Source: a virus. Taken from it: a stretch of 64,000 nt of DNA. Shown here piece after piece: positions 1 to 64,000 of this stretch. The stretch is from positions 1 through 64,000 of the IMG/VR virus record IMGVR_UViG_3300018405_000014. One strand, given 5' to 3'. A program made the position numbers and the translations under genes. How positions within the stretch are numbered: the stretch's first letter is position 1; each line of letters starts with the position of its first letter. The notes below the pieces were generated by a model. That model saw nothing but the letters and a program-made list of their open reading frames with translations. It did not search any database and had not been told where the DNA came from.

Positions 1-29
1 GGGAGGGGCAGCTGCCCCTCCCTGTTATG
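1..29. terminator. GC-rich palindromic terminator (family member)
   Basis: A perfect palindrome of 22 bp (GGGAGGGGC arm, AGCT centre) is followed by TGTTATG. The same 29 nt occur again at 14280-14308. It lies just past the stop codon of the minus-strand gene 33-1040, so it can end that transcript; because it is symmetric it could act in both directions. No long T-run follows. Confidence 0.65.
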
Positions 30-32
30 CGC

Positions 33-1040
33 TTATTTGAGATTGGTGACCATCTTTGGGAATTGTGAACGGATCACTTCGGCCACTGAGACCGCTTGGA
101 AATTAGGCGCGATCTGAACAAGAGGACCGATGACCGGATGGATAGAGAGTACCCGCAACGCATCCGGTGTGACCTTGGTCAGGTATTTGAGATCGTAGAC
201 CACAGGTGTGGTGTCAGCCGAGTGGATGTACCAGTGGGGGTCCAACAGGGTCAGGTTCTCGACCAGGTCGTTGGAGAAGGCTGCCATGTCAGTCGGGTGT
301 GGTTCGGGTAACTTGAACTGACTGAAGAACATCTCAATGAAGCCTGGCTGGTTGGCCAATATGACTTCGGGATTCAAGGCCCTCAGCGCTTGTTTAAGCG
401 CATCTACCGACCCAGAGGTAGCTACGGAGGGTAACGAGTAGATAACCGCCTGATGGTACACGTCAGGGTCTACATGGCTCCTTACTGACTCGTAGTAGTC
501 ATACGTGCCGAAGCTATTGGCTTCAGTGAAGGCTGCACCCCAGACTGCAGACTCAAAACCGACATTGATCATCCTGGATATTTCAGGATTACCGCTCAGA
601 TCACCCATCAGACTGGCGACGTTGCCATACTGACTGATGTCTTTCAAGTTGCCATTGGTAACCGTGGTCAGTAGCCCATCGGAAGTACGTTTGATCTTAC
701 TGGCAAGGGCTGGGTCAAGGTCGATGAACTTGGCGGCCTTATCCAGTACACCACCGCCCACTGTACGCAGCAGACCAGTTGAACTGGTCCCAAACATCCC
801 GAGTCCCTGTTCCAGTAGCTGTGCTCCACTGGCACCGGCTTGCTTAGACAGAAGAATGTTAGTCAGGCCACTTGTGACACCATTGACACCCCCGGCTCGA
901 AAGTAAAGCTCGCCAGCTTTCTTCTTACTGGCTTGGTAAATCTTGTTGATGGGGCGTTCATTGGCCACGTCGTATGCGTCAGCCACTTCAAGTTTTTCGG
1001 TATTGTCCGTCTTAAATAATGGAATGGAAATCAGGCTCAT
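33..1040 (-). CDS. Unknown protein, probably virion-associated
   Basis: A 335-residue protein beginning MSLISIPLFK. I chose the ATG at 1040 because the longer frame begins at a TTG (1061) with no clear ribosome binding site. The N-terminal third is rich in Gly, Ala and Leu and could be amphipathic or membrane-associating; the remainder is mixed. No catalytic motif is recognisable. It is the last gene before the 1-29 terminator, downstream of a run of minus-strand genes reaching back to 5.7 kb. I do not recognise the family. A structural or injected protein is only a guess from context. Confidence 0.6.
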   Translation of the reverse strand: MSLISIPLFKTDNTEKLEVADAYDVANERPINKIYQASKKKAGELYFRAGGVNGVTSGLTNILLSKQAGASGAQLLEQGLGMFGTSSTGLLRTVGGGVLDKAAKFIDLDPALASKIKRTSDGLLTTVTNGNLKDISQYGNVASLMGDLSGNPEISRMINVGFESAVWGAAFTEANSFGTYDYYESVRSHVDPDVYHQAVIYSLPSVATSGSVDALKQALRALNPEVILANQPGFIEMFFSQFKLPEPHPTDMAAFSNDLVENLTLLDPHWYIHSADTTPVVYDLKYLTKVTPDALRVLSIHPVIGPLVQIAPNFQAVSVAEVIRSQFPKMVTNLK

Positions 1041-1079
1041 GACTGGATCTCGAACAAACAAAAAAGAAAAGGAGGAAGA

Positions 1080-1095
1080 GGGGCCCTAAGGCCCC
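1080..1095. terminator. Short GC-rich hairpin
   Basis: GGGGCC-CTAA-GGCCCC forms a 6-bp GC stem with a 4-nt loop. It lies between the stop of the minus-strand gene 1108-1671 and the start of the gene at 1040, where a terminator or processing hairpin would fit. There is no T-tract. Confidence 0.45.
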
Positions 1096-1107
1096 GCATC
1101 CGGTGTG

Positions 1108-1671
1108 TCAGATGTCGTCTTTCGGACATTCTTTCGGGTTGCTGAGGTGGTACTTGATTTCCTCTTGCAGTTCCTGACGGATGACGTTCAACGAGCCGGT
1201 GCTCTTCAGTGCCGAGCGCAACAGTGCCCAATAGTCCAGCTGCCACTGATGGCGATCCTGGACAATGACTTTGGTATGGTACACGTAATAGTGCGCCAAG
1301 GGCAGTTCGTTCTCGACCAGATCACGTTGCAGTTGGGGATTGCGTTCGAGTTTTTCGAGCATCCCCAGCTTGAACATCTTGCTGAACAGGGGATAGTAAT
1401 CACTCGGCATCCGCTTGCCTTGATCGCGAGCGGTCATACCTTTCACAATCCGGAACGAATCATCTTTGAAACCGGTCTTCATGTAGAACCACAGGCCTTC
1501 CAGTGTCCGGAAGTGTCCGAAGTAGGGGTGCTCAATGTTGCAGTCCGACAGATTGGACAATGCACGGCCAAGTGCAGTGGCACCACGCGAATAGACATTG
1601 ATGTGGTCAATCCCATCGTTTTTCGGTTGGATGGGTTGGGTGTCCTGTTTTTGCAATGCGTCGAGGGTCAT
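1108..1671 (-). CDS. Unknown phage protein
   Basis: A 187-residue soluble protein starting MTLDALQKQD. The ATG at 1671 has an AGGA element upstream; the longer frame adds 12 residues without a better signal. It contains a compact aromatic segment (GHFRTLEGLWFYMKTG) around residue 60 and a charged C-terminus. No known catalytic motif is seen. It is separated from the next minus gene (1722-2306) by about 50 bp, so the two are likely cotranscribed. Function unknown. Confidence 0.65.
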   Translation of the reverse strand: MTLDALQKQDTQPIQPKNDGIDHINVYSRGATALGRALSNLSDCNIEHPYFGHFRTLEGLWFYMKTGFKDDSFRIVKGMTARDQGKRMPSDYYPLFSKMFKLGMLEKLERNPQLQRDLVENELPLAHYYVYHTKVIVQDRHQWQLDYWALLRSALKSTGSLNVIRQELQEEIKYHLSNPKECPKDDI

Positions 1672-1721
1672 TATAGTGGTCCTGTAAAACCTATAGGTGG
1701 GCAGCACGCGACTTGGTCGTT

Positions 1722-2306
1722 CTAGTCATTGCGGTACGTCCGTCGGCGGCGGGTAACAAACGCCTGACCTTCGCTGCCTTCTGGGATTTGGATCTGATCG
1801 ATTGAATGGTCAACAGCATCGGCGGTCAGGTCTTGGTCCTGATCGTAGTCTTCGATGTCGTTTTCCGGTGACATGCCTGTGTTAGAGACAGCCGAGGACA
1901 GCTCATCGATGATCGCATATGGGTTCTTAAACATCGGTGTGGAGATGGTGATCTCCTCGCCGTTGCGGAGCAGCAACGTGACACTCATACTATATTTGAG
2001 TGGTCCAAGAATCTGAAGGGCCTTCTGAAACGTCTTGAAGGTCATCTGGGTCTTGGAAATTGCCCGGTTAAAGTTGTTGCGTTCCTGGCCAATGTCCTTG
2101 GGGTTCTTCGGACACCGGCTAAGGTGGCTGTTTAGAAAGCGCGTGAGACGCATGTTCCAATTCTTGGCTTCCACACCGCTGGGCCAGTCTCCCGATCCTG
2201 CAGGCCAGTCACGAAGAATCTTACGAAAGAGGTAGGTCAATGGATTACCTGCTTCATTCAGCAGCTTATCCCGATCCTCCATCATGCGTTGTTGCTCTTT
2301 GCTCAT
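1722..2306 (-). CDS. Unknown phage protein
   Basis: A 194-residue hydrophilic protein starting MSKEQQRMME, with an AGGT element upstream of the ATG. It is rich in charged residues at both ends; residues about 140-175 are strongly acidic, followed by a basic C-terminus. No signal peptide, membrane helix or known domain is visible. The gap to the upstream gene 2326-2808 is only 19 bp, which suggests one operon. Function unknown. Confidence 0.65.
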   Translation of the reverse strand: MSKEQQRMMEDRDKLLNEAGNPLTYLFRKILRDWPAGSGDWPSGVEAKNWNMRLTRFLNSHLSRCPKNPKDIGQERNNFNRAISKTQMTFKTFQKALQILGPLKYSMSVTLLLRNGEEITISTPMFKNPYAIIDELSSAVSNTGMSPENDIEDYDQDQDLTADAVDHSIDQIQIPEGSEGQAFVTRRRRTYRND

Positions 2307-2325
2307 GGTTAAGTACCTAGGTGGA

Positions 2326-2808
2326 TCACTTCAGACACAAACGACTGGCCGCAACCAGAGCATTCAGATCCTCAATGATAAAGTTGGTTTTACGTTGGTA
2401 GTACTCAGCATCAGCTCGATCCATTTTCTGGATAGCGTCCGTGAGTTTAAGGATGTGGTGACGTTGCAACTCAATCCAGTCCAGTGGGTGGATGAGGTCA
2501 TTGTCTTCTGTGATGTAGTGGTCTAACGATGTCTCACGCTTTCGGGTGGATCGACCTTTCCATGATTCAGGAAGATACTGTCCCTTGCTGACAAAGATAG
2601 ACGCTTCGATGAGTAATTTCTCCAGCTCCTCTAAGTTGCGGGTGGTACATGCAAGCATTGTGGACTGGGCCTTTGCGGGTGAGAATTTCTTCAGGTTCAG
2701 TTCATGGAGTTCTCCTAGATGAAATTGGATGAGTTCATAAATGGTGAGGCCTTGGGTGATGGAGGCTGGTTTTTTACGCCGCCACCATGGGAATATTGAA
2801 GTCAGCAT
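2326..2808 (-). CDS. Unknown phage protein, helical
   Basis: About 160 residues starting MLTSIFPWWRRKKP; I prefer this ATG (2808) to one eight codons earlier. The N-terminus is short, aromatic and basic; the rest is predicted by eye to be mostly alpha-helical, with heptad-like leucines (GELHELNLKKFS and later). It has no cysteine-rich or nucleotide-binding motif. It is divergent from the plus-strand gene at 2873, so the 64-bp gap should hold promoters for both. Function unknown. Confidence 0.6.
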   Translation of the reverse strand: MLTSIFPWWRRKKPASITQGLTIYELIQFHLGELHELNLKKFSPAKAQSTMLACTTRNLEELEKLLIEASIFVSKGQYLPESWKGRSTRKRETSLDHYITEDNDLIHPLDWIELQRHHILKLTDAIQKMDRADAEYYQRKTNFIIEDLNALVAASRLCLK

Positions 2809-2872
2809 GTGGGTTCCTGACGTACTTCTCACAAGATCCTATGGATTACTGTCTTTTCCTGGAGATTTTACC

Positions 2873-3388
2873 ATGTCCGAGATAAATCCCCTCGAAGGGG
2901 ATCTGATGCCTGTTACTGATGCTGAATATCTGACCGAGATGCCGATGAACATCAATGCATCGGTCGACCCATCCGATGTCATCAAGACCACCCAGAGCAT
3001 CCGCCTGGCGATGGTTCAGAAACACCTCAAGAGTGGCGTTCCGAGTGTCGATAAAGATTCAAACACCCTCTTGCAAGTCCTGCGTGACCTTGATCAAGCT
3101 GCCCTGACTACCCGCAAGATCGATGTCGATGAGCGGCAGGTCAGCGAGTCTGAACGCCTGGCGCAAGCCCAGAATGAGTTGCTGCGTATGCTCGGTGGGA
3201 AGAACCCGTTCCTTCTCGATCTGGCAACTGGCCAGTCGATACCGCCGGTCCAGCGACCGGAGGCGGAATTACCCGCTCCGGTGCTGGTGCCCGACGTAAC
3301 AACCCAAGGTACACAACCGGTAAACTACGACGACTTCGTGACTTCGGTAGAAGCCTCTGAAGCCTCGCGTTTGACCGGTGACGACTGA
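2873..3388 (+). CDS. Unknown acidic protein
   Basis: A 171-residue acidic protein starting MSEINPLEGD. I chose the ATG at 2873 because CTGGAGATTTTACC directly precedes it; the upstream in-frame ATG at 2741 would overlap the divergent gene. The second half is rich in Pro, Val and Thr (PVQRPEAELPAPVLVPDVT) and looks disordered. Its 3' end overlaps the 3' end of the convergent gene 3325-4125 by 64 nt. Function unknown; such low-complexity acidic proteins are common as virion or assembly factors, but this is inference. Confidence 0.6.
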   Translation: MSEINPLEGDLMPVTDAEYLTEMPMNINASVDPSDVIKTTQSIRLAMVQKHLKSGVPSVDKDSNTLLQVLRDLDQAALTTRKIDVDERQVSESERLAQAQNELLRMLGGKNPFLLDLATGQSIPPVQRPEAELPAPVLVPDVTTQGTQPVNYDDFVTSVEASEASRLTGDD

Positions 3389-4125
3389 TCTTCCGGTAGA
3401 CGATAAGTGCCGGGGACGATGAAGCTAAAATCACTTACCGGGATATGCTCCAGGTGGATGTAATCTTCCATCACCAGCTCCAGTAGCCCGTGTCGATCAG
3501 CCCCCTGCAATTCCCCTGTCAGCTCATCTTCCTCCCCAAGCTCTCGGTAGTAGAGCTTGGGGAGTATGACCGAAACCCCGTTAATGGGTTTAACCAGCAG
3601 GGTTTCGTTGTGCAGCTCCAGCCACGGGTGAAAGTGGTAAGTGACCCACCCACTGTACTGACGACTGAGGGCCTCCGGAGACAGCGACTCAGGCGAGTGG
3701 GAGACAACATGCACCTCGACGTAAGGTGGAACCAGAGCTGTAAGGCAGTTCTTGTACATCTCGATCAGGGGACCGGGCAGACTGTACGGCCAGATGTTTA
3801 GGTCGATCCGAATGCCGGCCACATCCACCTGTCTAACCAGACGTTCCTCAAGACCTGCGATGTACGTCAGAAGAACCGGCAGGACCCCGGTGACAATAGA
3901 GCGCCGCAAGACGTCATAGTCGCGCTTGGCGTAGCGTTCCTGGAACGCTTTGTTGGTGACACGGCCATCGGTGATCTCTTCGAAATCATCCATGGTTCGG
4001 GCACGGTACTTCTCAGGCGACAGAGTCTTGCTCAACTCCGGATCAAGAAGCATCAGAGTTCCCATGCGGGTATCCATGAGCGCATCGAGATCCAAGAGGA
4101 GAACGTAGCTGCTATCAGGGGACAT
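3325..4125 (-). CDS. Unknown protein, 266 residues
   Basis: A protein starting MSPDSSYVLLLDLDALMDTR. The LLLDLDALMDT segment resembles the first motif of HAD-like hydrolases, but the D-x-D-x-T/V spacing is not right and no later HAD motif is evident, so I do not assign that family. The last 20 residues are low complexity and are encoded in the region that overlaps the convergent gene 2873-3388. It is followed upstream by 4167-4652 with a 41-bp gap, consistent with one minus-strand operon that starts beyond 5.3 kb. Confidence 0.65.
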   Translation of the reverse strand: MSPDSSYVLLLDLDALMDTRMGTLMLLDPELSKTLSPEKYRARTMDDFEEITDGRVTNKAFQERYAKRDYDVLRRSIVTGVLPVLLTYIAGLEERLVRQVDVAGIRIDLNIWPYSLPGPLIEMYKNCLTALVPPYVEVHVVSHSPESLSPEALSRQYSGWVTYHFHPWLELHNETLLVKPINGVSVILPKLYYRELGEEDELTGELQGADRHGLLELVMEDYIHLEHIPVSDFSFIVPGTYRLPEDQSSPVKREASEASTEVTKSS

Positions 4126-4166
4126 AAGGACCTCATCAACAACTTGATAATGTATCGTTATAAAGA

Positions 4167-4652
4167 TTACTGATCGACAGGGGTGATCGACAGCAGGATC
4201 ATCAACAAGATCCAGTGATTCTCTTTCAGCAGCTTCTGGAATGAGTCGTAATCGTGAGCGTACTCACGCACGTATTCGGGTACCAGTGGACTTGAGCGCA
4301 CCCATGCCAGCACGTTGCAGAGATGACCGATGAACGACTCTTTCTGCAACTGTACGGCCGGAGTCGCCAGCCACATGTAGGTCGCACCATTCATGTAAAA
4401 ATCCAGAATGGCGTTTTTCATTTCACCGGTGTAGTCTTCCACCTCGACGTATTCGCGCCATAGCTTCTCGACTGCAACGGGTCCACCAATGGCATACCAG
4501 CGAATGCGACGGAGTCGAACCAGGTGTTCGGTCAGGACTTCTTCAAGCCCCAATGCTTCATTGACCGGATCGGAAAGGAAGATCCGTTTCCAATCCTTGA
4601 CGGCTATCAGCAACTTATCCAGGATAAGCTTATCGTTGTCGGCTGTATTCAT
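4167..4652 (-). CDS. Unknown protein next to RNAP subunit
   Basis: A 161-residue, mostly helical protein starting MNTADNDKLIL. Its ATG overlaps the stop of the RNAP beta C-terminal gene in an ATGA arrangement, so the two are translationally coupled. The C-terminus is hydrophobic (HWILLMILLSI), possibly a membrane-proximal helix or buried core. No motif identifies it. The coupling makes a role with the polymerase or in the same assembly plausible, but that is inference from position only. Confidence 0.65.
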   Translation of the reverse strand: MNTADNDKLILDKLLIAVKDWKRIFLSDPVNEALGLEEVLTEHLVRLRRIRWYAIGGPVAVEKLWREYVEVEDYTGEMKNAILDFYMNGATYMWLATPAVQLQKESFIGHLCNVLAWVRSSPLVPEYVREYAHDYDSFQKLLKENHWILLMILLSITPVDQ

Positions 4653-5356
4653 GGGCCCACATCATCCAGGTTGTTATCGATCATCATCCCTCGCAACCAG
4701 TTGGCCACGCTGGATGTAGACTTGGTCACACCGCCGCCTGCAGTGACATCTTCCAGAGACGCTTCACCGTTCTCGATCAGTTGCCGATCAAACTCGACCT
4801 GTGCCATGCGGTCACCGGCTCGTACCTTGACTTCTTCCACCAGCGTCTGTTCCAACCCCTGCGATAGCTGTGATTGAAACTCTGGGAAGGAAATCTTAGA
4901 GCCCTTAGACTTACCTGTCACCTGACCGGTCATCTCGTCAACGTGGCGAGTGTTTTCTGGGATCGAAGATTTCTTGGTCAGCATCTGGGCCTGACGACGG
5001 ACCATCATGTCCAGAATCAGGTAGCTATGCGGCGTGAGGAAGGTCTCGTTGGTCTGGGGGTCGGTCAGCCAGATGCGCTCAAAGAGCGGGTGTTTAATCT
5101 TCTCCGCCACCTGCATCAGACTCTCCATGGTGATGCGGGGGTCTTTCAGGTTAGGGGAGTAGAACGGTATGATTTCCTGATGCACTCGCTCATCTTCGGT
5201 ACTGGGTTTAGCCAGTGCCCGAATATACTGATCGAATTCCTCATCACCCATGGCATTGAGGCGCTTCTCGGCCAGATCGGCATTATACCGATCACCAGGA
5301 ATGATGCCTGCCAGCGACTCTACGATGAAGGCAGTGACTTCTTGACGACTGGCCAT
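4649..5356 (-). CDS. Split RNA polymerase beta subunit, C-terminal part
   Basis: A 235-residue protein (start MASRQEVTAF, GAGGT upstream) that can be aligned by eye with the C-terminus of bacterial RpoB. Residues 99-106 (DPQTNETF) match the beta motif DGRTGEPF. Residues 142-159 (TGQVTGKSKGSKISFPEF) match [20 protein letters not shown]. Residues 168-179 match the following TLQEMLTVKSDD helix. Residues 186-199 match the terminal clamp region. phiKZ-like phages encode RNAPs with beta and beta' split into several proteins; this would be the extreme C-terminal beta piece. It is much shorter than the half-beta subunits I expect, so more than two beta pieces may exist. Its position two genes from the RecA/UvsX-like gene resembles the placement of phiKZ gp149, a virion RNAP subunit; that link is inferred. 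Confidence 0.75.
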   Translation of the reverse strand: MASRQEVTAFIVESLAGIIPGDRYNADLAEKRLNAMGDEEFDQYIRALAKPSTEDERVHQEIIPFYSPNLKDPRITMESLMQVAEKIKHPLFERIWLTDPQTNETFLTPHSYLILDMMVRRQAQMLTKKSSIPENTRHVDEMTGQVTGKSKGSKISFPEFQSQLSQGLEQTLVEEVKVRAGDRMAQVEFDRQLIENGEASLEDVTAGGGVTKSTSSVANWLRGMMIDNNLDDVGP

Positions 5357-5366
5357 AGCAGAGACC

Positions 5367-5651
5367 TCAGTGAACGACTGGCAGGTTGTGATTGACGATG
5401 ATCGGCAACACCAACCGACCAAAGTGACGCAGCCAGTCACGTGGCGCCATATCATCGACCAAGCAGGTGCGAGCAGATATGGTGGAGGTGTGAAGGCCCA
5501 TCAACTGGTCACGCCAGTAACGGTTGAGCGCAACGATTGCCGCATGGTCATCAGCGGCACTGTCACGAAAGTTCTGGGTAAATCGCGTTGCCGCATGGGG
5601 ATTCTTATCTGCCAACATGTCGATGACGGCAGACACTACAGTATTCGACAT
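5367..5651 (-). CDS. Small unknown protein
   Basis: A 94-residue protein starting MSNTVVSAVIDML, with AGGAAAACGACC before the ATG; an upstream in-frame start would lack this site. It appears helical and soluble and has no cysteines arranged as a metal site. It ends 11 bp before the RNAP beta C-terminal gene and is probably translated from the same transcript. Function unknown. Confidence 0.6.
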   Translation of the reverse strand: MSNTVVSAVIDMLADKNPHAATRFTQNFRDSAADDHAAIVALNRYWRDQLMGLHTSTISARTCLVDDMAPRDWLRHFGRLVLPIIVNHNLPVVH

Positions 5652-5682
5652 GGTCGTTTTCCTCGTATCTTCATTTGGGTGT

Positions 5683-5712
5683 CGCCCGTACAAGCACTTG
5701 CGTATACGGGCG
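5683..5712. terminator. Hairpin downstream of RecA-like gene
   Basis: CGCCCGTA and TACGGGCG form an 8-bp stem with a 14-nt loop, between the stop of 5723-7285 and the next minus-strand gene at 5651. It may attenuate readthrough from the RecA-like gene into the polymerase operon. It lacks a T-run and the CATA/TATG frame seen at other sites. Confidence 0.45.
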
Positions 5713-5722
5713 TGTCAAATAA

Positions 5723-7285
5723 TTAGCTGGCTTTAGCCGCCTGCCGATCCTTGATCTTATCGAGCAACGCCTTAGGCGTCAGCTTAGTACCACTGTCAGT
5801 GCCAGCTGAGGCTTCTTGTATACTGGCGACACCGCCGCTGGCTTTAGCCTTAGCCGAGACAGCTTTGTCGTACCAGTAAGGACGGTAGGTCCCAGCTCGC
5901 ATGTTCAGCAAGTCCATGGTGGAGAGGAACGGGATATCGGCGTAAGTTCCCTTCTCCTCCAGAGGCAGCCAGAAACCGCGCGTATCGAGCAGCAAGTCCC
6001 AATCGTAGCCAGCGGCCACGATATCGCTGTAAAGCTCTTTAGGCGTGCACAGGAGGCCTTCTGGCAGGTCATGCCACAGGTTACGCATCATACACAGCTC
6101 AGCTGTGATGTTCATGGCACGCTGCAGACGAGGATCGGTCTCCAACAGACGACGGGTCGTCTTCCTGGTTAGGTTCTGTTGAGGATACAGATCGAGACGG
6201 TAGTTAGGCTTGCCTTTGGCCTTGTTGCCATCTTTGTCACTGATCCCATAGTACTCATACCCCTTACAGTAGATGAACTCGGTCAACTCGGGCTTAAGTC
6301 CTTCCGACTGGGACACCACCACCTCAAAGGGGATACCCGATGGACCAGACTTGCCACGCAGGTTGACAAGGTTGATGCAGATCAGGTCGGTATCGCCCTT
6401 CAGATCGTCTTCGTCGTCACGCGGGAACTCAGGGGCCTTGTCGGCATCGAGCATCGGCATCAGAGAGACGCAATACCAGCAGTTCGCCGTCAGGAAGCTG
6501 AAGTTCTCCGGTACCTTCTTGAGCTTGAGGTCCCCTTTGAGGAACTTCAGGCGCTTGACGTTCGGCTTGTACATGTCCAGCTGGTATTCTTGTCCGACGT
6601 GTGCTGTCATCAGGATGTGCAGACCAGACCCGCCGGTTACGCCAGTGACTTGGTCGATCAGCTGACTCTTAGCCCCAGCGCCTTTCATCGCCACCATGTT
6701 CAGGTCTTTGTGGCCGACATCGGCCTTCTCGTACATGTTCATGATGCCTTCGGTCTGCAGACCAGACAGTGAGTCAAGGAAGCTCAGTGTCGGACTCGGG
6801 ACCTTGATCAGTTCGCCGGTGTTCTCATCGACAAACGGGGTGGTGACCAGAATGGACTTGTCGTTGCGCCGGTCATTGGCATACTCGCGCATGACGTTCC
6901 ACCACTCGTTACCGTTGTACACGGTGGCGTCGGTAAACAGGAGCCGTCCACCGTCGACCAGATCAGTGCCAAACAGCTCCGGGAACTGTCGAAAGACGTT
7001 CTGAATTCGACCCGGAGACAGTGTGTTCTCCGAATCATGTGCCATCATGATGGCTAACGATACCCGGTTCATCACAGAACCTAGTTGAAATAGCGAGATC
7101 ACGGTTTTGAACATGTTGGGCAAACCGGCTACGCCAGTGAAGTGGTTCAGACCACCGCAGAGGATAGATTCGCCGTGCTTGCCTTTGTAGTATTTACCGG
7201 TTTGGATGTCGAAGAGTGCTCCGATGTTCCACATGGGACGAATGGATGCGGCCTTCTTAAACTTCGCGAAAGGGCTGGTGCTCAT
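5723..7285 (-). CDS. RecA/UvsX-like ATPase (putative recombinase)
   Basis: A 520-residue protein with a RecA-fold look. Near residues 44-65 there is a P-loop-like segment, GLNHFTGVAGLPNMFKT, in which the usual final Gly before KT is replaced by Phe, so the Walker A is atypical. A hydrophobic strand ending in Asp (PTLSFLDSLSGL) would be Walker B, and ILMTAHVGQEY resembles the sensor/RecA motif 3 strand. Length and architecture fit phage UvsX-like or DnaB/RecA-family ATPases found in phiKZ relatives; the expected role is strand exchange or DNA metabolism in the infected cell. The C-terminal 150 residues are less typical. A RecA-like helicase is the main alternative. It is divergently transcribed from 7369-8196. 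Confidence 0.5.
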   Translation of the reverse strand: MSTSPFAKFKKAASIRPMWNIGALFDIQTGKYYKGKHGESILCGGLNHFTGVAGLPNMFKTVISLFQLGSVMNRVSLAIMMAHDSENTLSPGRIQNVFRQFPELFGTDLVDGGRLLFTDATVYNGNEWWNVMREYANDRRNDKSILVTTPFVDENTGELIKVPSPTLSFLDSLSGLQTEGIMNMYEKADVGHKDLNMVAMKGAGAKSQLIDQVTGVTGGSGLHILMTAHVGQEYQLDMYKPNVKRLKFLKGDLKLKKVPENFSFLTANCWYCVSLMPMLDADKAPEFPRDDEDDLKGDTDLICINLVNLRGKSGPSGIPFEVVVSQSEGLKPELTEFIYCKGYEYYGISDKDGNKAKGKPNYRLDLYPQQNLTRKTTRRLLETDPRLQRAMNITAELCMMRNLWHDLPEGLLCTPKELYSDIVAAGYDWDLLLDTRGFWLPLEEKGTYADIPFLSTMDLLNMRAGTYRPYWYDKAVSAKAKASGGVASIQEASAGTDSGTKLTPKALLDKIKDRQAAKAS

Positions 7286-7368
7286 GTGTTGGTTTCCGAC
7301 AGATGAAGGTTGTTAGTACAAATCGATATGGAAAACTGCTTTTCTTTAACTTGGAGTTGGACCTTATT

Positions 7369-8196
7369 ATGAATCCTGAATATTACCAGTCGCTTGACAC
7401 GTGCAGCCTGGAAGACCTTGAACGACTGGCAGGCGTGGTCGCGATGGAATCAGCCGCAGGTGGCATCACCCTTGATCCGCGTCAACGCATGGGTCAGTTC
7501 TTCCGTAAGGCCAGTGGCTTCTTCGGTAAGATGACACTCCCTACCCTCAACCTCGCAGCCATGCTCCCACGTGACATGGTTGGCTTTGTAGGTAAGGTTG
7601 GTTTTGTCGATGCCTCGAACAAGACCATCGTCGTACCGGAAAGCTTTATCGGTCAGTGGGTACCTTACAGTGCTGCACTGTTGGATGCCACCACCAAGGC
7701 GGTCCAGATCGAAGCCATGATCAAGTCGTTCAATGTCACCCTCGGACGGATCATTAATGACCCCAACATGCTGCAGTCCTCCAGTGGCTTGGGCCACAAC
7801 GGTGCTGTGAGTGTTGGGCTCAACGATGCCATGGTCTCCATCGGTCAGACCTTCTTTGACCCCAAGAGCAACCACATCCATCGTACTCTGGGTGCTGTGA
7901 TCGAACGTGCTCAAGACATCGCCACCACCCACAATAACCTCAATGAGGCCGTGGCGCTGGATAAGGCCCATCCGGCCAAGAACGCCCTGGACCTGACCAA
8001 CCGTGCCATGGTCCTAGCTGACAAGATCCTCCCCCTCGTAGAAGAACAGGGCCGTGCCTCCCGTACTGCAGTGAATGAACTGATCGGCATTACCCTGTCG
8101 ATTGCCAAGGAAATGGAAGCGTACGGCTCGTTGCTGTACCGCCTGCGTCAGTTCTCTGAAGCGCTGAAAGACAGCCTGAAAGAGATCAAAAAATAA
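7369..8196 (+). CDS. Putative processed virion (inner head) protein
   Basis: A 275-residue protein starting MNPEYYQSLD, with GGAGTTGGACC upstream of the ATG. Residues 14-28 read SLEDLERLAGVVAMES, containing S-L-E and A-M-E sites of the type cut by the phiKZ prohead protease. The rest is helical and Ala/Leu rich. This suggests an inner-body or head protein made with a short propeptide and cleaved during head maturation. It stands alone between a divergent gene and the hairpin at 8216-8240. The family is not recognised; the processing is inferred from motif and context. Confidence 0.6.
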   Translation: MNPEYYQSLDTCSLEDLERLAGVVAMESAAGGITLDPRQRMGQFFRKASGFFGKMTLPTLNLAAMLPRDMVGFVGKVGFVDASNKTIVVPESFIGQWVPYSAALLDATTKAVQIEAMIKSFNVTLGRIINDPNMLQSSSGLGHNGAVSVGLNDAMVSIGQTFFDPKSNHIHRTLGAVIERAQDIATTHNNLNEAVALDKAHPAKNALDLTNRAMVLADKILPLVEEQGRASRTAVNELIGITLSIAKEMEAYGSLLYRLRQFSEALKDSLKEIKK

Positions 8197-8215
8197 TGCA
8201 TCGCGCATAAGGTCG

Positions 8216-8240
8216 ATGGGAGGGCGCCAGTCCCTCCCAT
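8216..8240. terminator. Bidirectional terminator between convergent genes
   Basis: ATGGGAGGG and CCCTCCCAT form a 9-bp stem with a 7-nt loop, with CATAA 10 bp to the left and CTATG immediately to the right. It separates the converging genes 7369-8196 and 8251-8631, the expected place for a bidirectional terminator. Confidence 0.7.
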
Positions 8241-8250
8241 CTATGCCGTT

Positions 8251-8631
8251 TCAAGCAAAGCGTTTACGCCGGCGAGTTCGTGCAATGACACTCTCTGCAT
8301 CACGCACCATGGTTTCTCGATCCAGGTACCTGAGCCAACGAGGCATTTTTCCATACACTAATTCCACCGCCTTTTTGAGTTCGCCACGCTCACAATACCC
8401 TATCACCTGATCCACGGTCTTCTCACGCCACAACATGCGGCAGATCATCGCGGGGAAGGATAACGACTGGGGATTGACAACGAGGTAAAACAACTGGTTG
8501 AACTCATTGAGCAGCGACTCGTCGGGATCGTAGTTACGGATCAGACGGAAGTACAGACTGGCCATGAACAGCGTGCGTTTAAGCGTGGACCAAAATCCGT
8601 AGGACTGATTAATCGCAACAGATCTATACAT
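8251..8631 (-). CDS. Unknown protein, basic C-terminus
   Basis: A 126-residue, helix-rich protein starting MYRSVAINQS. It ends in a strongly basic tail (RTRRRKRFA) that could bind nucleic acid. No known domain is seen. It follows the RNase H gene by 14 bp on the same strand, so the two probably form an operon ending at the 8216-8240 hairpin. A role in nucleic-acid handling is suggested only by the basic tail and neighbour. Confidence 0.6.
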   Translation of the reverse strand: MYRSVAINQSYGFWSTLKRTLFMASLYFRLIRNYDPDESLLNEFNQLFYLVVNPQSLSFPAMICRMLWREKTVDQVIGYCERGELKKAVELVYGKMPRWLRYLDRETMVRDAESVIARTRRRKRFA

Positions 8632-8645
8632 AGAAGCCCCTATGT

Positions 8646-10193
8646 TTATCGTACCAGTTTAAAGTTGCCGAACGGGTTTGCCCACAGTCCGATATCGTGC
8701 TCCGTCTCAATGACTGTCGCATAACGAATCACTGTTTCAGATTCACGCCATGTAAGGACTGTCACGCGTTGGACGTTGTCACCAAGCGCCGATAGGGCAT
8801 TGCGTCCGATGATGTCAGAGCCCATGATCAAACGTACCTTGGTGCGTTCAACCGGGACCTCTTCCATCGCCCTCAGCTCACGGGCAAAGGATGTATTGAA
8901 GTTGACGTTCACATCGAGGTGTTTCACCGTGTTGGTGATCTCCTTGCGAAGCTTTAACGACTTTACACCCTTCTTTTCCGCGGCTTCATATAGTAGGTCA
9001 GTCAGATCGGTCGCGATCAGGGACTTGTCACCATCGAGAAACTGATTGAGGATGGTGGTCATATTCTCCAGGTTCTCGACGTTGTAATACGCCAGACCGG
9101 TTGGAGTAACGTGGTGAATCACCGGCAATTTCTTCTGACTCACGAGTCCCATGTTGGCCTTATTCTTGCGAAAAACCGACATGCCAAAACGGGTAATATC
9201 CTCGGCGATGGTGGCGGTTAGGATGTTGCGCAGGACACCGACAAAAAGGTGTCCCACTTGGTGGGTATCCTGCTCGATGAAATGCGCGCGAACCTTTTCC
9301 AGAACCTCAATCTTCTCCTTGAGATAAAGGACGGCATTGGATGAATCAGACTGTGGCTTGGCCACGTCTTCGTCGTCGCCGTGTTGACCTGTCCAGTACA
9401 CATGACGGCCACAGGCACTGATACGACGATCAGTCTGGTCGGAACTAAAGTACCATTTAGGTTGGTCCAGGAGTCGGTTATGGTTCACCGTCGATTTCCA
9501 ATACCCTTCGGGTTTCTGTTCGAGCTTGTAGGTCAGGTTGTAGCCATTGACGCCGATGCAGTTACCTTTACCTGCCCATTGATCGGCCATCTCATTACCA
9601 GTATGGCCGTTGTGACCCTTGATCCACGCGAGCTGGATTTCATTGTTCAGGTCTTTGTGGCGATTTAGCAAGGAATCAACTTTAAGCCAATCTTCCTTGC
9701 AGGCGATGTCTTCACCGGCACGGGTGCGCCAGCCGTTTTGCTTCCAGCGGTCGATGTACTCGTTGACCCCTTTGACCACGTAAGCTGAATCTGAGTAAAT
9801 AAGGGTGTGGCTTAATCCCTTTTCCAGCGCATATTCCAATGCCTGTCTGGCAGCAATCAGCTCTGTGTGATTGTTGTCTTTAGCCTTAGGTACGCCACCG
9901 AACGTATCGACGTAGTTAAGGACGTTGACTGCCTTGTCCTCAGCTTTGGTCTCGCTGTAGCCATTTGCAGTAGGGGTGGATTTAGGATGTCCACTCCCTT
10001 TGGTCGGAAGGCTGTCTACGCTGTAGACGTAGCCGTGCACACCCCATCCGCCTGCCTTCTCAGTGCTGTAGAACCCACCGTCGGCGTACAAAACCCCCTT
10101 ACACACTGGAATGGATTCCGATTCTTTTACTCCCGACATGACTGCTGAACCTTCGAGATGATGATGATGATTATGTTGGTGTTGGCGATCCAT
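8646..10193 (-). CDS. RNase HI domain protein with long C-terminal extension
   Basis: A 515-residue protein. Residues 30-210 form an RNase HI domain: D38 in YADGG, E111 in HTELIAA, D135 in YSDSAY and D204 in GNEMAD, with the GHNGHTGN loop supplying the conserved His. All four catalytic acids are present, so the enzyme should cut RNA in RNA-DNA hybrids. An insert of about 45 residues lies between the first strands. Residues 215-515 form a second region I do not recognise. The N-terminus is unusually His-rich (residues 5-12). The start at 10193 is supported by GGAGCAGAT just before the ATG. Likely role: primer removal or R-loop clearance in phage replication. Confidence 0.85.
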   Translation of the reverse strand: MDRQHQHNHHHHLEGSAVMSGVKESESIPVCKGVLYADGGFYSTEKAGGWGVHGYVYSVDSLPTKGSGHPKSTPTANGYSETKAEDKAVNVLNYVDTFGGVPKAKDNNHTELIAARQALEYALEKGLSHTLIYSDSAYVVKGVNEYIDRWKQNGWRTRAGEDIACKEDWLKVDSLLNRHKDLNNEIQLAWIKGHNGHTGNEMADQWAGKGNCIGVNGYNLTYKLEQKPEGYWKSTVNHNRLLDQPKWYFSSDQTDRRISACGRHVYWTGQHGDDEDVAKPQSDSSNAVLYLKEKIEVLEKVRAHFIEQDTHQVGHLFVGVLRNILTATIAEDITRFGMSVFRKNKANMGLVSQKKLPVIHHVTPTGLAYYNVENLENMTTILNQFLDGDKSLIATDLTDLLYEAAEKKGVKSLKLRKEITNTVKHLDVNVNFNTSFARELRAMEEVPVERTKVRLIMGSDIIGRNALSALGDNVQRVTVLTWRESETVIRYATVIETEHDIGLWANPFGNFKLVR

Positions 10194-10238
10194 ATCTGCT
10201 CCATCTAATATCTAAGATCCTTTTTTGAAAACACCATC

Positions 10239-10595
10239 TTACCTGGAGTGGTTACTTTGACACTTGTCCTGATGACGGGCAATGTCCTGTTTCAAAAAGG
10301 CTTCCTCATTTTCAATGAAGGTCACCAGATCCTCCGTCAAGGTGAGAAGGACATCATTAAGCTGTTCGGTTGACAGCCTGGAGATGTCTATATCCGGAAC
10401 CACAGGCTTGTGGTGCCCTAGTCGTATGGTGCGTTCGAACTTGTGGCAATCGCTCTCATCATCGACAATTTGCTGCAGACCAAAGGCCTGATTATTGGTG
10501 ATGTTGTACTGGACTACTGAGCAGGAGCCGAGGCTGACCACTAACCAGAATAAACCTACGAAACGGCCACCTCGAGATGTATGAGTATTTGACAT
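10239..10595 (-). CDS. Putative o-spanin-like lipoprotein
   Basis: A 118-residue protein with a short basic N-terminus, a hydrophobic stretch (VGLFWLVVSLGSC) and a cysteine at residue 25 in a lipobox-like setting (LGSC; Gly at the -2 position is not the most typical). The mature part is small and polar. It lies directly downstream of a single-span membrane protein with a coiled coil (10604-11077), the usual order of an i-spanin/o-spanin pair that fuses inner and outer membranes at lysis. The assignment rests on topology and arrangement, not on sequence similarity. Confidence 0.5.
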   Translation of the reverse strand: MSNTHTSRGGRFVGLFWLVVSLGSCSVVQYNITNNQAFGLQQIVDDESDCHKFERTIRLGHHKPVVPDIDISRLSTEQLNDVLLTLTEDLVTFIENEEAFLKQDIARHQDKCQSNHSR

Positions 10596-10603
10596 GAATT
10601 AAC

Positions 10604-11077
10604 CTATTGACGGAGTCGTTTCCATCTCTCGACTAAGTCCGTAGAAGGACCGCGAGTCGTGACGGGTCTATCGGTAGTGGTAGGAGTTGGAGGGGGGTTA
10701 ATCGGCTTTCCTGGGGTGTGCTTAGGCTTAGGTGGTGGTTTCGGGTCAGCGGCGTGTGAGGCGGCCGCTACGGCCTCGAGATAGCGAGACTTATATAGCG
10801 TTACCTGCTCACGAAGTAGAGGTACCTCGGTGTCATAGGCGAGTCTCAAACGTGAATTTTCAAATTGGTATTGTGAAATCTGCGCTTCTTGGTCTTTGAC
10901 GATCATGTAGACGTGAACAAAGAACACGGACATGATTACAAAGCCCATCGACATCACGATAAGCGACAAGTTCTCATGGATGAACTGTCGAAACGTACGG
11001 TCGCGCAGCCACATCTCCCTGATGAACAAGAACAGGGCCTTTGCCAATTTGAATAGCGTGGCTATGGGCATGGACAT
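10604..11077 (-). CDS. Putative i-spanin-like membrane protein
   Basis: About 157 residues starting MSMPIATLFK. The longer frame reaching 11245 would run into the iscB gene, so I use this start. It has a cytoplasmic segment, one strong membrane helix (LSLIVMSMGFVIMSVFFVHVYMIV, about residues 37-60), a periplasmic helix with heptad character (QISQYQFENSRLRLAYDTE...), and a Pro/Thr-rich C-terminal tail. This matches a class II membrane protein of the i-spanin type. The lipoprotein gene follows 8 bp later. Other single-span membrane proteins remain possible. Confidence 0.5.
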   Translation of the reverse strand: MSMPIATLFKLAKALFLFIREMWLRDRTFRQFIHENLSLIVMSMGFVIMSVFFVHVYMIVKDQEAQISQYQFENSRLRLAYDTEVPLLREQVTLYKSRYLEAVAAASHAADPKPPPKPKHTPGKPINPPPTPTTTDRPVTTRGPSTDLVERWKRLRQ

Positions 11078-11135
11078 ATTCCAAGAGGTTCTTGTCGAAT
11101 AGTGACAAGGGTCGTATGATCCGTTAAGAAGTGAG

Positions 11136-12485
11136 TTATGTGGGTTGATGCGCGTAGCGGTAACCGTCATTGTGCTGTAACCGACTGACGTGACGTTGAC
11201 GGGTGGTGATTTTACCAACGTCAGTTGTAATGACAAATTGGCCACTACTTCTTACAGCTACACGTCCTACATACGCACCGATATATTTACCTCTGGGTAC
11301 TTTGGCTTCGACTATATCGCCGGTCCGGTATCCGCAGACCATAGAAGGACCTTTAGCTAAGGTTCTAGGGAAACCATACTGATCTACCCGACACATCTGT
11401 CTCGAACCATGTCCCAATGCTTTTGCAGTCAACGGTCTCATCCCCTTCGGAATGTATACAATGTCACAGGCACCACCCAGTACCGCTGCATCGATAAAGT
11501 GATCCTTTGGATACCCTTGACGATGACGGTTGTATTTCGTCATGTAGCTTGGACGTTCTACCGAGAGCAGTCCGATTTCACGGACTTCTTGGATCAACCG
11601 TTTAGCTGTGCTGTTGACGGCTGCTGCATCTCTGAGAGGTGGTTTCTTACCTTGGGCAACTCGGCGACAGCCTTTGCGTCTCGCTGCACTGAGCACATCC
11701 CCTTTGCCCTTGAGGGACCATTCCCACTGGACAGGAGTGCGATTGCCCTTGTCGCGGTTACAGGTATGGCAGGACAGGGTCAGGTTGGTGATCGAGTTCG
11801 ATCCACCTTGAGCCTTGGGAGTGACATGTTCAGTCTCCAGACGTTTATCCTTGGAGATACCCGAACAATACTGACAGATGTAGTTGTACCGATAGAGTAG
11901 GTACTCACGGATCTTGTAGCCTTGCAGTGTACCTTGCTGATACCCTTTGCCTTTGATCGACCCGTTGAGCATCTTCTGGGTGTCAAAGGACACATGTTCG
12001 ATCTCGATCTTGGAGACAGGACTCGCTAGACAGAGTCGTTTCACCCAGGTCAGAGTCGTCAGCACCCGGTGCATTAGACTGGGTGGGAGCCATCCGGCGG
12101 GTCGAGTTCGGTTGAGGAATCGGGGTTTACGGTAACGCGTCTTACGATTACGACGGTTACGTCGGCAGGTAGCACGACTGACCAGATTCTTCTTGATTGT
12201 GATACCGCGGTGCTCCAGATGGACACCCATGATACAACGTTCGCCGCGTTTACCTTTGACAGTGACTGCGATCCCGGTGGTCTTGCTGCCCGGATCGATC
12301 TTGATTGCCGTAGGTTGAGGGATGGAGCCCACCGGGTCTTTTAAGATAATGGTAAAAGGGAAGCGTCGAAATACCGCTGCTTTACCTTTACCTAGAAGTT
12401 CTCTAGCTCTAGCCGGATGACAGGGCATGAGCGCTCGGCGTCTCGTGTCAAGGACGAGAACATAGTTAGTAGGTGTTACCTTCAT
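11136..12485 (-). CDS. iscB: IscB RNA-guided nuclease (RuvC-HNH)
   Basis: A complete 449-residue IscB. The N-terminal PLMP domain is clear (ALMPCHPARARELLGKGKAA, residues 18-37). RuvC-I carries D64 (IKIDPGSKTTGIAV). An Arg-rich bridge helix spans about 105-126. RuvC-II is KIEIEHVSF (E161/E163). The HNH domain (about 200-250) has C204-x2-C207 and C239-x2-C242 with the catalytic ETEHVTPKAQGG segment. RuvC-III has H329 and D332 (HFIDAAVLGG). Nothing essential seems missing, so it should be an active guide-RNA-directed double-strand nuclease. The presumed omegaRNA lies just upstream. No TnpA transposase gene is present. In a phage it may act as a homing-type element or in competition with related phages; that is inference. 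Confidence 0.93.
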   Translation of the reverse strand: MKVTPTNYVLVLDTRRRALMPCHPARARELLGKGKAAVFRRFPFTIILKDPVGSIPQPTAIKIDPGSKTTGIAVTVKGKRGERCIMGVHLEHRGITIKKNLVSRATCRRNRRNRKTRYRKPRFLNRTRPAGWLPPSLMHRVLTTLTWVKRLCLASPVSKIEIEHVSFDTQKMLNGSIKGKGYQQGTLQGYKIREYLLYRYNYICQYCSGISKDKRLETEHVTPKAQGGSNSITNLTLSCHTCNRDKGNRTPVQWEWSLKGKGDVLSAARRKGCRRVAQGKKPPLRDAAAVNSTAKRLIQEVREIGLLSVERPSYMTKYNRHRQGYPKDHFIDAAVLGGACDIVYIPKGMRPLTAKALGHGSRQMCRVDQYGFPRTLAKGPSMVCGYRTGDIVEAKVPRGKYIGAYVGRVAVRSSGQFVITTDVGKITTRQRHVSRLQHNDGYRYAHQPT

Positions 12486-12715
12486 TAGGGTTTCCCCTTA
12501 GTCTATCCGATCTAAGTCGGTGTAACGTGAGCCTCGACGATGTTATCCCAAGGTTTTGTATCCTGACTGCACTAACCCTGCCTCACAGGCTTGTTTAACA
12601 GCTCGGCGTAGAGTCCGGGACTGGCTCGGCCATCCCGGAGTACCTATGTATTCTTGGGTAACGTAGGTTCTATTACAAACCTGGGTCTGGTCAACTAAAC
12701 CTCTATACCAGCAGA
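12486..12715 (-). ncRNA. Candidate omegaRNA of IscB
   Basis: This 230-nt stretch directly 5' of iscB on the same strand has no supportable ORF and is rich in short stems: TCCGGGA/TCCCGGA (12614-12620 with 12633-12639, 12-nt loop), GCCTG..AGGC (12580-12590) and CCGA/TCGG (12507-12520). Known IscB systems carry their omegaRNA upstream of the gene, with the guide at the RNA 5' end and the scaffold running up to the start codon. By that rule the guide would lie around 12710-12740. Exact ends are not determinable from sequence alone. Confidence 0.7.
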
Positions 12716-12742
12716 TTATCTTCGGTTAAAAGGATGGGGCGG

Positions 12743-12770
12743 TTGACATCATTTCTTGGAATCATATGAT
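12743..12770 (+). promoter_or_regulatory. Sigma70-type promoter
   Basis: TTGACA at 12743-12748 and TATGAT at 12765-12770 are separated by 16 bp. It points to the structural gene at 12822. The -10 lies in the palindrome ATCATATGAT (12761-12770), which also gives TATGAT on the minus strand, so the element may fire toward the omegaRNA/iscB unit as well, although no good minus-strand -35 is visible. Confidence 0.6.
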
Positions 12771-12821
12771 CGTTTGTCTTAATCGACCTTCATAAATTAC
12801 GCCCTTGGGCGGGAGATTAAC

Positions 12822-14177
12822 ATGTATAAGCTAAAGGCATTCAGTGTCATTTCGGCCTTGATCGACAACACGCGGGCTCAAGTGGCTCCGGTGGGTGAAC
12901 TCTCCCCCATGGCGTTGACCTATGCCCGTGAGAAGGAATACCTCAACACAGCAGCTGCTGCTGGTCACATGCTGGTGGTTTTCTCTAGCACCCAGGACGG
13001 CGTGAACCAGCAGGTCGACCCGGTACTCGCCGGTAAACTGCTACTGATCAACAAATGGGCATACGAGCAAGCGCTTGCTGGCACTTTCACACCTAGCACT
13101 GAATCCTTCCGCACGGCTTTCATTCGTCAGTTCGGTACCCAGTACAGTCTCTGGTCTATTGGGGCCATGGTTGAGGCCGGTCGGAACATCTGGCTGCCTG
13201 GTGTCATCGAGGTCCGTGACCAGGCAGATGATACCAAGCAATATAAGCTTTGGTACGCCACTGAGGTCTTTGAGCAGCAGTTCGACGAATACGAGATCAA
13301 GATCGTCCCACCTGTAGAAGACCTCGATGTGTTCTTCCTAGGTCGCGCGGCGGTACAGACTGCTCTGACAGACATGACTCACGACATTGTAGTCGAGAAG
13401 ATCATGGCAGCCAAGGAGGGTTATCCTGAGACCTACCTGCAAGGTGAGATGTTCGAATGGTTCGATCCTGTAGCACCGTTGGATGTCAGTCGTCGTATTA
13501 AGACCTACTGGTCAGTCATCATTCACGGCATCGCCGGTCGTAACATCGATGTGATCAAGGAAGCTATTCGCGACTACATCCTCAGTCATAGCGACCACAC
13601 CAAAGACGAATGGGCTAAACTCTTCCCGGAGATCTTCACCTCCACGGAGTTCGTCTTCGTTCCGCTCTGGGGCAACTACTCGATCACCAACCGTGAACTG
13701 GAATCGGGCCTTTACAGCTCGGTGACCAATGCACTGGCAGGTATCGCACAGCTTAAGCAACTGGTCAAAGGTGAGGGTTATACTCCCGAGTACCTTGAAA
13801 CCAATGCTGAAGTCTTTGGAGCGGCGTTCAAAGCTGTCACTGTGATGGTCGCCGGCGGTCCGCACAACCGCGACGGTATCCGGTCGTTTGTTCAGCGTTA
13901 CACCGATTACATCAACATTGACACCACGAACACAGACTTCGGGCGGATGTCGCCTGAAACCCGCCGGTTCGTGCTGGCGTTGATTGAACTACTTGCTGTC
14001 GCCGAGGAAATGACTCCGGATTCGGCTGTGCCTGTCAAGTTCACTCGACTGATTCGAGATGGTGTCTTGTACGTAGCGTACAACCTCGACCGGTTCCAAC
14101 TGATCGTGGCCAGTAAGTATTCGTATAATGACGCCACTGTAACAAATGGTAGCGACGATGGCGAACCTCAATTCTGA
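12822..14177 (+). CDS. Unknown, probable virion structural protein
   Basis: A 451-residue protein starting MYKLKAFSVISALI, with GGGAG upstream of the ATG and a sigma70-like promoter 50 bp before. It is a soluble alpha/beta-type protein of even composition without cysteine clusters or nucleotide-binding motifs. Size and composition match the many unknown virion proteins of jumbo phages. The host-type promoter would allow early expression, which argues instead for a takeover function; the sequence alone does not settle this. Confidence 0.6.
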   Translation: MYKLKAFSVISALIDNTRAQVAPVGELSPMALTYAREKEYLNTAAAAGHMLVVFSSTQDGVNQQVDPVLAGKLLLINKWAYEQALAGTFTPSTESFRTAFIRQFGTQYSLWSIGAMVEAGRNIWLPGVIEVRDQADDTKQYKLWYATEVFEQQFDEYEIKIVPPVEDLDVFFLGRAAVQTALTDMTHDIVVEKIMAAKEGYPETYLQGEMFEWFDPVAPLDVSRRIKTYWSVIIHGIAGRNIDVIKEAIRDYILSHSDHTKDEWAKLFPEIFTSTEFVFVPLWGNYSITNRELESGLYSSVTNALAGIAQLKQLVKGEGYTPEYLETNAEVFGAAFKAVTVMVAGGPHNRDGIRSFVQRYTDYINIDTTNTDFGRMSPETRRFVLALIELLAVAEEMTPDSAVPVKFTRLIRDGVLYVAYNLDRFQLIVASKYSYNDATVTNGSDDGEPQF

Positions 14178-14198
14178 CTAGAGTTTGTGAGAATTAAA

Positions 14199-14249
14199 AT
14201 GCATCCATTATTGATGGCGGCGGCAGAATGGGCTGGCGCCCTGTCTTAG
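14199..14249 (+). CDS. Mini-ORF with fibre-adapter-like N-terminus (possible remnant)
   Basis: A 16-codon frame, MHPLLMAAAEWAGALS. The first nine residues closely resemble the start of the protein at 43277 (MNPLLIAAAHQ) and related small tail modules at 18908, 42648 and 44007. A weak TGAG precedes the ATG. It may be the truncated remnant of such a module, or a leader peptide. It is followed by the terminator at 14280. Confidence 0.35.
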   Translation: MHPLLMAAAEWAGALS

Positions 14250-14279
14250 AACTGGTGGAATAAGGAAAGTCGACATAAG

Positions 14280-14308
14280 GGGAGGGGCAGCTGCCCCTCC
14301 CTGTTATG
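14280..14308. terminator. Palindromic terminator, identical to that at 1-29
   Basis: The same 22-bp palindrome plus TGTTATG as at positions 1-29, here preceded by ACATAA so that ACATAA and TTATGT extend the symmetry. It lies between the plus-strand 12822-14249 unit and the converging minus-strand gene 14322-14696. Confidence 0.75.
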
Positions 14309-14321
14309 TGGTTTCGCGGTG

Positions 14322-14696
14322 TTACCAGTCTGGTGTGAGCGGTAGGCCGTCAGTGCGAGGACACCCAAGACGATCGAGTACCTCATCTTTACTGACTGAT
14401 AGGTATTTGCCTTGGCCGTGTTGCAGCATCTCCAGCACCGTAGTCTCACCTACGTCTTCAACCAGTTCAGCGATCGACATGAGGTACGTCTTACCGTCGT
14501 CTTGGCTTTGTGCAGTAAACAACCCGTACTTCTTCCATGTGTCCAAGTCAGGCTCTAAAGAACGACTGCAGTTTAGCTTGTAACTGAGCTCGTACAGCAA
14601 CGGCAGGTCCCGTCCGGGCCACGACCACTTACCGGGACCGGTACCTGTGGTTGCAGCGCCGATATAGAAACGTGCCGTGGTGGCAATCAGGTTCAT
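14322..14696 (-). CDS. Small unknown protein downstream of SbcC-like gene
   Basis: A 124-residue protein starting MNLIATTARF with a strong GAGGAGGTACC ribosome binding site. It contains aromatic and Gly/Pro-rich segments early on and a helical, acidic C-terminal half. The upstream gene (SbcC-like) ends 9 bp away, so they are cotranscribed and both end at the 14280 hairpin. No family is recognised; it could be an accessory of the ATPase, but there is no direct evidence. Confidence 0.65.
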   Translation of the reverse strand: MNLIATTARFYIGAATTGTGPGKWSWPGRDLPLLYELSYKLNCSRSLEPDLDTWKKYGLFTAQSQDDGKTYLMSIAELVEDVGETTVLEMLQHGQGKYLSVSKDEVLDRLGCPRTDGLPLTPDW

Positions 14697-14705
14697 GGTA
14701 CCTCC

Positions 14706-17174
14706 TCAGGTGATGGTTACATGCTCGTTGTACTCACGCTTCAGTGAGACATGGCTGTCATCAATGACTGCGATCTGACTGGCAGGGTAACTGTTCTGGC
14801 TCTCGAACGAGTGACTGATGAAGAAGATCTGTGAGTACGTCTCATCACCCATCAAATCCTTCAATGCCAGAGTCAGGTTCAGACGATGGACTTCGTCAAA
14901 GGTCCGACCCAATTCATCGAGATAGAGCGGATACCCGTCCAGTTCCATGAACTTGTAAACCACCAACCGGAAAGCCTGATTGACAATGTCCTTCTGACTG
15001 TCCGAGCCAAAGCGGATATCGTCAACGGTATTGTCAGCATTGTGTACGTACATCGGGAACTTGTAATCCAGCTCCCCTTCAGCCAGGTCGCAGACATCCA
15101 GTGCAAGGTTGTAGCCCCACACCTTGGCGATTACGTCATTGATGCTCTCGATGAAGGTGTTGATGAAGACCAGGATCTGCTCAGCGATGATCCCGTCGCG
15201 AGGCGACAGCACCTTCTCCAGCATGATCAAGGCTTTCTCTTCCACGCGGGCGTCTTCGAGCGAACGGTTAAGGTCGGTGACAATCCCCATCTGCACTTCA
15301 GCTTCAGCCAGAGACTGCTCCAACATGCCGAGTTGCACCTGATGCTTCTTGACCTGAGCTTCGACTTCTTCGACTGCGATAAAGCGGGTCATCTGAGTCA
15401 TCAAGTCATCCAGGCGCAGCATGCTGTATTCAACAGCCTTACTGATCTCACGGGCCTCCGCCATTCGCTGAGAGAAACTCTCCACTTCCTTCAGGGTCTG
15501 TCTGGCATCGATCAAATGGCCTTTAAGATCCACCACACGCTCGCTGAGCGACTGGGCAACGTCACGCAAGCCACTGGACTGGTCCAGCTGTTTAAGCGCA
15601 CTGAGGCGCTCTACAAGTGGCACAATCTCATGATCCAACTCAATCATGGCCAGATGGGCTTTAACGTCACTCACAAAGTCAGTGCACAATGGGATCAATG
15701 CCCGCCCTCGTCCAAAGCCACCTGCATCATTGATCAGACTGAACAGTTCAGCCAAGTTGGGATTGCGATCACGCAGCCCGTACAGTTGATGGATGACATC
15801 ACCTGCTTGTTGTGCTTCTCCGAGCCACGCCTTGACCTCATCGATCTTGGCAGACATGTTCTGTCGGAACGAGTATCCTTTGGCCAGTAGCTGACTGATC
15901 TCCTCCTCTTCACTTCCTGAGACCCCTTCCTTGAACTGATGATTGCAGTTGGGGCAGGAAACCGTGGAGCAATTACGGATGTGATTGAGTCGGTACTCCA
16001 GTTCACTGATCCTGGACGATCCGGAGACCAGCTTCTGCTGGAGTTCATTAAGTTCCTGCTGCTTGCGAAAGATATTGGCCCGATCAATCAAACTATCATC
16101 GGTGACCGAGACGCCATGCAAGGTTTCAATGACTTCTTGAATGGCTGCAAAGCAATACCCATGGTTGGGTAGGTTGTCTGGGTTGGCTGTAGTCTTAAAC
16201 TGGACCTTGAGCAGTTCTTTACGTGTGGTCAATTCTGCGATACGGGCATGGAGTTCAGCAGGATCGATCGCTTCCAGCTCTCCAATGTCGTGCAATTGCT
16301 TGTCAATTTCCTGATGACGACTGGAAACTTCATGAAGCGCTGCGTCAAGCATCTGTACACGGCTACGCAAGGCCTCCTTAAGCTCTGTGACGGCCTCTTC
16401 GTCCGTATCCTTGACCGACAGTGGCACTTCACCTTTAAGGTACTTGGCGCGCTGTAGGAGAGCTTCCAGATCAGACAGCAGATTATGGTACTCTCGACCA
16501 TAGGCATCGAAGTTATCAGCCAGACCTTCACGCTTGGAATGCTGGTGCAGTCGGATCAGTTTGTCACAGATCTCCTGAGACTGGCGCCGCAAGGTGTTGA
16601 ATGTCTCATCGTCAATCTTCTTGGCGATCTCATTGACAAGGCGACCCGACAGGTGCTTGATAACTGCACCCGTGTCACGCACTGCACGTTTGATCTTACC
16701 GTGCAGTTTGATGACGTATTCAAAGTCAGCCGAGGACAACAGAGTGATCCACTCGCGTCGCTGGACAGCACTCATGTCAGTAAAGTTCAGCTGGCCAGTC
16801 AGGACCTGATGCAGCTCATTGGTCATGCCAAAGTGTTCACGCACCAGTTCACGTTGAACAGCGCCAGTATGGCCTTCATTGAGTTCCTCACCGTCACAGA
16901 TGAAACTGTGCAGAGGGGCTTTCCCGGAGAAGTCATTCTTCAGCTCGTACACTTTGCCGTTGTGCATCACGTGAACCAGCTTATAGCCGCCCTTCATGAA
17001 GTCACGAGCATCGGCAGGCAGAACGGTGAAGCCAACCTTAAGTAGACTGGACTTACCGGAACCGTTGGTACCTAGGATGATCTGGGTCTTTAAGGTCGGG
17101 TTGATTTCCAGGGTTTCAATTTCACGTAGATAGAAACGCTTGCAGCGATGCAAGATCAGCTTTGTGATAAACAT
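14706..17174 (-). CDS. SbcC/Rad50/gp46-like ATPase of a recombination nuclease
   Basis: An 822-residue SMC-family protein. Walker A is GTNGSGKSS at about residues 35-43. Two long coiled-coil arms flank a zinc hook CPNC near residues 405-408. The C-terminal lobe has a signature-like FGSDSQKDI and a Walker B region YLDELGRTFDEVH around residue 750. This is the layout of SbcC, Rad50 and T4 gp46, which pair with a nuclease (SbcD/Mre11/gp47) to process DNA ends during recombination-dependent replication. The nuclease partner is not in this window. I start at the ATG (17174) with GGGAG upstream; an earlier TTG is in frame. It diverges from the spike gene at 17237. Confidence 0.88.
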   Translation of the reverse strand: MFITKLILHRCKRFYLREIETLEINPTLKTQIILGTNGSGKSSLLKVGFTVLPADARDFMKGGYKLVHVMHNGKVYELKNDFSGKAPLHSFICDGEELNEGHTGAVQRELVREHFGMTNELHQVLTGQLNFTDMSAVQRREWITLLSSADFEYVIKLHGKIKRAVRDTGAVIKHLSGRLVNEIAKKIDDETFNTLRRQSQEICDKLIRLHQHSKREGLADNFDAYGREYHNLLSDLEALLQRAKYLKGEVPLSVKDTDEEAVTELKEALRSRVQMLDAALHEVSSRHQEIDKQLHDIGELEAIDPAELHARIAELTTRKELLKVQFKTTANPDNLPNHGYCFAAIQEVIETLHGVSVTDDSLIDRANIFRKQQELNELQQKLVSGSSRISELEYRLNHIRNCSTVSCPNCNHQFKEGVSGSEEEEISQLLAKGYSFRQNMSAKIDEVKAWLGEAQQAGDVIHQLYGLRDRNPNLAELFSLINDAGGFGRGRALIPLCTDFVSDVKAHLAMIELDHEIVPLVERLSALKQLDQSSGLRDVAQSLSERVVDLKGHLIDARQTLKEVESFSQRMAEAREISKAVEYSMLRLDDLMTQMTRFIAVEEVEAQVKKHQVQLGMLEQSLAEAEVQMGIVTDLNRSLEDARVEEKALIMLEKVLSPRDGIIAEQILVFINTFIESINDVIAKVWGYNLALDVCDLAEGELDYKFPMYVHNADNTVDDIRFGSDSQKDIVNQAFRLVVYKFMELDGYPLYLDELGRTFDEVHRLNLTLALKDLMGDETYSQIFFISHSFESQNSYPASQIAVIDDSHVSLKREYNEHVTIT

Positions 17175-17236
17175 ATTGGCATTGCTCCCCAATTCTGTAG
17201 AATAAGTCGTTTATGTTTTCGTTTAATGAGGTGGGT

Positions 17237-18034
17237 ATGTTTGACAACACCGTCAGTATGTTTCGCTGTGTGGCCATTGGCACTGCGGCTGAAAACAAGA
17301 AGTTAAAATCCCACGAATTGCTGGTATCGCCCCATGAGAAGATGCCCTTCATGGATGGGGAGATTGTCGATAAAGTCGACGAAATGGAGTACGAGGTCAA
17401 AGACAGTTCGGGTAATGTCCAAGCAGGTACCGCATTTGTAGCCACTGACCTACCTGCTATCTGGCTCCCTGACAGTAACCGCCTCACCCCTCCCGATATC
17501 CAGCGCGGCGAGATGGTCGAGCTATGGCAGATGGCGGGCAACGACCAGTACTACTGGCGATCCATGGCCAAGGATGAAAAGCTGCGTCGCTTGGAGACCG
17601 TGGTCATTGGGATCTCGGGCAATGCCGACCCCGATGCCGATGGACGCATTCCAGAGAACATGTACTTCATCGAGATCAGCAGTCACGCCAAGACCATTAC
17701 ACTCTCCACCAGTCAAAAGAATGGGGAGTTCTGCACCTATGACTTCCAGTTCGACATGGGTAATGGTCGAGTGGTGCTTCAAGATAACGTAGGTAATAGC
17801 TGCTTGTTTGACTCCAAGAATATTCACTACAAGGTACTGAACCAACTCGGTACGTTCTTTGAGATGAACAAGCAAGACATAAATGCCTACGCACCGAGGA
17901 ACATCGCTTTTACGGCCGATCAGAATGTCGATGTGAAAGCGAAGAAGATCACGCTCAATGGTGGTGGGAGCGTGTTCATATTACAATCTAGCGGGACTAC
18001 CCTTAAGACACCGAACTTCAAAGGGGTATCGTAA
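17237..18034 (+). CDS. Baseplate central spike protein
   Basis: A 265-residue protein starting MFDNTVSMFR, with GAGGTGGGT before the ATG. Residues 30-110 look like an OB-fold (gp27/gp5 or VgrG-like) domain. The last 120 residues become increasingly beta-repetitive (NIAFTADQNVDVKAKKITLNG..), the pattern of a triple-stranded beta-helix spike. The PAAR gene follows with a 1-nt overlap (stop TAATG), so spike and tip are coupled. It would form the membrane-piercing central needle at the tail end, like phiKZ gp181 or T4 gp5. No lysozyme domain is visible. Confidence 0.8.
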   Translation: MFDNTVSMFRCVAIGTAAENKKLKSHELLVSPHEKMPFMDGEIVDKVDEMEYEVKDSSGNVQAGTAFVATDLPAIWLPDSNRLTPPDIQRGEMVELWQMAGNDQYYWRSMAKDEKLRRLETVVIGISGNADPDADGRIPENMYFIEISSHAKTITLSTSQKNGEFCTYDFQFDMGNGRVVLQDNVGNSCLFDSKNIHYKVLNQLGTFFEMNKQDINAYAPRNIAFTADQNVDVKAKKITLNGGGSVFILQSSGTTLKTPNFKGVS

Positions 18035-18297
18035 TGGGTATTGTATCTCTGGTCGGGGTGGACAGTGCTGGTGCCGTTATTACCGGTCCGGGTGCATCGA
18101 ACTGGACATGGAATGGGTCACCCATCTCGTTAGTGGGTGACGCAGTGGCAGGACATGGCAAAGATGCTCACGCGGGTCCTGTGATTGCTTCAGGCAGTCC
18201 CTGGATGACCATCGATGGTGTCCCTGTGACACGGGTCGGTAGTGTGGCCACTTGCGGTCACGGGGCAACTGGTTCCAGTGACATGGATATCCCATGA
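18034..18297 (+). CDS. PAAR-repeat spike tip protein
   Basis: An 87-residue protein composed of PAAR-like repeats: glycine- and valine-rich segments with GHGKDAHAGP and a final TCGHGATGSSD. The His and Cys residues in these loops are those that bind the metal in PAAR cone proteins. The family caps the spike (gp5/VgrG) with a sharp point. Length and position immediately behind the spike gene agree. It is followed by a strong terminator. Confidence 0.85.
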   Translation: MGIVSLVGVDSAGAVITGPGASNWTWNGSPISLVGDAVAGHGKDAHAGPVIASGSPWMTIDGVPVTRVGSVATCGHGATGSSDMDIP

Positions 18298-18306
18298 GGC
18301 GGACAT

Positions 18307-18330
18307 AGGGGAGGGCATGAGCCCTCCCCT
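18307..18330. terminator. Bidirectional terminator
   Basis: AGGGGAGGGC-ATGA-GCCCTCCCCT, a 10-bp perfect stem, with CATA directly left and TATG directly right. It separates the converging PAAR gene and 18338-18895. Confidence 0.8.
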
Positions 18331-18337
18331 TATGCTG

Positions 18338-18895
18338 TCAGACAAGACTGGCCAGGAACCGTTCTAGGTTGTTACCAAGACCACTGACGATGAATGTCAG
18401 CTTGTTGGTCTCAGGGTGCCACGCTGCAATGAACATCTCATCGCGAGTATGATCGGTACCGTACACCAGAAACTGACCATCCTCGGTGGTGGCGAATGGA
18501 ACCACCCCAGCCAGGGTTTCGCCGCGCGCCATCGTTTTCTGCATGGCCACGTAGACCGCCAGGACGTTCGTGGGTGACTTGGGAATGCAGTCGAGCATTC
18601 GGCCGAACTTCATTTCTGGAGAAGTCTTAGTGGCAGGGATCTTGCGACGTTTGGTAGGTCTGGATCGACCGTGCATCGATAACACACCGACCAACTCATA
18701 AGGCAGTTTGAGGTTACCTACCTTGGAGCCGATCTGGACCGCCTTTTGCAAATCGATGAGTACTTGAACGTCATAACCTGGTGCGTTATATTCCCAATCC
18801 AACTCGGCAAGTTCGATGGCCACTTCGGCTGGAAACCGAAGTGGACTAGTTACTCGGATGCTTTCCATGGCTGTTACAAGGACTTTATTTTTCAT
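18338..18895 (-). CDS. Unknown protein
   Basis: A 185-residue protein starting MKNKVLVTAMESIRV. It has an early A-M-E-S string like prohead protease sites, a basic central stretch (RSRPTKRRKIPATKT) and an alternating hydrophobic C-terminal half. No known domain is recognised. It is the last gene of a minus-strand run (20868 to 18338) with short gaps, ending at the 18307 hairpin. The neighbours look virion-related, so a structural role is possible. Confidence 0.6.
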   Translation of the reverse strand: MKNKVLVTAMESIRVTSPLRFPAEVAIELAELDWEYNAPGYDVQVLIDLQKAVQIGSKVGNLKLPYELVGVLSMHGRSRPTKRRKIPATKTSPEMKFGRMLDCIPKSPTNVLAVYVAMQKTMARGETLAGVVPFATTEDGQFLVYGTDHTRDEMFIAAWHPETNKLTFIVSGLGNNLERFLASLV

Positions 18896-18907
18896 GAGTG
18901 TTTCTCG

Positions 18908-19540
18908 TTAATCAATCAATTCCAACACAGGTCGCCAGCCAAAACGATGGGTTACTGTGCCTGTGGTGTACACTGCCTGGGTAATGTGTGTATCATTACC
19001 GCGGTACAGATAAGGTTCCTGACACCACGTATAGCCACCAAAACCTTTAATACCGAGATCGTCATCACTGATCTTAGCCCATTGGCCAAACTCAATGCCT
19101 TCGCCGGACAAGCCCACCGAAGACCCGCTGATACGGTACATCAGGCGGTTCCACTCAGACCCATAACATGCAGCCGGGTCGGCTGCCGACCCTCTGAACG
19201 AAGTTGCCCCTCCATTGAACAAGCGTACTTTATAAACTTTGCCCTTGATGGTTACCGTCTTATTACCATCCACCACCCCGGCGCTGAAAAGCTCAGTGTA
19301 TTTTAAGCCTGATCGGAGCGGGCGCTTTGGTACGTATTTGGTCTTGCCGTCAACTGGGTCGGCAAACACCAACCAAGGTGTAGTATCGTTCGCGCCAATC
19401 GAACTCCCGCTAGTCAATCCCACTGCCGTGGCCAACACTGTGCCTGTAATGAAATCACTGGCAAGAACTTCCCCTTGAAAGGGCGTCTTAGGCCCCATCC
19501 TTAAACGCATCTGAGATGCACCGATCATCAAGCTTTTCAT
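18908..19540 (-). CDS. Tail-fibre-like protein with GWRPVLEL C-terminal domain
   Basis: About 210 residues starting MKSLMIGASQMRLR; a GTG four codons earlier overlaps the upstream stop and is the alternative start. The body has the string TPWLVFADPVDGKTKYVPKR, then TVTIKGKVYKVRLF, SEWNRLMYRIS and a final GWRPVLELI. These are hallmarks of a domain widely found at the C-terminus of phage and prophage fibre proteins, probably for surface binding. The first dozen residues resemble those of small modules at 42648, 43277 and 44007, suggesting a shared docking peptide. Confidence 0.6.
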   Translation of the reverse strand: MKSLMIGASQMRLRMGPKTPFQGEVLASDFITGTVLATAVGLTSGSSIGANDTTPWLVFADPVDGKTKYVPKRPLRSGLKYTELFSAGVVDGNKTVTIKGKVYKVRLFNGGATSFRGSAADPAACYGSEWNRLMYRISGSSVGLSGEGIEFGQWAKISDDDLGIKGFGGYTWCQEPYLYRGNDTHITQAVYTTGTVTHRFGWRPVLELID

Positions 19541-19548
19541 ATCGTCAC

Positions 19549-20868
19549 TCACTCAATTATCAGGGTACTGGTACCCCATTTGACCAACTCGCCACGGTGG
19601 AATGTAACTGGCTCTGCCGAGATCCGCTTCTCATCCACCTTGGGTTGCCAGCGATAGTTGTAGGTGTCCATCAACCGATGCTGGTGCAGATTATTGTCAG
19701 TACGTAGAACCCAGACCTTGTTTTCTTCCTCCTTGATATAAGAGGGCAGTAAACCAAGCTGAGTCCTCAAGGGCCAGAGTGGCACCTCGCCTTCAAGGTA
19801 GAAGCGACCGGGTAGGAACGTCCGACTGGTCTGGATGGTGTCGACCGTCATGTGATCTGCTTCGATGGCCACTACAAACGACTGACTGAGTCCCAGCAGT
19901 TCCAACATGCATTCATTGGAGTGGAAGTTCTGAAGGTCGTAATCGGTGGGGTTCGTCGGACTGACTTCGTGAAACCGCTCCAGCGCCGATTGGTTGATAA
20001 GGTACCGCGATTCCATGTACCGCTCAAGGAACGGGATGCGTTTCATGTCCACCCGCAGTGTATGGGGTCCGATCACCTTAACGTCTCGGCTGGCCAGGTG
20101 CAGATACCCACCGATGACAATCCCGACCACTTTATTCGTGGTGTCGAAAGGCAACTTCAAGTAGAACTGATCCGACAACAGGCGTGTTGGGTTGGGCTGA
20201 TAGACCATCTCCGGTGTGATACTGACCGTATGGACTCGACCAATGTTCTTGAAACTGATCAGACCAAGCATGGCATTCTGTGTTTTACGAAACGTCACAC
20301 CGCCGTCCTTGATGTAGGCCCCATCGCTGTCTGCATCCAATCGATGTACCAGACCATTGACAGTAGCCAGACAATGACGCTGCAGGTCAACATAATCAGT
20401 GTCGTCCCGAGTCAGCCAGATATCAGGTTTGTCATAGTCGGTCGCATCGTTAAATGGCGAACCCTTGGCCACGCAAAGATCGGCTTTAAAACCCGCCTGC
20501 CAGATGTCTCGTGCCAGTGCATCGAATTGCTTGACTTTGGGTTCACCGGTGATTGTAGGTAGCGTGGTGTTGGCGTTATCGATCAACCACTGCGCTACCG
20601 TGACGGTATCTAGCACCGGGACGAGCAGGGCCTCAGCGTCACGCAGGCGCAGGGTGTGCTTACCTTCCAGTGCCGGATGCGTCACGACAAGGTAGACTTC
20701 GGTATAGGCCTGAAGCATGGTTTTGACTGGCAGATCACGGATATCTTTTTCTTCGTAACGCACATTGGGCAGCCGGTGCTTCAACATGGCGTATTGGTAT
20801 TCGTACATTTTCGGCTCCCCCGGCAATAATGGTATGCCAGTTGTTTGATGAATAATATTGTCAAGCAT
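19549..20868 (-). CDS. Virion structural-type protein, unknown
   Basis: A 439-residue protein starting MLDNIIHQTTG (a GTG lies five codons earlier). It is rich in beta-strand-like segments and aromatic residues, without enzyme motifs, which is usual for baseplate or tail proteins. Its stop overlaps the start region of 18908-19540, so both are translated together. It diverges from the first tail-fibre gene at 20952. I infer a tail or baseplate role from context only. Confidence 0.6.
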   Translation of the reverse strand: MLDNIIHQTTGIPLLPGEPKMYEYQYAMLKHRLPNVRYEEKDIRDLPVKTMLQAYTEVYLVVTHPALEGKHTLRLRDAEALLVPVLDTVTVAQWLIDNANTTLPTITGEPKVKQFDALARDIWQAGFKADLCVAKGSPFNDATDYDKPDIWLTRDDTDYVDLQRHCLATVNGLVHRLDADSDGAYIKDGGVTFRKTQNAMLGLISFKNIGRVHTVSITPEMVYQPNPTRLLSDQFYLKLPFDTTNKVVGIVIGGYLHLASRDVKVIGPHTLRVDMKRIPFLERYMESRYLINQSALERFHEVSPTNPTDYDLQNFHSNECMLELLGLSQSFVVAIEADHMTVDTIQTSRTFLPGRFYLEGEVPLWPLRTQLGLLPSYIKEEENKVWVLRTDNNLHQHRLMDTYNYRWQPKVDEKRISAEPVTFHRGELVKWGTSTLIIE

Positions 20869-20951
20869 AGTTCTTACAAACACGTCGACCGTTCAGGCCC
20901 TGTCAAATAGAGTCGATGCCGGTGGAGATTCCTCTTCGGAGAGTGTAACTC

Positions 20952-23351
20952 ATGAGTACTGTCATCCCACAATACCCTTTCGATCCGACGGGGCTTGCTC
21001 AAAGTAACAAGGTAGTTGAGACTCAGGCGATCAAATCGCGTGGTACGTTCGATTACTACTATGTCGTCCCGCGCGTCAGCCCGTTTTATGCCGAAGGCGC
21101 TGAACTGCGTCTATATCCGGTGGGCACCAGCACCGCTAACCCCCTGGGAGGTCAGCTGCTAGTAGAAGGTGTCCACTATAGTTTCGGATACCATTTCGCT
21201 CAAGCATCACATACCATTGGAAAGCCGGTGTACGGCGCGATCACCTTCTTCGATCGTACGATGGAAGGTCAACTGCGGATGGTACTGCAGACGGTCGGTG
21301 GTGATTGGGTTCTTGACGATCAGGCAATGAATGAGCTCCTGCTCAATACTGCCTACAACCCCCGCATTGCTACCTGGGAACAATTGGTTGAATTGCCTCA
21401 CCAGTTCCCTGTTGTAAACCATGATTTCAGTGTCGATGATTTTGTCGGCATGAGTGAAGTCGTCGATGAACTAGGAGATATCGAACGCGCCATCCTTCAA
21501 TCTAACGAAGGTGGTCTGCAGCAACACATTGAAGACCAGGCCAACCCACACCAAGTCTCCAAGATTCAGGTTGGTCTCGGACTGGTCGATAACTACCCGA
21601 CTGCGACCATTGCAGAAGCCACAGGCGGTACCGCCAACAACCGCTTCATGACGCCGTTGCGTACCAAGCAACTGATCGACACCGTGGCCACTGCAGCACT
21701 GGTGGCTCACCAGGGCGATTATACCAACCCGCACCAGGTGACAAAGACACAGGTCGGTCTGGGTAACGTACAAAACCTGGCCCTGGCCACCCAAGCGGAA
21801 GCCGAAGCGGGCGCCTCCCATGCGCGTTATATGACGGCACTGCGCACACGCGAGGCCATTATCGCTATTGTCGGTAACCGTCTCGACGGCCACATTGGTG
21901 ATTACGCCAACCCGCACCAGGTGACGAAAGCCCAAGTGGGGCTCGGGAATGTCCAGAACATCGGGATCGCTACCGATGTCGATGCATTGTCAGGCCTTGG
22001 CGACAGTGGGGTGATCACACCTCGACTCCTTAGCCTTGTGTTGAGTGAGACGGTAGGTGAAGGTGTCACCGATCACATTCAGGACTCTGCAAACCCCCAT
22101 GGTGTCACCAAAGCACAAGTGGGTTTGGGGAGTGTTGAGAACTTCGGGATCGCGACAGAAGTAGAGGCTCGGGAAGCCACTGCTGCCAACAAGTACATGA
22201 CCCCACTGGCCGTCCGGCAGGCAATCAATGCTCTGGTCGGTGACAGTTCCAACGCTCACGTCACTGACTTCGGTAACCCGCATGCCGTTACTGCCGCCCA
22301 GGTCGGCACGTACGATCGTGACCAGATCAACCTTCTGTTGAACGATAAGTTGGACCTGGCCGATACGGCAGGCGATTCGGCGCGAGTGTTCGGTCTTAAC
22401 CAAGAGGGTCTGGCAGCATGGATTGGGTCCGTCACCTCAGGTGATGCACTGAAGTTTGATGGCAAGACTTACAATGAAGTCAAGCTCGACATCCTCGCAG
22501 GTAAAGCTGCAGACTCTGCTCGACTTGATGGTAAGTCCTACGCTGACATCTTGCAACAGATCTCGGAAGCAACAGGTAACAGCTCGTTTAAGTATGTTGT
22601 AGACGGCATCCCCATGGTCGAGGACGACCTCGGCGATAGCATCGAAGCGCCTACAAACTGGTGCCATATCGGCTCCATGTTCCAACGGTCAGCCTTCGCC
22701 GATGCCGACCTTACGATACTTATCACAGGGGGTCGAGTTGACAATATAGACATTCGCCGTCACCACTCTATCCTAGTCGAGATTTCCACAACCAACGACT
22801 ATGAAAACGGTGATGTAGGTGCCGCCTATGCTCCTCTCCTACTAGGAGACTGCGTGGTCAAGTACCTCACTCCACCAGAGCGATCCATCGACGTTGGAGT
22901 TGTAGTGTCTGATGTTGAAGGTAGACCGTGTCTTGATATTTACGTTAAGAGCACTGGGGTTACTTCACCGTGGGTCGTGACTGAACTGACCGATGGGCTA
23001 TTTGTCCAGAAGGAGCGGGGCCCTATCATTGGGGTTTCTGATCTGATTACGGTAGAGCCTGCTGGGATTGTCTATCCGCGTATTCTCCTCGAAGGAACGG
23101 CTGAGATCCAGGCGCTTCAGGAGTTCTCGCAGCGTAATGATAACCCTCATGCCGTCACCAAGGCCCAGGTTGGATTGGGGAGCGTGGATAACTACGGAAC
23201 GGCATCTACGGCAATGGCCATCACCGGCACTGCTACCGATAAGTTCATGACCCCCGCATCTACCACGGCTAAGGTCAACGACTCCATCGGCATTCTCTGC
23301 GATGAGCTGATCCTTGTCATGGATGATGCAATGGCTAACCTGTTCTCATAA
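20952..23351 (+). CDS. Tail fibre with NPHxVTKAQVGLG repeats
   Basis: A 799-residue fibre starting MSTVIPQYPFDPTG. The N-terminal 190 residues are homologous to those of the fibres at 23420 and 36406 (IxQYP-D-TG start), so they probably attach to the same place on the baseplate. Residues about 190-480 hold five repeats of roughly 60 residues with the core NPHQVTKAQVGLGNV-N and FMTP; a sixth lies near residue 735. Between them is a different domain of about 220 residues, possibly the receptor-binding or tip region. Such repeats form trimeric shafts in phage fibres. A strong hairpin follows. Confidence 0.85.
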   Translation: MSTVIPQYPFDPTGLAQSNKVVETQAIKSRGTFDYYYVVPRVSPFYAEGAELRLYPVGTSTANPLGGQLLVEGVHYSFGYHFAQASHTIGKPVYGAITFFDRTMEGQLRMVLQTVGGDWVLDDQAMNELLLNTAYNPRIATWEQLVELPHQFPVVNHDFSVDDFVGMSEVVDELGDIERAILQSNEGGLQQHIEDQANPHQVSKIQVGLGLVDNYPTATIAEATGGTANNRFMTPLRTKQLIDTVATAALVAHQGDYTNPHQVTKTQVGLGNVQNLALATQAEAEAGASHARYMTALRTREAIIAIVGNRLDGHIGDYANPHQVTKAQVGLGNVQNIGIATDVDALSGLGDSGVITPRLLSLVLSETVGEGVTDHIQDSANPHGVTKAQVGLGSVENFGIATEVEAREATAANKYMTPLAVRQAINALVGDSSNAHVTDFGNPHAVTAAQVGTYDRDQINLLLNDKLDLADTAGDSARVFGLNQEGLAAWIGSVTSGDALKFDGKTYNEVKLDILAGKAADSARLDGKSYADILQQISEATGNSSFKYVVDGIPMVEDDLGDSIEAPTNWCHIGSMFQRSAFADADLTILITGGRVDNIDIRRHHSILVEISTTNDYENGDVGAAYAPLLLGDCVVKYLTPPERSIDVGVVVSDVEGRPCLDIYVKSTGVTSPWVVTELTDGLFVQKERGPIIGVSDLITVEPAGIVYPRILLEGTAEIQALQEFSQRNDNPHAVTKAQVGLGSVDNYGTASTAMAITGTATDKFMTPASTTAKVNDSIGILCDELILVMDDAMANLFS

Positions 23352-23358
23352 CACCCTG

Positions 23359-23386
23359 GACGCTGCGCTGGAGACGGCGCAGCGTC
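23359..23386. terminator. Hairpin between fibre genes
   Basis: GACGCTGCGC and GCGCAGCGTC make a 10-bp perfect stem with an 8-nt loop, followed by ATTAT. It lies between fibre genes 20952-23351 and 23420-24994 and could reduce readthrough between them. Confidence 0.7.
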
Positions 23387-23419
23387 ATTATCTGATAGAC
23401 CCAGACACTGGAGTTTTCC

Positions 23420-24994
23420 ATGAGCGTGCCACCCATTATTCAATATCCGCTCGACCTTACCGGAACGTCAGCGACAAACGCCATTGTAGGTGAAAGTCGG
23501 GACATTGCCAACCTCAACGAGCGGGTCTTCGTGCCCAAAGCCGGACCATTCTACACCGACAGCTTCGTCATTCGTAACGCCGAAACCGGTCAGCCCCTGA
23601 GGCCTGTGGATGACTATGTTCTGGCACAACCGTTTTCTCAAGCGTCGTTGCGCAGCGGCAAGGATGTTCAGTGCGCCGTTGTCCTGAAGACTTCTGTCCC
23701 CATCAGCGTTGAGATGGATTATCAGGTTGTCGGGGGCGAGTATTCCTGGAACCTGGCGGGCTTGGCCGACCTCATTGCCGAACTCGATCTGGATGACCGC
23801 CCTATCAAATGGGGTGCAGTTATTGGTCGACCGACCATGTATCCGCCAGCACCGCACATGCACGACATTGGCGACACCTACGGGTGGGAATACGTCGTGT
23901 GGCAGTTGGAGCGTGTGACGTATGCGATCCTCACAGGTGACGAGGCCTCTCACGAAGAGCTGCGCCAACAGATGCAGACGCTACATGCCCAGCAACAAGC
24001 GATCATCGATGCTCTGGATGCGCGGTTTGTAGGTCACACCAACGACAAAACCAACCCTCATGCCGTCACCAAGGCCCAGACGGGACTGGGTAGTGTCGAC
24101 AACTATCCGACAGCTAACGCCAGTGAGTCGCTGGCCGGGGTCGCCAACAACCGCTTCATGACACCTCTGGGAAGTGCATCGCTGGCAGACCGCATCGCCA
24201 CCGAGCGGGTCAGTGACCATGAAGCCAAGAAGACCAACCCGCACCAGGTAACCAAAGCGCAAGTCGGCCTAGGAAACGTGGATAACTACGGGACAGCCAC
24301 TCAGGCACAGGCCGAATCTGCATCGGTTACCGACAAGTTCATGACGCCTCAACGGACTTATCAAGCCATCATGATCCATGCGGGTGTTCTACTGGATGCC
24401 CACGTCAACAACAAGCAGAATCCGCACAGTGTCACCAAAGCACAGGTCGGGCTTGGAAGCGTCGACAACTATGCCACCGCCAGTCAGGCTGAAGCCCTGG
24501 CGGGTGTGGCCACCAACCGCTTCATGACACCCCAGCGAGTCAAACAATCGATTGACGTCCATGCCGGCAACCTGATCAATGCCCACGTCACCAACACCAG
24601 TAACCCACACCAAGTAACGAAGGCTCAGGTCGGTCTGAGTAACATCCCCAATGCCGTCACTCGCGAGCGAAGCCTTGACAGTAACACCACCCTGCTACTC
24701 GCTGGTGCAATGCGCGATCACCTTATTTCGGGTGACCACGACAACCGGTATGTTCGTCTGAACACTCAGCAGAACACCAGTATGCGGATCGTCAACGGTA
24801 CACTGCAGTCGTATGTCGGTGGTTACTGGCGTCAGGTCTGGCCGGCGGTGTGGAGTAACCACGTTGCACAGGGTTACAACGACCCCTACCTTGGAGAAGG
24901 TACTGGGGTGCAGCTGTTGTCAGCAGGCGGACGCCTGTACGCCACGGTCAACGGTAATTGGCAGCAGATCTGGCCTTCGCAGTGGGCGGATTAA
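23420..24994 (+). CDS. Tail fibre with NPHxVTKAQVGLG repeats
   Basis: A 524-residue fibre starting MSVPPIIQYPLDLTG with GGAG upstream. The attachment region (1-200) is very similar to that of 36406-37839. Four shaft repeats (NPHAVTKAQTGLGSVDNY and relatives) lie at about 210-420. The tip ends with two WxQ(I/V)WP units (GYWRQVWPAVW and NWQQIWPSQW), a small repeat likely to form the distal end. It immediately precedes the radical-SAM cassette and shares identical DNA blocks with the fibre on the other side. Confidence 0.85.
   Translation: MSVPPIIQYPLDLTGTSATNAIVGESRDIANLNERVFVPKAGPFYTDSFVIRNAETGQPLRPVDDYVLAQPFSQASLRSGKDVQCAVVLKTSVPISVEMDYQVVGGEYSWNLAGLADLIAELDLDDRPIKWGAVIGRPTMYPPAPHMHDIGDTYGWEYVVWQLERVTYAILTGDEASHEELRQQMQTLHAQQQAIIDALDARFVGHTNDKTNPHAVTKAQTGLGSVDNYPTANASESLAGVANNRFMTPLGSASLADRIATERVSDHEAKKTNPHQVTKAQVGLGNVDNYGTATQAQAESASVTDKFMTPQRTYQAIMIHAGVLLDAHVNNKQNPHSVTKAQVGLGSVDNYATASQAEALAGVATNRFMTPQRVKQSIDVHAGNLINAHVTNTSNPHQVTKAQVGLSNIPNAVTRERSLDSNTTLLLAGAMRDHLISGDHDNRYVRLNTQQNTSMRIVNGTLQSYVGGYWRQVWPAVWSNHVAQGYNDPYLGEGTGVQLLSAGGRLYATVNGNWQQIWPSQWAD
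23621..23672 (+). repeat. 52-nt direct repeat, copy 1
   Basis: This block in the attachment region of the fibre gene is identical over 52 nt to 36607-36658. The surrounding codons differ between the two genes, so identity at this level suggests recent gene conversion or recombination. The copies flank the radical-SAM cassette. Confidence 0.85.
24434..24477 (+). repeat. 44-nt direct repeat, copy 1
   Basis: Identical over 44 nt to 37054-37097, in the shaft-repeat part of the fibre genes. It is a second exact block shared by the two fibres that flank the cassette. Confidence 0.85.
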
Positions 24995-25030
24995 TTTACC
25001 GGACATTAGAATTCTATAGACGATGGCAAG

Positions 25031-25052
25031 CAGGGCGGCAGAGTTCGCCCTG
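25031..25052. terminator. Hairpin before radical-SAM cassette
   Basis: CAGGGCG-GCAGAGTT-CGCCCTG is a 7-bp stem between the end of the fibre gene (24994) and the oxygenase gene (25092). It may partly separate fibre and cassette transcription. No U-tract follows. Confidence 0.5.
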
Positions 25053-25091
25053 TACCTTCAAATAGACTTCTAAATCTGACGAGGTGCACCG

Positions 25092-25607
25092 ATGCTCCAG
25101 CGATTGGAGATGTTCAAATTTTCAGGAATCTGTGAAGATACCTTAGCGGTGGAGGATGTCATTGCCAGTGCCCATGTATACGAGCAGAACATGATCAAGG
25201 TGGTTCGCAACAATGCGTCTTATGTAGTCAATAACTTGAACGAATACCTTGAGCTTTCGACCTACCCGATTAAGATCGAGGGATATGAGCGATTCAATTC
25301 GGTCATGTTTCGCGAATGCAAGGCGCTGGCGTCCCACATGAAGCACCAGGGGTTTGTCAGTTGCCATTTGTTCTTGTCGCCCAAGGCCTCGGTAAGTTTT
25401 GCCATGCACACTGACCCTGACGATGTCGTTGTTCACATGGTCAAAGGGCGTAAGCTCTTTGAATCACCCGACGGTGTTCTAGAACTCAGTGAAGGTCAGT
25501 CGATCTACATCCCACGCAACTATCCGCACCGAGCAATCAACACCGAGGATTCTATCATGTTGAGTTTTGGGTTGGAATTGTTCACTGAGCAAAAATTATG
25601 GGCATGA
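25092..25607 (+). CDS. JmjC/cupin-type Fe(II) oxygenase
   Basis: A 171-residue protein (start MLQRLEMFKF, GAGG upstream). The core is a double-stranded beta-helix: HLFLSPKASVSFAMHTDPDD, then VVVHMVKGRKLFES, then IYIPRNYPHRAIN. H106, D108 and H146 are placed like the HxD...H iron triad of JmjC/cupin-4 hydroxylases (YcfD/NO66 type), and K121 follows the VKGRK strand as in that family. It may hydroxylate an amino-acid side chain. The radical-SAM gene begins inside its last codons, so the two are coupled. Substrate unknown; the neighbouring peptide at 26640 or a tail protein are candidates. Confidence 0.65.
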   Translation: MLQRLEMFKFSGICEDTLAVEDVIASAHVYEQNMIKVVRNNASYVVNNLNEYLELSTYPIKIEGYERFNSVMFRECKALASHMKHQGFVSCHLFLSPKASVSFAMHTDPDDVVVHMVKGRKLFESPDGVLELSEGQSIYIPRNYPHRAINTEDSIMLSFGLELFTEQKLWA

Positions 25608-26638
25608 ACAAGACCATCTACATCAAGACCACGGGTACCTGCAATCTTGACTGTCATCATTGCTTCACCAACGGGAAGAACGGCGACAAGACGCAGTTTG
25701 ATCCGATGGTCACAGCTGACTGGGTCCGGTCATTTATGGCCAAGTATCCAGTAGGAACACACTACCACATGGAGTTTCATGGTGGAGAACCGTTTCTGGT
25801 GCCACTCGAAAAGCTTAAGGCTTTTGCCGATCAGTTCATCGACAACCCACATGTCTCGTTCTGTGCAAACAGTAACCTGACATTCAAGTTGAGGGAGGAG
25901 CATATTCTTTTTATGCTCGATTACTTCGACGGGTTTATCGGCACAAGCTGGGACCCATGGATTCGATGGGCGAACGATAAACAGTTCAACCTCTGGAAAA
26001 GTAACCTTGAGTTGCTCCGGAGTAGGGGTATAGGCATTGCGCTTAAAGCCTCGGTCAGCCGTGCTTTGCTGCAGATGACTCCCGACTGGTTCATCGATCA
26101 GATGGAAAGCTTTGCAGTTGAAGAAGTGTCACTCGAGCGCCTGACCTTCGATGGGAACGCAACCGCCAATCGGGATGTATTCCCCGACAATGAAGAGCAG
26201 GACAATTGGTACCTGGCCCTGTACCAACGCTATAAACAGCGAAAGCCAAGGGTCCGGATCAAGACCCTCGACATCATCGAGGAAAAACTCAAGAACAATA
26301 TCGTCAAGGTCGACACCAATTGCCGTAATTGTGAACAGAACCTTGTAACCATCAACTCAGACGGATCGCTCTCAGGTTGTCCAAACGCAGCCGCTAAGCT
26401 CCATCACGCCAAGATAGAAGACGGTGTGGAAGCTTTTCTGGTCTCGGACGGTCGGGTAACCGAGATCGCTACCGAATTGACTTGGGGTGATGGTTGCCTC
26501 GGATGCGATGTGTTTGATCTATGTGGCGGTGATTGCCACAGACTTCCATGGCAAGATGGGCGATGCGGTGGGTTGAAAAACACCCTGCGCTTCCTGTCTG
26601 GCCGAAACACTCACAGTAACCTGATTTTGAAGGTGTAA
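25598..26638 (+). CDS. Radical SAM protein with SPASM-like C-terminus
   Basis: A 346-residue protein. C15, C19 and C22 (CNLDCHHC) bind the SAM-cleaving 4Fe-4S cluster, and HGGEPF (about 57-62) is the SAM-binding GGE motif. The C-terminal third has NCRNCEQN, then SGCPN, then GCLGCDVFDLCGGDCHRL: a SPASM-like set of cysteines for auxiliary clusters, as in sulfatase and peptide maturases. It starts 10 nt before the oxygenase stop and ends one base before the small protein 26640. I infer peptide or protein side-chain modification. Confidence 0.85.
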   Translation: MGMNKTIYIKTTGTCNLDCHHCFTNGKNGDKTQFDPMVTADWVRSFMAKYPVGTHYHMEFHGGEPFLVPLEKLKAFADQFIDNPHVSFCANSNLTFKLREEHILFMLDYFDGFIGTSWDPWIRWANDKQFNLWKSNLELLRSRGIGIALKASVSRALLQMTPDWFIDQMESFAVEEVSLERLTFDGNATANRDVFPDNEEQDNWYLALYQRYKQRKPRVRIKTLDIIEEKLKNNIVKVDTNCRNCEQNLVTINSDGSLSGCPNAAAKLHHAKIEDGVEAFLVSDGRVTEIATELTWGDGCLGCDVFDLCGGDCHRLPWQDGRCGGLKNTLRFLSGRNTHSNLILKV

Positions 26639-26639
26639 C

Positions 26640-27179
26640 ATGACTGAACAAATAACTCGTAACCGTCTAGCGGTCCAAGCCAACAGCCGGATTCGTGACC
26701 GCTGCAACAGTGGTATTTCGTGGGGCACCAACAGTTATCCGGCCAACTCGTTGTCGTGGTGGTTTGGTGGCACGACAGCAGGCCGTGGTGAGTCCTTGTC
26801 TCGCGATAGTTTCAACGCCGGCGATACCGATGCCAGCCAAGTCGTGGAGCGCCTGCGGTCATTCGCCAACATCTTTGCGGCTATCCGTCGGACGCGCATC
26901 GTCATTTACCGCACCCATCATCAACTCGGCAGTGAAGTGATCTATGATGGGACGGCGGTGGCACACACGGCGTACTCGGTGGGGGCGTTCGCCAACGGTG
27001 TGCCAGTATCTGCAGTTCGCAATGGCGTGACAATGGATCTCGGGATGCTGAACGATAGTATCGATGAACTGTACAGTGCCTACGTATCCAATTGCCGCAA
27101 CACCACCCTGGACCTGACCAACACGGTCTGTCATTCAAGCTGTCACAGTAACTGCCATACAGCCCGCGGTCGACGTTAA
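26640..27179 (+). CDS. Small protein with CHxxCHxxCH tail: candidate substrate
   Basis: A 179-residue protein starting MTEQITRNRL, 10 nt behind a GGTG site. Residues 1-160 are polar with a helical centre. The end reads VCHSSCHSNCHTARGRR: C164-H165, C168-H169 and C172-H173 at exact 4-residue spacing, then a basic RGRR terminus. Cys-His repeats at a C-terminus beside radical-SAM and oxygenase genes are what one expects of a ribosomally made peptide whose tail is modified. It could instead bind metal directly. It has no signal peptide. Its role as substrate is a hypothesis. Confidence 0.55.
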   Translation: MTEQITRNRLAVQANSRIRDRCNSGISWGTNSYPANSLSWWFGGTTAGRGESLSRDSFNAGDTDASQVVERLRSFANIFAAIRRTRIVIYRTHHQLGSEVIYDGTAVAHTAYSVGAFANGVPVSAVRNGVTMDLGMLNDSIDELYSAYVSNCRNTTLDLTNTVCHSSCHSNCHTARGRR

Positions 27180-27194
27180 ACCAGGAGCAGCACC

Positions 27195-27917
27195 ATGGAA
27201 CATCAAGAAAAGAAAGTCATCGTTACTCCGGCACCCATTCCAATGGATCTCTTGCGGTTGAAGTTCACCGAAGATGTTCATTACGTAATCGACTACAGTG
27301 AAAGTAAGTTCAAGGGGAAGGTTCTGCTCACGTACCTGACCAACCTTAACCTGAACTGTGAGATCAAGTTTCCCGATCTCGAATCAGAGCTACAGGTGTT
27401 TAAAGAATATCTGTCTCTTCCAAGTATGGTGAATACGCCGCAGTTTGAAAGCATCATCATTCATCTGCTACTCGATATCATGGCCGTCCCCAATGCCCTG
27501 ACATTCGACCCAACTCAATTCGTCATCGAGAACGCAGAGGTTCTTTCCCGCTGGTTGACTAACGTCTCCATGCTACCGGCCTTCGCCCTACACTGCCACC
27601 CTAAGCTTAAGGATCAGGTAGGTAAGTACGAGGAGGTGGCGGACGATCTGCGAGGGATCAACTTCGTCAATCTGGTCAAGCATCCTGATTTCCCACTGCT
27701 CATTGATGAGATCCCGGAAAGCGACTGGTGCTGGAACCGGACTTTCTTTAACGAGCCGTGTTTTGCTGGTAAGAAGATGTTTGAGTTCTTCATGGATAAG
27801 AATAACCCTTACTTTATCTGTCTGCTGGCAATGGAAGATCAGCTCGAATCCGGTAGGTTCCTTGATGCCCTATCGTCTACAGTTTCCAACCTAGCTACTC
27901 TGCCCGAAGGAGTGTAG
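27195..27917 (+). CDS. Unknown cassette protein (240 residues)
   Basis: A protein starting MEHQEKKVIVT with CAGGAGCAGCACC before the ATG. It appears mostly helical and acidic, with no cysteine cluster, signal or known domain. It sits 15 bp after the candidate substrate gene and one base before 27919, so it is part of the same operon. It might be a recognition, chaperone or scaffold protein for the modification enzymes; I see nothing that proves this. Confidence 0.6.
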   Translation: MEHQEKKVIVTPAPIPMDLLRLKFTEDVHYVIDYSESKFKGKVLLTYLTNLNLNCEIKFPDLESELQVFKEYLSLPSMVNTPQFESIIIHLLLDIMAVPNALTFDPTQFVIENAEVLSRWLTNVSMLPAFALHCHPKLKDQVGKYEEVADDLRGINFVNLVKHPDFPLLIDEIPESDWCWNRTFFNEPCFAGKKMFEFFMDKNNPYFICLLAMEDQLESGRFLDALSSTVSNLATLPEGV

Positions 27918-27918
27918 T

Positions 27919-28983
27919 ATGTATCATTTTATCAACCGTGTCTATGTGGACACATCGCTACTGCTCGACCATGACGCAAAGCGAATGACCATCGGTAAAC
28001 AAATCGGGTATGAATACGCCAAGGTGAGTGAATTTGATCCAGAGGGCGGTGTCCAGCTGTTCTACGCTGAGTCTCTGGATGCTGTCGATCATAAGGCTTT
28101 CAAAGACGCGATGGTCCAAGCGGTATCCAGCGATGAGAAGACCACCATCTTCTGTGATTCCGATACGTACGTGCGCCTGTACGGTATGTTCATCAAGGCT
28201 CTTTTCCCCAATATCGACTTCGACACCTTCAAGTGGATCATGGTCTGTAAGAAAGCGATGTTCAACAGTTCGGTATCGTCACGCGGTGAACCCAGCGTCG
28301 ATGTCCTTTCTAAGCTGGTGATTAATGGGGCTGTAGTAAAGGCTGTCTACGACAGTGAAGAAGAACTTCAGGACATCATCGATGAGCTGGTCCGTGACAA
28401 TGCCGAAGAGCTTTCGCTTGAGTGGCAGATCATCCGACTTCGACTTGATGGAAAATACGGTAAGATCCCTCGGGTAACCAAGAACATCCTGCGCAAGATC
28501 GCACTGTCGAACGCACACGATGCTCTGGAAGTGTGGGCTCGTCATATCACGCGGCCAGAGAACTGGGATATGGCAGGTGCTGATATAGACACCTTGCTCA
28601 ACGGCCAGACTGTATTTGAAGGGTGCCTGAGGCTCCCTCATCTATCGTCTACGGTACTCATGCGCCCGGGTCTTTACGCCTACCGTCCTACCGATGAATG
28701 GCTCATGGGTATGCTCCGTGAAGCCATTAAGTTAATGACTCATCTTGAGGATGAGTCCTCGGCCAAGCGTGCTGCCAAGATTCTCGAGTTACTCGCCGAT
28801 ACCCGTCCCATGTCCGACCCTGCAAACTGCATGGATCGTATCCAGGTTATGTTCAACGGTCCGATGCGCATTGCTCTCGCTATGCGTGATAACGGTAAGT
28901 ACGACGAGAGCCTTATCAGGCTAATCCTTAGCCTCGACGACGATAAGCTTAAGGATATACTTGAAGGGGCTGCCTGGCGATGA
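27919..28983 (+). CDS. Unknown cassette protein (354 residues)
   Basis: A protein starting MYHFINRVYVDTSLLL. It has an alpha/beta N-terminal half (EKTTIFCDSDTYVRLYG near residue 75) and a long helical C-terminal half. No radical-SAM cysteines are present. Its stop overlaps the ATG of the next radical-SAM gene (ATGA), showing tight coupling. Function unknown; it could be a partner protein of the enzymes. Confidence 0.6.
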   Translation: MYHFINRVYVDTSLLLDHDAKRMTIGKQIGYEYAKVSEFDPEGGVQLFYAESLDAVDHKAFKDAMVQAVSSDEKTTIFCDSDTYVRLYGMFIKALFPNIDFDTFKWIMVCKKAMFNSSVSSRGEPSVDVLSKLVINGAVVKAVYDSEEELQDIIDELVRDNAEELSLEWQIIRLRLDGKYGKIPRVTKNILRKIALSNAHDALEVWARHITRPENWDMAGADIDTLLNGQTVFEGCLRLPHLSSTVLMRPGLYAYRPTDEWLMGMLREAIKLMTHLEDESSAKRAAKILELLADTRPMSDPANCMDRIQVMFNGPMRIALAMRDNGKYDESLIRLILSLDDDKLKDILEGAAWR

Positions 28984-29978
28984 TAAAGATCCCACTGGTA
29001 GATATACTCCAGGAGAAGAAGGGCCGATTCAAAGAGGTGCACCTAATACTCTTTGAATTCTGTAACATGAGCTGTTCGTTTTGTCACCAGGACCATAGTT
29101 CCAAAGTGGGTGTCGATCACCACGCTATGTTCGATAAGGTACAGACCCTGATTGGGGTGTCGGACCCAAACGTTCCTGTCGTAGTGAACATCACCGGTGG
29201 GGAATTGTTCATGGACGATATCGCAGATGAGTACTTTGATACTTACTACGAGATCGGGTCAAGGATCATCGAGCATTTCACTGAAGTCAAATTAGTCTTT
29301 GGGACTAACCTGGTCTACGGCGACGCGGATCGCGTGAGATGTCTTGTGGAGCGCCTCAGGGAGAAATGTAGGGAAGTCTACCTGGCTACCTCTTACGACC
29401 CGGCAGGGCGCTTCACCGGCACTCAGAGAGAGGTGTTCTTCAGAAACCTCAACCAGCTGCATGATCTGGTAGATACTGTTAACGTAGTGCTCACCAAACA
29501 GAACATCCATCTCTTCCTTGACGGTAAGGAAGGTCCGGAGTTCAAGGACATGTGTGATAACTTCAGTGTCTACTTTGACCACTACATTCCAAGTCAGATG
29601 TACGAGTACATCCAACCGGATGAAGACTTGATTGGTCAACTGTACCTCAACATCAATGAACGGTACCCGAACTCCTATCCCATTCGGGACTGGAAGGAAA
29701 ACAAGTTCAATGAGACCACCTGCCGCTCGACTAAGATCATCAATAAAGATGGTGTAGTCAGCACCTGCTGGTCGGAGGCTGGTAAGGATGCCATCCTGGA
29801 TGAGGCAGAAGGTCTGCGCGCCAAGGACGCCGCAGAGGTTGCGTTCGTTGAACATTACGAATGCTTCAGTTGCGAGTTCTACTCTAGATGCGGCCTGCGT
29901 TGCTTCCTGCACGATACAGTACTGGGTGAGAAGTCGAAGGTCTGCTCGATAAAGGAAATGTTTAAAGCCATCTTGTAA
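28980..29978 (+). CDS. Radical SAM protein with SPASM-like C-terminus
   Basis: A 332-residue protein. C28, C32 and C35 (CNMSCSFC) form the cluster motif, followed by ITGGELF (about residue 75) as the SAM motif. The C-terminal region has CRSTKIINKDGVVSTCW, then CFSCEFYSRCGLRC and a final Cys near residue 323, consistent with auxiliary iron-sulfur cluster binding. It is the last gene before the hairpin at 29988-30013, so it ends the first half of the cassette. Probably another side-chain modifying enzyme; substrate unknown. Confidence 0.85.
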   Translation: MIKIPLVDILQEKKGRFKEVHLILFEFCNMSCSFCHQDHSSKVGVDHHAMFDKVQTLIGVSDPNVPVVVNITGGELFMDDIADEYFDTYYEIGSRIIEHFTEVKLVFGTNLVYGDADRVRCLVERLREKCREVYLATSYDPAGRFTGTQREVFFRNLNQLHDLVDTVNVVLTKQNIHLFLDGKEGPEFKDMCDNFSVYFDHYIPSQMYEYIQPDEDLIGQLYLNINERYPNSYPIRDWKENKFNETTCRSTKIINKDGVVSTCWSEAGKDAILDEAEGLRAKDAAEVAFVEHYECFSCEFYSRCGLRCFLHDTVLGEKSKVCSIKEMFKAIL

Positions 29979-29987
29979 CGCGGCATA

Positions 29988-30013
29988 AGGGCAGGGGCCA
30001 CGGCCCCTGCCCT
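29988..30013. terminator. Strong hairpin inside the radical-SAM cassette
   Basis: AGGGCAGGGGC and GCCCCTGCCCT give an 11-bp stem with a CACG loop; CATA lies at its left and TATG at its right. It separates the two halves of the cassette. Confidence 0.75.
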
Positions 30014-30019
30014 ATGTCT

Positions 30020-30092
30020 GCTGTAAAGTCAGGCTGGCGTGATAACCTTTTTATTGTCTATAATAGACGGGATTAAGTTAAAACTTTACAGC
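30020..30092 (+). promoter_or_regulatory. Nested palindromes around a TATAAT: candidate promoter/operator
   Basis: GCTGTAAAGT (30020-30029) and ACTTTACAGC (30083-30092) are a perfect 10-bp inverted repeat. Inside it lies GTCTATAATAGAC (30056-30068), a 13-nt palindrome containing TATAAT (30059-30064). No good -35 is seen at 17 bp. The arrangement fits an operator or a structured RNA controlling the second half of the radical-SAM cassette, directly after the terminator. Confidence 0.45.
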
Positions 30093-30128
30093 CATTCTAC
30101 TATGACTTATTTCAAACCAGCCATTTAA

Positions 30129-30150
30129 TGCCAGGCACATTGTCCTGGCA
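30129..30150 (+). promoter_or_regulatory. Leader hairpin next to ribosome binding site
   Basis: TGCCAGG-CACATTGT-CCTGGCA is a 7-bp stem with an 8-nt loop. It is directly followed by GGGGG, the probable ribosome binding site of the radical-SAM gene at 30164, so folding could influence translation. A short frame, MPGTLSWQGD, starts at 30128 and stops at the TAG (30158-30160) just before that gene. Confidence 0.45.
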
Positions 30151-30163
30151 GGGGGATTAGAAA

Positions 30164-31252
30164 ATCGACCTCATAGTCAAGCCCACACAGCTTTGCAATT
30201 TCCGCTGCACGTTCTGCTCCAGTACGCATCTGAGTGAGGACGCTACAGCCACCGTATCCCTTGATCAAATTGAGCAGTTTATTAAGAGGTACCCTGAAAC
30301 CCGCACAATCATCATCAATGGTGGCGATCCCCTGATGATGCCTCCTCAGTATTACTGGGATATGATCGAAATACTGGATCGGTTGGACTCTGATGCGTCA
30401 ATTAGCTTTACCTCCAATCTCTGGCCTTTCTTTGTGAACCCCGAGAAATGGGAAAAGCTTTTTAACCATAGACGAATGGGTATCACCACGTCGTTTCAAT
30501 ATGGTGACAAGCGTTTGAAGGGGGATGGTACCCCACTGACTGAGTCTGAATTCATTGCGGTGAGTGACCTCTTCCTCGAGCGCGTCGGTTACCGGCCTGA
30601 ATTCATTGCGGTGATCGATAGGGACAATGCCCATACCGTCCTCGACACCGTGCGACTAGCTCGATACCTTGGAGTTGAAGCCAAAGTCAACTATGCCGTT
30701 GCTTCGGGTCCCGTGGTTGATAAAAAAGGGATCACCATGGGCAATGAAGATCAGATGTATACTCAAGCCGACATGTATAAGGCATACATCGAGATCTACG
30801 ATGCAGGACTGATGGAATGGGAATTCAATACCAAGCAGATGGTCAAGCGCATAAAGGGGCAACAAACGATCTGTCCACTGTCCCGTGATTGCGATGAGGG
30901 CATCCGTACGTTACAGCCTGGTAACGGATACTTCTCGTGTGGGGCTTTCGGCGATGACCTGAAATACCCAATCGACTTTCAACATGAGATGGCCGGAGGC
31001 TTCGTAACTCCCCTGCGCAACCAGGAAGAACTCTGGTCGATGAAAGAAGATTGCAATACATGCCCCATGTTCCTCATCTGCAATGGTTGTCGTAAAACAA
31101 TAACCGATACCAAGCGCCTTGGCCTGGTCGAACATCACTGTAAGACCATGAAGAGCATCGCCCCACGGATCATCGAGATGAACGGGATGCAGGACTACCT
31201 GACCCCCACCCCGTACGTGGACGAGTCTGTCCAACTCATTGCGAGAGGCTAA
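30164..31252 (+). CDS. Radical SAM protein with an unusual start
   Basis: The conserved N-terminus of a radical-SAM protein is clear only if translation begins upstream of the first ATG (30335): IKPTQ-like strand, then CNFRCTFC (cysteines about residues 11, 15, 18), then INGGDPL. An in-frame TAG lies at 30158-30160 and no ATG, GTG or TTG lies between it and the cysteines. AGGGGG is 8 nt before an ATC at 30164, so I propose an ATC start (about 362 residues). Alternatives are readthrough of the TAG from the ATG at 30128, a mutated start codon, or a sequence error. The C-terminus has CPLSRDC, FSCG and CNTCPMFLICNGC, a SPASM-like cysteine set. Confidence 0.65.
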   Translation: MDLIVKPTQLCNFRCTFCSSTHLSEDATATVSLDQIEQFIKRYPETRTIIINGGDPLMMPPQYYWDMIEILDRLDSDASISFTSNLWPFFVNPEKWEKLFNHRRMGITTSFQYGDKRLKGDGTPLTESEFIAVSDLFLERVGYRPEFIAVIDRDNAHTVLDTVRLARYLGVEAKVNYAVASGPVVDKKGITMGNEDQMYTQADMYKAYIEIYDAGLMEWEFNTKQMVKRIKGQQTICPLSRDCDEGIRTLQPGNGYFSCGAFGDDLKYPIDFQHEMAGGFVTPLRNQEELWSMKEDCNTCPMFLICNGCRKTITDTKRLGLVEHHCKTMKSIAPRIIEMNGMQDYLTPTPYVDESVQLIARG

Positions 31253-31311
31253 GTGATGCGGGCTGACAATCTGGCACTGGCAATTGCCATCATCATTTCG
31301 GAGGGTTTGTT

Positions 31312-32241
31312 TTGTCCAAGCCAAGAATAAACCTCAGTCTGAACCCCACGTACTATTGCAACTTTAGCTGTGACTTTTGTTACTTAACGACAGAACAGCT
31401 TAATGACCGGACCCTGTTACCAATCGAGGTCATCGTTGAGCGGGTGGATGAGTTACTTGACCACTTCGAGATAGGTCACGTTGACCTTTATGGCGGTGAG
31501 GTTCTACTCTTACCAGAGGAATATCTACTGGCCATAAAAGAGATATTCCTGTCGAGGGGGATAAATGACATTGTATTAGTCACTAACCTTTCTCATGTCC
31601 CCGATCTTGTTCACGACAGTGACTTCAAGATCTCGGTGTCCTATGACTTCTCGGCCAGGGAGAAGCATGAGAAGGTATTTGAGAACATCATGCTTCTGAG
31701 TAACAAGTTCGTGATGCTTACTCTAGCAAGTCGGGAATTTCTAGACAAGGTGACTCCTGACGAGTATGTCAACACTCTAGCTTCCCTTCCTCATCTATGG
31801 CATGCGGAGATAAAGCCATACAGCTCCAACCAGGCTAATGTTCAACCCGTGTCCTTTAAGGAATTTGAAGAGTTCGTCTGGCAGGTGATCAATCACCCCA
31901 ATCGTAATTTCACCTTCGAGAACGAATGGCAGTTAGAGGATGTGATCAGCGGGGAGCGCAATGCATTTAGTGACGATCACGTTTACATAACCCCTACGGG
32001 TGATCTTGCTGTCCTAGAATTCGACAGCCAGGATCGCGAATACTTCAAAGTAGTCGACGGGATATCCGGTTATTTGGAATGGTGTGAACAGGAGAAAGCG
32101 CGGGTCTCTATGAATGCGATCTGCAATGCCTGTCCCTATTACGGTAAGTGTCTCTCTGAACACTTGAGAGAGGTGGTGGCACTGGATGAATCCTGCAATG
32201 GGTTCCGTGGACTCATAGAGCGCTGGGAGAAACTGAAATGA
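31312..32241 (+). CDS. Radical SAM protein, TTG start
   Basis: A 309-residue protein starting from TTG with GGAGG 7-8 nt upstream (MSKPRINLSLNP). C16, C20 and C23 (CNFSCDFC) form the radical-SAM motif; DLYGGEVLLLP near residue 60 replaces the GGEP string. The C-terminal part has CNACPYYGKCLSEH and a later Cys (ESCNGF), fewer than a full SPASM. It precedes 32238 with a 4-nt overlap. It is shorter than the first two enzymes and probably has one auxiliary cluster at most. Confidence 0.85.
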   Translation: MSKPRINLSLNPTYYCNFSCDFCYLTTEQLNDRTLLPIEVIVERVDELLDHFEIGHVDLYGGEVLLLPEEYLLAIKEIFLSRGINDIVLVTNLSHVPDLVHDSDFKISVSYDFSAREKHEKVFENIMLLSNKFVMLTLASREFLDKVTPDEYVNTLASLPHLWHAEIKPYSSNQANVQPVSFKEFEEFVWQVINHPNRNFTFENEWQLEDVISGERNAFSDDHVYITPTGDLAVLEFDSQDREYFKVVDGISGYLEWCEQEKARVSMNAICNACPYYGKCLSEHLREVVALDESCNGFRGLIERWEKLK

Positions 32242-33305
32242 TGACTGATCCTGCTACATTCACTGTGAACTTCAATCTGGAGATCACTGCCGGGTGCGGC
32301 TATAACTGTCTAGGATGTACAGTCGATAAGAATGGGGCGAATACCCAGCTCGAACCGGAACTAGGCGATCTTCTGCCCCTTCTGGAGGACATTAGATCGA
32401 AAGGCTGGCGCACACTCGAATTGAAAGTAGGGCCAACTGACCTGACCACTGCTGAGAACGGCTTTACCATCCTTGATGATCCTGTCTTCGGGAAGATAGT
32501 CAGCTACTTCAACTTGATCTCAATTAATCTGGCAATGTTGAATGACCATGGCCTTAAAAGGTTAGCCGACAAGCTTGAAGAATTGATCCCTGGCAAATAC
32601 CTGATGGTAGGTACCCCTGTCACCCTCAAGAACATGCTGAATAAGAAATACATGACGCAGTTGAGGGAACGATTTGCCCGCTTCAAGGGTATGTTAAAGA
32701 CCATTACATTCACTCGCATTTACATGACCATCAACGTCGATTCGGATTCCATCCGCCAATTCAGTGACGAGACCTTCGATGCAATCAGCGACAGTAACCT
32801 GACAGAGTTTGATTCGGTAGAATTCGTTTTCACCGATGTGAGGCGTGGCTTTGATAACCTCATGGTTGCCGAACAGTTCAAGCGGGTGACGCGCCAGTTT
32901 TCATCGTTCGTACTTGATCGTGAAAAACGTGTGGCGGGCAGTCATGTCTTCACTCGACTGGTACCTCGTCCACAGGAGGGGTTCGAGTTCACTTACCGTA
33001 CAGGTGACCTCTATACAACGATAACCATGGTTGAAACGCTGACTATCTTTGACGATAAGTACAAACTCCCAAAACCATGGACATTCGAGTCACTGATTGA
33101 CTTCAGGGAAAACCAGTACGCTGATACACTGATAAAGTATTCAGGGCATCCTGAATGTGGCGATTGTTGTTACCTTGACAACTGCTCTCGAAATAACATC
33201 CCGACGCTGATGGAAGAGGCCAGCAGTGATAGGTGCCTGTTCGACATCAAGAACAGGTGGGAACCTGCCTGTCACCTCGAGAATCCGGAAAGGAATATCA
33301 CATGA
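32238..33305 (+). CDS. Radical SAM protein, DK-type paralogue 1
   Basis: A 355-residue protein starting MMTDPATFTV. The motif is GCGYNCLGCTVDK: C20, C24 and C27 followed by an invariant VDK shared with the next two genes. The GGE motif is replaced by KVGPTDLTT. The C-terminus has CGDCCYLDNCSRNN and a further Cys (DRCLFDIK). It overlaps both neighbours by 4 nt. With 33302 and 34320 it forms a trio of recent paralogues, suggesting successive or combinatorial modification steps. Confidence 0.8.
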   Translation: MMTDPATFTVNFNLEITAGCGYNCLGCTVDKNGANTQLEPELGDLLPLLEDIRSKGWRTLELKVGPTDLTTAENGFTILDDPVFGKIVSYFNLISINLAMLNDHGLKRLADKLEELIPGKYLMVGTPVTLKNMLNKKYMTQLRERFARFKGMLKTITFTRIYMTINVDSDSIRQFSDETFDAISDSNLTEFDSVEFVFTDVRRGFDNLMVAEQFKRVTRQFSSFVLDREKRVAGSHVFTRLVPRPQEGFEFTYRTGDLYTTITMVETLTIFDDKYKLPKPWTFESLIDFRENQYADTLIKYSGHPECGDCCYLDNCSRNNIPTLMEEASSDRCLFDIKNRWEPACHLENPERNIT

Positions 33306-34381
33306 AAAAACCTATAGTACAGCATCGCCAGCGCCTGGAGATTGCCCTCGATATTCTAAAGGGATGTGGTCACTCGTGTAGTGGCTGCATGATCGATAAG
33401 GAACTCGGCGGTAGTGCAGAAGACATTCCCCAACTGTACGCTCTAATTCAAGAGATGGTGGCTGATGGTGGGTACGTTGCATTTGACCTTGGTGTAGGAC
33501 CGACTGACTACATGTCTTCGGATAACACCAGTGTCCTCATGGACAACCCAACATTTAGAACCATGGCGCAGATGTTTGACCAGGTTACGTTCAACGCCGC
33601 CTTCCTCGAGAAAGACCTGGACAAGTACGCTAAAATGTGCGAAGAGATCGACGAGGCCTGTCCCAACAAGGCGATTCGATTTCTGATGCCTGCTGCCCCC
33701 GACTTCTTCAAAACAGATAAGTTCGGGACCATGATTGCCAGTAAGCTCCAATACGTCAAAGATACGTTTAAGAAAGCCTACTTAAATGAAGCAGGGTTTG
33801 TGGTCAACTGTACCTCAGACACTGTAAGCGAGAACTTTGACGAATTGATGAAGAACGGCTTTGCAGTGGAGTTCCCCACTGAGAAAGACGATATCCTCAA
33901 TATCCCATATGGTCGGCTACCTTACAAGGATATTATGGTTGGCCAGAACATCAGACGGATGTCCCACCGTATCAGTCAGTTCTACTCTGCTCTCTGTGGT
34001 GTGGATGAGCGCCGCAGGAACCCTGATCTCTGTTACCACACTGGCACTATGGTAAACCTCTGGTACACAGGCGGTAAGCTCTACTGGGTACCTTTCTTAA
34101 AAGATGATTGTCCGTTCCTTGAAGAAGAATTTGTCATCCCTAAGCCCTGGAACATGGAGAATGTTCTAAGTGTTCGTCAGAAAGCGATGAATGAGGCGAT
34201 CGAGTATCTGGAAGGTACTGACTGCATGACATGTGTTTACATGAGCAGTTGTACCGAGAAAGGGATCATTAATATCATGAAACGGTTAGCAATCAAAGAC
34301 TGTATGGTAGGGCTTCAGTATGTCAGAGATGATTCCCAATCGGGGGTTCAACATAACCTTGGAGATCCTTCAAGGGTGTAA
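33302..34381 (+). CDS. Radical SAM protein, DK-type paralogue 2
   Basis: A 359-residue protein starting MKKPIVQHRQR, ATGA overlap with the preceding gene. C22, C26 and C29 are in GCGHSCSGCMIDKELGG. LGVGPTDYMSS stands where other radical-SAM enzymes have GGEP. The C-terminus contains CMTCVYMSSCTEKG and then DCMVGL, matching the pattern of its two paralogues. The upstream in-frame ATG (33233) lies within the previous gene and is less likely. Function: probable peptide or protein modification. Confidence 0.8.
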   Translation: MKKPIVQHRQRLEIALDILKGCGHSCSGCMIDKELGGSAEDIPQLYALIQEMVADGGYVAFDLGVGPTDYMSSDNTSVLMDNPTFRTMAQMFDQVTFNAAFLEKDLDKYAKMCEEIDEACPNKAIRFLMPAAPDFFKTDKFGTMIASKLQYVKDTFKKAYLNEAGFVVNCTSDTVSENFDELMKNGFAVEFPTEKDDILNIPYGRLPYKDIMVGQNIRRMSHRISQFYSALCGVDERRRNPDLCYHTGTMVNLWYTGGKLYWVPFLKDDCPFLEEEFVIPKPWNMENVLSVRQKAMNEAIEYLEGTDCMTCVYMSSCTEKGIINIMKRLAIKDCMVGLQYVRDDSQSGVQHNLGDPSRV

Positions 34382-35333
34382 GTACAGTTGTGTTGGCTGT
34401 ATGGTCGATAAGGAACTTGATCCCGGTCCGTTCGATGAAGATGGACCGGCACTGCTCTCCTTAGTCGATGAGATGAAGGACAGTGGATATGAGCTCAATG
34501 AGTTCACAGTTGGTCCGGTTGATGTTATCGCGTCGAGTGCTGGTACCGCTATCCTGGACCATCCATTGATACAGTCCTTGGCAGATCGATACTGTGGTAT
34601 GGTACTGCCGCTCGCCCTGCTGCAAGAGACAGGCCTTAAGGAACTGTGCGAGAAACTAAACTCCCTATTAAAAGGGAAGCGGTTGAAAGTTGCCACTCCC
34701 TTCCCCGTGAGAAGTATCCGAAATAGAAAACACATCGACCTAATCAAAGACCGGGTGCAGTATATCGTTGATCATCTACCAGATGTCAAGTTCGAGTTAC
34801 TCTACCTCACCGTGAATATGTCAGACGACCCGACTGAACACCTTAGCGATCAACTCGATAAGGAAATTCATGCGTTGGATTTCGGCGTCCGTAAACTGGT
34901 GGAATATGTCTTCCCCCATGCTCGTAAGGGTTTCGATGACCTTGTCAACAGACAGGCATTCTTAAGAGCGTTTACAGGCTTCACTGAGGTCATCCGAGAA
35001 AACCGGTCGCGGTACCTGATAAAGCCTTTGGATGATTCCCTGGAACTCACCTATAGGAACGGGTACCTATATTACACCCCAACACTAATTGAGAAGTTTC
35101 CTCTATTCTCAGATCAATATAGCATTGAACGACCATGGACACGTCATGGGGTCGAAGGACTGGAAGGGAATCTCTATATCGACGAACTTACTCGTCGAGT
35201 TGAGCACGTTACCTGCGGCGATTGTATCCATATCGATCGTTGCGCACGAGGTGACATCCATCTGATAATGACCCATTTGAATTACGACGAATGCCTGGTC
35301 GGGATGAAGAACGATTGGACTATGCCATTATGA
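34320..35333 (+). CDS. Radical SAM protein, DK-type paralogue 3
   Basis: A 337-residue protein starting MSEMIPNRGF. C20, C24 and C27 lie in GCKYSCVGCMVDKELD, followed by FTVGPVDVIAS in the position of the SAM-binding loop. The C-terminus has CGDCIHIDRCARGD and DECLVGMKNDW. It overlaps the previous gene by 62 nt, unusually much, which supports recent duplication or fusion of reading frames in this operon. Next gene overlaps by 4 nt. Confidence 0.8.
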   Translation: MSEMIPNRGFNITLEILQGCKYSCVGCMVDKELDPGPFDEDGPALLSLVDEMKDSGYELNEFTVGPVDVIASSAGTAILDHPLIQSLADRYCGMVLPLALLQETGLKELCEKLNSLLKGKRLKVATPFPVRSIRNRKHIDLIKDRVQYIVDHLPDVKFELLYLTVNMSDDPTEHLSDQLDKEIHALDFGVRKLVEYVFPHARKGFDDLVNRQAFLRAFTGFTEVIRENRSRYLIKPLDDSLELTYRNGYLYYTPTLIEKFPLFSDQYSIERPWTRHGVEGLEGNLYIDELTRRVEHVTCGDCIHIDRCARGDIHLIMTHLNYDECLVGMKNDWTMPL

Positions 35334-35758
35334 CTCCACCTTATAAAGATTTTCAGCGTGTCTACAATCAGTTAATTACGGATCATCCAGATGACTTCAG
35401 TAACATGGAGATCATTGAAGACGATGAGTTGGTGGACAATGCCCTGTCTTATTTCAAGCACGCTACGTTCCCCCTTATCTACCGTAGTAAGAGTTACGCG
35501 GTCGCCATTATCTACGCGCATAAACTCAATGAAATCTACGGTATCGATAAGTACGATATACTGAATGACCCTGATTTATTCCTGGGTCAGGACATGTATT
35601 TCGTACCGTATAGTCAAGACCCTGAGACATACGACCGAATCATGGAACGTCTAATGACCATCCCAAATTGGATTGAGTCAGGGTGGGCCCCTCAGACCGT
35701 TAAGTATTGTCTACTTGAATGTACTGAGGAAGGCATTGCTTCACTTAGCGAGGTGTAA
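35330..35758 (+). CDS. Small cassette protein, unknown
   Basis: A 142-residue acidic protein starting MTPPYKDFQRVY at an ATGA overlap with the preceding radical-SAM gene. It is helical with many aromatic residues and no cysteine pair. Small helical proteins in RiPP clusters often recognise the leader peptide, but this one does not show the recognisable winged-helix pattern of PqqD-like domains, so I leave it unassigned. Confidence 0.6.
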   Translation: MTPPYKDFQRVYNQLITDHPDDFSNMEIIEDDELVDNALSYFKHATFPLIYRSKSYAVAIIYAHKLNEIYGIDKYDILNDPDLFLGQDMYFVPYSQDPETYDRIMERLMTIPNWIESGWAPQTVKYCLLECTEEGIASLSEV

Positions 35759-35759
35759 T

Positions 35760-36320
35760 GTGGAAGTCTTTGAACTCTGGAAGACCCCGATTGTACGCAT
35801 CAATGTTGCGGATCGGTTCAACATGGCAGACTGGACCGATGAGGTGTTCGCACTATACAGCATGACTGGTGGGGAGGACAGCCGCCAGCGCTGCATCGAT
35901 AAAGATTTGTTTCCAGTCATCCTCAGTATGCGCGATGAGGTGATCACTCCGGCAGTGAAACAATTCTGCCTAGATCACTTCAATTACAAGGTTGGGAACT
36001 TCTACGTCGACACCAATGGCAAGTGGATTGTTGAGGGTGAAGGTCTGTATCCACATTACCATCCCGGTTCGGTTGTCTCGGCAATTTGCTACCCAGGTGA
36101 CTCGGTAAATGGCATGACCATGTTCGACCCGAAAGGGAATGCATGTCGTGGTTACCCAAAACCTATGCGGAACAGTGCACTATTCAAAAACTTTACACTA
36201 CAACCCAAGCAAGGGGACATCTATTTGTTCCCGAGTTATGTGCAGCACAGCGTAGCCCACGTCACCGAGGACTTGCGTCTGTCGTTACTGCACGAATACT
36301 ACATCATCGAGGACCTTTAG
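35760..36320 (+). CDS. 2OG-Fe(II) oxygenase-like protein (PF13759 type)
   Basis: A 186-residue protein starting at GTG (MEVFELWKTP) with AGGTG just upstream. The core matches the putative 2OG-Fe(II) oxygenase family seen in T4-like phages: HYHPGSVVSAICYPG (H99, H101), then MTMFDPKG, then GDIYLFPSYVQHSV (H163) and RLSLLHEYY (R173). The iron ligands and the 2-oxoglutarate-binding Arg appear present. It is the last gene of the cassette, which thus both begins and ends with an iron-dependent oxygenase. It may hydroxylate the same substrate as the radical-SAM enzymes. Confidence 0.75.
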   Translation: MEVFELWKTPIVRINVADRFNMADWTDEVFALYSMTGGEDSRQRCIDKDLFPVILSMRDEVITPAVKQFCLDHFNYKVGNFYVDTNGKWIVEGEGLYPHYHPGSVVSAICYPGDSVNGMTMFDPKGNACRGYPKPMRNSALFKNFTLQPKQGDIYLFPSYVQHSVAHVTEDLRLSLLHEYYIIEDL

Positions 36321-36322
36321 CC

Positions 36323-36359
36323 ATCGATGAGGGCGTCGCCTTGCGTGGTCTCCCTCGAT
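36323..36359. terminator. Weak hairpin at the end of the cassette
   Basis: ATCGATGAGGG and CCCTCGAT can pair with a bulge. It lies between the last cassette gene (36320) and the next fibre gene (36406). Weak, and without a T-run. Confidence 0.35.
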
Positions 36360-36405
36360 CTTCTGCTCTCTGGGCGGAAGATCACTTACCTGCTTGGAGT
36401 TCACA

Positions 36406-37839
36406 ATGTCAATTCCACCAATTATTCAATATCCCTTGGATCTCACTGGCACCTCGCCAACGAACCACATTGTTGGGGAAGTCCGTGATATCCTGACCGA
36501 TGCCAATCGGGTCTTTATTCCGTTGGCCGGTCCGTTTTATGCCGACAGTTTCACCATCCTCGACAACGAAACCGGTATGCCGCTACGCCCTGTGGATGAT
36601 TATATCCTGGCACAACCGTTTTCTCAAGCGTCGTTGCGCAGCGGCAAGGATGTTCAGTCGGCGGTCGTGCTTCGTGTATCAGCGCCGATCAGTGTCAAGC
36701 TTGACTACCGTGTAGTCGGTGGTGAGTATTCCTGGAACCTCGATGCGTTGCAGGACCTGATCACTCAGTTGGATCTGGATGACCGCCCTATCAAATGGGG
36801 TTCTGTTCTGGGTCGTCCAACAGCCTATCCAGCAGCCCCTCACATCCATGACATCGGTGATACCTTTGGCTGGGAATATGTCGTCTGGCAACTTGAGCGC
36901 ATCACTCAAGCGATCATGGTGGGCGATGAAGCCTCGCATGAAGAGATCCGTCAGCAAATCCGGATTGTTGAAGAGCAGCTTATTTCGCTCATTGGCAGTT
37001 TGGACAATCGACTGGTCACGCACGTTAATGACAAAACCAACCCCCATGCCACGACCAAAGCACAGGTCGGGCTTGGAAGCGTCGACAACTATGCCACAGC
37101 CACGGCAGCTGAAGCCCTGGCGGGTCTGGTAAACAACCGCTTCATGACCCCAGCGCTGGCCAACACTCTGGCACAACGCATTGCAGCCGAACACGTAGCA
37201 GACCATGAGGCCAAGAAGACCAACCCCCATGCGGTTACTAAGGCGCAAGTGGGTCTGGGTAATGTGGACAATTACCTCACGGCTACCCAAGCACAGGCCA
37301 CTAATGGCACCGCGAACGACAAGTTCATGACGCCCTTGAGGACCAAGGAAGCGATCAATGCCATCGCCGGGAATTTGCTGCAGGCGCACATCAACAACAC
37401 CAGTAACCCACACTCTACGACCAAAGCACAGGTCGGCTTGGGTAATGTGGACAATTACAGCACCGCCACCGCCGAACAGGGTATTTCCACTACGATCTCC
37501 GATAAGTTCATGACGCCTCAACGGACTTATCAGGCCATCATGTCGCACGCCGGAAATGCCCTGAACAGCCACATCGGAAATCTGAACAACCCACACCAGA
37601 CCACCGCAGCACAAGTGGGCGCATACACCACAAGTCAGACCGACACCCTGCTGTCCAGGAAATTGGGTTCGGCTGAGACAGCGGTCAATGCGAATCGTCT
37701 GGAAAACACCACCCGTGCATCAATCCTGTCGGATGCTTACGCAGCTGTCGGAAGCATGGGTAAGCGCAACGTGTTCATCTCCACGGTCGATCCAACCGGC
37801 TCTCAAGGTGCGGTAGGTGATATCTGGCTGACTTACTGA
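36406..37839 (+). CDS. Tail fibre with NPHxVTKAQVGLG repeats (third copy)
   Basis: A 477-residue fibre starting MSIPPIIQYPLDLTG, with TTGGAG before the ATG; a TTG four codons earlier is less likely. The N-terminal 200 residues are nearly the same as in 23420-24994. Shaft repeats (NPHATTKAQVGLGSVDNY, NPHAVTKAQVGLGNVDNY, and two more) follow at about 205-420. The tip differs: it ends with RNVFISTVDPTGSQGAVGDI. Next gene (Gly-rich tip) starts 10 bp later, so the two may make one distal complex. Confidence 0.85.
   Translation: MSIPPIIQYPLDLTGTSPTNHIVGEVRDILTDANRVFIPLAGPFYADSFTILDNETGMPLRPVDDYILAQPFSQASLRSGKDVQSAVVLRVSAPISVKLDYRVVGGEYSWNLDALQDLITQLDLDDRPIKWGSVLGRPTAYPAAPHIHDIGDTFGWEYVVWQLERITQAIMVGDEASHEEIRQQIRIVEEQLISLIGSLDNRLVTHVNDKTNPHATTKAQVGLGSVDNYATATAAEALAGLVNNRFMTPALANTLAQRIAAEHVADHEAKKTNPHAVTKAQVGLGNVDNYLTATQAQATNGTANDKFMTPLRTKEAINAIAGNLLQAHINNTSNPHSTTKAQVGLGNVDNYSTATAEQGISTTISDKFMTPQRTYQAIMSHAGNALNSHIGNLNNPHQTTAAQVGAYTTSQTDTLLSRKLGSAETAVNANRLENTTRASILSDAYAAVGSMGKRNVFISTVDPTGSQGAVGDIWLTY
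36607..36658 (+). repeat. 52-nt direct repeat, copy 2
   Basis: Identical to 23621-23672. Together with the 44-nt repeat it marks recombination between the fibre genes that flank the radical-SAM cassette. Confidence 0.85.
37054..37097 (+). repeat. 44-nt direct repeat, copy 2
   Basis: Identical to 24434-24477, in the shaft repeats of the second flanking fibre gene. Confidence 0.85.
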
Positions 37840-37849
37840 GGAAGCTGAT

Positions 37850-38983
37850 ATGCCTATTGACATGAAGATAGGTCCATCGACCTGGGCCAGGACAAAGCAA
37901 CCGCATGTGAAGGTGTCTGACTCGAGCTGGGCGCCGTTGAAACGCGCGCTGGTGAAAACAACTGCAGGCTGGAAGGAAGTCTGGCCATCGGAAATGGTTT
38001 ACACCCACACCGGTGTTGGTTATAACCTGAACATCTACAACTGTTTCGGTCAACCCAATTCGCCTGGGAAGTACGTGTTTGTTAACAACGGCTACATTGG
38101 TTCAGATACTACCGATCAATGGGCCTTGGCGACAGGTGTGTTCCCGGCAGGTTCAACTGTGGTCATCATCAACAATGGCCTGATCATTGGACGGGGTGGT
38201 CACGGTGCATCCTTCCATAGCTATGGAATGAGTTCATCGATCAGTCAGGCCGGCCCTGGCGGCCCTGGACTTAACCTCCAGACACCCGTCACTATCCAGA
38301 ACAATGGGGTTATCGCGGGTGGTGGTGGTGGTGGCGGTGCCAGTGGAGACTTCGGCGGGAAAACACGTTGGAACTTCCGAGGGGGTGGCGGTGCAGGCAT
38401 TGAGCCAGGTGTAGGTGGTATCCATACCTGGGGTAATACGCCACCTTCCCCGGCCACTTATGAATTGGGAGGTATCGCCAGAAGTGGCAGTGATGGACAT
38501 GGTGGCAACGCAGGTGTAAATGGACGAACTGCAACCATGGTTGTCAACAACGACCACTCGATGATGACGATTGGTGCACCTGCTGGTATCTCCATTGGCA
38601 GTACTGGTTTTATTCAGGCCGGTTCTACCGGTTTGGATTCCACCCGTGTTAAAGGTCGACAGGTTGGGGGTACGGGACGTACTCGTATACGGGTTGCCAG
38701 TATCGATGGTCGAGGCCAATACGGTGATACCCTCACCGTGAACCTGACCTATGACGGCCCGGCTGGTACCATCGGCGGATCATGGATTTCAGGCGGTTCC
38801 ATGATCTCGGTCGGGCGCATCGGAAACACCTTCAGATTTACCGCAACAGGGTACGAAAGCGGGTATTCGAGAAACTTCTGGCGCAGTGGGACCATGCGGT
38901 TCACCCTGACAACTGGGGAAGGCAGTGACTACCAGGATGTGTACATCCGAGTAGGTGATGGCGGCTACTTTGAACTTTACTAA
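37850..38983 (+). CDS. Gly-rich tail tip / receptor-binding protein
   Basis: A 377-residue protein starting MPIDMKIGPSTWAR with GGAAGCTGAT upstream. Residues 1-50 contain KTTAGWKEVWPSEM, a typical fibre-tip linker. Residues 60-260 are rich in glycine (GGGGGGASGDFGG, GGGGAGIEPGVGG) and asparagine strands (VTIQNNGVIAG), like polyglycine-helix receptor-binding tips. The last 90 residues form a beta-sandwich-like domain. The stop at 38981 is directly followed by an in-frame Hint-like segment, suggesting the gene once was longer. Confidence 0.75.
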   Translation: MPIDMKIGPSTWARTKQPHVKVSDSSWAPLKRALVKTTAGWKEVWPSEMVYTHTGVGYNLNIYNCFGQPNSPGKYVFVNNGYIGSDTTDQWALATGVFPAGSTVVIINNGLIIGRGGHGASFHSYGMSSSISQAGPGGPGLNLQTPVTIQNNGVIAGGGGGGGASGDFGGKTRWNFRGGGGAGIEPGVGGIHTWGNTPPSPATYELGGIARSGSDGHGGNAGVNGRTATMVVNNDHSMMTIGAPAGISIGSTGFIQAGSTGLDSTRVKGRQVGGTGRTRIRVASIDGRGQYGDTLTVNLTYDGPAGTIGGSWISGGSMISVGRIGNTFRFTATGYESGYSRNFWRSGTMRFTLTTGEGSDYQDVYIRVGDGGYFELY

Positions 38984-39204
38984 GATACGAGTGGCGGGGG
39001 TTGTTGTTTCACGGGCGATTCGCTGGTAACCATGTACAACGGTGACCTCAAGCGAATTGATGAGGTGGTACCAGGCGATCTGGTCAAGACTCCGTGCAGT
39101 TTACGTGGGACGGTTCGAACGAGCAGATCCCAGTTTACAGCGTTTACGACTACGAGTTGCCTGCAGTGGATGCCTCACCATTCAAGCGCATCAGCGACAA
39201 GTAA
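38984..39204 (+). pseudogene. Decayed 3' extension with Hint-like start
   Basis: Directly after the TAA of the Gly-rich gene and in the same frame, the sequence reads GGGCCFTGDSLVTM, then KRIDEVVPGDLVKT, the opening of a Hint/intein-type domain (Cys at the cleavage position, GD..V motif). The frame then loses sense, while another frame reads DGSNEQIPVYSVYDYELPAV and stops at 39202-39204, just before a family-type hairpin. I read it as the frameshifted remnant of a longer tip protein. Stop readthrough plus frameshifting is a less likely alternative. Confidence 0.5.
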
Positions 39205-39207
39205 TTG

Positions 39208-39236
39208 CATACGGGAGGGGCAACCCTCTCGCTATG
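39208..39236. terminator. Degenerate CATA/TATG hairpin
   Basis: CATACGGGAGGGG-CAA-CCCTCTCGCTATG: an imperfect member of the GC-rich hairpin family. It marks the end of the decayed tip gene. Confidence 0.55.
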
Positions 39237-39293
39237 TCACGTCTCATTATATGACCAGAACACCTACCCACCACTCCGAGCAAGGGGTTATTC

Positions 39294-39929
39294 ATGCTTG
39301 ATGAAATTTACACCGGTCCTGACCGAGGCCATTTCAGGACCATCCGTCTACTGGACAATAGCGGTGTTCAGCAACTGGCAAACTGCCGAATCAAGGAAGC
39401 TACGGTATTCAACTACCTGAGCGACCTGAAGTACGCCATTATTGGTTACACCGTTGAATGGTGGAAGAATGACGAACAAGCCCCGCACGAGGGCGGTGAA
39501 TCGCAGATCTACATTCCACACGGTCGACCCAATGTCAACAAGCTTTACTTCCGGGCTAAGTCGAGCATCACCTCGAACATGCTGTATCTGGAAGATGCCA
39601 TCATCAACGACTTCCTGAACACCAAGGCATTGGCTGATCCGATGTCCCTGCAGTCGTACAGTCAGGAAGCGGCTGAACAAACTGCCTCAGTGGCCATCTG
39701 GCGTGAATTGGAAGGCACTCCTTACTCGTACAACGAAGCCGTCCACATCACCCAATTGCAAGCCACACCTGACAGCCCACTGATGGTGGTCTCTCAAGGT
39801 CTGCGGGCCAACTGGCGTCACACTGGTGCAGAGGAATTGCTCCAACTTCGCGTGACGGATTATGCCTTCACCAAACTGCGTGAGTGCTACGAAAAGCTCC
39901 ATGCTGCTATTATTACCGAGGATGTATAA
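39294..39929 (+). CDS. Unknown virion-type protein
   Basis: A 211-residue protein starting MLDEIYTGPDRGHF with AAGGGG upstream. It is beta-rich at the start and helical later, without enzyme motifs. It lies 4 bp before the endolysin gene and probably shares its transcript. Tail or baseplate function is likely from the neighbours but not shown by sequence. Confidence 0.6.
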   Translation: MLDEIYTGPDRGHFRTIRLLDNSGVQQLANCRIKEATVFNYLSDLKYAIIGYTVEWWKNDEQAPHEGGESQIYIPHGRPNVNKLYFRAKSSITSNMLYLEDAIINDFLNTKALADPMSLQSYSQEAAEQTASVAIWRELEGTPYSYNEAVHITQLQATPDSPLMVVSQGLRANWRHTGAEELLQLRVTDYAFTKLRECYEKLHAAIITEDV

Positions 39930-39932
39930 GTC

Positions 39933-40655
39933 ATGGCCACTAAAGAAACCTTGAAAGAACTCCAGCGCCAAATGAAGGCAGCTGGGATGTACAGCGGCGC
40001 TATCGATGGACTCTGGGGCCCGATCAGTCACGGAGCGTTTCTCAATGCCCGCCGCAAAGCGCTGCGGATGAGCCGACCGAGCGCTGAAGCCAATGGCATT
40101 GGTCCGTTGCTGTTCAGTTACTGTAAAGCCACTGCATGGTCCGCCAAGGTCTCTGAAGAATTCGTAGGGATGGTACATCAGATCTGTGACGACCTGCAGA
40201 TGGGTACCCAGGGCGCTGACCTACTGATGTCCTGCATGGCGTTCGAGACGGGCGAGACCTTCAGTCCCTCCATCAAGAACGGTGCTGGCGCACCTCACTA
40301 CGGTCTGATCCAGTTTGGCAGGGCTGCTGCAAAGGACGTAGGGACCACTGTAGAGGCGCTGGTGACCCTGACAGCCGAACAGCAGCTGATCTACGTCCAC
40401 AAGTTCTTCAAGCCGTATAAAGGCAAACTGAAGACCCTGAGTGACATTTACATGCGCATCCTCTACCCTGTGGCCGTTGGTAAGCCCGAAGACTATGTAT
40501 TATTCAGTGAAAAGAATACGAAGTCTAAGGCATATGTTCAAAACCGTGGTCTCGATGCTAACCGTGATGGGCTTATCACCAAAGCCGAAGCCGCTGCAAA
40601 AGTACAGGACAAGTTGCGTCGTGGTCTGCATCCCCGTAATCTGCGGGCCTGCTGA
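39933..40655 (+). CDS. Endolysin: peptidoglycan-binding plus lytic transglycosylase-like
   Basis: A 240-residue protein. Residues 5-60 form a peptidoglycan-binding domain (LQRQMKAAGMYSGAIDGLWG). The catalytic domain begins near 65: E105 in MAFETGETFSPSIKNGAG followed by GLIQF is the SLT-like active site seen in phiKZ gp144. A loop DANRDGLITKAE (about 208-219) resembles an EF-hand calcium site. It cleaves cell-wall glycan at lysis or, if packaged, at entry. No signal peptide is present, so release would need a holin. Ends at the terminator at 40679. Confidence 0.88.
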   Translation: MATKETLKELQRQMKAAGMYSGAIDGLWGPISHGAFLNARRKALRMSRPSAEANGIGPLLFSYCKATAWSAKVSEEFVGMVHQICDDLQMGTQGADLLMSCMAFETGETFSPSIKNGAGAPHYGLIQFGRAAAKDVGTTVEALVTLTAEQQLIYVHKFFKPYKGKLKTLSDIYMRILYPVAVGKPEDYVLFSEKNTKSKAYVQNRGLDANRDGLITKAEAAAKVQDKLRRGLHPRNLRAC

Positions 40656-40678
40656 AACAAAAAAAAGAAAGTGAAGCT

Positions 40679-40702
40679 AGAGGGAGCCCTAGGGCTCCCT
40701 CT
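40679..40702. terminator. Bidirectional terminator after endolysin
   Basis: AGAGGGAGCCC-TA-GGGCTCCCTCT, an 11-bp perfect stem, then TATG. It lies between the endolysin stop and the converging small gene 40797-40961. Confidence 0.8.
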
Positions 40703-40796
40703 TATGCCGGCTGTAGGTATTCTTACGACCGTTCTGATTTGGTAAGACGAGTAGCACGAATGCCACAGAAGTTGAAAGTGTCTGGCAGACCGTGAG

Positions 40797-40961
40797 TCAG
40801 ATGCCAAGGGCTGATTCCAGGTGCGCAATCTTACGTTCATACTCCAGAACCTCTGGACTGCGAACGCCATAGCGACGCATTGCCCGTTCGAGCAAGCGTA
40901 CGGTATGGTCCAGATCGGATTTGAGGGCGCGGTTGTCGATACCGAACAGTTTCTTAAACAT
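40797..40961 (-). CDS. 54-residue small protein
   Basis: A short gene with a strong ribosome binding site (AAGGAGGGCGCACC before the ATG at 40961). The product starts MFKKLFGIDNRALK and ends HLESALGI; it is basic at the start and helical throughout, with regular leucines. It has no membrane segment. It sits downstream of 41004-41504 in the same direction and can be cotranscribed with it. Function unknown. Confidence 0.6.
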   Translation of the reverse strand: MFKKLFGIDNRALKSDLDHTVRLLERAMRRYGVRSPEVLEYERKIAHLESALGI

Positions 40962-41003
40962 GGTGCGCCCTCCTTTGGGCCAGTAATAAATTAGGTGGTG
41001 AGA

Positions 41004-41504
41004 TTAACGGCGCTTGGATGAAAGCATGCCAAGGCCAATACCCAGCAGGGTACCCAGGGCCACTGAAGCATTTTCAGTGGCCCTGGTGTGAGTGGATGTG
41101 CCAAAGGTCCGCACCACAGTAGGTTCTACAGCATCCCACGGATCATCGACCGGTACTTCACGCACCTTGGGGTTAGCCTCAGTGCAGTTGTTTACCAGAC
41201 CGACGATATCGTTGTACCCGATGACGAAATGATCGACACCGAGGGCGATGCATGCTGCAGCTACATGATGCTTCTCAGTAGCGGACAACCCACTCCAGGG
41301 ATTGAAGTACAGGGTGTAGGTGCAACGGTATTCGATCTGCACGGACTTGAGTTCCAGCTGACCTTTGGTGGTCTTGTTGAAGACCACCTTGTTGGCTGTA
41401 CCGCGACCAAAGGTAACGACCACACGGGTGCTGGTCGATTCGACATTCGCAGTCTTGGAGAGAATGGTGGCGATAGCAGAAACATCGAGGGTATGAACAT
41501 TCAT
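41004..41504 (-). CDS. Unknown protein with C-terminal membrane segment
   Basis: A 166-residue protein starting MNVHTLDVSAIATIL. The body is beta-rich and soluble; the last 25 residues (NASVALGTLLGIGLGMLSSKRR) form a short Gly/Leu membrane-type helix ending in basic residues, a tail-anchor-like arrangement. The gene lies between lysis and tail genes. It could be a membrane-anchored accessory; nothing more specific can be said. Confidence 0.6.
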   Translation of the reverse strand: MNVHTLDVSAIATILSKTANVESTSTRVVVTFGRGTANKVVFNKTTKGQLELKSVQIEYRCTYTLYFNPWSGLSATEKHHVAAACIALGVDHFVIGYNDIVGLVNNCTEANPKVREVPVDDPWDAVEPTVVRTFGTSTHTRATENASVALGTLLGIGLGMLSSKRR

Positions 41505-41535
41505 GGGTAGTTCTCCTAAGAACAGGGTAATGGTG

Positions 41536-41769
41536 TTAAATCAGTTGTTCGAGTAAGTGTCTGTGAAACTGCTCACGGTACGAGCGATCATCTCCTCCAG
41601 CCGCGGTGAGGCTGCGAATGAGACGCCCGTCGTCTAACCGGTAATACGGTTGTTTAAGGAACGTGGTCAGTGGCATGAATGTCATGGCTGACCGGGTTAC
41701 TGGGACCATCACCCCCGTCTCGGGGTGCGGCATGAAAAAACGGTACGTGTTAGGTACTGTGTCAGTCAT
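41536..41769 (-). CDS. Small unknown protein (77 residues)
   Basis: Starts MTDTVPNTYRFFMPH with AGGAGTCAGGTCC before the ATG, a very good site. The product is polar and contains many aromatic and basic residues. It precedes 41004-41504 by 31 bp on the same strand, so they likely form a small operon with 40797-40961. Confidence 0.6.
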   Translation of the reverse strand: MTDTVPNTYRFFMPHPETGVMVPVTRSAMTFMPLTTFLKQPYYRLDDGRLIRSLTAAGGDDRSYREQFHRHLLEQLI

Positions 41770-42135
41770 GGACCTGACTCCTGAGGGGATTGCTGGGGTA
41801 TATCACCAGTACTATGTAGGGTTGAAAAAAGTTCGAATCAAAAAATAAAGGGATGATAGATCAGTTTATCAGGCACAGGCCTAACGACTGATCTATCAGA
41901 ATTTCGGTGAGACGGCATAATGGGTAGTCAGGGGCGATGGCCATTGCCGATCGCTCGCCTGATCCTACCCCGGAGGCACTGTGGTACCTATCCTCCCTAT
42001 AGCATACTGCCGACCTAGTTATTTTTTACTATTTTGACTGAACTGACTTCGAAGGCACAACGAATTCTAACAAGAGAAGTGACCACTTCACCTAGGTGAT
42101 GTAGGGCTGACTTTAATTCGAATCGAATCGGCATG
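41770..42135. other. Gene-free structured intergenic region
   Basis: No supportable gene lies in these 366 bp. Two inverted repeats stand out: TGATAGATCAGT (41854-41865) with ACTGATCTATCA (41887-41898), a 12-bp perfect stem with a 21-nt loop; and 41922-41970, where GGGTAG/CTACCC and TCAGG/CCTGA form a bulged stem preceded by CATAA. The region is upstream of the small minus-strand operon at 41.0-41.8 kb and may hold its promoter and leader, or a small RNA. Confidence 0.4.
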
Positions 42136-42152
42136 GGGAGGCAGTGCCTCCC
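42136..42152. terminator. GC-rich terminator
   Basis: GGGAGGC-AGT-GCCTCCC, a 7-bp stem with CAT at its left and TTATG at its right. It follows the minus-strand gene 42162-42434. Confidence 0.65.
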
Positions 42153-42161
42153 TCGTTATGT

Positions 42162-42434
42162 TCAGAACCCGTTCATCTTGGTCCATTCACGATCTGTCCA
42201 CTTGGGCGTATCAGGCGATACTGCTACCAAGCTAGACCGTTCAGCGATCCATTTGTACTTCGTGACCCCATCGTAGTCACCCGACTTGCAGAACATCTCG
42301 AACGCATCTGCAGGAGTGTACTCGTAGTCGTTCTTATACCACTCTCGCTTCTCCAGATACAACTCATCACCATCAATCACCTTGATGATAAAGGGGGTCT
42401 TCTGTAAATCCTCGAAGTAGATCGCTTGTTTCAT
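42162..42434 (-). CDS. Small unknown protein (90 residues)
   Basis: Starts MKQAIYFEDLQKTPF with AGGACAATAACA before the ATG. The protein is mixed alpha/beta and rich in Asp, Glu, Lys and Tyr, consistent with a small soluble globular protein. It diverges from the fibre-like gene 42648 across a 213-bp gap. Function unknown. Confidence 0.6.
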   Translation of the reverse strand: MKQAIYFEDLQKTPFIIKVIDGDELYLEKREWYKNDYEYTPADAFEMFCKSGDYDGVTKYKWIAERSSLVAVSPDTPKWTDREWTKMNGF

Positions 42435-42647
42435 TGTTATTGTCCTATCGTGATGACCATTACCAATTAACTAAGTTGACCGCCGATCCCACCCCAACAC
42501 CTTGTCCCTCATCGTCGTCGGACTGCGCTTAGGGACACCAGAGCCATTACCCCGGTCACACCAATATACAGGTTTAGTGTTTATTCACGCCCGACCTTAA
42601 CAAATAGTGTGAAAGATCTTTCTATTGACTTACTTCGGTGACTTACA
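42435..42647. promoter_or_regulatory. Divergent intergenic region with hairpin
   Basis: This gap between divergent genes must carry promoters for both. It holds TGTCCCT (42503-42509) and AGGGACA (42531-42537), a 7-bp inverted repeat with a 21-nt loop, but no convincing -35/-10 pair. I see no gene in it. Confidence 0.35.
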
Positions 42648-43277
42648 ATGCTACTCAATATGGTTATGGCGGCACATCAAGGGCGTCTTCGTTGGGGTCG
42701 GAGACCCACTCCCAATGGTCAGGTACTGTTCGATACACCGGGCACATTTCAATGGACGTGTCCTGAAGGGGTCACCAAAGTATGCATTGCCATGGTTGGC
42801 CATGGCGGCACTGCCAATAGAGATCCGTCGTACGTAGGCGGTGGCGCCAACATCCGTTATATAAACGACATCGACGTAGTCCCTGGACAGGTATACGGCA
42901 TCGTTGTAGCAAGACCTCATCCACATTTCGCAGGTAACGCCAACAATAACTGCGGTGCGCTAGGTTATAGCTGTACATCTCCGCTTAAAGGTGTCGTACA
43001 AGGCTGGAATGGAGGCGAGAGTAGAGTAAGTATCGCTCAGAACGCGAATCGATTTGGTAATAGCGCAGGCAACCTGGGAACTCACGGACATGGTATAGAT
43101 CTCCGTACGTTTAATACAGTCCCTCCTAACAGTGCTACATTCTCTGGTGGTAACTATGGCGCGGGTGCTGGTGTGAGTAATCAGTGGCGAATGACAGGCG
43201 CGGCTGGAAGGTCAGCACTCCGCATCATCTGGGGTGAGGATCGTACCTTCCCAGACAAAAACATCGGTGATCTATAA
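42648..43277 (+). CDS. Gly-rich tail fibre-like module
   Basis: A 209-residue protein starting MLLNMVMAAHQGRL. After the first 20 residues comes LFDTPGTFQWTCPEGVTKV, the typical strand of phage Gly-rich fibre domains (PGTYTWTVPAGVT type), then Gly/Asn-rich loops (GGGANIRYIN, FSGGNYGAGAG). The N-terminal peptide resembles that of other small modules in the window (43277, 44007, 18908). Its stop overlaps the start of 43277. Probably a receptor-binding or decoration module; lowered codon regularity compared with neighbours may reflect transfer. Confidence 0.6.
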   Translation: MLLNMVMAAHQGRLRWGRRPTPNGQVLFDTPGTFQWTCPEGVTKVCIAMVGHGGTANRDPSYVGGGANIRYINDIDVVPGQVYGIVVARPHPHFAGNANNNCGALGYSCTSPLKGVVQGWNGGESRVSIAQNANRFGNSAGNLGTHGHGIDLRTFNTVPPNSATFSGGNYGAGAGVSNQWRMTGAAGRSALRIIWGEDRTFPDKNIGDL

Positions 43278-43708
43278 TGAACCCACTGTTAATCGCAGCT
43301 GCACACCAACGCTCAAAGGGTAGTGGTTTCAACCCCGCTGCCTATCGCTACGCCGGGACTGTCGTAATCGGTCATATTTCAGCGGGTGGGGCTGAGTATG
43401 GTTACTACAAACCCACCAACATTGGCTCAATCACCCCAAGTACCCTAGACACCCGCGCCATCACTCGCGCCACTTGGAAAGACAAACGATTCCAGGCGCC
43501 TGCTAGCCGCGAACTGGTCTTAACACTCAATGGCACCCAACGCCCCAACATTACCAAGCTCGCCTTGGTCAAAGACGGTCAGTTGGTAGTCGAACTCACC
43601 ACACCGTCCCGCGAAGGTACCTACGGCACCCCAGAGTACAACTTGATCTATCTCACGGGTGACGCTGAGATGCCTATCAGTGGGACAGTACAGCTCTATA
43701 TTGAATGA
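43277..43708 (+). CDS. Small tail module with shared N-terminal peptide
   Basis: A 143-residue protein starting MNPLLIAAAHQRSKGSG. The first 10 residues match the start of the mini-ORF at 14199 and resemble 42648, 44007 and 18908. The remainder is beta-rich (PNITKLALVKDGQLVVEL). It begins at the stop codon of the previous gene, so the two are coupled and may act as a pair. It ends before the hairpin at 43723. Confidence 0.6.
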   Translation: MNPLLIAAAHQRSKGSGFNPAAYRYAGTVVIGHISAGGAEYGYYKPTNIGSITPSTLDTRAITRATWKDKRFQAPASRELVLTLNGTQRPNITKLALVKDGQLVVELTTPSREGTYGTPEYNLIYLTGDAEMPISGTVQLYIE

Positions 43709-43722
43709 CATCCGTCATAACA

Positions 43723-43741
43723 GGGGAGCCAGTGGCTCCCC
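43723..43741. terminator. GC-rich terminator
   Basis: GGGGAGCC-AGT-GGCTCCCC, an 8-bp stem with CATAACA to the left and CTTATG to the right. It ends the 42648-43708 unit. Confidence 0.75.
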
Positions 43742-44006
43742 CTTATGACGTCGCGATTGAGACACTACCCCATGCATGGATGGGTAAATACCCATTTGTT
43801 CAGGGGATGACATACCGTAGATCGTGCATGGTTCGATCAAGTTCACAGAAAAGATCATAAGAAGTCGTCGCTCCGCTCCTCCGCTAGCGCATTGCTTCCG
43901 TACCCTCCAGCAATGCTTTTTATAGCATTCTGAATTTATTCAGAGAATAGACCGCCAAGGTAATTAATTACCAAATCGTATGTATTAGTCCATCTTTAGG
44001 TAAACC
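43742..44006. other. Gene-free region with several hairpins
   Basis: No gene is supported here. It contains ATGGGT-AAAT-ACCCAT near 43777-43792; GCATTGC/GCAATGC (43889-43895 with 43910-43916) followed by five Ts; TCTGAA-TTTA-TTCAGA just after; and the 14-nt palindrome GGTAATTAATTACC (43959-43972), which could be an operator for the gene at 44007. Confidence 0.4.
43889..43921 (+). terminator. Intrinsic terminator with U-tract
   Basis: GCATTGC and GCAATGC form a 7-bp stem with a 14-nt loop followed by TTTTT, a classical Rho-independent form, unlike the GC-rich family elsewhere. It is 180 bp beyond the last gene and may be a back-up terminator. Confidence 0.55.
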
Positions 44007-44454
44007 ATGAAAACAGCAATGATGGCAGCATCTGGACGTCGTTTAGGTGACTGGAGACGACACGTAAAGATCGATCTCTGGCGACTTCACCATGGAGACG
44101 TTTATCAACTTTGATAGCCTCTCCAATAACAACCAGTACATCTTCGACCTGAACAACAACAGCATGACGTTACGGTACTATGGCACAAACGGAATTCAGT
44201 TCGCTCATTCTGGTTCGCTGGCATCTCAGTTCATTCCCACTGTAGGTGTATGGTACCACATCGCCTTAGTCAGAAAGAACGGTGTTGTTACGGGTCCTCT
44301 TGGATCAAGTATCCCAGATACGTTACTCTACATGAAGATGATGGTGGGTAACTACGGTGGTGGCGGTGGTTATAACGTAGCAGGTCGTTTGTATGGCTTC
44401 AAGCTGTCACTCAGGGCAGTTTATGACGGTAACTTTGTACGTCCTACTTACTGA
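44007..44454 (+). pseudogene. Frameshifted LamG/ConA-like tail module
   Basis: The ATG at 44007 opens MKTAMMAASGRRLGDWRR, another copy of the shared N-terminal peptide, but this frame stops at 44110-44112. In the next frame, entered between about 44068 and 44092, the sequence reads SISGDFTMETFINFDSL, the typical strand of a LamG-like (concanavalin-type) domain, and continues to 44454 (ending AVYDGNFVRPTY). The early strands of the domain are missing. So it is either a frameshifted or truncated remnant, or the domain starts from the internal ATG at 44092 (120 residues). Confidence 0.5.
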
Positions 44455-44478
44455 CTGTGATTTAACCGAGGAGACATA

Positions 44479-44502
44479 GGAGGAGGCCCTAGGGCCTCCT
44501 CC
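44479..44502. terminator. Bidirectional terminator
   Basis: GGAGGAGGCCC-TA-GGGCCTCCTCC, an 11-bp stem framed by CATA and ATATG. It separates the plus-strand fibre modules from the converging portal gene. Confidence 0.8.
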
Positions 44503-44509
44503 ATATGCG

Positions 44510-47392
44510 TTACACCTTAGGTGCGTCAGAGATATCCAAATCCTCTTCCTCTCCCTCGGCAGGTTCCTCTCCTTCAGCCTGTTCTTCCTCAGGAAGCTCC
44601 TCGTCCAGTCCTTCGTCGTCCGGATCTTCCCCTTCAGCAGGTTCGTCTAGGTCAAAACTCCCCTCCTCATCACCTAGGCCGTCATCCCCTCCTTCGGCAT
44701 CAAAGCTTTCCTCGCCGCCGGCGTCATCCCCACCGCCGAACTCACTACCACCGGCCTCATCCTTAATCTCTTGCAGTTCCTGTTTACGGTCTGCCAGATC
44801 TTTCAGGATTTTAGCCCGCTTCGTGGCCGCGGTCAGCAACTCTTTGACGTAGTCGGCGATCGAGCCATTGAGTCCATCCAGATGGTTGCTTGCCGTCTCC
44901 AGTAGGTTGAAGGCTGGAGAGCCATCTTCCTCGTCGACTGTAGTGAAGATATCCACTTCCGGCATGATGTTGCGCTTACGCAGCCAGCGACGCTGGAATT
45001 CGGCTTTGACCACGGCGGTAATGGTTGGGATCATTTCCTCCATGCCAATGGCGGTATCGGATGCAAACATCTCTTCACTGATGTACGCCGCGATGACCTT
45101 GTCCAGTGCCTCACTGTACGCATCGTAGCCCTGCATGGATTTGCTGACATCACCCACTTCAGGCGCTGGCAGGTTAGCATGTAGCGACTCGACGAATTCA
45201 AAGATGAACTGGTCAATCAGCTCTTCTTCAGACAACTTCTGTTCGCCCGTGTTGTCCAAGAACTTCTTGTTCTCGGTTACGAACTCACGCATCTCAGCCA
45301 GGAAGATCCCGGAGTTGAGCAAGTAGCTACGGATGAAGTCTGTCAAGAACGGATCGAACTTGTCCTGGTTCTGGATCACGCGCTTAAGCAGCATCAGGTT
45401 GTTCTGAACTACCGTGGTCGCAAAGTCCGTTGAGTTGATACCCTCCATGATCTCAGGGCTCAGGCCGAACATCTGGATGTGTCGACGGCGGTACATCTCT
45501 TCCATCTCAGTGTCGATCGGGCGAGAGGTGCCTTCACGCTGACTGACGTCCAGTTTGGTCTCCGGGTAGCGGGTGTTTCCACTGACGACGACGTTCACCC
45601 CGTGATTTTGAATTTGATCCGCCAATCCTAGAGGGTGCGTCGAGCCTACGATGCGACTGAACCCCTGGCTGTTGACCTTGGCGTATTCAGAGAGCATGAA
45701 CTCTACTGTGCTGACCGGGTCTTCGTCCTGTGGGTCCAGGGTGATCTCCAGGGTCTTTCCGCCCACGGCGTTGTTGATCGTAGCCAGCGTGTTAGCCAAC
45801 ATGATCGCCGCACGAATCGAACCTAGAATCTTACCGTCTTCCAGCACTGTCTTACCTACACCGAACTCGTTGTAGTCAAACGCAATGTAGGTCATCATCT
45901 CCGCAGGGACAAACAAGATCATGGTCCGCTGACCCTTCAGGTGACGCGACAGCCAGATACGGTTGTGATTCTCAGTCTTGCCCAGTTCGTAGTTGCCAGA
46001 CAATGCCCCAGAACGTAGGCGGCTCAGTAGATCACCCTCGATCACCTCCCCGTGAATGCGCCCCAGTTCGTCAATGATTTCGTTCTGAAAGCCGCCCATG
46101 CCTTCAAACCCACGACGGGCTTGCTGAATCATTTGGCTGGCGTAGCTGTCGACGTTGTTCATCTGAGCTTTGATGTCGTCGTAGTACGAGCTCTGATCGG
46201 CGACATCGATAGGGTTGCCATCGATATCCAGAAGAACGTAGTACCCGACATGCTCTGCTGGGTTACCGGGGACGTGGATCGGGATTACCGATTCAGACGG
46301 CAGGTGCATGACCAACGGATGACCGTAGGTTTCAACCCCCGTCTGCCGATGCGTCATCACTGGCTGTACCGGTACGTGGGTGTAACGGCGCTTATTGTAG
46401 AAGCTCCGTTCGATGGCAGACAAGGTTCGCTTGGCGCCCTGATCGCCCTGATCGGCACGGCTCTCAAGTGACGCCCTGGAGTGCAAACGCCCACCATAGA
46501 TACGTTTGACAGCCAACTTGCGACGGGTCTCCACGACCATCGGCCGTTTGAGGATGTTGAGGTTATCCAACACCTCGATAGTGGACCCCTTATCAGTAAT
46601 CGCCTTCTGCATCGTTTTGGACAATTCACTGAGCTTACTGCGCTGATCACGGTGCTCACTGTCTTCAGGAATCAGGTTCTCCAGCGAGACCTTGATACCG
46701 GTTACATTGACCTCATGGTTATACTGTTCACTGCGGTAGTTGATCGATTCGAACGAGACGCCCGAGTACGAGTCAACCTTTTCAGGATTGGTGGACCCTT
46801 GGCCCAGTACACCCCACGGTAGGTAACGTCCTTTGTTGTCGGTTTCCTGACGAATGTGGCCATCGAGCTGCCGCACCGCCGATTCCAGAGACACACCACT
46901 GTAGTTGTCTGCGTTGATAATGCGGTCAATGGAAGACTCGGGCAAAACCAAGATAGGATACGAACCCTTCTCAAACAGAACATCGTTGAGAATAGGTTGC
47001 AGCAGCGACGTAATCCTATAGGAGTCATCGAAGAATTCCTGGACCTTCCTCAGTAAGGGTCCGGTCAGGTTGGAATCCAGTTTCTGGTTTTTAATCGTGT
47101 ACAGCACCTTGACATCTGTCAGGTCACCTGGTGCCAGCGTAGCTGAAATCAGGATCTGACGCGCATAATCCATGTCCGGAAGGATCTGGAAAAGGTTGCG
47201 TGCATCGCGAATATTGCCAATCGTTGTGTTAGCCACATGCGCCAGCACACGGTTGTCTGGCAGACGCATATTTTGCCGGGGCGTCGCAGCGCCACGCGGG
47301 TCAGGCTGCATCTTGCTGAGTGCCGCTTTGGTTTCATTGTCAATGTCACGCGTTGACAAGAACCTGGGAAAGCGGCGTGTTTCGTCGGCCAT
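44510..47392 (-). CDS. Portal-like vertex protein
   Basis: About 960 residues starting MADETRRFPRFL, with AAGGAG before the ATG at 47392. The central part (AFDYNEFGVGKTVLEDGKI, RRRHIQMFGLSPEIMEGI, TTVVQNNLMLLKRVIQNQ) has the pattern of phage portal proteins: a stem-forming region followed by long helices at the crown. phiKZ-like portals (gp129) are similarly large. The last 60 residues are very acidic (DLDEPAEGEDPDDEGLDEE), which may contact DNA-handling partners or remain disordered. It diverges from 47420 with only 27 bp between. It would form the dodecameric DNA channel at one head vertex. Confidence 0.7.
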   Translation of the reverse strand: MADETRRFPRFLSTRDIDNETKAALSKMQPDPRGAATPRQNMRLPDNRVLAHVANTTIGNIRDARNLFQILPDMDYARQILISATLAPGDLTDVKVLYTIKNQKLDSNLTGPLLRKVQEFFDDSYRITSLLQPILNDVLFEKGSYPILVLPESSIDRIINADNYSGVSLESAVRQLDGHIRQETDNKGRYLPWGVLGQGSTNPEKVDSYSGVSFESINYRSEQYNHEVNVTGIKVSLENLIPEDSEHRDQRSKLSELSKTMQKAITDKGSTIEVLDNLNILKRPMVVETRRKLAVKRIYGGRLHSRASLESRADQGDQGAKRTLSAIERSFYNKRRYTHVPVQPVMTHRQTGVETYGHPLVMHLPSESVIPIHVPGNPAEHVGYYVLLDIDGNPIDVADQSSYYDDIKAQMNNVDSYASQMIQQARRGFEGMGGFQNEIIDELGRIHGEVIEGDLLSRLRSGALSGNYELGKTENHNRIWLSRHLKGQRTMILFVPAEMMTYIAFDYNEFGVGKTVLEDGKILGSIRAAIMLANTLATINNAVGGKTLEITLDPQDEDPVSTVEFMLSEYAKVNSQGFSRIVGSTHPLGLADQIQNHGVNVVVSGNTRYPETKLDVSQREGTSRPIDTEMEEMYRRRHIQMFGLSPEIMEGINSTDFATTVVQNNLMLLKRVIQNQDKFDPFLTDFIRSYLLNSGIFLAEMREFVTENKKFLDNTGEQKLSEEELIDQFIFEFVESLHANLPAPEVGDVSKSMQGYDAYSEALDKVIAAYISEEMFASDTAIGMEEMIPTITAVVKAEFQRRWLRKRNIMPEVDIFTTVDEEDGSPAFNLLETASNHLDGLNGSIADYVKELLTAATKRAKILKDLADRKQELQEIKDEAGGSEFGGGDDAGGEESFDAEGGDDGLGDEEGSFDLDEPAEGEDPDDEGLDEELPEEEQAEGEEPAEGEEEDLDISDAPKV

Positions 47393-47419
47393 CTCACTAC
47401 TCCTTTTGGATCTTAAACG

Positions 47420-49609
47420 ATGAGTACTCTGTATCAGATTTATCACGAGTCGGTGATTCGACTGGCAGCAACTTTGGTGGTCAAGGACGAAGCAACCTGC
47501 ACCATCATCAACCAGCGCCTAGCCCTTCTGGGTCATGAGGTGTTGGAGGACCGTCCTGAGACATGGAAGTATTACCTGAACCTTGCAGGTCAGTACCATC
47601 CGTCGGACACAGTGATGACAGTGGTGTCCATGGACACCCATGAGAACATCGAATTCACCAAGGAAAACATGACATTGCACCGTGCCACCTGGCGCGAATA
47701 TCAGTACGGGTCTCGTTACTATAAAGAATTGTTGGCGCGCTACCCCGCTCAAGATGCACTGATCCACGGGATTTTAAACCCGGTGGACCTGAGCACAGCA
47801 ATAACTGCGCCGGATCATAGTATTCTGTATCATGACGCCGCTGAAGTTGAAGCACGCGAAGTCAACCTTATTGCCGAGTTGCAGAACTGGATCAATGCTC
47901 AGTTTGTTCGTTGGGCAAATGACGACTACCGTATCAACAACGCGTATTTTGTCACGGCTCGCCTGGGTGTCCTGTTTATGGCCATGCCGGAAGCGATCAA
48001 ATCCATCCGATCGGCCAATGCACGAACCAACCGCGTCCACAGTTACCACATCCGTCGGTACCTTGCCAGTTTTGGTCCGCTGGATAAGTACTACGACTCG
48101 ATGAATGAGTTCCAGCGCCTGTACTTCTACCGGAACATCCGCTATATCCTGAACAACAATGGCAAGGACGAAATGTTCCAGGAGCTGGTTGGTAAGGTCA
48201 TGACCGAACGAAAGTTCCCACTGGCCGAATACGTCATGCAGCAAAATGACACCAGGCTACTGGAACAAATGGACCCCGAGATACAGTTCGAACGCATGAG
48301 TGTCAATGCCATCCCGTCGGCTTTGGGTGAAGACATCAAGACACCTCGGATGATGTTGAGTCTGCAGCGTACCTTGGCGCGCTCCAACGACGAAGAAAAC
48401 TTCTACGCCGAGCAATACGTGCCAGAGGCCATGAGCCGCAGCTTGACGTCGGAGGTGCGTACCAAGTCACTGGAATCCAACGTCCTTGACCTTAAGGAAT
48501 CGGAACCCTATACCCTGAGCGAGGTCCTGCTCAACCACTGGATCTATTTGGCTGACAGTGGCCAGTACCGTACAGTGTTGATCATGCAGTTGCCAGACGG
48601 TGGTGATGGCGTCAAGCTCAGCATGAAGGAAGCGTACCTGGTATACCAATACCTTTACTTCCGGCGCATGGGCATCGAGTTGACCGAGATCCCACGGATC
48701 ATGGCCAAACGAGTCCGTCGTCAGCCTCTACCGACGTTTGAGGAGCTGCGGTCCATCACGACCACGGCAGTGACCTCAGACGCATTTATCCATGAGGCAC
48801 TGCGAGACAACGAAAGCATCACGTCTTATGTTTCAGTGGATTCATTCCTGAGGCTAAGTCAGAACATTCAGCGTCGAATGCTGTTGCATCGAGACCTCTA
48901 TGTTTACCGGGAAGACCTGTTCCAGTACGGGGAGATAAAACTTCTCGTTGACCGGTTCTATGTTGACATGCCAGTGGACATGGACAACGGACAATATTAC
49001 GCTGATTGGCTCAGGGCCCGCAGCCTTGACTTTGAGAAGTACAGCCAGGCAGAACTCGATGAGATCATGCTGGGAATTCTGAATCAGGCCACCGGGTTGG
49101 AATTGCGTACCGCACAGACGGTCAAGGACATCCAGCGAGCCATGTTGGGGATCATGTCTCAGTTGTCAAGCTACAGTGTTCATTATATCCAGCAGATCAA
49201 CGATGAAGCCGTGATCATGTTGGATTGGCCTCATCTGCGCTGGCATAACCCAGGTGGTTGGGTTGGACATGACGTGCGGCTACCAGTGCCTCAGGCAACG
49301 CCTTTAGACTTTTATGGCGCGGCAAAGCTCAAAGGGGTAATCGACCTGTCCGGGATGACTATTCAGGACCTGTCCCGCAGTGCTGCCCATGAGTTTGGTC
49401 TGGACCTTGGGATTGACTTCAACCTCAGTGGTCTTAACCAGCACCTGGAAGGCGGACTGATGCTGAACTCACTGGTCACTGTTCTCGGTCAGCCGTCATT
49501 CGACCTCAGTCAACTGAACAACACCACGGTCATCATTCCTGCATTGGCAAACAAGCCGATTGCAGACCTTTTTAACAGGACTGTGTCCAATGACTTCGTC
49601 AATCCTTAA
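47420..49609 (+). CDS. Large virion structural-type protein
   Basis: A 729-residue protein starting MSTLYQIYHESVIRL. It is mostly helical, with many Tyr and Arg residues, and lacks enzyme motifs or membrane spans. It is the first of a plus-strand run of six genes of virion type, and its end overlaps the next gene by 20 nt. In phiKZ the gene next to the portal is also an unknown structural protein. I infer a head, neck or tail component. Confidence 0.65.
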   Translation: MSTLYQIYHESVIRLAATLVVKDEATCTIINQRLALLGHEVLEDRPETWKYYLNLAGQYHPSDTVMTVVSMDTHENIEFTKENMTLHRATWREYQYGSRYYKELLARYPAQDALIHGILNPVDLSTAITAPDHSILYHDAAEVEAREVNLIAELQNWINAQFVRWANDDYRINNAYFVTARLGVLFMAMPEAIKSIRSANARTNRVHSYHIRRYLASFGPLDKYYDSMNEFQRLYFYRNIRYILNNNGKDEMFQELVGKVMTERKFPLAEYVMQQNDTRLLEQMDPEIQFERMSVNAIPSALGEDIKTPRMMLSLQRTLARSNDEENFYAEQYVPEAMSRSLTSEVRTKSLESNVLDLKESEPYTLSEVLLNHWIYLADSGQYRTVLIMQLPDGGDGVKLSMKEAYLVYQYLYFRRMGIELTEIPRIMAKRVRRQPLPTFEELRSITTTAVTSDAFIHEALRDNESITSYVSVDSFLRLSQNIQRRMLLHRDLYVYREDLFQYGEIKLLVDRFYVDMPVDMDNGQYYADWLRARSLDFEKYSQAELDEIMLGILNQATGLELRTAQTVKDIQRAMLGIMSQLSSYSVHYIQQINDEAVIMLDWPHLRWHNPGGWVGHDVRLPVPQATPLDFYGAAKLKGVIDLSGMTIQDLSRSAAHEFGLDLGIDFNLSGLNQHLEGGLMLNSLVTVLGQPSFDLSQLNNTTVIIPALANKPIADLFNRTVSNDFVNP

Positions 49610-50576
49610 TGGCCCTAGTAACACCCAAGCTGCTCTCCAGGAAAACGACGAGCAGGCGTTTTATCGCCTGCTTCGCTCCATGGTGAAGGCAGGTGTTGAA
49701 GTAGAGGGGTTTGAACATTCTGTACCTGTCACTGACCCGACAAATCCCACTCAGGCGTTGATCGAGGTGGGCATTACTCCTGCTAAATCCATGATCGACT
49801 ACTGGGGGTATCAGGACAAGATCCAGTTGACATATCGTCGCATTCCCATGAGCGCCATGGTGCAGCGCTACGGTACTATCCTGCGTGCTGACCTGCCTGT
49901 TACTGTCAAGACGCTGATGCAGGGGTGGTTTGACCGTGCCGGGCTATACGACCGGTCAGAACAATTTGTCGAGCAATCCATTGCCACCTTCGGTCAACAC
50001 ATAATGACCATCAAAGACGGTCAGTTCCTGCTTTATGGAGGAGCCCCCTTTGAGGTCAAACCGCTACAGCGCCAGCTGATAGATGTCTTGCCAAATCGTA
50101 CGGTTACGGGTTTCCGGACCCCCACTGACTTTGACACCAACGTCAAGGCGGTCCTGCTGTCGCAGTTAACGGCTGCCAATCCCGACACCTTACCTTACCC
50201 CTTGGAAATTGACCGGATCACGTTGAGTCCAGTCGAGGTTATGGGTGGGTATGCACATGACAACAGCCGGATTCGGTTGACTGCCAGTAGTGAGGGGTAT
50301 TACCTCGGTGATCTGGATGTCATCTACAGTCGACTGGACTTTGGCTGGTACACCATGGGTGATCAGATCTACATGGAAGGCCCACCGCTGCCAACCCTCA
50401 ACTACATCCTGAATCAGGCCAGTACTCAGACAGGGTTTCCATTGTCCAGTGACGATGTCGTCGCCACTACCTTCTCCAAGTTGACAGTGGGTGACCTCGC
50501 CACCCTGACCATTGCCTTCAAGCCTCAGAACCTGCGGTATGTGGGCGAACTAACCATTGATTATCGAGCGGTGTAA
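49590..50576 (+). CDS. Virion protein with repeated YxGxL strand motif
   Basis: A 328-residue protein starting MTSSILNGPS; the ATG at 49590 lies inside the end of the preceding gene. It contains GYYLGDLDVIY and ends with LRYVGELTIDYRAV. Related strings end or occur in the next two genes (WYGQLTVLQQP; IWMGEIKVYIR), so the three share a domain and probably arose by duplication. Tail or baseplate role likely from context. Confidence 0.65.
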   Translation: MTSSILNGPSNTQAALQENDEQAFYRLLRSMVKAGVEVEGFEHSVPVTDPTNPTQALIEVGITPAKSMIDYWGYQDKIQLTYRRIPMSAMVQRYGTILRADLPVTVKTLMQGWFDRAGLYDRSEQFVEQSIATFGQHIMTIKDGQFLLYGGAPFEVKPLQRQLIDVLPNRTVTGFRTPTDFDTNVKAVLLSQLTAANPDTLPYPLEIDRITLSPVEVMGGYAHDNSRIRLTASSEGYYLGDLDVIYSRLDFGWYTMGDQIYMEGPPLPTLNYILNQASTQTGFPLSSDDVVATTFSKLTVGDLATLTIAFKPQNLRYVGELTIDYRAV

Positions 50577-50578
50577 CT

Positions 50579-51025
50579 GTGGCGAACTTTAGTCTTGAAC
50601 AACTCCTGCGTTTTACACCGTACGAGGCCGCACTGATCAGTTTCAATGAACAGCACGGCACACAACTCAACCCACGTTACGTGGAGCTGACAGAAGTCAT
50701 TGGTAGTGAAGGTCCGCAAGTCAGCCTGCGGTTGAAAGCGTCTTCCATAGCCCCCAACAGCGAAGAGAACCGCTTCACCAATCAAGCCCTGATTACCATC
50801 CAGCGCTTGGATATAGGTGCGCTATTCGCCGGGGCTGTTCGTATTCCGTACAGTGGCCGGATTGTCAGCTACGACGTCGGGCGCATCCTGACCCAACGCT
50901 CAGGGATAGTTTTTGATCCCAGTGACTTTATGGACCAGGTCCTGACGCCTGAGAGTAACATTCTGAAGGCTTCCCCTAAATCGCTTCGCTGGTACGGTCA
51001 ACTCACCGTCCTGCAACAACCCTAA
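50579..51025 (+). CDS. Small virion protein of the YxGxL family
   Basis: A 148-residue protein starting from GTG (MANFSLEQLLRFTP), 3 nt after the previous stop. It contains the pattern TQLNPRYVELT..., and ends LRWYGQLTVLQQP, matching its neighbours 49590 and 51037. It probably represents a single copy of the domain that is longer in them. Confidence 0.65.
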   Translation: MANFSLEQLLRFTPYEAALISFNEQHGTQLNPRYVELTEVIGSEGPQVSLRLKASSIAPNSEENRFTNQALITIQRLDIGALFAGAVRIPYSGRIVSYDVGRILTQRSGIVFDPSDFMDQVLTPESNILKASPKSLRWYGQLTVLQQP

Positions 51026-51036
51026 TAGAGGTGGGT

Positions 51037-52050
51037 ATGTATATCCGTCCACTGAAGTACAACAAACCGGTCGAGCAGCAACTGCTCGACATTTTGAACT
51101 TTACCAACGGCACCGCTATCGAGCCGTGGCAGGTTACCTTCGGTCCTCCCATCCCCGAGCAAGATCGAGAGATCCCGATTAACCTGCCTCACGTTCACGA
51201 CTACGATCTTCAGCGCCCCAACGTCACCACGCTGACGCGGATCGAAGTCAAGCCGACACCGGAATCGGGCTGGCGCCGCTCGCAGCACCTGACCTACCGC
51301 CGGCGGATCATCCAGGACCATTTTGCTGCAGTGCCGTTCGTCATCTATGCAGTGGAAAATTCCGATGCGGTGATCCTCAAGGCACTGAAGGATCAGTACG
51401 GACTTCACCTTGAACCTCACCTGGTCACCATCGACTTCGAACAGATCCCCATCACCACTGTGCTCTTTCAAACGCACATGGGGTCGATCATTGAGAACAA
51501 TATCGAATGTGAAGACTACATTCCACCTGTGACCTGGAATGCCAACGTCAAGATCAATCCAGACCACCCGATCTGGATGGGTGAAATCAAGGTCTATATC
51601 CGTGAGGCTGTCCTGCTTCTGGATCGTCCGATCAAGACCACCCTGGAAGTCAAGCGTTACCTGGGACCAGGCAATCACGACAAGCTTCCTGCCGAGATGA
51701 TCCTGCCCATGGATCGCTTCGTTGATTACGACCATACCCTCAAGCACCTCAAGCACGGTGATCTGGTTGGGGCATGGGCAGTGGATATGGCCAAACGGGT
51801 CACTGGTGATGAGTGGGTGTTCGAGAAGCGCCCGTTGCCTTTTAACCTCTATGGGGCAAAGGTAGTTTACAACGGCCTGAACACGGGCGAGATCTACATC
51901 AATGACCCTAAGGTCTCCAATGCTTTGATTATTCAGTTCCATGACGAGTACTCGAATAACCTTGCAGGCCAATGGATCATCGGCTACTACAACCACGAGA
52001 ACTGGCTGCGGCGTTCGCGCATTGATCATCTGCCGATACAGGATCAATGA
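51037..52050 (+). CDS. Virion protein of the YxGxL family
   Basis: A 337-residue protein starting MYIRPLKYNKP with AGAGGTGGGT before the ATG, the same ribosome binding site as the spike gene. It has two halves: GTAIEPWQVTFG... near residue 30 and LHLEPHLVTIDFEQ... near 130, followed by HPIWMGEIKVYI. The halves look like duplicated domains of the kind in 49590 and 50579. Baseplate or tail function is inferred. Confidence 0.65.
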   Translation: MYIRPLKYNKPVEQQLLDILNFTNGTAIEPWQVTFGPPIPEQDREIPINLPHVHDYDLQRPNVTTLTRIEVKPTPESGWRRSQHLTYRRRIIQDHFAAVPFVIYAVENSDAVILKALKDQYGLHLEPHLVTIDFEQIPITTVLFQTHMGSIIENNIECEDYIPPVTWNANVKINPDHPIWMGEIKVYIREAVLLLDRPIKTTLEVKRYLGPGNHDKLPAEMILPMDRFVDYDHTLKHLKHGDLVGAWAVDMAKRVTGDEWVFEKRPLPFNLYGAKVVYNGLNTGEIYINDPKVSNALIIQFHDEYSNNLAGQWIIGYYNHENWLRRSRIDHLPIQDQ

Positions 52051-52101
52051 AAGCGAATTCTATGACCATATCCTATCTTTACGCTTGCTAAAGGCCTCGT
52101 C

Positions 52102-52977
52102 ATGCAAAAGATTGTCCCAACCCAACTGTCCAACTACCTTCAGGTAGCCAACTTCCTTGGCAGTTCCTTTGTTAAAGAAGAGAACACCACGCTCAACCAG
52201 AAGTTCGATATCCAGGCCAGTGCAGCCATTCCGCCCAACGCTCGCCCGACATTGAAGTTCTTCACCATCGGTATCGGTGGACACGGCTACACCATGGGGC
52301 CGAACAACATCCCCTTGAGCCAGGGTGTCGACCATACCTCGGCAGACGCCGGCCTGTACCATCACCTGCCGTTCGTGGTTCGTCCGATCAATGACGACCT
52401 GACTGCCGGTGAGCGAACCCGCTACTGCCTGCGCAAGACCATAACGGTTGATTCCGTGAACCTGGTTGCCTATTACGGGAAGCGTCTGGACCTGACGTCG
52501 GTCCGTCCCCGGATGACCAAGCGCACCATTCTCGATGATCAAACCATCGTCGAAGACTACGTCTACACCGAAGCCAACCTCTCCCCTACGCCGCCAGAAA
52601 TCCCCAACACTGGAGCGGTGACCACCAGCAACGAGTACCTGGCCACTTCGGCTATCGTGCCCATGCCGTTCACGGAAAAGGACGTGGCTGAGCTGTACAA
52701 CGTCGCAGAGACCCTGTTTGGGGATCGTCGGTTGGCGGTAATCAGTGAGTTCGGTTTCTGCACAGGAATCGATGCCGATGTGTCGATCAATACGCCGGCT
52801 GGCGCAGTCAACTTCAAAGAAGTCATCGCTGCCCAGATCGCCTCGATCATCAGCGGCCACTACGAACTGATTTACAACAGCAAAGGCTTTGACTTCAGTC
52901 TGGAAGTGGGTGCTGTCCAGCCGCTTCTTGGCACCAGCCAGATCCCGACGGTGTCCATGCAGATGCTGGGTGGTTAA
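52102..52977 (+). CDS. Virion structural-type protein
   Basis: A 291-residue, beta-rich protein starting MQKIVPTQLSNYLQ. It has IGIGGHGYTMGPNNIPLSQG near residue 60 and no catalytic motif. It lies 51 bp behind the previous gene in the same direction. Composition and position suggest a baseplate or head-completion protein. Confidence 0.65.
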   Translation: MQKIVPTQLSNYLQVANFLGSSFVKEENTTLNQKFDIQASAAIPPNARPTLKFFTIGIGGHGYTMGPNNIPLSQGVDHTSADAGLYHHLPFVVRPINDDLTAGERTRYCLRKTITVDSVNLVAYYGKRLDLTSVRPRMTKRTILDDQTIVEDYVYTEANLSPTPPEIPNTGAVTTSNEYLATSAIVPMPFTEKDVAELYNVAETLFGDRRLAVISEFGFCTGIDADVSINTPAGAVNFKEVIAAQIASIISGHYELIYNSKGFDFSLEVGAVQPLLGTSQIPTVSMQMLGG

Positions 52978-53011
52978 CACCCGGTAAACCGACTCCCTGG
53001 GGGACCTAGCC

Positions 53012-53602
53012 ATGCAGTTTAACGATGAGTCATTCATCTACCGCATCATGGGGATCGATAACGGCTCGTCTATGTTAGGGATGGTGGTGACAGACCTGGA
53101 TTTGCGTACTGGATTGTACGAGGTCGTCACTGCCGAAACCTTCGTGGCCGAGAAGATCCTAAAGGACTACCAGGGGTTGGTTTCATCGCACGGGGCTCGT
53201 TGGGCACGTCAGCACGCATTGCAAGATGCGGTGGCCAGTGCATTGCGATTCTTTAACCCGCATGTCGTGGCTGTGGAGACTCCATTCTTCATGCCACGTC
53301 GGGTACAGAGCTTTGAAACCCTGACAGAGATGATGATTTTCATTCGACTGGCTGTAGAAGATTACGGTCTAGGCAGTGACATTATCCGCGTCACCCCTGG
53401 TCAAGCCAAGCGGGCTGTTCAGCCTGCTAACTTCACCATGAAAAAGGCAGTCATGAAGGACTGCGTTCTTAGAATGGAAAACATCCATTATCGAGAGGGA
53501 ATCCACAAAGACGCGCTGACGGAACACGAGTACGATGCAATCGCTGTGGCCGTGGCCCATGGTCGAGATGTGAGAAGTGCGACGGGTTTCGTCAAGCCAT
53601 AG
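53012..53602 (+). CDS. RuvC-like Holliday junction resolvase
   Basis: A 196-residue RNase H-fold nuclease. D16 lies in MGIDNGSSMLG, E89 in VVAVETPFF and D175 in EHEYDAIAVAVAHG, the carboxylates of RuvC-type resolvases. The length fits the phage and poxvirus RuvC group. It would resolve branched DNA before packaging, and its place among head genes fits that. It is followed by small membrane-protein genes. Confidence 0.85.
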   Translation: MQFNDESFIYRIMGIDNGSSMLGMVVTDLDLRTGLYEVVTAETFVAEKILKDYQGLVSSHGARWARQHALQDAVASALRFFNPHVVAVETPFFMPRRVQSFETLTEMMIFIRLAVEDYGLGSDIIRVTPGQAKRAVQPANFTMKKAVMKDCVLRMENIHYREGIHKDALTEHEYDAIAVAVAHGRDVRSATGFVKP

Positions 53603-53620
53603 ACCATGAGGGGCGTCGTG

Positions 53621-54088
53621 ATGCTACTGTCTGACGTGATAAAGGTAATTGGTGACGATGAGCTCGAAGAGTTTCCGTGGGGGGGCGTGGTTGTCGATAC
53701 TGTCAACCTATTCGTCACTGAAGAATTTCGTTTGAAGCTGTCTTCAACCGGCCACGATGTTGACCGCGCCCTGAATTCTCTGGGTGCGGATGTGAAGGAT
53801 CTGGTGCTTAGGGCCAACCTGGACACCAGTCAATGCCGTATCACTGCCCCAGTGGGCGGTGGCATGGTAGTAGAGTTTGAAGAGACTACACCTGAAGATG
53901 AAACACGTAAGCTATGCAAGGCCATGAAGAGTCCGGTCTTTGTCGTAGTGGCGGTGGTGGTGATGATGATGATTATAGTCGCAATGATTATGATCAGTCT
54001 CCTGCCAGGAAACAGACCAATCGACCGGTCCGAGGTGTTTTCAGAGGCGGTTAGGATCTTCTTCCCGTCCCTATTAAACCTACCGTGA
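53621..54088 (+). CDS. Single-span membrane protein (possible lysis or membrane factor)
   Basis: A 155-residue protein starting MLLSDVIKVIG with GAGGGGCGTCGTG before the ATG; an ATG five codons earlier is also in frame. Residues 1-100 are soluble and acidic; then VFVVVAVVVMMMIIVAMIMI forms one strong membrane helix, followed by a short polar tail. Topology is like a membrane-anchored accessory. Its position just before another single-span protein (54099) suggests a pair. A holin or pre-lysis role is a guess. Confidence 0.6.
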   Translation: MLLSDVIKVIGDDELEEFPWGGVVVDTVNLFVTEEFRLKLSSTGHDVDRALNSLGADVKDLVLRANLDTSQCRITAPVGGGMVVEFEETTPEDETRKLCKAMKSPVFVVVAVVVMMMIIVAMIMISLLPGNRPIDRSEVFSEAVRIFFPSLLNLP

Positions 54089-54098
54089 GTAACGGACT

Positions 54099-54302
54099 AT
54101 GGGTACTGTTGAACCTGTAACACCACCTGAGAACAAACGTGGATTTGCTTTCTACGTCAAGATGGCCATTCTGGCTGTCGTATTGTTGGTTGTACTTTCT
54201 GAAATTGTTATATCGCAGCGCGCGGGAACCTCATTCAACATGGAGATGCTCGATAAGCTTCTCGATACCTTATTGACCCTGCTGGCCCCGACTCCTGAAT
54301 GA
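54099..54302 (+). CDS. Small single-span membrane protein
   Basis: A 67-residue protein starting MGTVEPVTPPENKRG. A membrane helix (VKMAILAVVLLVVLSEIVI) spans about residues 20-38, followed by an amphipathic segment. It ends just before the hairpin at 54311. Small size and single helix fit a phage holin-like or regulatory membrane peptide, but nothing specific is recognised. Confidence 0.55.
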   Translation: MGTVEPVTPPENKRGFAFYVKMAILAVVLLVVLSEIVISQRAGTSFNMEMLDKLLDTLLTLLAPTPE

Positions 54303-54310
54303 TGTACAGA

Positions 54311-54356
54311 CATAGAGCCTCCTAGAGCCCCTTCAAAGGCTCTAGGAGGCTCTATG
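54311..54356. terminator. Long perfect hairpin, bidirectional terminator
   Basis: A 19-bp perfect stem (54311-54329 with 54338-54356) with an 8-nt loop. Its outer ends are CATA and TATG, here fully part of the stem. It separates the converging genes 54099-54302 and 54364-55002. Confidence 0.85.
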
Positions 54357-54363
54357 CGGCACG

Positions 54364-55002
54364 TTAGTGCTTCTTGCGATGCATCGGGTTGCTTACCTCA
54401 AAAGAGTTCTTAAACAGCGTCCTGACGAACTCTGCATCTTCCTGGGTCTTGATGCCGGGTTTGATCACGCGGATGTCTTCCAGGGCAAAGGGAATCTCCA
54501 CCTCTTCGATCTTCACACCATCCGGTACTTCCAGATCGATCTTGACCATCGATTGCTGGACACCCTCGGCATCTTCAAAGACGTCCACTTCAAGCACCAA
54601 GTCACTGTCCTTGACCGGGAAGAAGTAACGGGTCTTTTTCAGACCAGTGGGTACCAAGGAACGGAAGATAGCGAATGTATCGGCCGAGATCTCCATTTCA
54701 TTCTCTTGATTGCCGTCGGGTTGTTTGACCTTGATGGTTTGGGTGTAGACAGGCTCACCGTCCCCGGTCTTTGTCATGCGGACACGGATGTTACCGTTTA
54801 TGCCCGTATCACCCCCTACGTTGCAGGGCATGCCCCATTGTTCCTGGAACTCCTGACGGTCTGCCGACTTGGCCAGTGCTTCAAGGTCCTTGACTTTACC
54901 GTAGATCTCATATTCCCGTTCCTGGACCGTAGCCCCTTCTGCATTACTCTCCAAGCTGACGGCGTAGACGGGCGCCATGGCTTGTTTGAGGATTGTGTTC
55001 AT
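54364..55002 (-). CDS. CYTH-like (triphosphate tunnel) domain protein
   Basis: A 212-residue protein starting MNTILKQAMAPV, AGGAC upstream. The pattern REYEIYGK near residue 25, NIRVRMT near 64, YTQTIKVK near 78, LVLEVDVFED near 128 and VKIDLEVPD near 145 follows the strand order of CYTH/triphosphate tunnel enzymes (ExExK, RxR, TxK, ExDxF, ExE). These bind phosphate-rich nucleotides and metal. The match is by eye, and the typical first ExExK is changed to EYEIYGK. Possible function in nucleotide or RNA end metabolism. Confidence 0.55.
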   Translation of the reverse strand: MNTILKQAMAPVYAVSLESNAEGATVQEREYEIYGKVKDLEALAKSADRQEFQEQWGMPCNVGGDTGINGNIRVRMTKTGDGEPVYTQTIKVKQPDGNQENEMEISADTFAIFRSLVPTGLKKTRYFFPVKDSDLVLEVDVFEDAEGVQQSMVKIDLEVPDGVKIEEVEIPFALEDIRVIKPGIKTQEDAEFVRTLFKNSFEVSNPMHRKKH

Positions 55003-55054
55003 GATAATGTCCTGTAGACGTAAGACCGACAAAAAAAGAAATGCACCATAGAAT

Positions 55055-55084
55055 GACAGGGAAAGGCCGAAGCCCTCCCCTGTC
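55055..55084. terminator. Imperfect hairpin
   Basis: GACAGGG and CCCTGTC with inner GGC/GCC make a bulged stem. It follows the minus-strand gene 55102-57018 and may end that transcript before 54364-55002. Confidence 0.5.
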
Positions 55085-55101
55085 ACCCTGTGGCGTATGA
55101 C

Positions 55102-57018
55102 TTAAGCCAGACGGATACCTACGATGTCGCGGGCACCACTGATGGCCACCAGCTCGAAGCACAGGTTGTCAGCGGTCATCATGTAGATGTGCCCTGCGCC
55201 AGCCAGACGGCGTGCGGTGGCATACAGCTGCACCAGAACTTCAGCCAACTGCGGTTGTGCACCGGCCCCAGTCTTATTGGGGGTGCGCACTTCCTCAGAG
55301 ACCAGCCCGAATTCTTCAGAGCTCACCTTGACATGGATCATGCCCAGCGGCTTGAACAACACCGCGACATTTTCACGGAACTGACGGTAGGCTTCCGGAT
55401 CTTCTTCAGCGATCGGCAGCGTGTCCGTGCACTCCATGAACTCCATACGCATGGCCTCATCGGTCAGCGGCGTCAGGCTCAGCAGCAGGTTGCGGGTACG
55501 GCTGAGGAACTGTGCTGCATAGCCGGCACCGAACTTCTTGAACCGACCGCAATTGAGCAGGTCTTCAAAGTCCTCAACAAAGCTGGTGATCTTCAGGCCC
55601 GACAGACCAAACTGATCCAGGACTGCACGGTTCACCTCGTCGGTGTAATGCTTGTCCAGGTAGTTCATCACGTTTTCAGCGATGTTGCCACGCAGTGTCT
55701 TCAGGCGCTTTTGCAGCACCAGTAGATCCGCTTCGCTTTCATTCAGCGCTTTGATGGAATCCAGCGCTTTGATGGTCTCCTTGTCAGCGGGCAGTTGGAC
55801 AGCTACAAACTTGGATGTCACAGTGATGTGTTCATCCTGCTTTTGCGCAGCACCGGCCGCCTGAAGGGCAGCTTCTTCCAAGCTGGAAACTGCCTCAGTG
55901 CCAGACACACTGTGGACACTGTTCAGTTTCAGGTCATCGAGCACGTACTTGCGGACAGCTTCTTCCACATTCTTCAGTGCATCGAGGTCAACCACATCTA
56001 GGTCGTTGCTGGGGAACAGGTCATCACCGCTTTCACGGTCAGACACAGAACGAACTTGGTTGGGGCGGGTCATGTTGCGGATTTCGTGGGCGTACTCGAC
56101 CAGGTCTCCAGTCACGGCTAGGAACTCCTCTCGGACAGAGCCGTCCTTGCCCTTAACAAGGAAGCAGACTTCCTGGTCGGGATCGTAGGTACGGCGGGTG
56201 TGTTGTTTGGGTGACCAAGTCCAGGCGAACTTGGAACGGTGGGCCAGCTGCCAGTTCTCGCCGTTGACCCAGAAGTCATCGTACGGACGATCTACATTGA
56301 AATCAGGGCCGTCAGACTTCTGAGTTTCAGCAACCGGTTCTTGACGCACGGTTGTCGGGATGTCAGTCCGCGCCACATCGACGCGCCCTTGACTAATACC
56401 CGATGCCTCTTGACCGAACCCGGCGCGGCGTGGTTGTTGCTCGTCACGGTTAAACAGGCTAGCACGCGGCTGTTCAGCCTGCGGGACCGCTGGTCGACGA
56501 GAAAAGATGCTGTTGCTACCCCGGACATCACGCTGAGGTTCGTTGCGGCTAAACACCGAACCTGCACGCGAGCCCACGACACGGTTATCGCCACGCTCAA
56601 AGACGCTACGGCGGTCACCACCAAAGACACCCGAGGAACGACCGGTGCCGGCACTGCGGCCCTGGATACGTGCCAGCAGGGTGTTCCACTTATCCTCGTG
56701 ACGACGCATGTCGGTGTAGATGTCATCCGGAGCGGAGTCAACAAAATCCGGATCACTCATACCGAAGGCGCCCACATGACTGTCGACGATGTCGACGATC
56801 ACGTCACGGACGATAGCTTCTTCGTTCGAGCTACGCGAGGTGCGCAGGTCGTTGTCTGCCACGACGGCAATCACATCCACCAGCTGATTCATCTCGCTGT
56901 TGTTGTAATTCTGAGCCGACATGTAGCGCGCGTACTCACGACGAAGGCTGTTGGAACTGGCCCGGTTCTCGATGTAATCGATAGTGCGGTCGTAGACGTA
57001 GTTGATCAAGTCGCTCAT
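55102..57018 (-). CDS. Virion-type protein with disordered FxR-repeat region
   Basis: A 638-residue protein starting MSDLINYVYDRTID. Residues 1-110 are helical. Residues about 125-205 are low complexity with a repeated short motif S-V/I/L-F-x-R: SVFERGD, SVFSRNE, SIFSRRP, SLFNRDE and a GVFGGDR variant. Residues 240-638 are globular. The FxR repeats look like a flexible docking region. No enzyme motif is evident. It follows the RNAP beta N-terminal gene by 23 bp on the same strand. Confidence 0.65.
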   Translation of the reverse strand: MSDLINYVYDRTIDYIENRASSNSLRREYARYMSAQNYNNSEMNQLVDVIAVVADNDLRTSRSSNEEAIVRDVIVDIVDSHVGAFGMSDPDFVDSAPDDIYTDMRRHEDKWNTLLARIQGRSAGTGRSSGVFGGDRRSVFERGDNRVVGSRAGSVFSRNEPQRDVRGSNSIFSRRPAVPQAEQPRASLFNRDEQQPRRAGFGQEASGISQGRVDVARTDIPTTVRQEPVAETQKSDGPDFNVDRPYDDFWVNGENWQLAHRSKFAWTWSPKQHTRRTYDPDQEVCFLVKGKDGSVREEFLAVTGDLVEYAHEIRNMTRPNQVRSVSDRESGDDLFPSNDLDVVDLDALKNVEEAVRKYVLDDLKLNSVHSVSGTEAVSSLEEAALQAAGAAQKQDEHITVTSKFVAVQLPADKETIKALDSIKALNESEADLLVLQKRLKTLRGNIAENVMNYLDKHYTDEVNRAVLDQFGLSGLKITSFVEDFEDLLNCGRFKKFGAGYAAQFLSRTRNLLLSLTPLTDEAMRMEFMECTDTLPIAEEDPEAYRQFRENVAVLFKPLGMIHVKVSSEEFGLVSEEVRTPNKTGAGAQPQLAEVLVQLYATARRLAGAGHIYMMTADNLCFELVAISGARDIVGIRLA

Positions 57019-57041
57019 GGTGTACTCCAGATCTGGTAAAC

Positions 57042-58676
57042 TTAGGTGCGTCGGATCAGTGCTTGCGTATGATCCAAGATAGGTTTGAACTCAGGTACCT
57101 CTTCGGTCGTATGTCGAGGTCCCAGACGGATACACGGATTGAACCGGTTGTTTCCGATGGGGGTTGACTTCGGCAGTACGCCGAACCCTGTGACAGCAGC
57201 GAAGGAGGAGTCCAAGTACATGGTGGGGCCAATCGGCTTGGCATCTTGGCTTTTACCCCGGCCGTGGGTATCGGTCTGCTGAACAATCACACTCGTGATC
57301 TTAAAGAACATGTTGTCACTCGGGTTGGACACCGAGGAGACTTCGGGATGTTCGGCAGCGGAACTGATGCCATGGATCAACCATGGGTTGAAATACTTGC
57401 GAAGAATATCCTCGTACTCCTTGTTGGTGAGGGTCTTCTTGGAATTGCCGGTGATCTTGAACAGGAACTCGAACACATTGTTGTTGATGTTACGCAGCAG
57501 ATAGCGCAGCACTTCGAGACGCTTGTTGTACAGGCAGGCCTCCTGGCCTCGCTTGCTGTTCAACATGTTCTGCATCTCTTTCATGATGTGGGCCATCAGG
57601 TCGTACAGATCGCTGCAGTCGATGTTCACTTCCTTCAGTGTCTTGATGGTTTCTTGGTCCACATAACCATCGAGCGACTTCAGGTGAATGTCAATTTCAC
57701 TGACCAGCTTGCCGTAGTTGTTGCTTTCACCCCAGAGAATGAACGCGAGGAATACACGCCACCACCAAGTATCATTCAGATCCTTGACGTCTTCCACGTA
57801 CTCTGGGAAATGGTCAATCACGTAGAAGAACCCTGCCGCCATCGAACTGGCCAGCTCACTCCATGATCCGCGGTCTATCAGCATGATAAAGTCGGTGGCA
57901 ATGGCTTCGTAGTTACGACGTGGGTTCACGCCCCGCGGGGCTTTACGCATCGAGCTGACCTTGACCCAATATTCTTCAGGATAGGCTTCCGGGTCGTAAT
58001 CTTGCTGGCGCATGACCACCGGTCTGGTGCCGGTGTACTTTTCAAACGCCTCGTACAACCCATACTTACAGAACAGGTAATGTGGAAGGGAACTGAAGAC
58101 ATACCCCAGGCGAATCAGATCGCTACGGTTGCGTGCCTTCTTGTTGTGCAGCTGGGAGTACACCACCTGCTCCTTGACCCGCAGACCATCGATCACCACG
58201 GTGTAGCTTTCGCGGTTAAACGACATCGGTGCACGCGGGATGCGGATGAACACACTGTTCTCTTCGATCTCGAAAGCAATGTCGCCCATGACGGGTGCCA
58301 CTGCAAACGGTTTACCTGAAATGTAAAGCATGCCTGCCTGTCCCACATATGGCAGGTACATGTACATTGGGGCAAGTTCTTTGCCCTGATTCCTGAACCG
58401 ATACTTCACCAAATACACCGAGGTGTGCGCGATGTCGTAGATCCGGTTATTGCCCGAGCGCGCCCGAGTAATGACGTTATACGTTTCCAACGGCGAACAG
58501 CGCTCACTCCCGATAAATTCGAACCCATCCGGATACTGGGACTCACCGCAACGGATGCGGCTATCAATGTAGGCCTTGGCGTGCGGGACGTCCTTACAGG
58601 CAATCCCTTTGACCACATCCTCATTGAACACTGGCGCACGTTTGCGGTGAGAGTATTCGAATAATGCGGAGTCCAT
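57042..58676 (-). CDS. RNA polymerase beta subunit, N-terminal part (phiKZ-like, split)
   Basis: A 544-residue protein starting MDSALFEYSHRKRAP. The segment MYMYLPYVGQAGMLYISGKPF, then VAPVMGDIAFEIEENSVFIRIPR and VVIDGLRVKEQVVYSQLHNK, corresponds to the start of RNAP beta, where G-T-F-I-I-N-G is followed by V-x-S-Q-L. The N-terminal beta subunits of phiKZ-like RNAPs have this form and about this length. In phiKZ the non-virion beta N-terminal protein (gp123) is encoded close to the major capsid gene (gp120), as here. Transcription of phage genes after infection is the expected role. The other halves are not all in the window. Confidence 0.6.
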   Translation of the reverse strand: MDSALFEYSHRKRAPVFNEDVVKGIACKDVPHAKAYIDSRIRCGESQYPDGFEFIGSERCSPLETYNVITRARSGNNRIYDIAHTSVYLVKYRFRNQGKELAPMYMYLPYVGQAGMLYISGKPFAVAPVMGDIAFEIEENSVFIRIPRAPMSFNRESYTVVIDGLRVKEQVVYSQLHNKKARNRSDLIRLGYVFSSLPHYLFCKYGLYEAFEKYTGTRPVVMRQQDYDPEAYPEEYWVKVSSMRKAPRGVNPRRNYEAIATDFIMLIDRGSWSELASSMAAGFFYVIDHFPEYVEDVKDLNDTWWWRVFLAFILWGESNNYGKLVSEIDIHLKSLDGYVDQETIKTLKEVNIDCSDLYDLMAHIMKEMQNMLNSKRGQEACLYNKRLEVLRYLLRNINNNVFEFLFKITGNSKKTLTNKEYEDILRKYFNPWLIHGISSAAEHPEVSSVSNPSDNMFFKITSVIVQQTDTHGRGKSQDAKPIGPTMYLDSSFAAVTGFGVLPKSTPIGNNRFNPCIRLGPRHTTEEVPEFKPILDHTQALIRRT

Positions 58677-58694
58677 TGGCTACCCCTTGTTCTG

Positions 58695-59825
58695 TCAGGC
58701 TTTGGCTGATATTTTAGACAATACCCCGTAAAGAGTAATGGCTGCCCCTACGATCGCAACGATCGTCTTAGCCCATTCGACATAATTACGCCGCATCGCG
58801 GCTTCCCTGTCTTGCTGAGCTTTGCTGTAAGCCCCTTCATTACGTAAGTTCTGAAGTGTCTTCTCTACCTCGAGCTGTTCGGTCCTGATCTTGGATTCCT
58901 CCAGTTTCCGAATCGTCATGTCGCGCTCGATCATCCCCTTCGCCATCTCGGTGATCGGGCCACCGTTGATAGCGTCTTCCACGGTCCGGTGTAGTCCGAA
59001 CTTCTTATCTGCCTCTTCGAAGGTGTACGAACGGTTGATCACTTCACTGACCACCCGCCCTTCATCCACCGGCTTACGGCAGACCACATGAATCCCAGTC
59101 GGGTAGGACAGGTCCCGCTCCACCGGAATCATGAATACATCGCCACCCACATTGATGTAGCGCGTCCCGCGCTGCACCTGATGGGCATTGTCCACAGCTT
59201 TAAGCATGAAACCAAAAGTCGCCTCACCCATGCCAGGCGCTATGTCCTGCAGGGTCCGTTCATCGCGCTTGATCTTGTCAAACGGATGGCGGGCTCCACG
59301 GTCTGCGACCCACTCTACCAGAAGATCGACATCCGGCATATAGCAACGCCCGGAGGCGTCTGTCATGTCGCGCCAATAGATGACATACTCTACACTGGCA
59401 CTCACGAACTGCTGAGTGTTTGCATGCAGTGCACCGTCGTAGGCCCTGATCCAATACTGGGTCTCACGGTCATCCAGGTTAGGACGGGTCCGTAACGTAT
59501 CAAGAGCCCGTTCCATGGATGCCTTGCTCATGGTGTGCGTGACACAGACGATGAATTCATCGCCACTGCCATTACCGATCGGCGGAACCACAATAGCGGT
59601 ACCGTCTCGACTGGTCACAACAACGTCACGCTCCATGTAGTTGTAATAGTTGGTGGTGACATACGGAGCACCCCTCACTCCTCGCTCATGGTCCGCACTG
59701 GCTCTTCTTATCCGCGTAGCGTTTCGCTGCTGATAAGGAAGATCTTCACGTTCGAGGTGAGCGGGATTCTGAGTGCTATGTGGGTACCTATTAAAGCGAT
59801 TATCGATGCGAGTGACGTCGTCCAT
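58695..59825 (-). CDS. Virion-type protein with C-terminal membrane helix
   Basis: A 376-residue protein starting MDDVTRIDNRFNRY. Residues 50-270 are alpha/beta; 270-340 form a charged helix (QDREAAMRRNYVEW); WAKTIVAIVGAAITLYGVL near residues 348-368 is a membrane-type helix. It lies between the capsid gene and the polymerase gene. It could be a head or ejection protein that inserts into the membrane. Family not recognised. Confidence 0.6.
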   Translation of the reverse strand: MDDVTRIDNRFNRYPHSTQNPAHLEREDLPYQQRNATRIRRASADHERGVRGAPYVTTNYYNYMERDVVVTSRDGTAIVVPPIGNGSGDEFIVCVTHTMSKASMERALDTLRTRPNLDDRETQYWIRAYDGALHANTQQFVSASVEYVIYWRDMTDASGRCYMPDVDLLVEWVADRGARHPFDKIKRDERTLQDIAPGMGEATFGFMLKAVDNAHQVQRGTRYINVGGDVFMIPVERDLSYPTGIHVVCRKPVDEGRVVSEVINRSYTFEEADKKFGLHRTVEDAINGGPITEMAKGMIERDMTIRKLEESKIRTEQLEVEKTLQNLRNEGAYSKAQQDREAAMRRNYVEWAKTIVAIVGAAITLYGVLSKISAKA

Positions 59826-60056
59826 AGATGAACACCATTATTTAAAAAATTACTACGGAATCGTGTGATTTTATTTCTTTTGATACTGATGACTGACTGC
59901 GTGCCATCAGTCTAATGGCAATCGCTTATTTCCTTGATCACATCGATAATGTATCGCTCTATTTCGCTTCAATGGATTCTGGACATGCGGCATAAAAAGC
60001 GGACCGAAGCCCGCTTTTTATTTGCGTCACTAGGACACCCAGTCAACCCTTACGGA
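59826..60056. other. Intergenic region with a bidirectional terminator
   Basis: No gene is seen here. AAAAAGCGG (59994-60002) and CCGCTTTTT (60011-60019) form a 9-bp stem with a run of A on the left and T on the right, so it terminates on both strands; CATA precedes it. Nearer to 59825 an AT-rich stretch and the repeat ACTGATG/CATCAGT (59885-59891 with 59905-59911) could hold the promoter for 58695-59825. Confidence 0.6.
59994..60019. terminator. Intrinsic terminator after major capsid gene
   Basis: AAAAAGCGG-ACCGAAGC-CCGCTTTTT. On the minus strand it follows the capsid gene stop (60057) by about 38 nt and ends with a T-run, a textbook terminator. Confidence 0.8.
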
Positions 60057-62294
60057 TTAACCTCCAGTTCCAGCGCCGGTATCAGAACCGGTACCAGTGC
60101 TGCCAGTGCTACCTTCGACGGGGTCGGTGGCGTCGGCGCTACCGGGAAAGTTCTGGACGGGATACGCCCAGCCCTCCGACAGTACTTCGTCCAGGCCGAT
60201 CACGTTGATCTTGCCGAAGATCGGGAGGTGGTTGACGTGACGGTTACGCGGCTGAACCATCGCTTCACGGATCTGGGTTTCATCACGGCTCACGTTAACG
60301 TGGCTGATCAGTTCCGGAATCCAGAAGTGAGTACCGCAGTTCAGCGGATCGAGGCCTTCGGTTTCACGCTTGAAGGTCCAGTAGATGGTGCGGCGAATGC
60401 GCTCGTCGACCGAGGTCACTTTCTCGAAGCTGATGTCGTCACCCAGGGTACGGGCATCGCCGTCCTTCAGGATGTACGAAGCAGTCTTCGGATCGGAACC
60501 GATGATCACGTGCACCTTCTCACCAACGTAGCCGGTGTAGGCGTCCAGAGCGGTCTTGTAGTTGGACTCCAGGATAGCATCCTGAATGTCGCTACGCAGG
60601 ACGTTGCCCAGAGCAGCCTGGACGTCCTGTACGCGCTCGAAGCTGCGGCGGCTGATTACCAGCTCACGCAGGTCGAGGTTGCGCTCACGGAACCACGGAC
60701 GGACCAGGAAGCGTGCGATACCTTCGACTTCCGGCAGGAGGTCGTCAGCGTCGATGCTGCCGCTCAGGAACTTCCAACGGCTCAGGCCGTCAACGAAGCG
60801 CTGCAGAGTGGTCACAGCCATGTTGTCGTTACGCAGACGCGCAGCAGTCACCAGCAGATCGATGTCAGCCATGCCACGGGCTTCAGCCAGCGGGGACGGA
60901 ATCGACAGCGGGCTACCCAGCATCACCGGATAACGCTCGGTGTACTCGGAGCTGTTCAGCTGCAGGCCGCGCAGACGGCGGTTGGCGTTGGACAGGCGAG
61001 CAGCCGGTTCCCAGCCGATCACAGCGAGGTCAGCCAGGCCATCAGCGATGGTCTTGCCTACGCCAGCGTTGGTCAGGGACAGGACTTCACCAGCAGCGTT
61101 AACCACACGGTCAACAGCGATGGTAGCCGGGTTGACAACAGCGTTGCCCTTCTCGACGTCCACGTTACCAGTCACGACCAGAGCCAGAGTCACGGTGTAA
61201 CCACCTTCGACGATCTGCTTCAGGATCGGGTTGGTTACCGGCTCGCCATTGTAGTTCAGGGACTTGGCATTGATCTGGATGGAGCTCGAACGGAAGTTCA
61301 GTTCCAGTTCGCGGGCCAGACCCTGGTTGCCCTTGATGAACGCAGCACGCGGCAGGTTCTCGACATCGAAGCCCAGAACGTCGCTGTCACCCTTACGGAT
61401 GTACAGAGTCTTCAGACCGACGTTGCGGTCCAGAGAATCGGTCTGGTTGGCTTGACCGGCGATCTTGACCAGAGTGTTCTGGGCCAGGCCGACCAGGTTG
61501 ACGCGATTGCCGACTTTCAGAGCGCTGGTGGTGACCTTACGGTTGCCCAGTTCAACGCTGCGCGGAGCGATGACGTTTTCGGCGACGAACAGATCCTTGT
61601 TACCGTCATGGATTTCCGGTACCAGAGTGGTCGACTGGTCGGCCAGGATCTTGTAGTTCAGAGCAGCTTCGAGCAGACGGCGCTGTTTGAAGTCGGCGTG
61701 GTCGCCACGGGTGTTGTGCAGGAAGTGGTTCAGCACGAGGTGCGAACGGATGGTGACGTCAGCGCCGCCCTGTTCCGGGGTCAGAACCACGGTACGGTAG
61801 AAGCCTTCAGCGAATTCGCCCTGCTTGGCCGCTTTCTGGTTGTAGACCATGGACAGACCGATGAAGTCGGTCAGGTTGCTGTTGTCGAAGGCTTCCAGGG
61901 AAGCGACAGCTTTTTCCATGAAGTCGAAGTCGCCGAGGGACTCGACGGAAACGACGGTGCCAGCGCCACGAGGAGCGGAAGCGTCCGAAGCGCTGAGAGC
62001 GGTACGGGCGTATTCAGCCGGGGAGGCCGAAGCCATGGCGATAACAGCAACGGCGTCTTTCTGAGCCTTGGTCAGGGTTTCGCCGCCGAAGGATTCCAGG
62101 GAGACCGACAGGTCGCTGACCACGGATTCCATGGACAGTTCCAGGTTTTCACGGTCCAGCGAGGACAGCGATTCCATGGATGCTACACCGATGTTACCAA
62201 CGATGGCACCCTGGCTGAAACGGGATTGCAGATCTTGAGCCTGACTGGCCAGGGTTTCCTGGGCGGTCGGCGCCTTCTTACCTACTACACTCAT
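60057..62294 (-). CDS. Major capsid protein (phiKZ-like, with propeptide)
   Basis: A 745-residue protein starting MSVVGKKAPT, with GCGGAG nine nt before the ATG. phiKZ gp120 has nearly the same length. The first 135 residues contain several S-x-E sites: S39-M-E41, S54-M-E56, S65-L-E67, S116-V-E118 and S132-L-E134, the type cleaved by the prohead protease, so they form a removable propeptide. The mature part (about 610 residues) is beta-rich, with a Gly/Thr-rich disordered end (STGSTGTGSDTGAG). Codon use on this strand is very regular, as expected for the most abundant protein. It forms the HK97-fold shell of the large head. Confidence 0.8.
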   Translation of the reverse strand: MSVVGKKAPTAQETLASQAQDLQSRFSQGAIVGNIGVASMESLSSLDRENLELSMESVVSDLSVSLESFGGETLTKAQKDAVAVIAMASASPAEYARTALSASDASAPRGAGTVVSVESLGDFDFMEKAVASLEAFDNSNLTDFIGLSMVYNQKAAKQGEFAEGFYRTVVLTPEQGGADVTIRSHLVLNHFLHNTRGDHADFKQRRLLEAALNYKILADQSTTLVPEIHDGNKDLFVAENVIAPRSVELGNRKVTTSALKVGNRVNLVGLAQNTLVKIAGQANQTDSLDRNVGLKTLYIRKGDSDVLGFDVENLPRAAFIKGNQGLARELELNFRSSSIQINAKSLNYNGEPVTNPILKQIVEGGYTVTLALVVTGNVDVEKGNAVVNPATIAVDRVVNAAGEVLSLTNAGVGKTIADGLADLAVIGWEPAARLSNANRRLRGLQLNSSEYTERYPVMLGSPLSIPSPLAEARGMADIDLLVTAARLRNDNMAVTTLQRFVDGLSRWKFLSGSIDADDLLPEVEGIARFLVRPWFRERNLDLRELVISRRSFERVQDVQAALGNVLRSDIQDAILESNYKTALDAYTGYVGEKVHVIIGSDPKTASYILKDGDARTLGDDISFEKVTSVDERIRRTIYWTFKRETEGLDPLNCGTHFWIPELISHVNVSRDETQIREAMVQPRNRHVNHLPIFGKINVIGLDEVLSEGWAYPVQNFPGSADATDPVEGSTGSTGTGSDTGAGTGG

Positions 62295-62442
62295 TTTTTG
62301 TTTCTCCGCGAAGATTGCAGCGCGCGCTGCGTGACTGCGAGCATACCGGGTTTTCATCTCCGTCCCCCGATACTTACGCAAGTTTTGCATACCATTGCAG
62401 AAAGATGTCCGCAATAGTCCTCAATAAAATACCGGCTTTTAG

Positions 62443-62952
62443 TTACAGTTGGTTCACGGCGTGCTGAAACGTGATAGTTTTAGCCAACTCGTGTACACCT
62501 ACCATGTCATAGAGTACGGCGCTGATTTTAAGCGAAAGGTCAGCACGGGCAGTTTTCAAATCCTGCTCAGACTTATCCGACGCCTGTGTACATAGAAAGA
62601 GTCCCAGAGTGTTCTGGTCGATCATTTCTACATGGGCATGTAGCTCACCCTGCCTGTTGGTAGTCGCACCGAAGACAGTAGTCTCGAACGGCACGTTGGC
62701 GCAAAATGCACGTTCTTCGAGGTTCAGGCTTTCACCTACACCGTCGAAATCGAAGGTGCATTTGCCCTCACCCAACAGGATGTTCAGGATTTCTTCACGA
62801 TGGGATTGCACCAAGCGGTAAATCAAAAGATCTCTGCTTGATACTATGCCAGACAACTTTTCCCAATCAGTGAGATCGGCATTCGACAGTCCCAGCTCCT
62901 TCATGATGAGGTTGAGCCAGACAGGGACTACGACCAGTTTGATTTTGCTCAT
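62443..62952 (-). CDS. Unknown protein
   Basis: A 169-residue protein starting MSKIKLVVVPVWLN with GAGG upstream. It has a hydrophobic start (KLVVVPVWLNLIM) and a globular remainder with two separated cysteines. No catalytic motif. It lies 148 bp before the capsid gene and diverges from the helicase gene at 62994. Function unknown; a head-assembly factor is possible by position. Confidence 0.6.
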   Translation of the reverse strand: MSKIKLVVVPVWLNLIMKELGLSNADLTDWEKLSGIVSSRDLLIYRLVQSHREEILNILLGEGKCTFDFDGVGESLNLEERAFCANVPFETTVFGATTNRQGELHAHVEMIDQNTLGLFLCTQASDKSEQDLKTARADLSLKISAVLYDMVGVHELAKTITFQHAVNQL

Positions 62953-62993
62953 TAGACATTCATCCTCTTTAGAGCGGTGGTTAAGGCTTATCC

Positions 62994-64000
62994 ATGGACA
63001 TTAAGCTATTCCTTGTTAAATCCGTTTCGCTTCTGTACCTTGAAAGTCAGGTAGAGGGGTATAAATCCGGTAACGTCTCGTTAATTCGCGATCTATTGAC
63101 CAACCTCCAGCTTCCAGATGACATCAGCGAAATCGGCGAAGGGCGGAACGTCCTTGCCAATCTCCGCACCACAGTCCTGTGGATGCTTAATAACGGTGAT
63201 TCACAAAGATATGAACCGGATTCGCTTCTTCAGCGGCTTCGGATGAACACCCAGCATGACGATGTCACCTATAAAGCCCTTGAAAAGTCTATCCGTAAGT
63301 ACCCGGATGAGTCCGTCGTCCGCAAACATATCAATGACATTTCGCAGGAACTGCGCCGCTACAAAAACCGCGAGAAGCTGCACGAGATCATCAAGAAGGC
63401 GTCCTACACTCTGAGCTTCAAAGAAGCCGAAGTCGAGGATTGGGACGGCTTTATTCTCAACACCGCCCAAGACCTCTTGTCGGTGGACATGGAAACTGAA
63501 GACCGGGTCGACCCTGCCTTCATTACCAGCGTCAACTTCCAGGACAAGAGTTCGGTCACCGCGGCGTTCGAGGACATGAATAAGTCCTTGGGCACCGAAG
63601 GTATCATCCGCTGGCCAATCAAGGCCCTGAACCGTCTCATGGGCGTCCAGGCAGGGGGTAGACGCGGTGAGTTCGGTCTGATCAATGCCCTGCCTGGTAA
63701 CAATAAGTCAGGCACTATGCTTGACCTGTTTATCGGCACCTGCATTTTCAACGATCCTTTCCTGTTCGATCCTGAGAAGAAACCTTTGGCTCTGTTCTAT
63801 AGCACCGAAGATGACATCCCAGTGATCATCCAGAAGATCTACGTGATCCTGCGGCAGCGGGAAGTCGGTCACGCAGTCTCTGTCAAAGGTATGGACCCGC
63901 AAGCTGCTGCTGAGTACGTCATCGAGAAACTGCAAGCCCGTGGCTGGAACGTGGAGCTGCACCGTATCCGGGGTTCATCATTCTCCTATGCCAAGTACAT
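62994..64000 (+). CDS. DnaB-like replicative helicase (partial, runs off the window)
   Basis: The gene begins at the ATG 62994 (MDIKLFLVKSVSLL) and continues beyond the window end; 335 codons are visible. Residues 1-110 form a helical N-terminal domain. Walker A is PGNNKSGT near residues 233-240, preceded by GGRRGEFGLINAL, the usual DnaB-family lead-in. FYSTEDD near 265 is the motif 1a region. It would unwind DNA at the phage replication fork; similar helicases occur in phiKZ-like phages (gp203). Confidence 0.75.
   Translation, partial: MDIKLFLVKSVSLLYLESQVEGYKSGNVSLIRDLLTNLQLPDDISEIGEGRNVLANLRTTVLWMLNNGDSQRYEPDSLLQRLRMNTQHDDVTYKALEKSIRKYPDESVVRKHINDISQELRRYKNREKLHEIIKKASYTLSFKEAEVEDWDGFILNTAQDLLSVDMETEDRVDPAFITSVNFQDKSSVTAAFEDMNKSLGTEGIIRWPIKALNRLMGVQAGGRRGEFGLINALPGNNKSGTMLDLFIGTCIFNDPFLFDPEKKPLALFYSTEDDIPVIIQKIYVILRQREVGHAVSVKGMDPQAAAEYVIEKLQARGWNVELHRIRGSSFSYAKY

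Follow-up and report, generated by a model that had tools for sequence, protein, structure and literature searches.

The window, a 64,000-nucleotide stretch of a 116,699-base virus record (IMGVR_UViG_3300018405_000014), contains a cassette of 13 ORFs between positions 25092 and 36320. All 13 are open and lie on the plus strand (Table 1). As proposed earlier from the sequence, the cassette sits between two fibre genes; these are paralogous, fib2 and fib3 sharing 70% identity over 405 aa. The two halves of the locus have a parallel layout: the cassette follows fib2, and a Gp38-like adhesin (PF05268, 28.9 bits vs a cut-off of 25; phrog_2056, tail fibre, host specificity) follows fib3. The close packing that had been described for the 13 genes is interrupted by a 182-nt gap between g6 and g7, which holds a strong hairpin. 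The 85-nt stretch around it (29976-30060) has a minimum free energy of -38.9 kcal/mol (z -3.9; 0/200 shuffles as good). g7 lacks an ATG, GTG or TTG start and has AUC at that position, as do the near-identical contig L178 and L179 and L181. Judging from its relatives, the phage is presumably of jumbo size.

Table 1. Features of the modification cassette and its flanks, in window coordinates.
Feature	Position	Strand	Basis
fib2, tail fibre directly upstream of cassette	23420..24994	+	PHROG virion structural/tail/tail-collar-fibre families
g1, cupin/JmjC_2-type Fe(II) oxygenase	25092..25607	+	PF08007 8.4e-9, PF07883 1.1e-7
g2, radical SAM/SPASM, usual neighbour of CH-tail gene	25598..26638	+	SPASM pattern; PDB profile matches
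g3, CH-tail protein, folded body + C-terminal tail (predicted)	26640..27179	+	phrog_35144; AlphaFold2
g3 tail codons CHSSCHSNCHTARGRR, proposed modification site	27129..27176	+	tail alignment
g4, conserved partner, usually directly after CH gene	27195..27917	+	synteny, model
g5, conserved partner	27919..28983	+	labelled in 53/102 loci (among matches listed); alignment A6
g6, radical SAM with SPASM pattern	28980..29978	+	Pfam, PHROG, motif
Strong RNA hairpin, g6-g7 gap	29988..30013	+	folding energy of surrounding 85-nt stretch
g7, radical SAM, AUC start	30164..31252	+	PF04055 3.7e-11
g8, radical SAM, TTG start	31312..32241	+	PF04055 5.7e-11
g9, divergent radical SAM-like	32238..33305	+	invariant Cys; weak PF04055 in family
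g10, divergent radical SAM-like, g9 family	33302..34381	+	as g9
g11, divergent radical SAM-like, g9 family	34320..35333	+	as g9
g12, small protein	35330..35758	+	phrog_20737 6.6e-40
g13, 2OG-Fe(II) oxygenase, GTG start	35760..36320	+	PF13759 4.8e-12
fib3, paralogous tail fibre downstream of cassette	36394..37839	+	likeness to fib2
Gp38-like tail-fibre adhesin after fib3	37850..38983	+	PF05268; phrog_2056

Seven cassette frames of 324-382 codons have CX3CX2C near the N-terminus; the window contains five other six-frame matches to this motif, none in an open frame of more than 137 codons. All seven proteins also have a C-terminal CX2CX5C auxiliary-cluster motif. The original prediction of seven radical-SAM proteins is backed by homology for g2, g6, g7 and g8, while g9-g11 have, beyond the motif, weak family matches. 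g7 and g8 match PF04055 above the cut-off of 29.5 bits, g2 (26.3) and g6 (17.7) score below it, and g9, g10 and g11 taken alone have no Pfam match. g2 and g6 match the radical-SAM family phrog_1802 (2.9e-53 and 2.8e-32), and these four proteins can be assigned to the radical SAM superfamily from their sequences. The SPASM consensus is CX9-15GX4C - CX2CX5CX3C - C. With slightly widened spacing, the full pattern is found in both g2 and g6, in 63/63 members of the g2 family and in 26/48 of the g6 family, the window copy included; the g7 (0/27) and g9 (0/71) families have CX2CX5C only. In the PDB, profile hits of g2 include anSME, YydG and a lipid-acting radical-SAM enzyme, and those of g7 anSME and the cofactor enzyme MoaA; g7 is 54-72% identical among Pseudomonas, Burkholderia, Agrobacterium and Sinorhizobium phages. 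In the family of g9, g10 and g11, C20/C24/C27 and C307/C310/C316/C333 are invariant across 29 aligned proteins, 12 of which have weak PF04055 matches (E<=1; 6.9e-5 at best). When the g9 profile was aligned with those of g2 and g7 (hhalign), neither match was significant, and a PDB profile search with g9 returned neither a radical-SAM enzyme nor any other relative. Among the NCBIfam matches listed, no window radical-SAM protein comes near any cut-off.

The number of these genes had been called exceptional, a description that the literature does not support. Campylobacter phages CP220 and CPt10 have 11 and 12 clustered radical-SAM genes (PMC2853527), pPa_SNUABM_DT01 has six (PMC8541153), and Aeromonas giant phage 332-Vera has eight in a large structural cluster with five tail-fibre genes (PMC12390700). 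In the available text of these papers, both high numbers per phage (6-12) and, for 332-Vera, a location among structural genes are thus already published. The 332-Vera cluster, as described there, is very probably the same system as the window cassette.

g1 and g13 bear out the JmjC-type HxD..H core and the 2OG-Fe(II) core that had been proposed. g1 belongs to the JmjC_2/cupin type, with the iron triad H106xD108..H146 in 53/53 aligned family members. g13 matches PF13759 at 46.6 bits (cut-off, 27); among 37 aligned relatives H163 and R173 are conserved in all and H99 in 36, and position 101 is His in 32 and Asp in five. g4 lies at an offset of -182 to +54 nt from the CH gene in 67/86 loci with g4 downstream (among the matches listed). 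Its predicted model has a pLDDT of 88.7, with no match to the PDB at E<=0.001, and kinship between g4 and g5 is not detectable. For the small protein g12, Pfam gave a match to lactococcin G-beta that is not significant (13 residues, E 0.11). Our 'g12' profile drifted into g8-type radical-SAM proteins: no labelled ORF is 110-200 aa long, and one of 305 aa is radical-SAM-like. The 'g12' count of 21/102 loci must therefore be read as g8 and/or g12, and the single rSAM_g8 label as an underestimate.

The small gene noted earlier as ending in CHSSCHSNCH is g3, whose C-terminus is CHSSCHSNCHTARGRR. In the AlphaFold2 model the body spans residues 1 to about 163 and the tail the last 16 residues; pLDDT is 87-98 in blocks covering residues 1-160 and falls to 74 and 53 in the final two blocks, a drop that marks the tail as disordered. 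Searches of the PDB by sequence and by fold gave no solved relative of the body, and no Pfam family matched g3. A tblastn search of phages with g3 itself matched DT01 only. With the tail peptide it returned nothing, perhaps an effect of composition filtering, given that these phages do contain tails; the tail family was found by DNA patterns instead. Scanning viral contigs in this way revealed at least 124 C-termini of the CH-tail type in at least 102 loci, with the 16-residue consensus (CHxS)3-RGRR-stop. Among the matches listed (120 pattern loci), the ORF stops exactly 16 residues past the first Cys in 102 loci (124 cores), compared with 0/23 matches to a swapped-motif control. The remaining 18 loci, mostly simple Cys/His repeats, are not tail-terminal and were set aside.

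In all 112 tails among the matches listed, positions 1, 2, 5, 6, 9 and 10 are Cys or His and positions 13, 15 and 16 are Arg; the search pattern fixes C and H, partly R13 and R15, and leaves R16 free. Pattern-free positions are also kept in these 112 tails: S4 in 103, S12 in 100, G14 in 103 and R16 in all. The serines are encoded by both TCN and AGY codons. Across 43 non-redundant loci, median pairwise identity is 27% for bodies and 81% for tails; in the tails, the pattern itself fixes 8/16 positions at least in part. The g3 alignment comprises 64 rows picked from 78 non-redundant sequences. Two relatives, L203 and L207, have tandem tail arrays. We did not find the CH-tail family in the literature searched, which comprised open-licence PMC papers without bioRxiv.

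The tail is tied to g2 by an independent route. Using g2 as a bait yielded 29 loci (one of them, L204, nearly the window itself), 28 of which have downstream sequence; the next gene encodes CH repeats in 27, and the remaining locus, L215, carries two variant CH genes at other positions. Where g2 is upstream, the gap to the CH gene is below 50 nt in 64/69 loci among the matches listed. Comparison with related phages shows that the gene set recurs in many loci in the order cupin, SPASM radical-SAM protein, CH protein, g4, g5, further radical-SAM proteins and 2OG oxygenases, with tail-fibre genes usually lying upstream. The tail is very likely the substrate of the cassette enzymes. The cupin was undetected in 3/47 loci with g2 present and at least 700 nt of upstream sequence, and two of the three have a normal RGRR end. 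A dependence of RGRR on the cupin, suggested by the lack of both in L211 and L212, was dropped, as L049 and L117 have RGRR and no detected cupin.

Several observations connect the CH protein with fibres. A tail-fibre PHROG is matched by 35/43 proteins encoded upstream of cassettes, hand-picked from loci where an upstream ORF could be reached and mostly shorter than about 1,100 aa. In L212, body and CH tail are followed in the same polypeptide by Peptidase_S74 (1.5e-11), a fibre chaperone. This fusion was seen in one contig (1/10 CH proteins scanned), and as a group the CH proteins would not count as S74 fibre proteins by their domain content. Virion proteins of Atu_ph07 identified by ESI-MS/MS cluster in CDS 170-215 (PMC6102473). 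CDS 170, the first gene of this cluster, encodes the CH-tail protein, and gp171 (radical SAM) and gp172 (cupin) also fall inside the range; from the published cluster boundary, we infer that gp170 is in the virion. For RP31, 32 virion proteins were found by LC-MS/MS, and the available text places the radical-SAM genes under 'other genes' (PMC5468394). We consider the CH protein to be probably fibre-borne. The original prediction had left the choice between a RiPP-like system and virion-protein modification, perhaps at tail tips. The fixed fibre neighbourhood, the invariant CH tail beside a SPASM radical-SAM gene, the single S74 fusion and the Atu_ph07 cluster fit this reading in part.

Tail and cassette genes also occur on bacterial contigs, in 9/368 genomes, which from record titles and general taxonomy we take to be Bdellovibrionota. 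An S74 gene lies within about 16 kb of the cassette in six of the nine; S74 is frequent in these genomes (22 matches in seven genomes, six near the cassette). Two of the cassette contigs are probably viral, G004 because it carries a sheath gene and the MAG L132 because its g7 falls among phage proteins in the g7 tree. For L241 and L243, flanking genes for 3-hydroxyacyl-CoA dehydrogenase and for cbb3-oxidase and FixG speak against phage contamination. Four g7 proteins from Bdellovibrionota group on a single branch (97/94), a small group that 57/500 shuffles match. No PF03237 terminase was found in seven MAG genomes, which is weak evidence because L132 and L145, whose contigs look viral, lack it too. 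The arrangement resembles the Bdellovibrio MAT fibres, S74-ended predator proteins defined by a trimeric fibre, a signal peptide and a conserved beta-rich N-terminal domain (PMC10769870). By eye, the S74 proteins near cassettes differ in having prepilin-like N-termini (4/5, the fifth being cut off), and the bacterial CH proteins have no obvious signal peptide. The main text of the MAT paper contains neither 'radical' nor 'post-translational'. A cassette common to many phages and some predatory bacteria suggests an undescribed chemical finishing of attack-fibre tips.

On balance, we favour a reading in which the cassette cross-links and hydroxylates the disordered tail of a fibre-tip protein, applying RiPP-like chemistry to a structural protein. 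The cassette would be a maturation line for one substrate, g3, made as a folded body with a disordered (C-H-x-S)3-R-G-R-R tail. g2, with the other radical-SAM enzymes, would abstract hydrogens on the tail and so form cross-links, most likely thioethers joining Cys to its neighbours in the same CHxS unit; hydroxylation of tail His, Ser or Arg would fall to the cupin/JmjC-type and 2OG-Fe(II) enzymes, and g4, g5 and g12 may be recognition or carrier proteins. Finished g3 would be mounted on the adjacent tail fibre as a tip or cap, so that the part meeting the Gram-negative envelope is hardened, metal-binding or reactive. The chemistry itself, cross-linking and hydroxylation, is put forward tentatively.

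Each element has a known counterpart. T-even Gp38 is likewise a tip protein encoded directly after a fibre gene, as is the adhesin after fib3; the CH protein differs in its body and in being accompanied by a maturation cassette. The anaerobic sulfatase-maturing anSME modifies a Cys or Ser residue in its protein substrate, and its structures 4k36/4k37 rank with the closest solved matches to the g2 and g7 profiles; no sulfatase family was detected in the cassette proteins scanned, and the tail motif and context differ. The JmjC-type ribosomal oxygenases (YcfD/MINA53/NO66) hydroxylate Arg or His of proteins and share with g1 the PF08007 match and HxD..H, g1 being only 171 aa long. In ranthipeptide/cyclophane systems (PapB, YhhB, FxsB), too, a SPASM-type enzyme adjoins a small protein with a repeated C-terminal Cys motif. 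g2 scores far below their NCBIfam cut-offs (YhhB 44.3 vs 445, PapB 42.3 vs 340, FxsB 41 vs 370 bits) and on these scores would fall outside these maturase families. In contrast to radical-SAM RiPP systems, the cassette substrate appears folded and fibre-linked, with a tail ending at the stop codon, and several radical-SAM families, a cupin and 2OG oxygenases are added.

A true RiPP, with the tail as a core peptide that is modified, cut off and then set free on lysis or passed into the host for antibacterial action, competitor exclusion or signalling, is unlikely. A small gene beside SPASM radical-SAM genes is the usual RiPP layout, the arrays in L203 and L207 are core-like, and the sub-threshold maturase scores of g2 and the lactococcin match of g12 point the same way. 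Set against this, the cassette proteins scanned matched no known family of peptidases or exporters; g3 adjoins a putative maturase, but its N-terminal part is predicted to be a folded domain, which would make the 'leader' about 110-350 aa long; and the fibre neighbourhood and S74 fusion indicate a structural protein. Slightly less likely still is a metal- or haem-binding tip of CX3CH pairs that needs no radical-SAM chemistry, the enzymes acting elsewhere, for example on glycans, a cofactor or residues of the fibre. The regular spacing of the Cys-His pairs would suit metal ligation, and metal-bound His residues are known at phage spike and fibre tips, but this reading leaves unexplained the near-constant adjacency of the SPASM gene and the conserved Ser and RGRR positions. 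That the CH protein is a non-virion fibre chaperone, its tail a recognition tag and the modification transient or regulatory, we regard as improbable: the disorder of the tail in the model and a position after a fibre gene, also typical of fibre-assembly proteins, would fit, but the published Atu_ph07 virion cluster opens at gp170, and the S74 fusion puts body and tail within a fibre-type polypeptide. Finally, metabolic or DNA-repair roles, suggested for the DT01 genes in the available text (PMC8541153) and in keeping with the diversity of the enzymes, the MoaA and lipid-acting matches of g7 and g2 and the lack of any CH pair pattern in the CP220 and CPt10 genomes despite their many radical-SAM genes, are highly improbable given the auxiliary-cluster motifs in all seven proteins, the synteny with the CH gene and fibres, and the absence, among the NCBIfam matches listed, of any window protein near a cut-off.

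Returning to the maturation of a fibre tip, phages and predatory bacteria may share an undescribed system that turns a (CHxS)n-RGRR tail, fixed in the gene, into a cross-linked, hydroxylated tip that recognises or breaches the outer membrane of Gram-negative bacteria, an idea we hold with some reserve. Most known radical-SAM chemistry concerns small-molecule metabolism and released peptides. If the proposal is true, several radical-SAM enzymes and Fe(II) oxygenases are dedicated to one phage fibre protein, and receptor-contacting tips can consist of cross-linked, non-canonical residues that are invisible to sequence and structure prediction. It would give a concrete substrate and motif to families listed as unknown (for example phrog_35144, phrog_20767, phrog_31457 and phrog_20737), and the cassette near S74 fibre genes in Bdellovibrionota would connect phage adsorption with bacterial predation.

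The window, positions 1-64,000 of a virus record of 116,699 bases, contains 13 plus-strand genes (g1-g13) flanked by two fibre genes, fib2 upstream and fib3 downstream, as had been predicted from the sequence. Seven of the encoded proteins, the radical SAM (rSAM) candidates of the original prediction, carry a CX3CX2C motif in the N-terminal part and a CX2CX5C motif in the C-terminal part. g1 encodes a cupin/JmjC_2 protein and g13 a PF13759 oxygenase. The g3 protein ends in CHSSCHSNCHTARGRR, a 16-residue CH tail of consensus (CHxS)3-RGRR that follows a folded body. The rSAM gene g7 lacks a standard start codon and has an AUC preceded by purine-rich stretches, possibly a device for deliberate low-level translation. 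The same AUC is present in contigs L178, L179 and L181 (at about position 10001 of each), and the g7 genes of the remaining relatives start with GTG, TTG or ATG. L178 is near-identical to the window, differing at one base across 21,385. The 182-nt gap between g6 and g7 holds a strong hairpin, very stable, GC-rich and without an obvious T-run, which may be a site of processing or attenuation.

Coordinates of cassette features in the window and in related loci
Feature	Sequence	Position
Fibre gene fib2	window	23420-24994
Cassette, g1-g13	window	25092-36320
Hairpin between g6 and g7	window	29988-30013
AUC at g7 start	window	30164
Base differing from L178	window	35484
Fibre gene fib3	window	36394-37839
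fib3 plus Gp38-like adhesin	window	36394-38983
Region with two dihydrofolate reductase genes	L006 (SURPRISE13)	18406-19583
His-Xaa-Asp-type repeat protein and rSAM gene	L009 (Cumys)	6973-9263
B12-binding rSAM (PF04055 + PF02310)	L241	17072-18808
Similar to the L241 B12-binding rSAM by eye	L243	3769-5478
Similar to the L241 B12-binding rSAM by eye	L132	3324-5030
RHWVxVK-type protein	L241	7198-7824
RHWVxVK-type protein	L243	1130-1726
RHWVxVK-type protein	L254	16954-17505
RHWVxVK-type protein	L255	1563-2153

The pattern CHxxCHxxCHxxRxR was found in at least 120 stretches of viral contigs. In 102 of the 120 listed loci (124 cores) the reading frame stops exactly 16 residues past the first cysteine, with RR; the remaining 18 are mostly Cys/His repeats. 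The swapped motif HCxxHCxxHC, used as a control, gave 23 matches in 21 stretches, and in no case did the frame end at residue 16. Of the 112 tails compared (that of the window and those of 111 distinct proteins), Ser4 is conserved in 103, Ser or Asn at position 8 in 109, Ser12 in 100, Gly14 in 103 and Arg16 in all. Serine is encoded from both of its codon families, and arginine by AGR and CGN, which argues that selection acts on the protein sequence of the tail. Median pairwise identity across 43 non-redundant loci is 27% for the bodies, 48% for g2, 59% for g7 and 81% for the tails, eight of whose 16 positions are fixed or partly fixed by the search pattern. Full-length CH proteins have 124-364 residues, save two short ones that are probably truncated. 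An iterative profile built from the g3 body recovers 92 of 132 bodies, those outside it being mainly a shorter form that often occurs as tandem pairs; of the 64 members in the alignment, 54 have a match to phrog_35144, a family of unknown function.

An AlphaFold2 model of g3, based on a 64-sequence alignment, is confident for the body (pLDDT 87-98 in the first 16 ten-residue blocks) and disordered in the tail (74 and 53 in the last blocks). The model matched no solved fold. Comparison with viral models gave six matches at E<=0.001: a 178-residue protein, 47% identical and probably that of Pseudomonas phage pPa_SNUABM_DT01 (DT01); an Atu_ph07 protein of 296 residues, the length of gp170 (12% identity, TM 0.60); one uncultured phage protein; and three from Myoviridae sp. 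ctijX18. The g4 protein had no match in the PDB. Among the PDB relatives found with the g2 profile are anSME and the peptide enzyme YydG, as well as a lipid-acting rSAM enzyme; those of the g7 profile are anSME and MoaA.

Profile labels were assigned on 102 loci, many of them truncated: cupin on 53, g2 on 75, g4 on 87, g5 on 53, g6 on 55, g7 on 32, the g9 family on 31 and the 2OG oxygenase on 23. The commonest gene order is cupin, g2, CH, g4, g5, g6, g7, followed by variable genes; an alternative layout has two CH genes, then g9-type genes and g4. g2 lies less than 50 nt from the CH gene in 64 of 69 loci with an upstream g2, and where g4 lies downstream (86 loci), its start falls between -182 and +54 nt from the end of the CH gene in 67. 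With g2 as bait, a search independent of the tail, we obtained 29 loci, several on contigs shared with the pattern search and one (L204) essentially the window itself. The next gene has CH repeats at 27 of the 28 loci with downstream sequence (L195 stops at g2); the exception, L215, carries two variant CH genes at other positions. Among the variants, the CH unit is repeated in long tandem arrays in L203 and L207, CNCN replaces the last CH in L214, and neither RGRR nor a labelled cupin or g6 is present in L211 and L212. In L212 the CH tail is followed by a Peptidase_S74 (S74) domain (1.5e-11); a search for further such fusions returned its own contig alone.

In tblastn searches of 50,697 phage records, homologues of g1, g4 and g7 were found in an identical set of seven: DT01, Burkholderia phages FLC6, FLC8 and SURPRISE13, Agrobacterium phage Atu_ph07 (two records) and Sinorhizobium phage Phosso. 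g2 matched these and two Thermus phages, g9 four records and g3 DT01 alone. In DT01, SURPRISE13, Atu_ph07 and Phosso the locus reads cupin, rSAM, then a protein ending in CHxSCHxSCHxxR[GS]RR. Pattern searches of nine whole records located the CH pair at the cassettes of these four phages (Atu_ph07 also has two stray matches) and not in Campylobacter phages CP220 and CPt10, Klebsiella phage Eowyn or Thermus phages Cumys and phiLo; the reversed pattern gave four matches in total (Eowyn 2, DT01 1, Phosso 1). CP220 and CPt10 have 11 rSAM matches each and Eowyn none. The SURPRISE13 cassette region includes two annotated dihydrofolate reductase genes. In Cumys, a His-Xaa-Asp-type repeat protein directly precedes an rSAM gene, adjoined by baseplate and collar-fibre genes; it may be an independent rSAM-modified, His-rich tail component.

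In 84,980 bacterial and archaeal species, a stricter tail pattern matched 46 stretches. The true tail occurs on 12 contigs (15 cores), several from Bdellovibrio-like MAGs; 11 carry one or more labelled cassette genes, and L159 has none within 5.4 kb. In the phylum of a Halobacteriovoraceae MAG (Bdellovibrionota), 10 of 368 genomes matched the pattern and none its reverse; one match is a CHCHCH repeat, and nine are true tails with cassette genes. L241 is flanked by a 3-hydroxyacyl-CoA dehydrogenase gene, L243 by cbb3-oxidase and FixG genes. An S74 gene lies within about 16 kb of the cassette in six of the nine genomes (G003, G006, G008 and G057 by Pfam; G112 and G371 by a three-sequence in-house profile), to be read against a high S74 frequency of 22 matches in seven genomes, all cassette-bearing; the three remaining cassettes sit on contigs 5.7-11.6 kb long. 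On the g7 tree, four proteins from Bdellovibrionota group together on a single branch (97/94). The B12-binding rSAM of L241 is an additional enzyme class in the cassette. A conserved protein of about 200 residues, ending near RHWVxVK, is encoded next to the S74 gene in four of the bacterial cassettes; two were scanned and contained no Pfam family. Bdellovibrio MAT fibres, S74 and non-S74, are described in the available text as prey-binding surface fibres (PMC10769870).

Parts of this gene set have been reported. In the portions of the papers available, the six rSAM genes of DT01 are interpreted as serving DNA repair or host metabolism (PMC8541153), 11 and 12 rSAM genes are counted in CP220 and CPt10 (PMC2853527), and the genes given for FLC6 and S13 include cupin, rSAM and 2OG genes (PMC8066314, PMC11898562). 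The accessible part of the 332-Vera paper describes a structural cluster that holds eight rSAM genes and five tail-fibre genes, termed highly unusual (PMC12390700), so the co-location of rSAM and fibre genes has already been noted in print. The term 'radical SAM' was not found in the text of a comparison of 224 jumbo phages (PMC7824862). The available portions of these publications on rSAM-bearing phages mention neither a CH-tail protein nor a fibre substrate, and we found no description of the CH-tail protein among the matches listed in the open-licence literature (PMC, without bioRxiv). In the simplest account, the folded body would carry the invariant, disordered Cys/His/Ser/Arg tail, which would serve as the substrate; the kind of cross-link, the positions hydroxylated and the parts played by g4, g5 and g12 are matters of inference.

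Several observations bear on the virion. Among 43 hand-picked upstream proteins (loci with an upstream reading frame in reach, mostly below about 1,100 residues), 35 match tail-fibre PHROGs and 16 Peptidase_G2. The virion proteins of Atu_ph07 identified by ESI-MS/MS fall into clusters, according to the available text, one being CDS 170-215 (PMC6102473). The numbering is consistent, as the head genes gp198 and gp204 coincide with portal and prohead genes, and CDS 170 is the CH-tail protein; the range, which gives clusters rather than individual proteins, also includes gp171 (rSAM) and gp172 (cupin). For RP31, the accessible text reports 32 virion proteins (PMC5468394). The two fibre genes of the window are 70% identical across 405 residues and divergent beyond. 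Downstream of the cassette lie fib3 and its Gp38-like adhesin; the DT01 locus has nothing so annotated there. fib3 precedes the adhesin and fib2 precedes the cassette, and by analogy we infer that the CH protein may be the tip partner of fib2. The fib3/adhesin pair beside the cassette possibly reflects alternative fibre tips within one phage.
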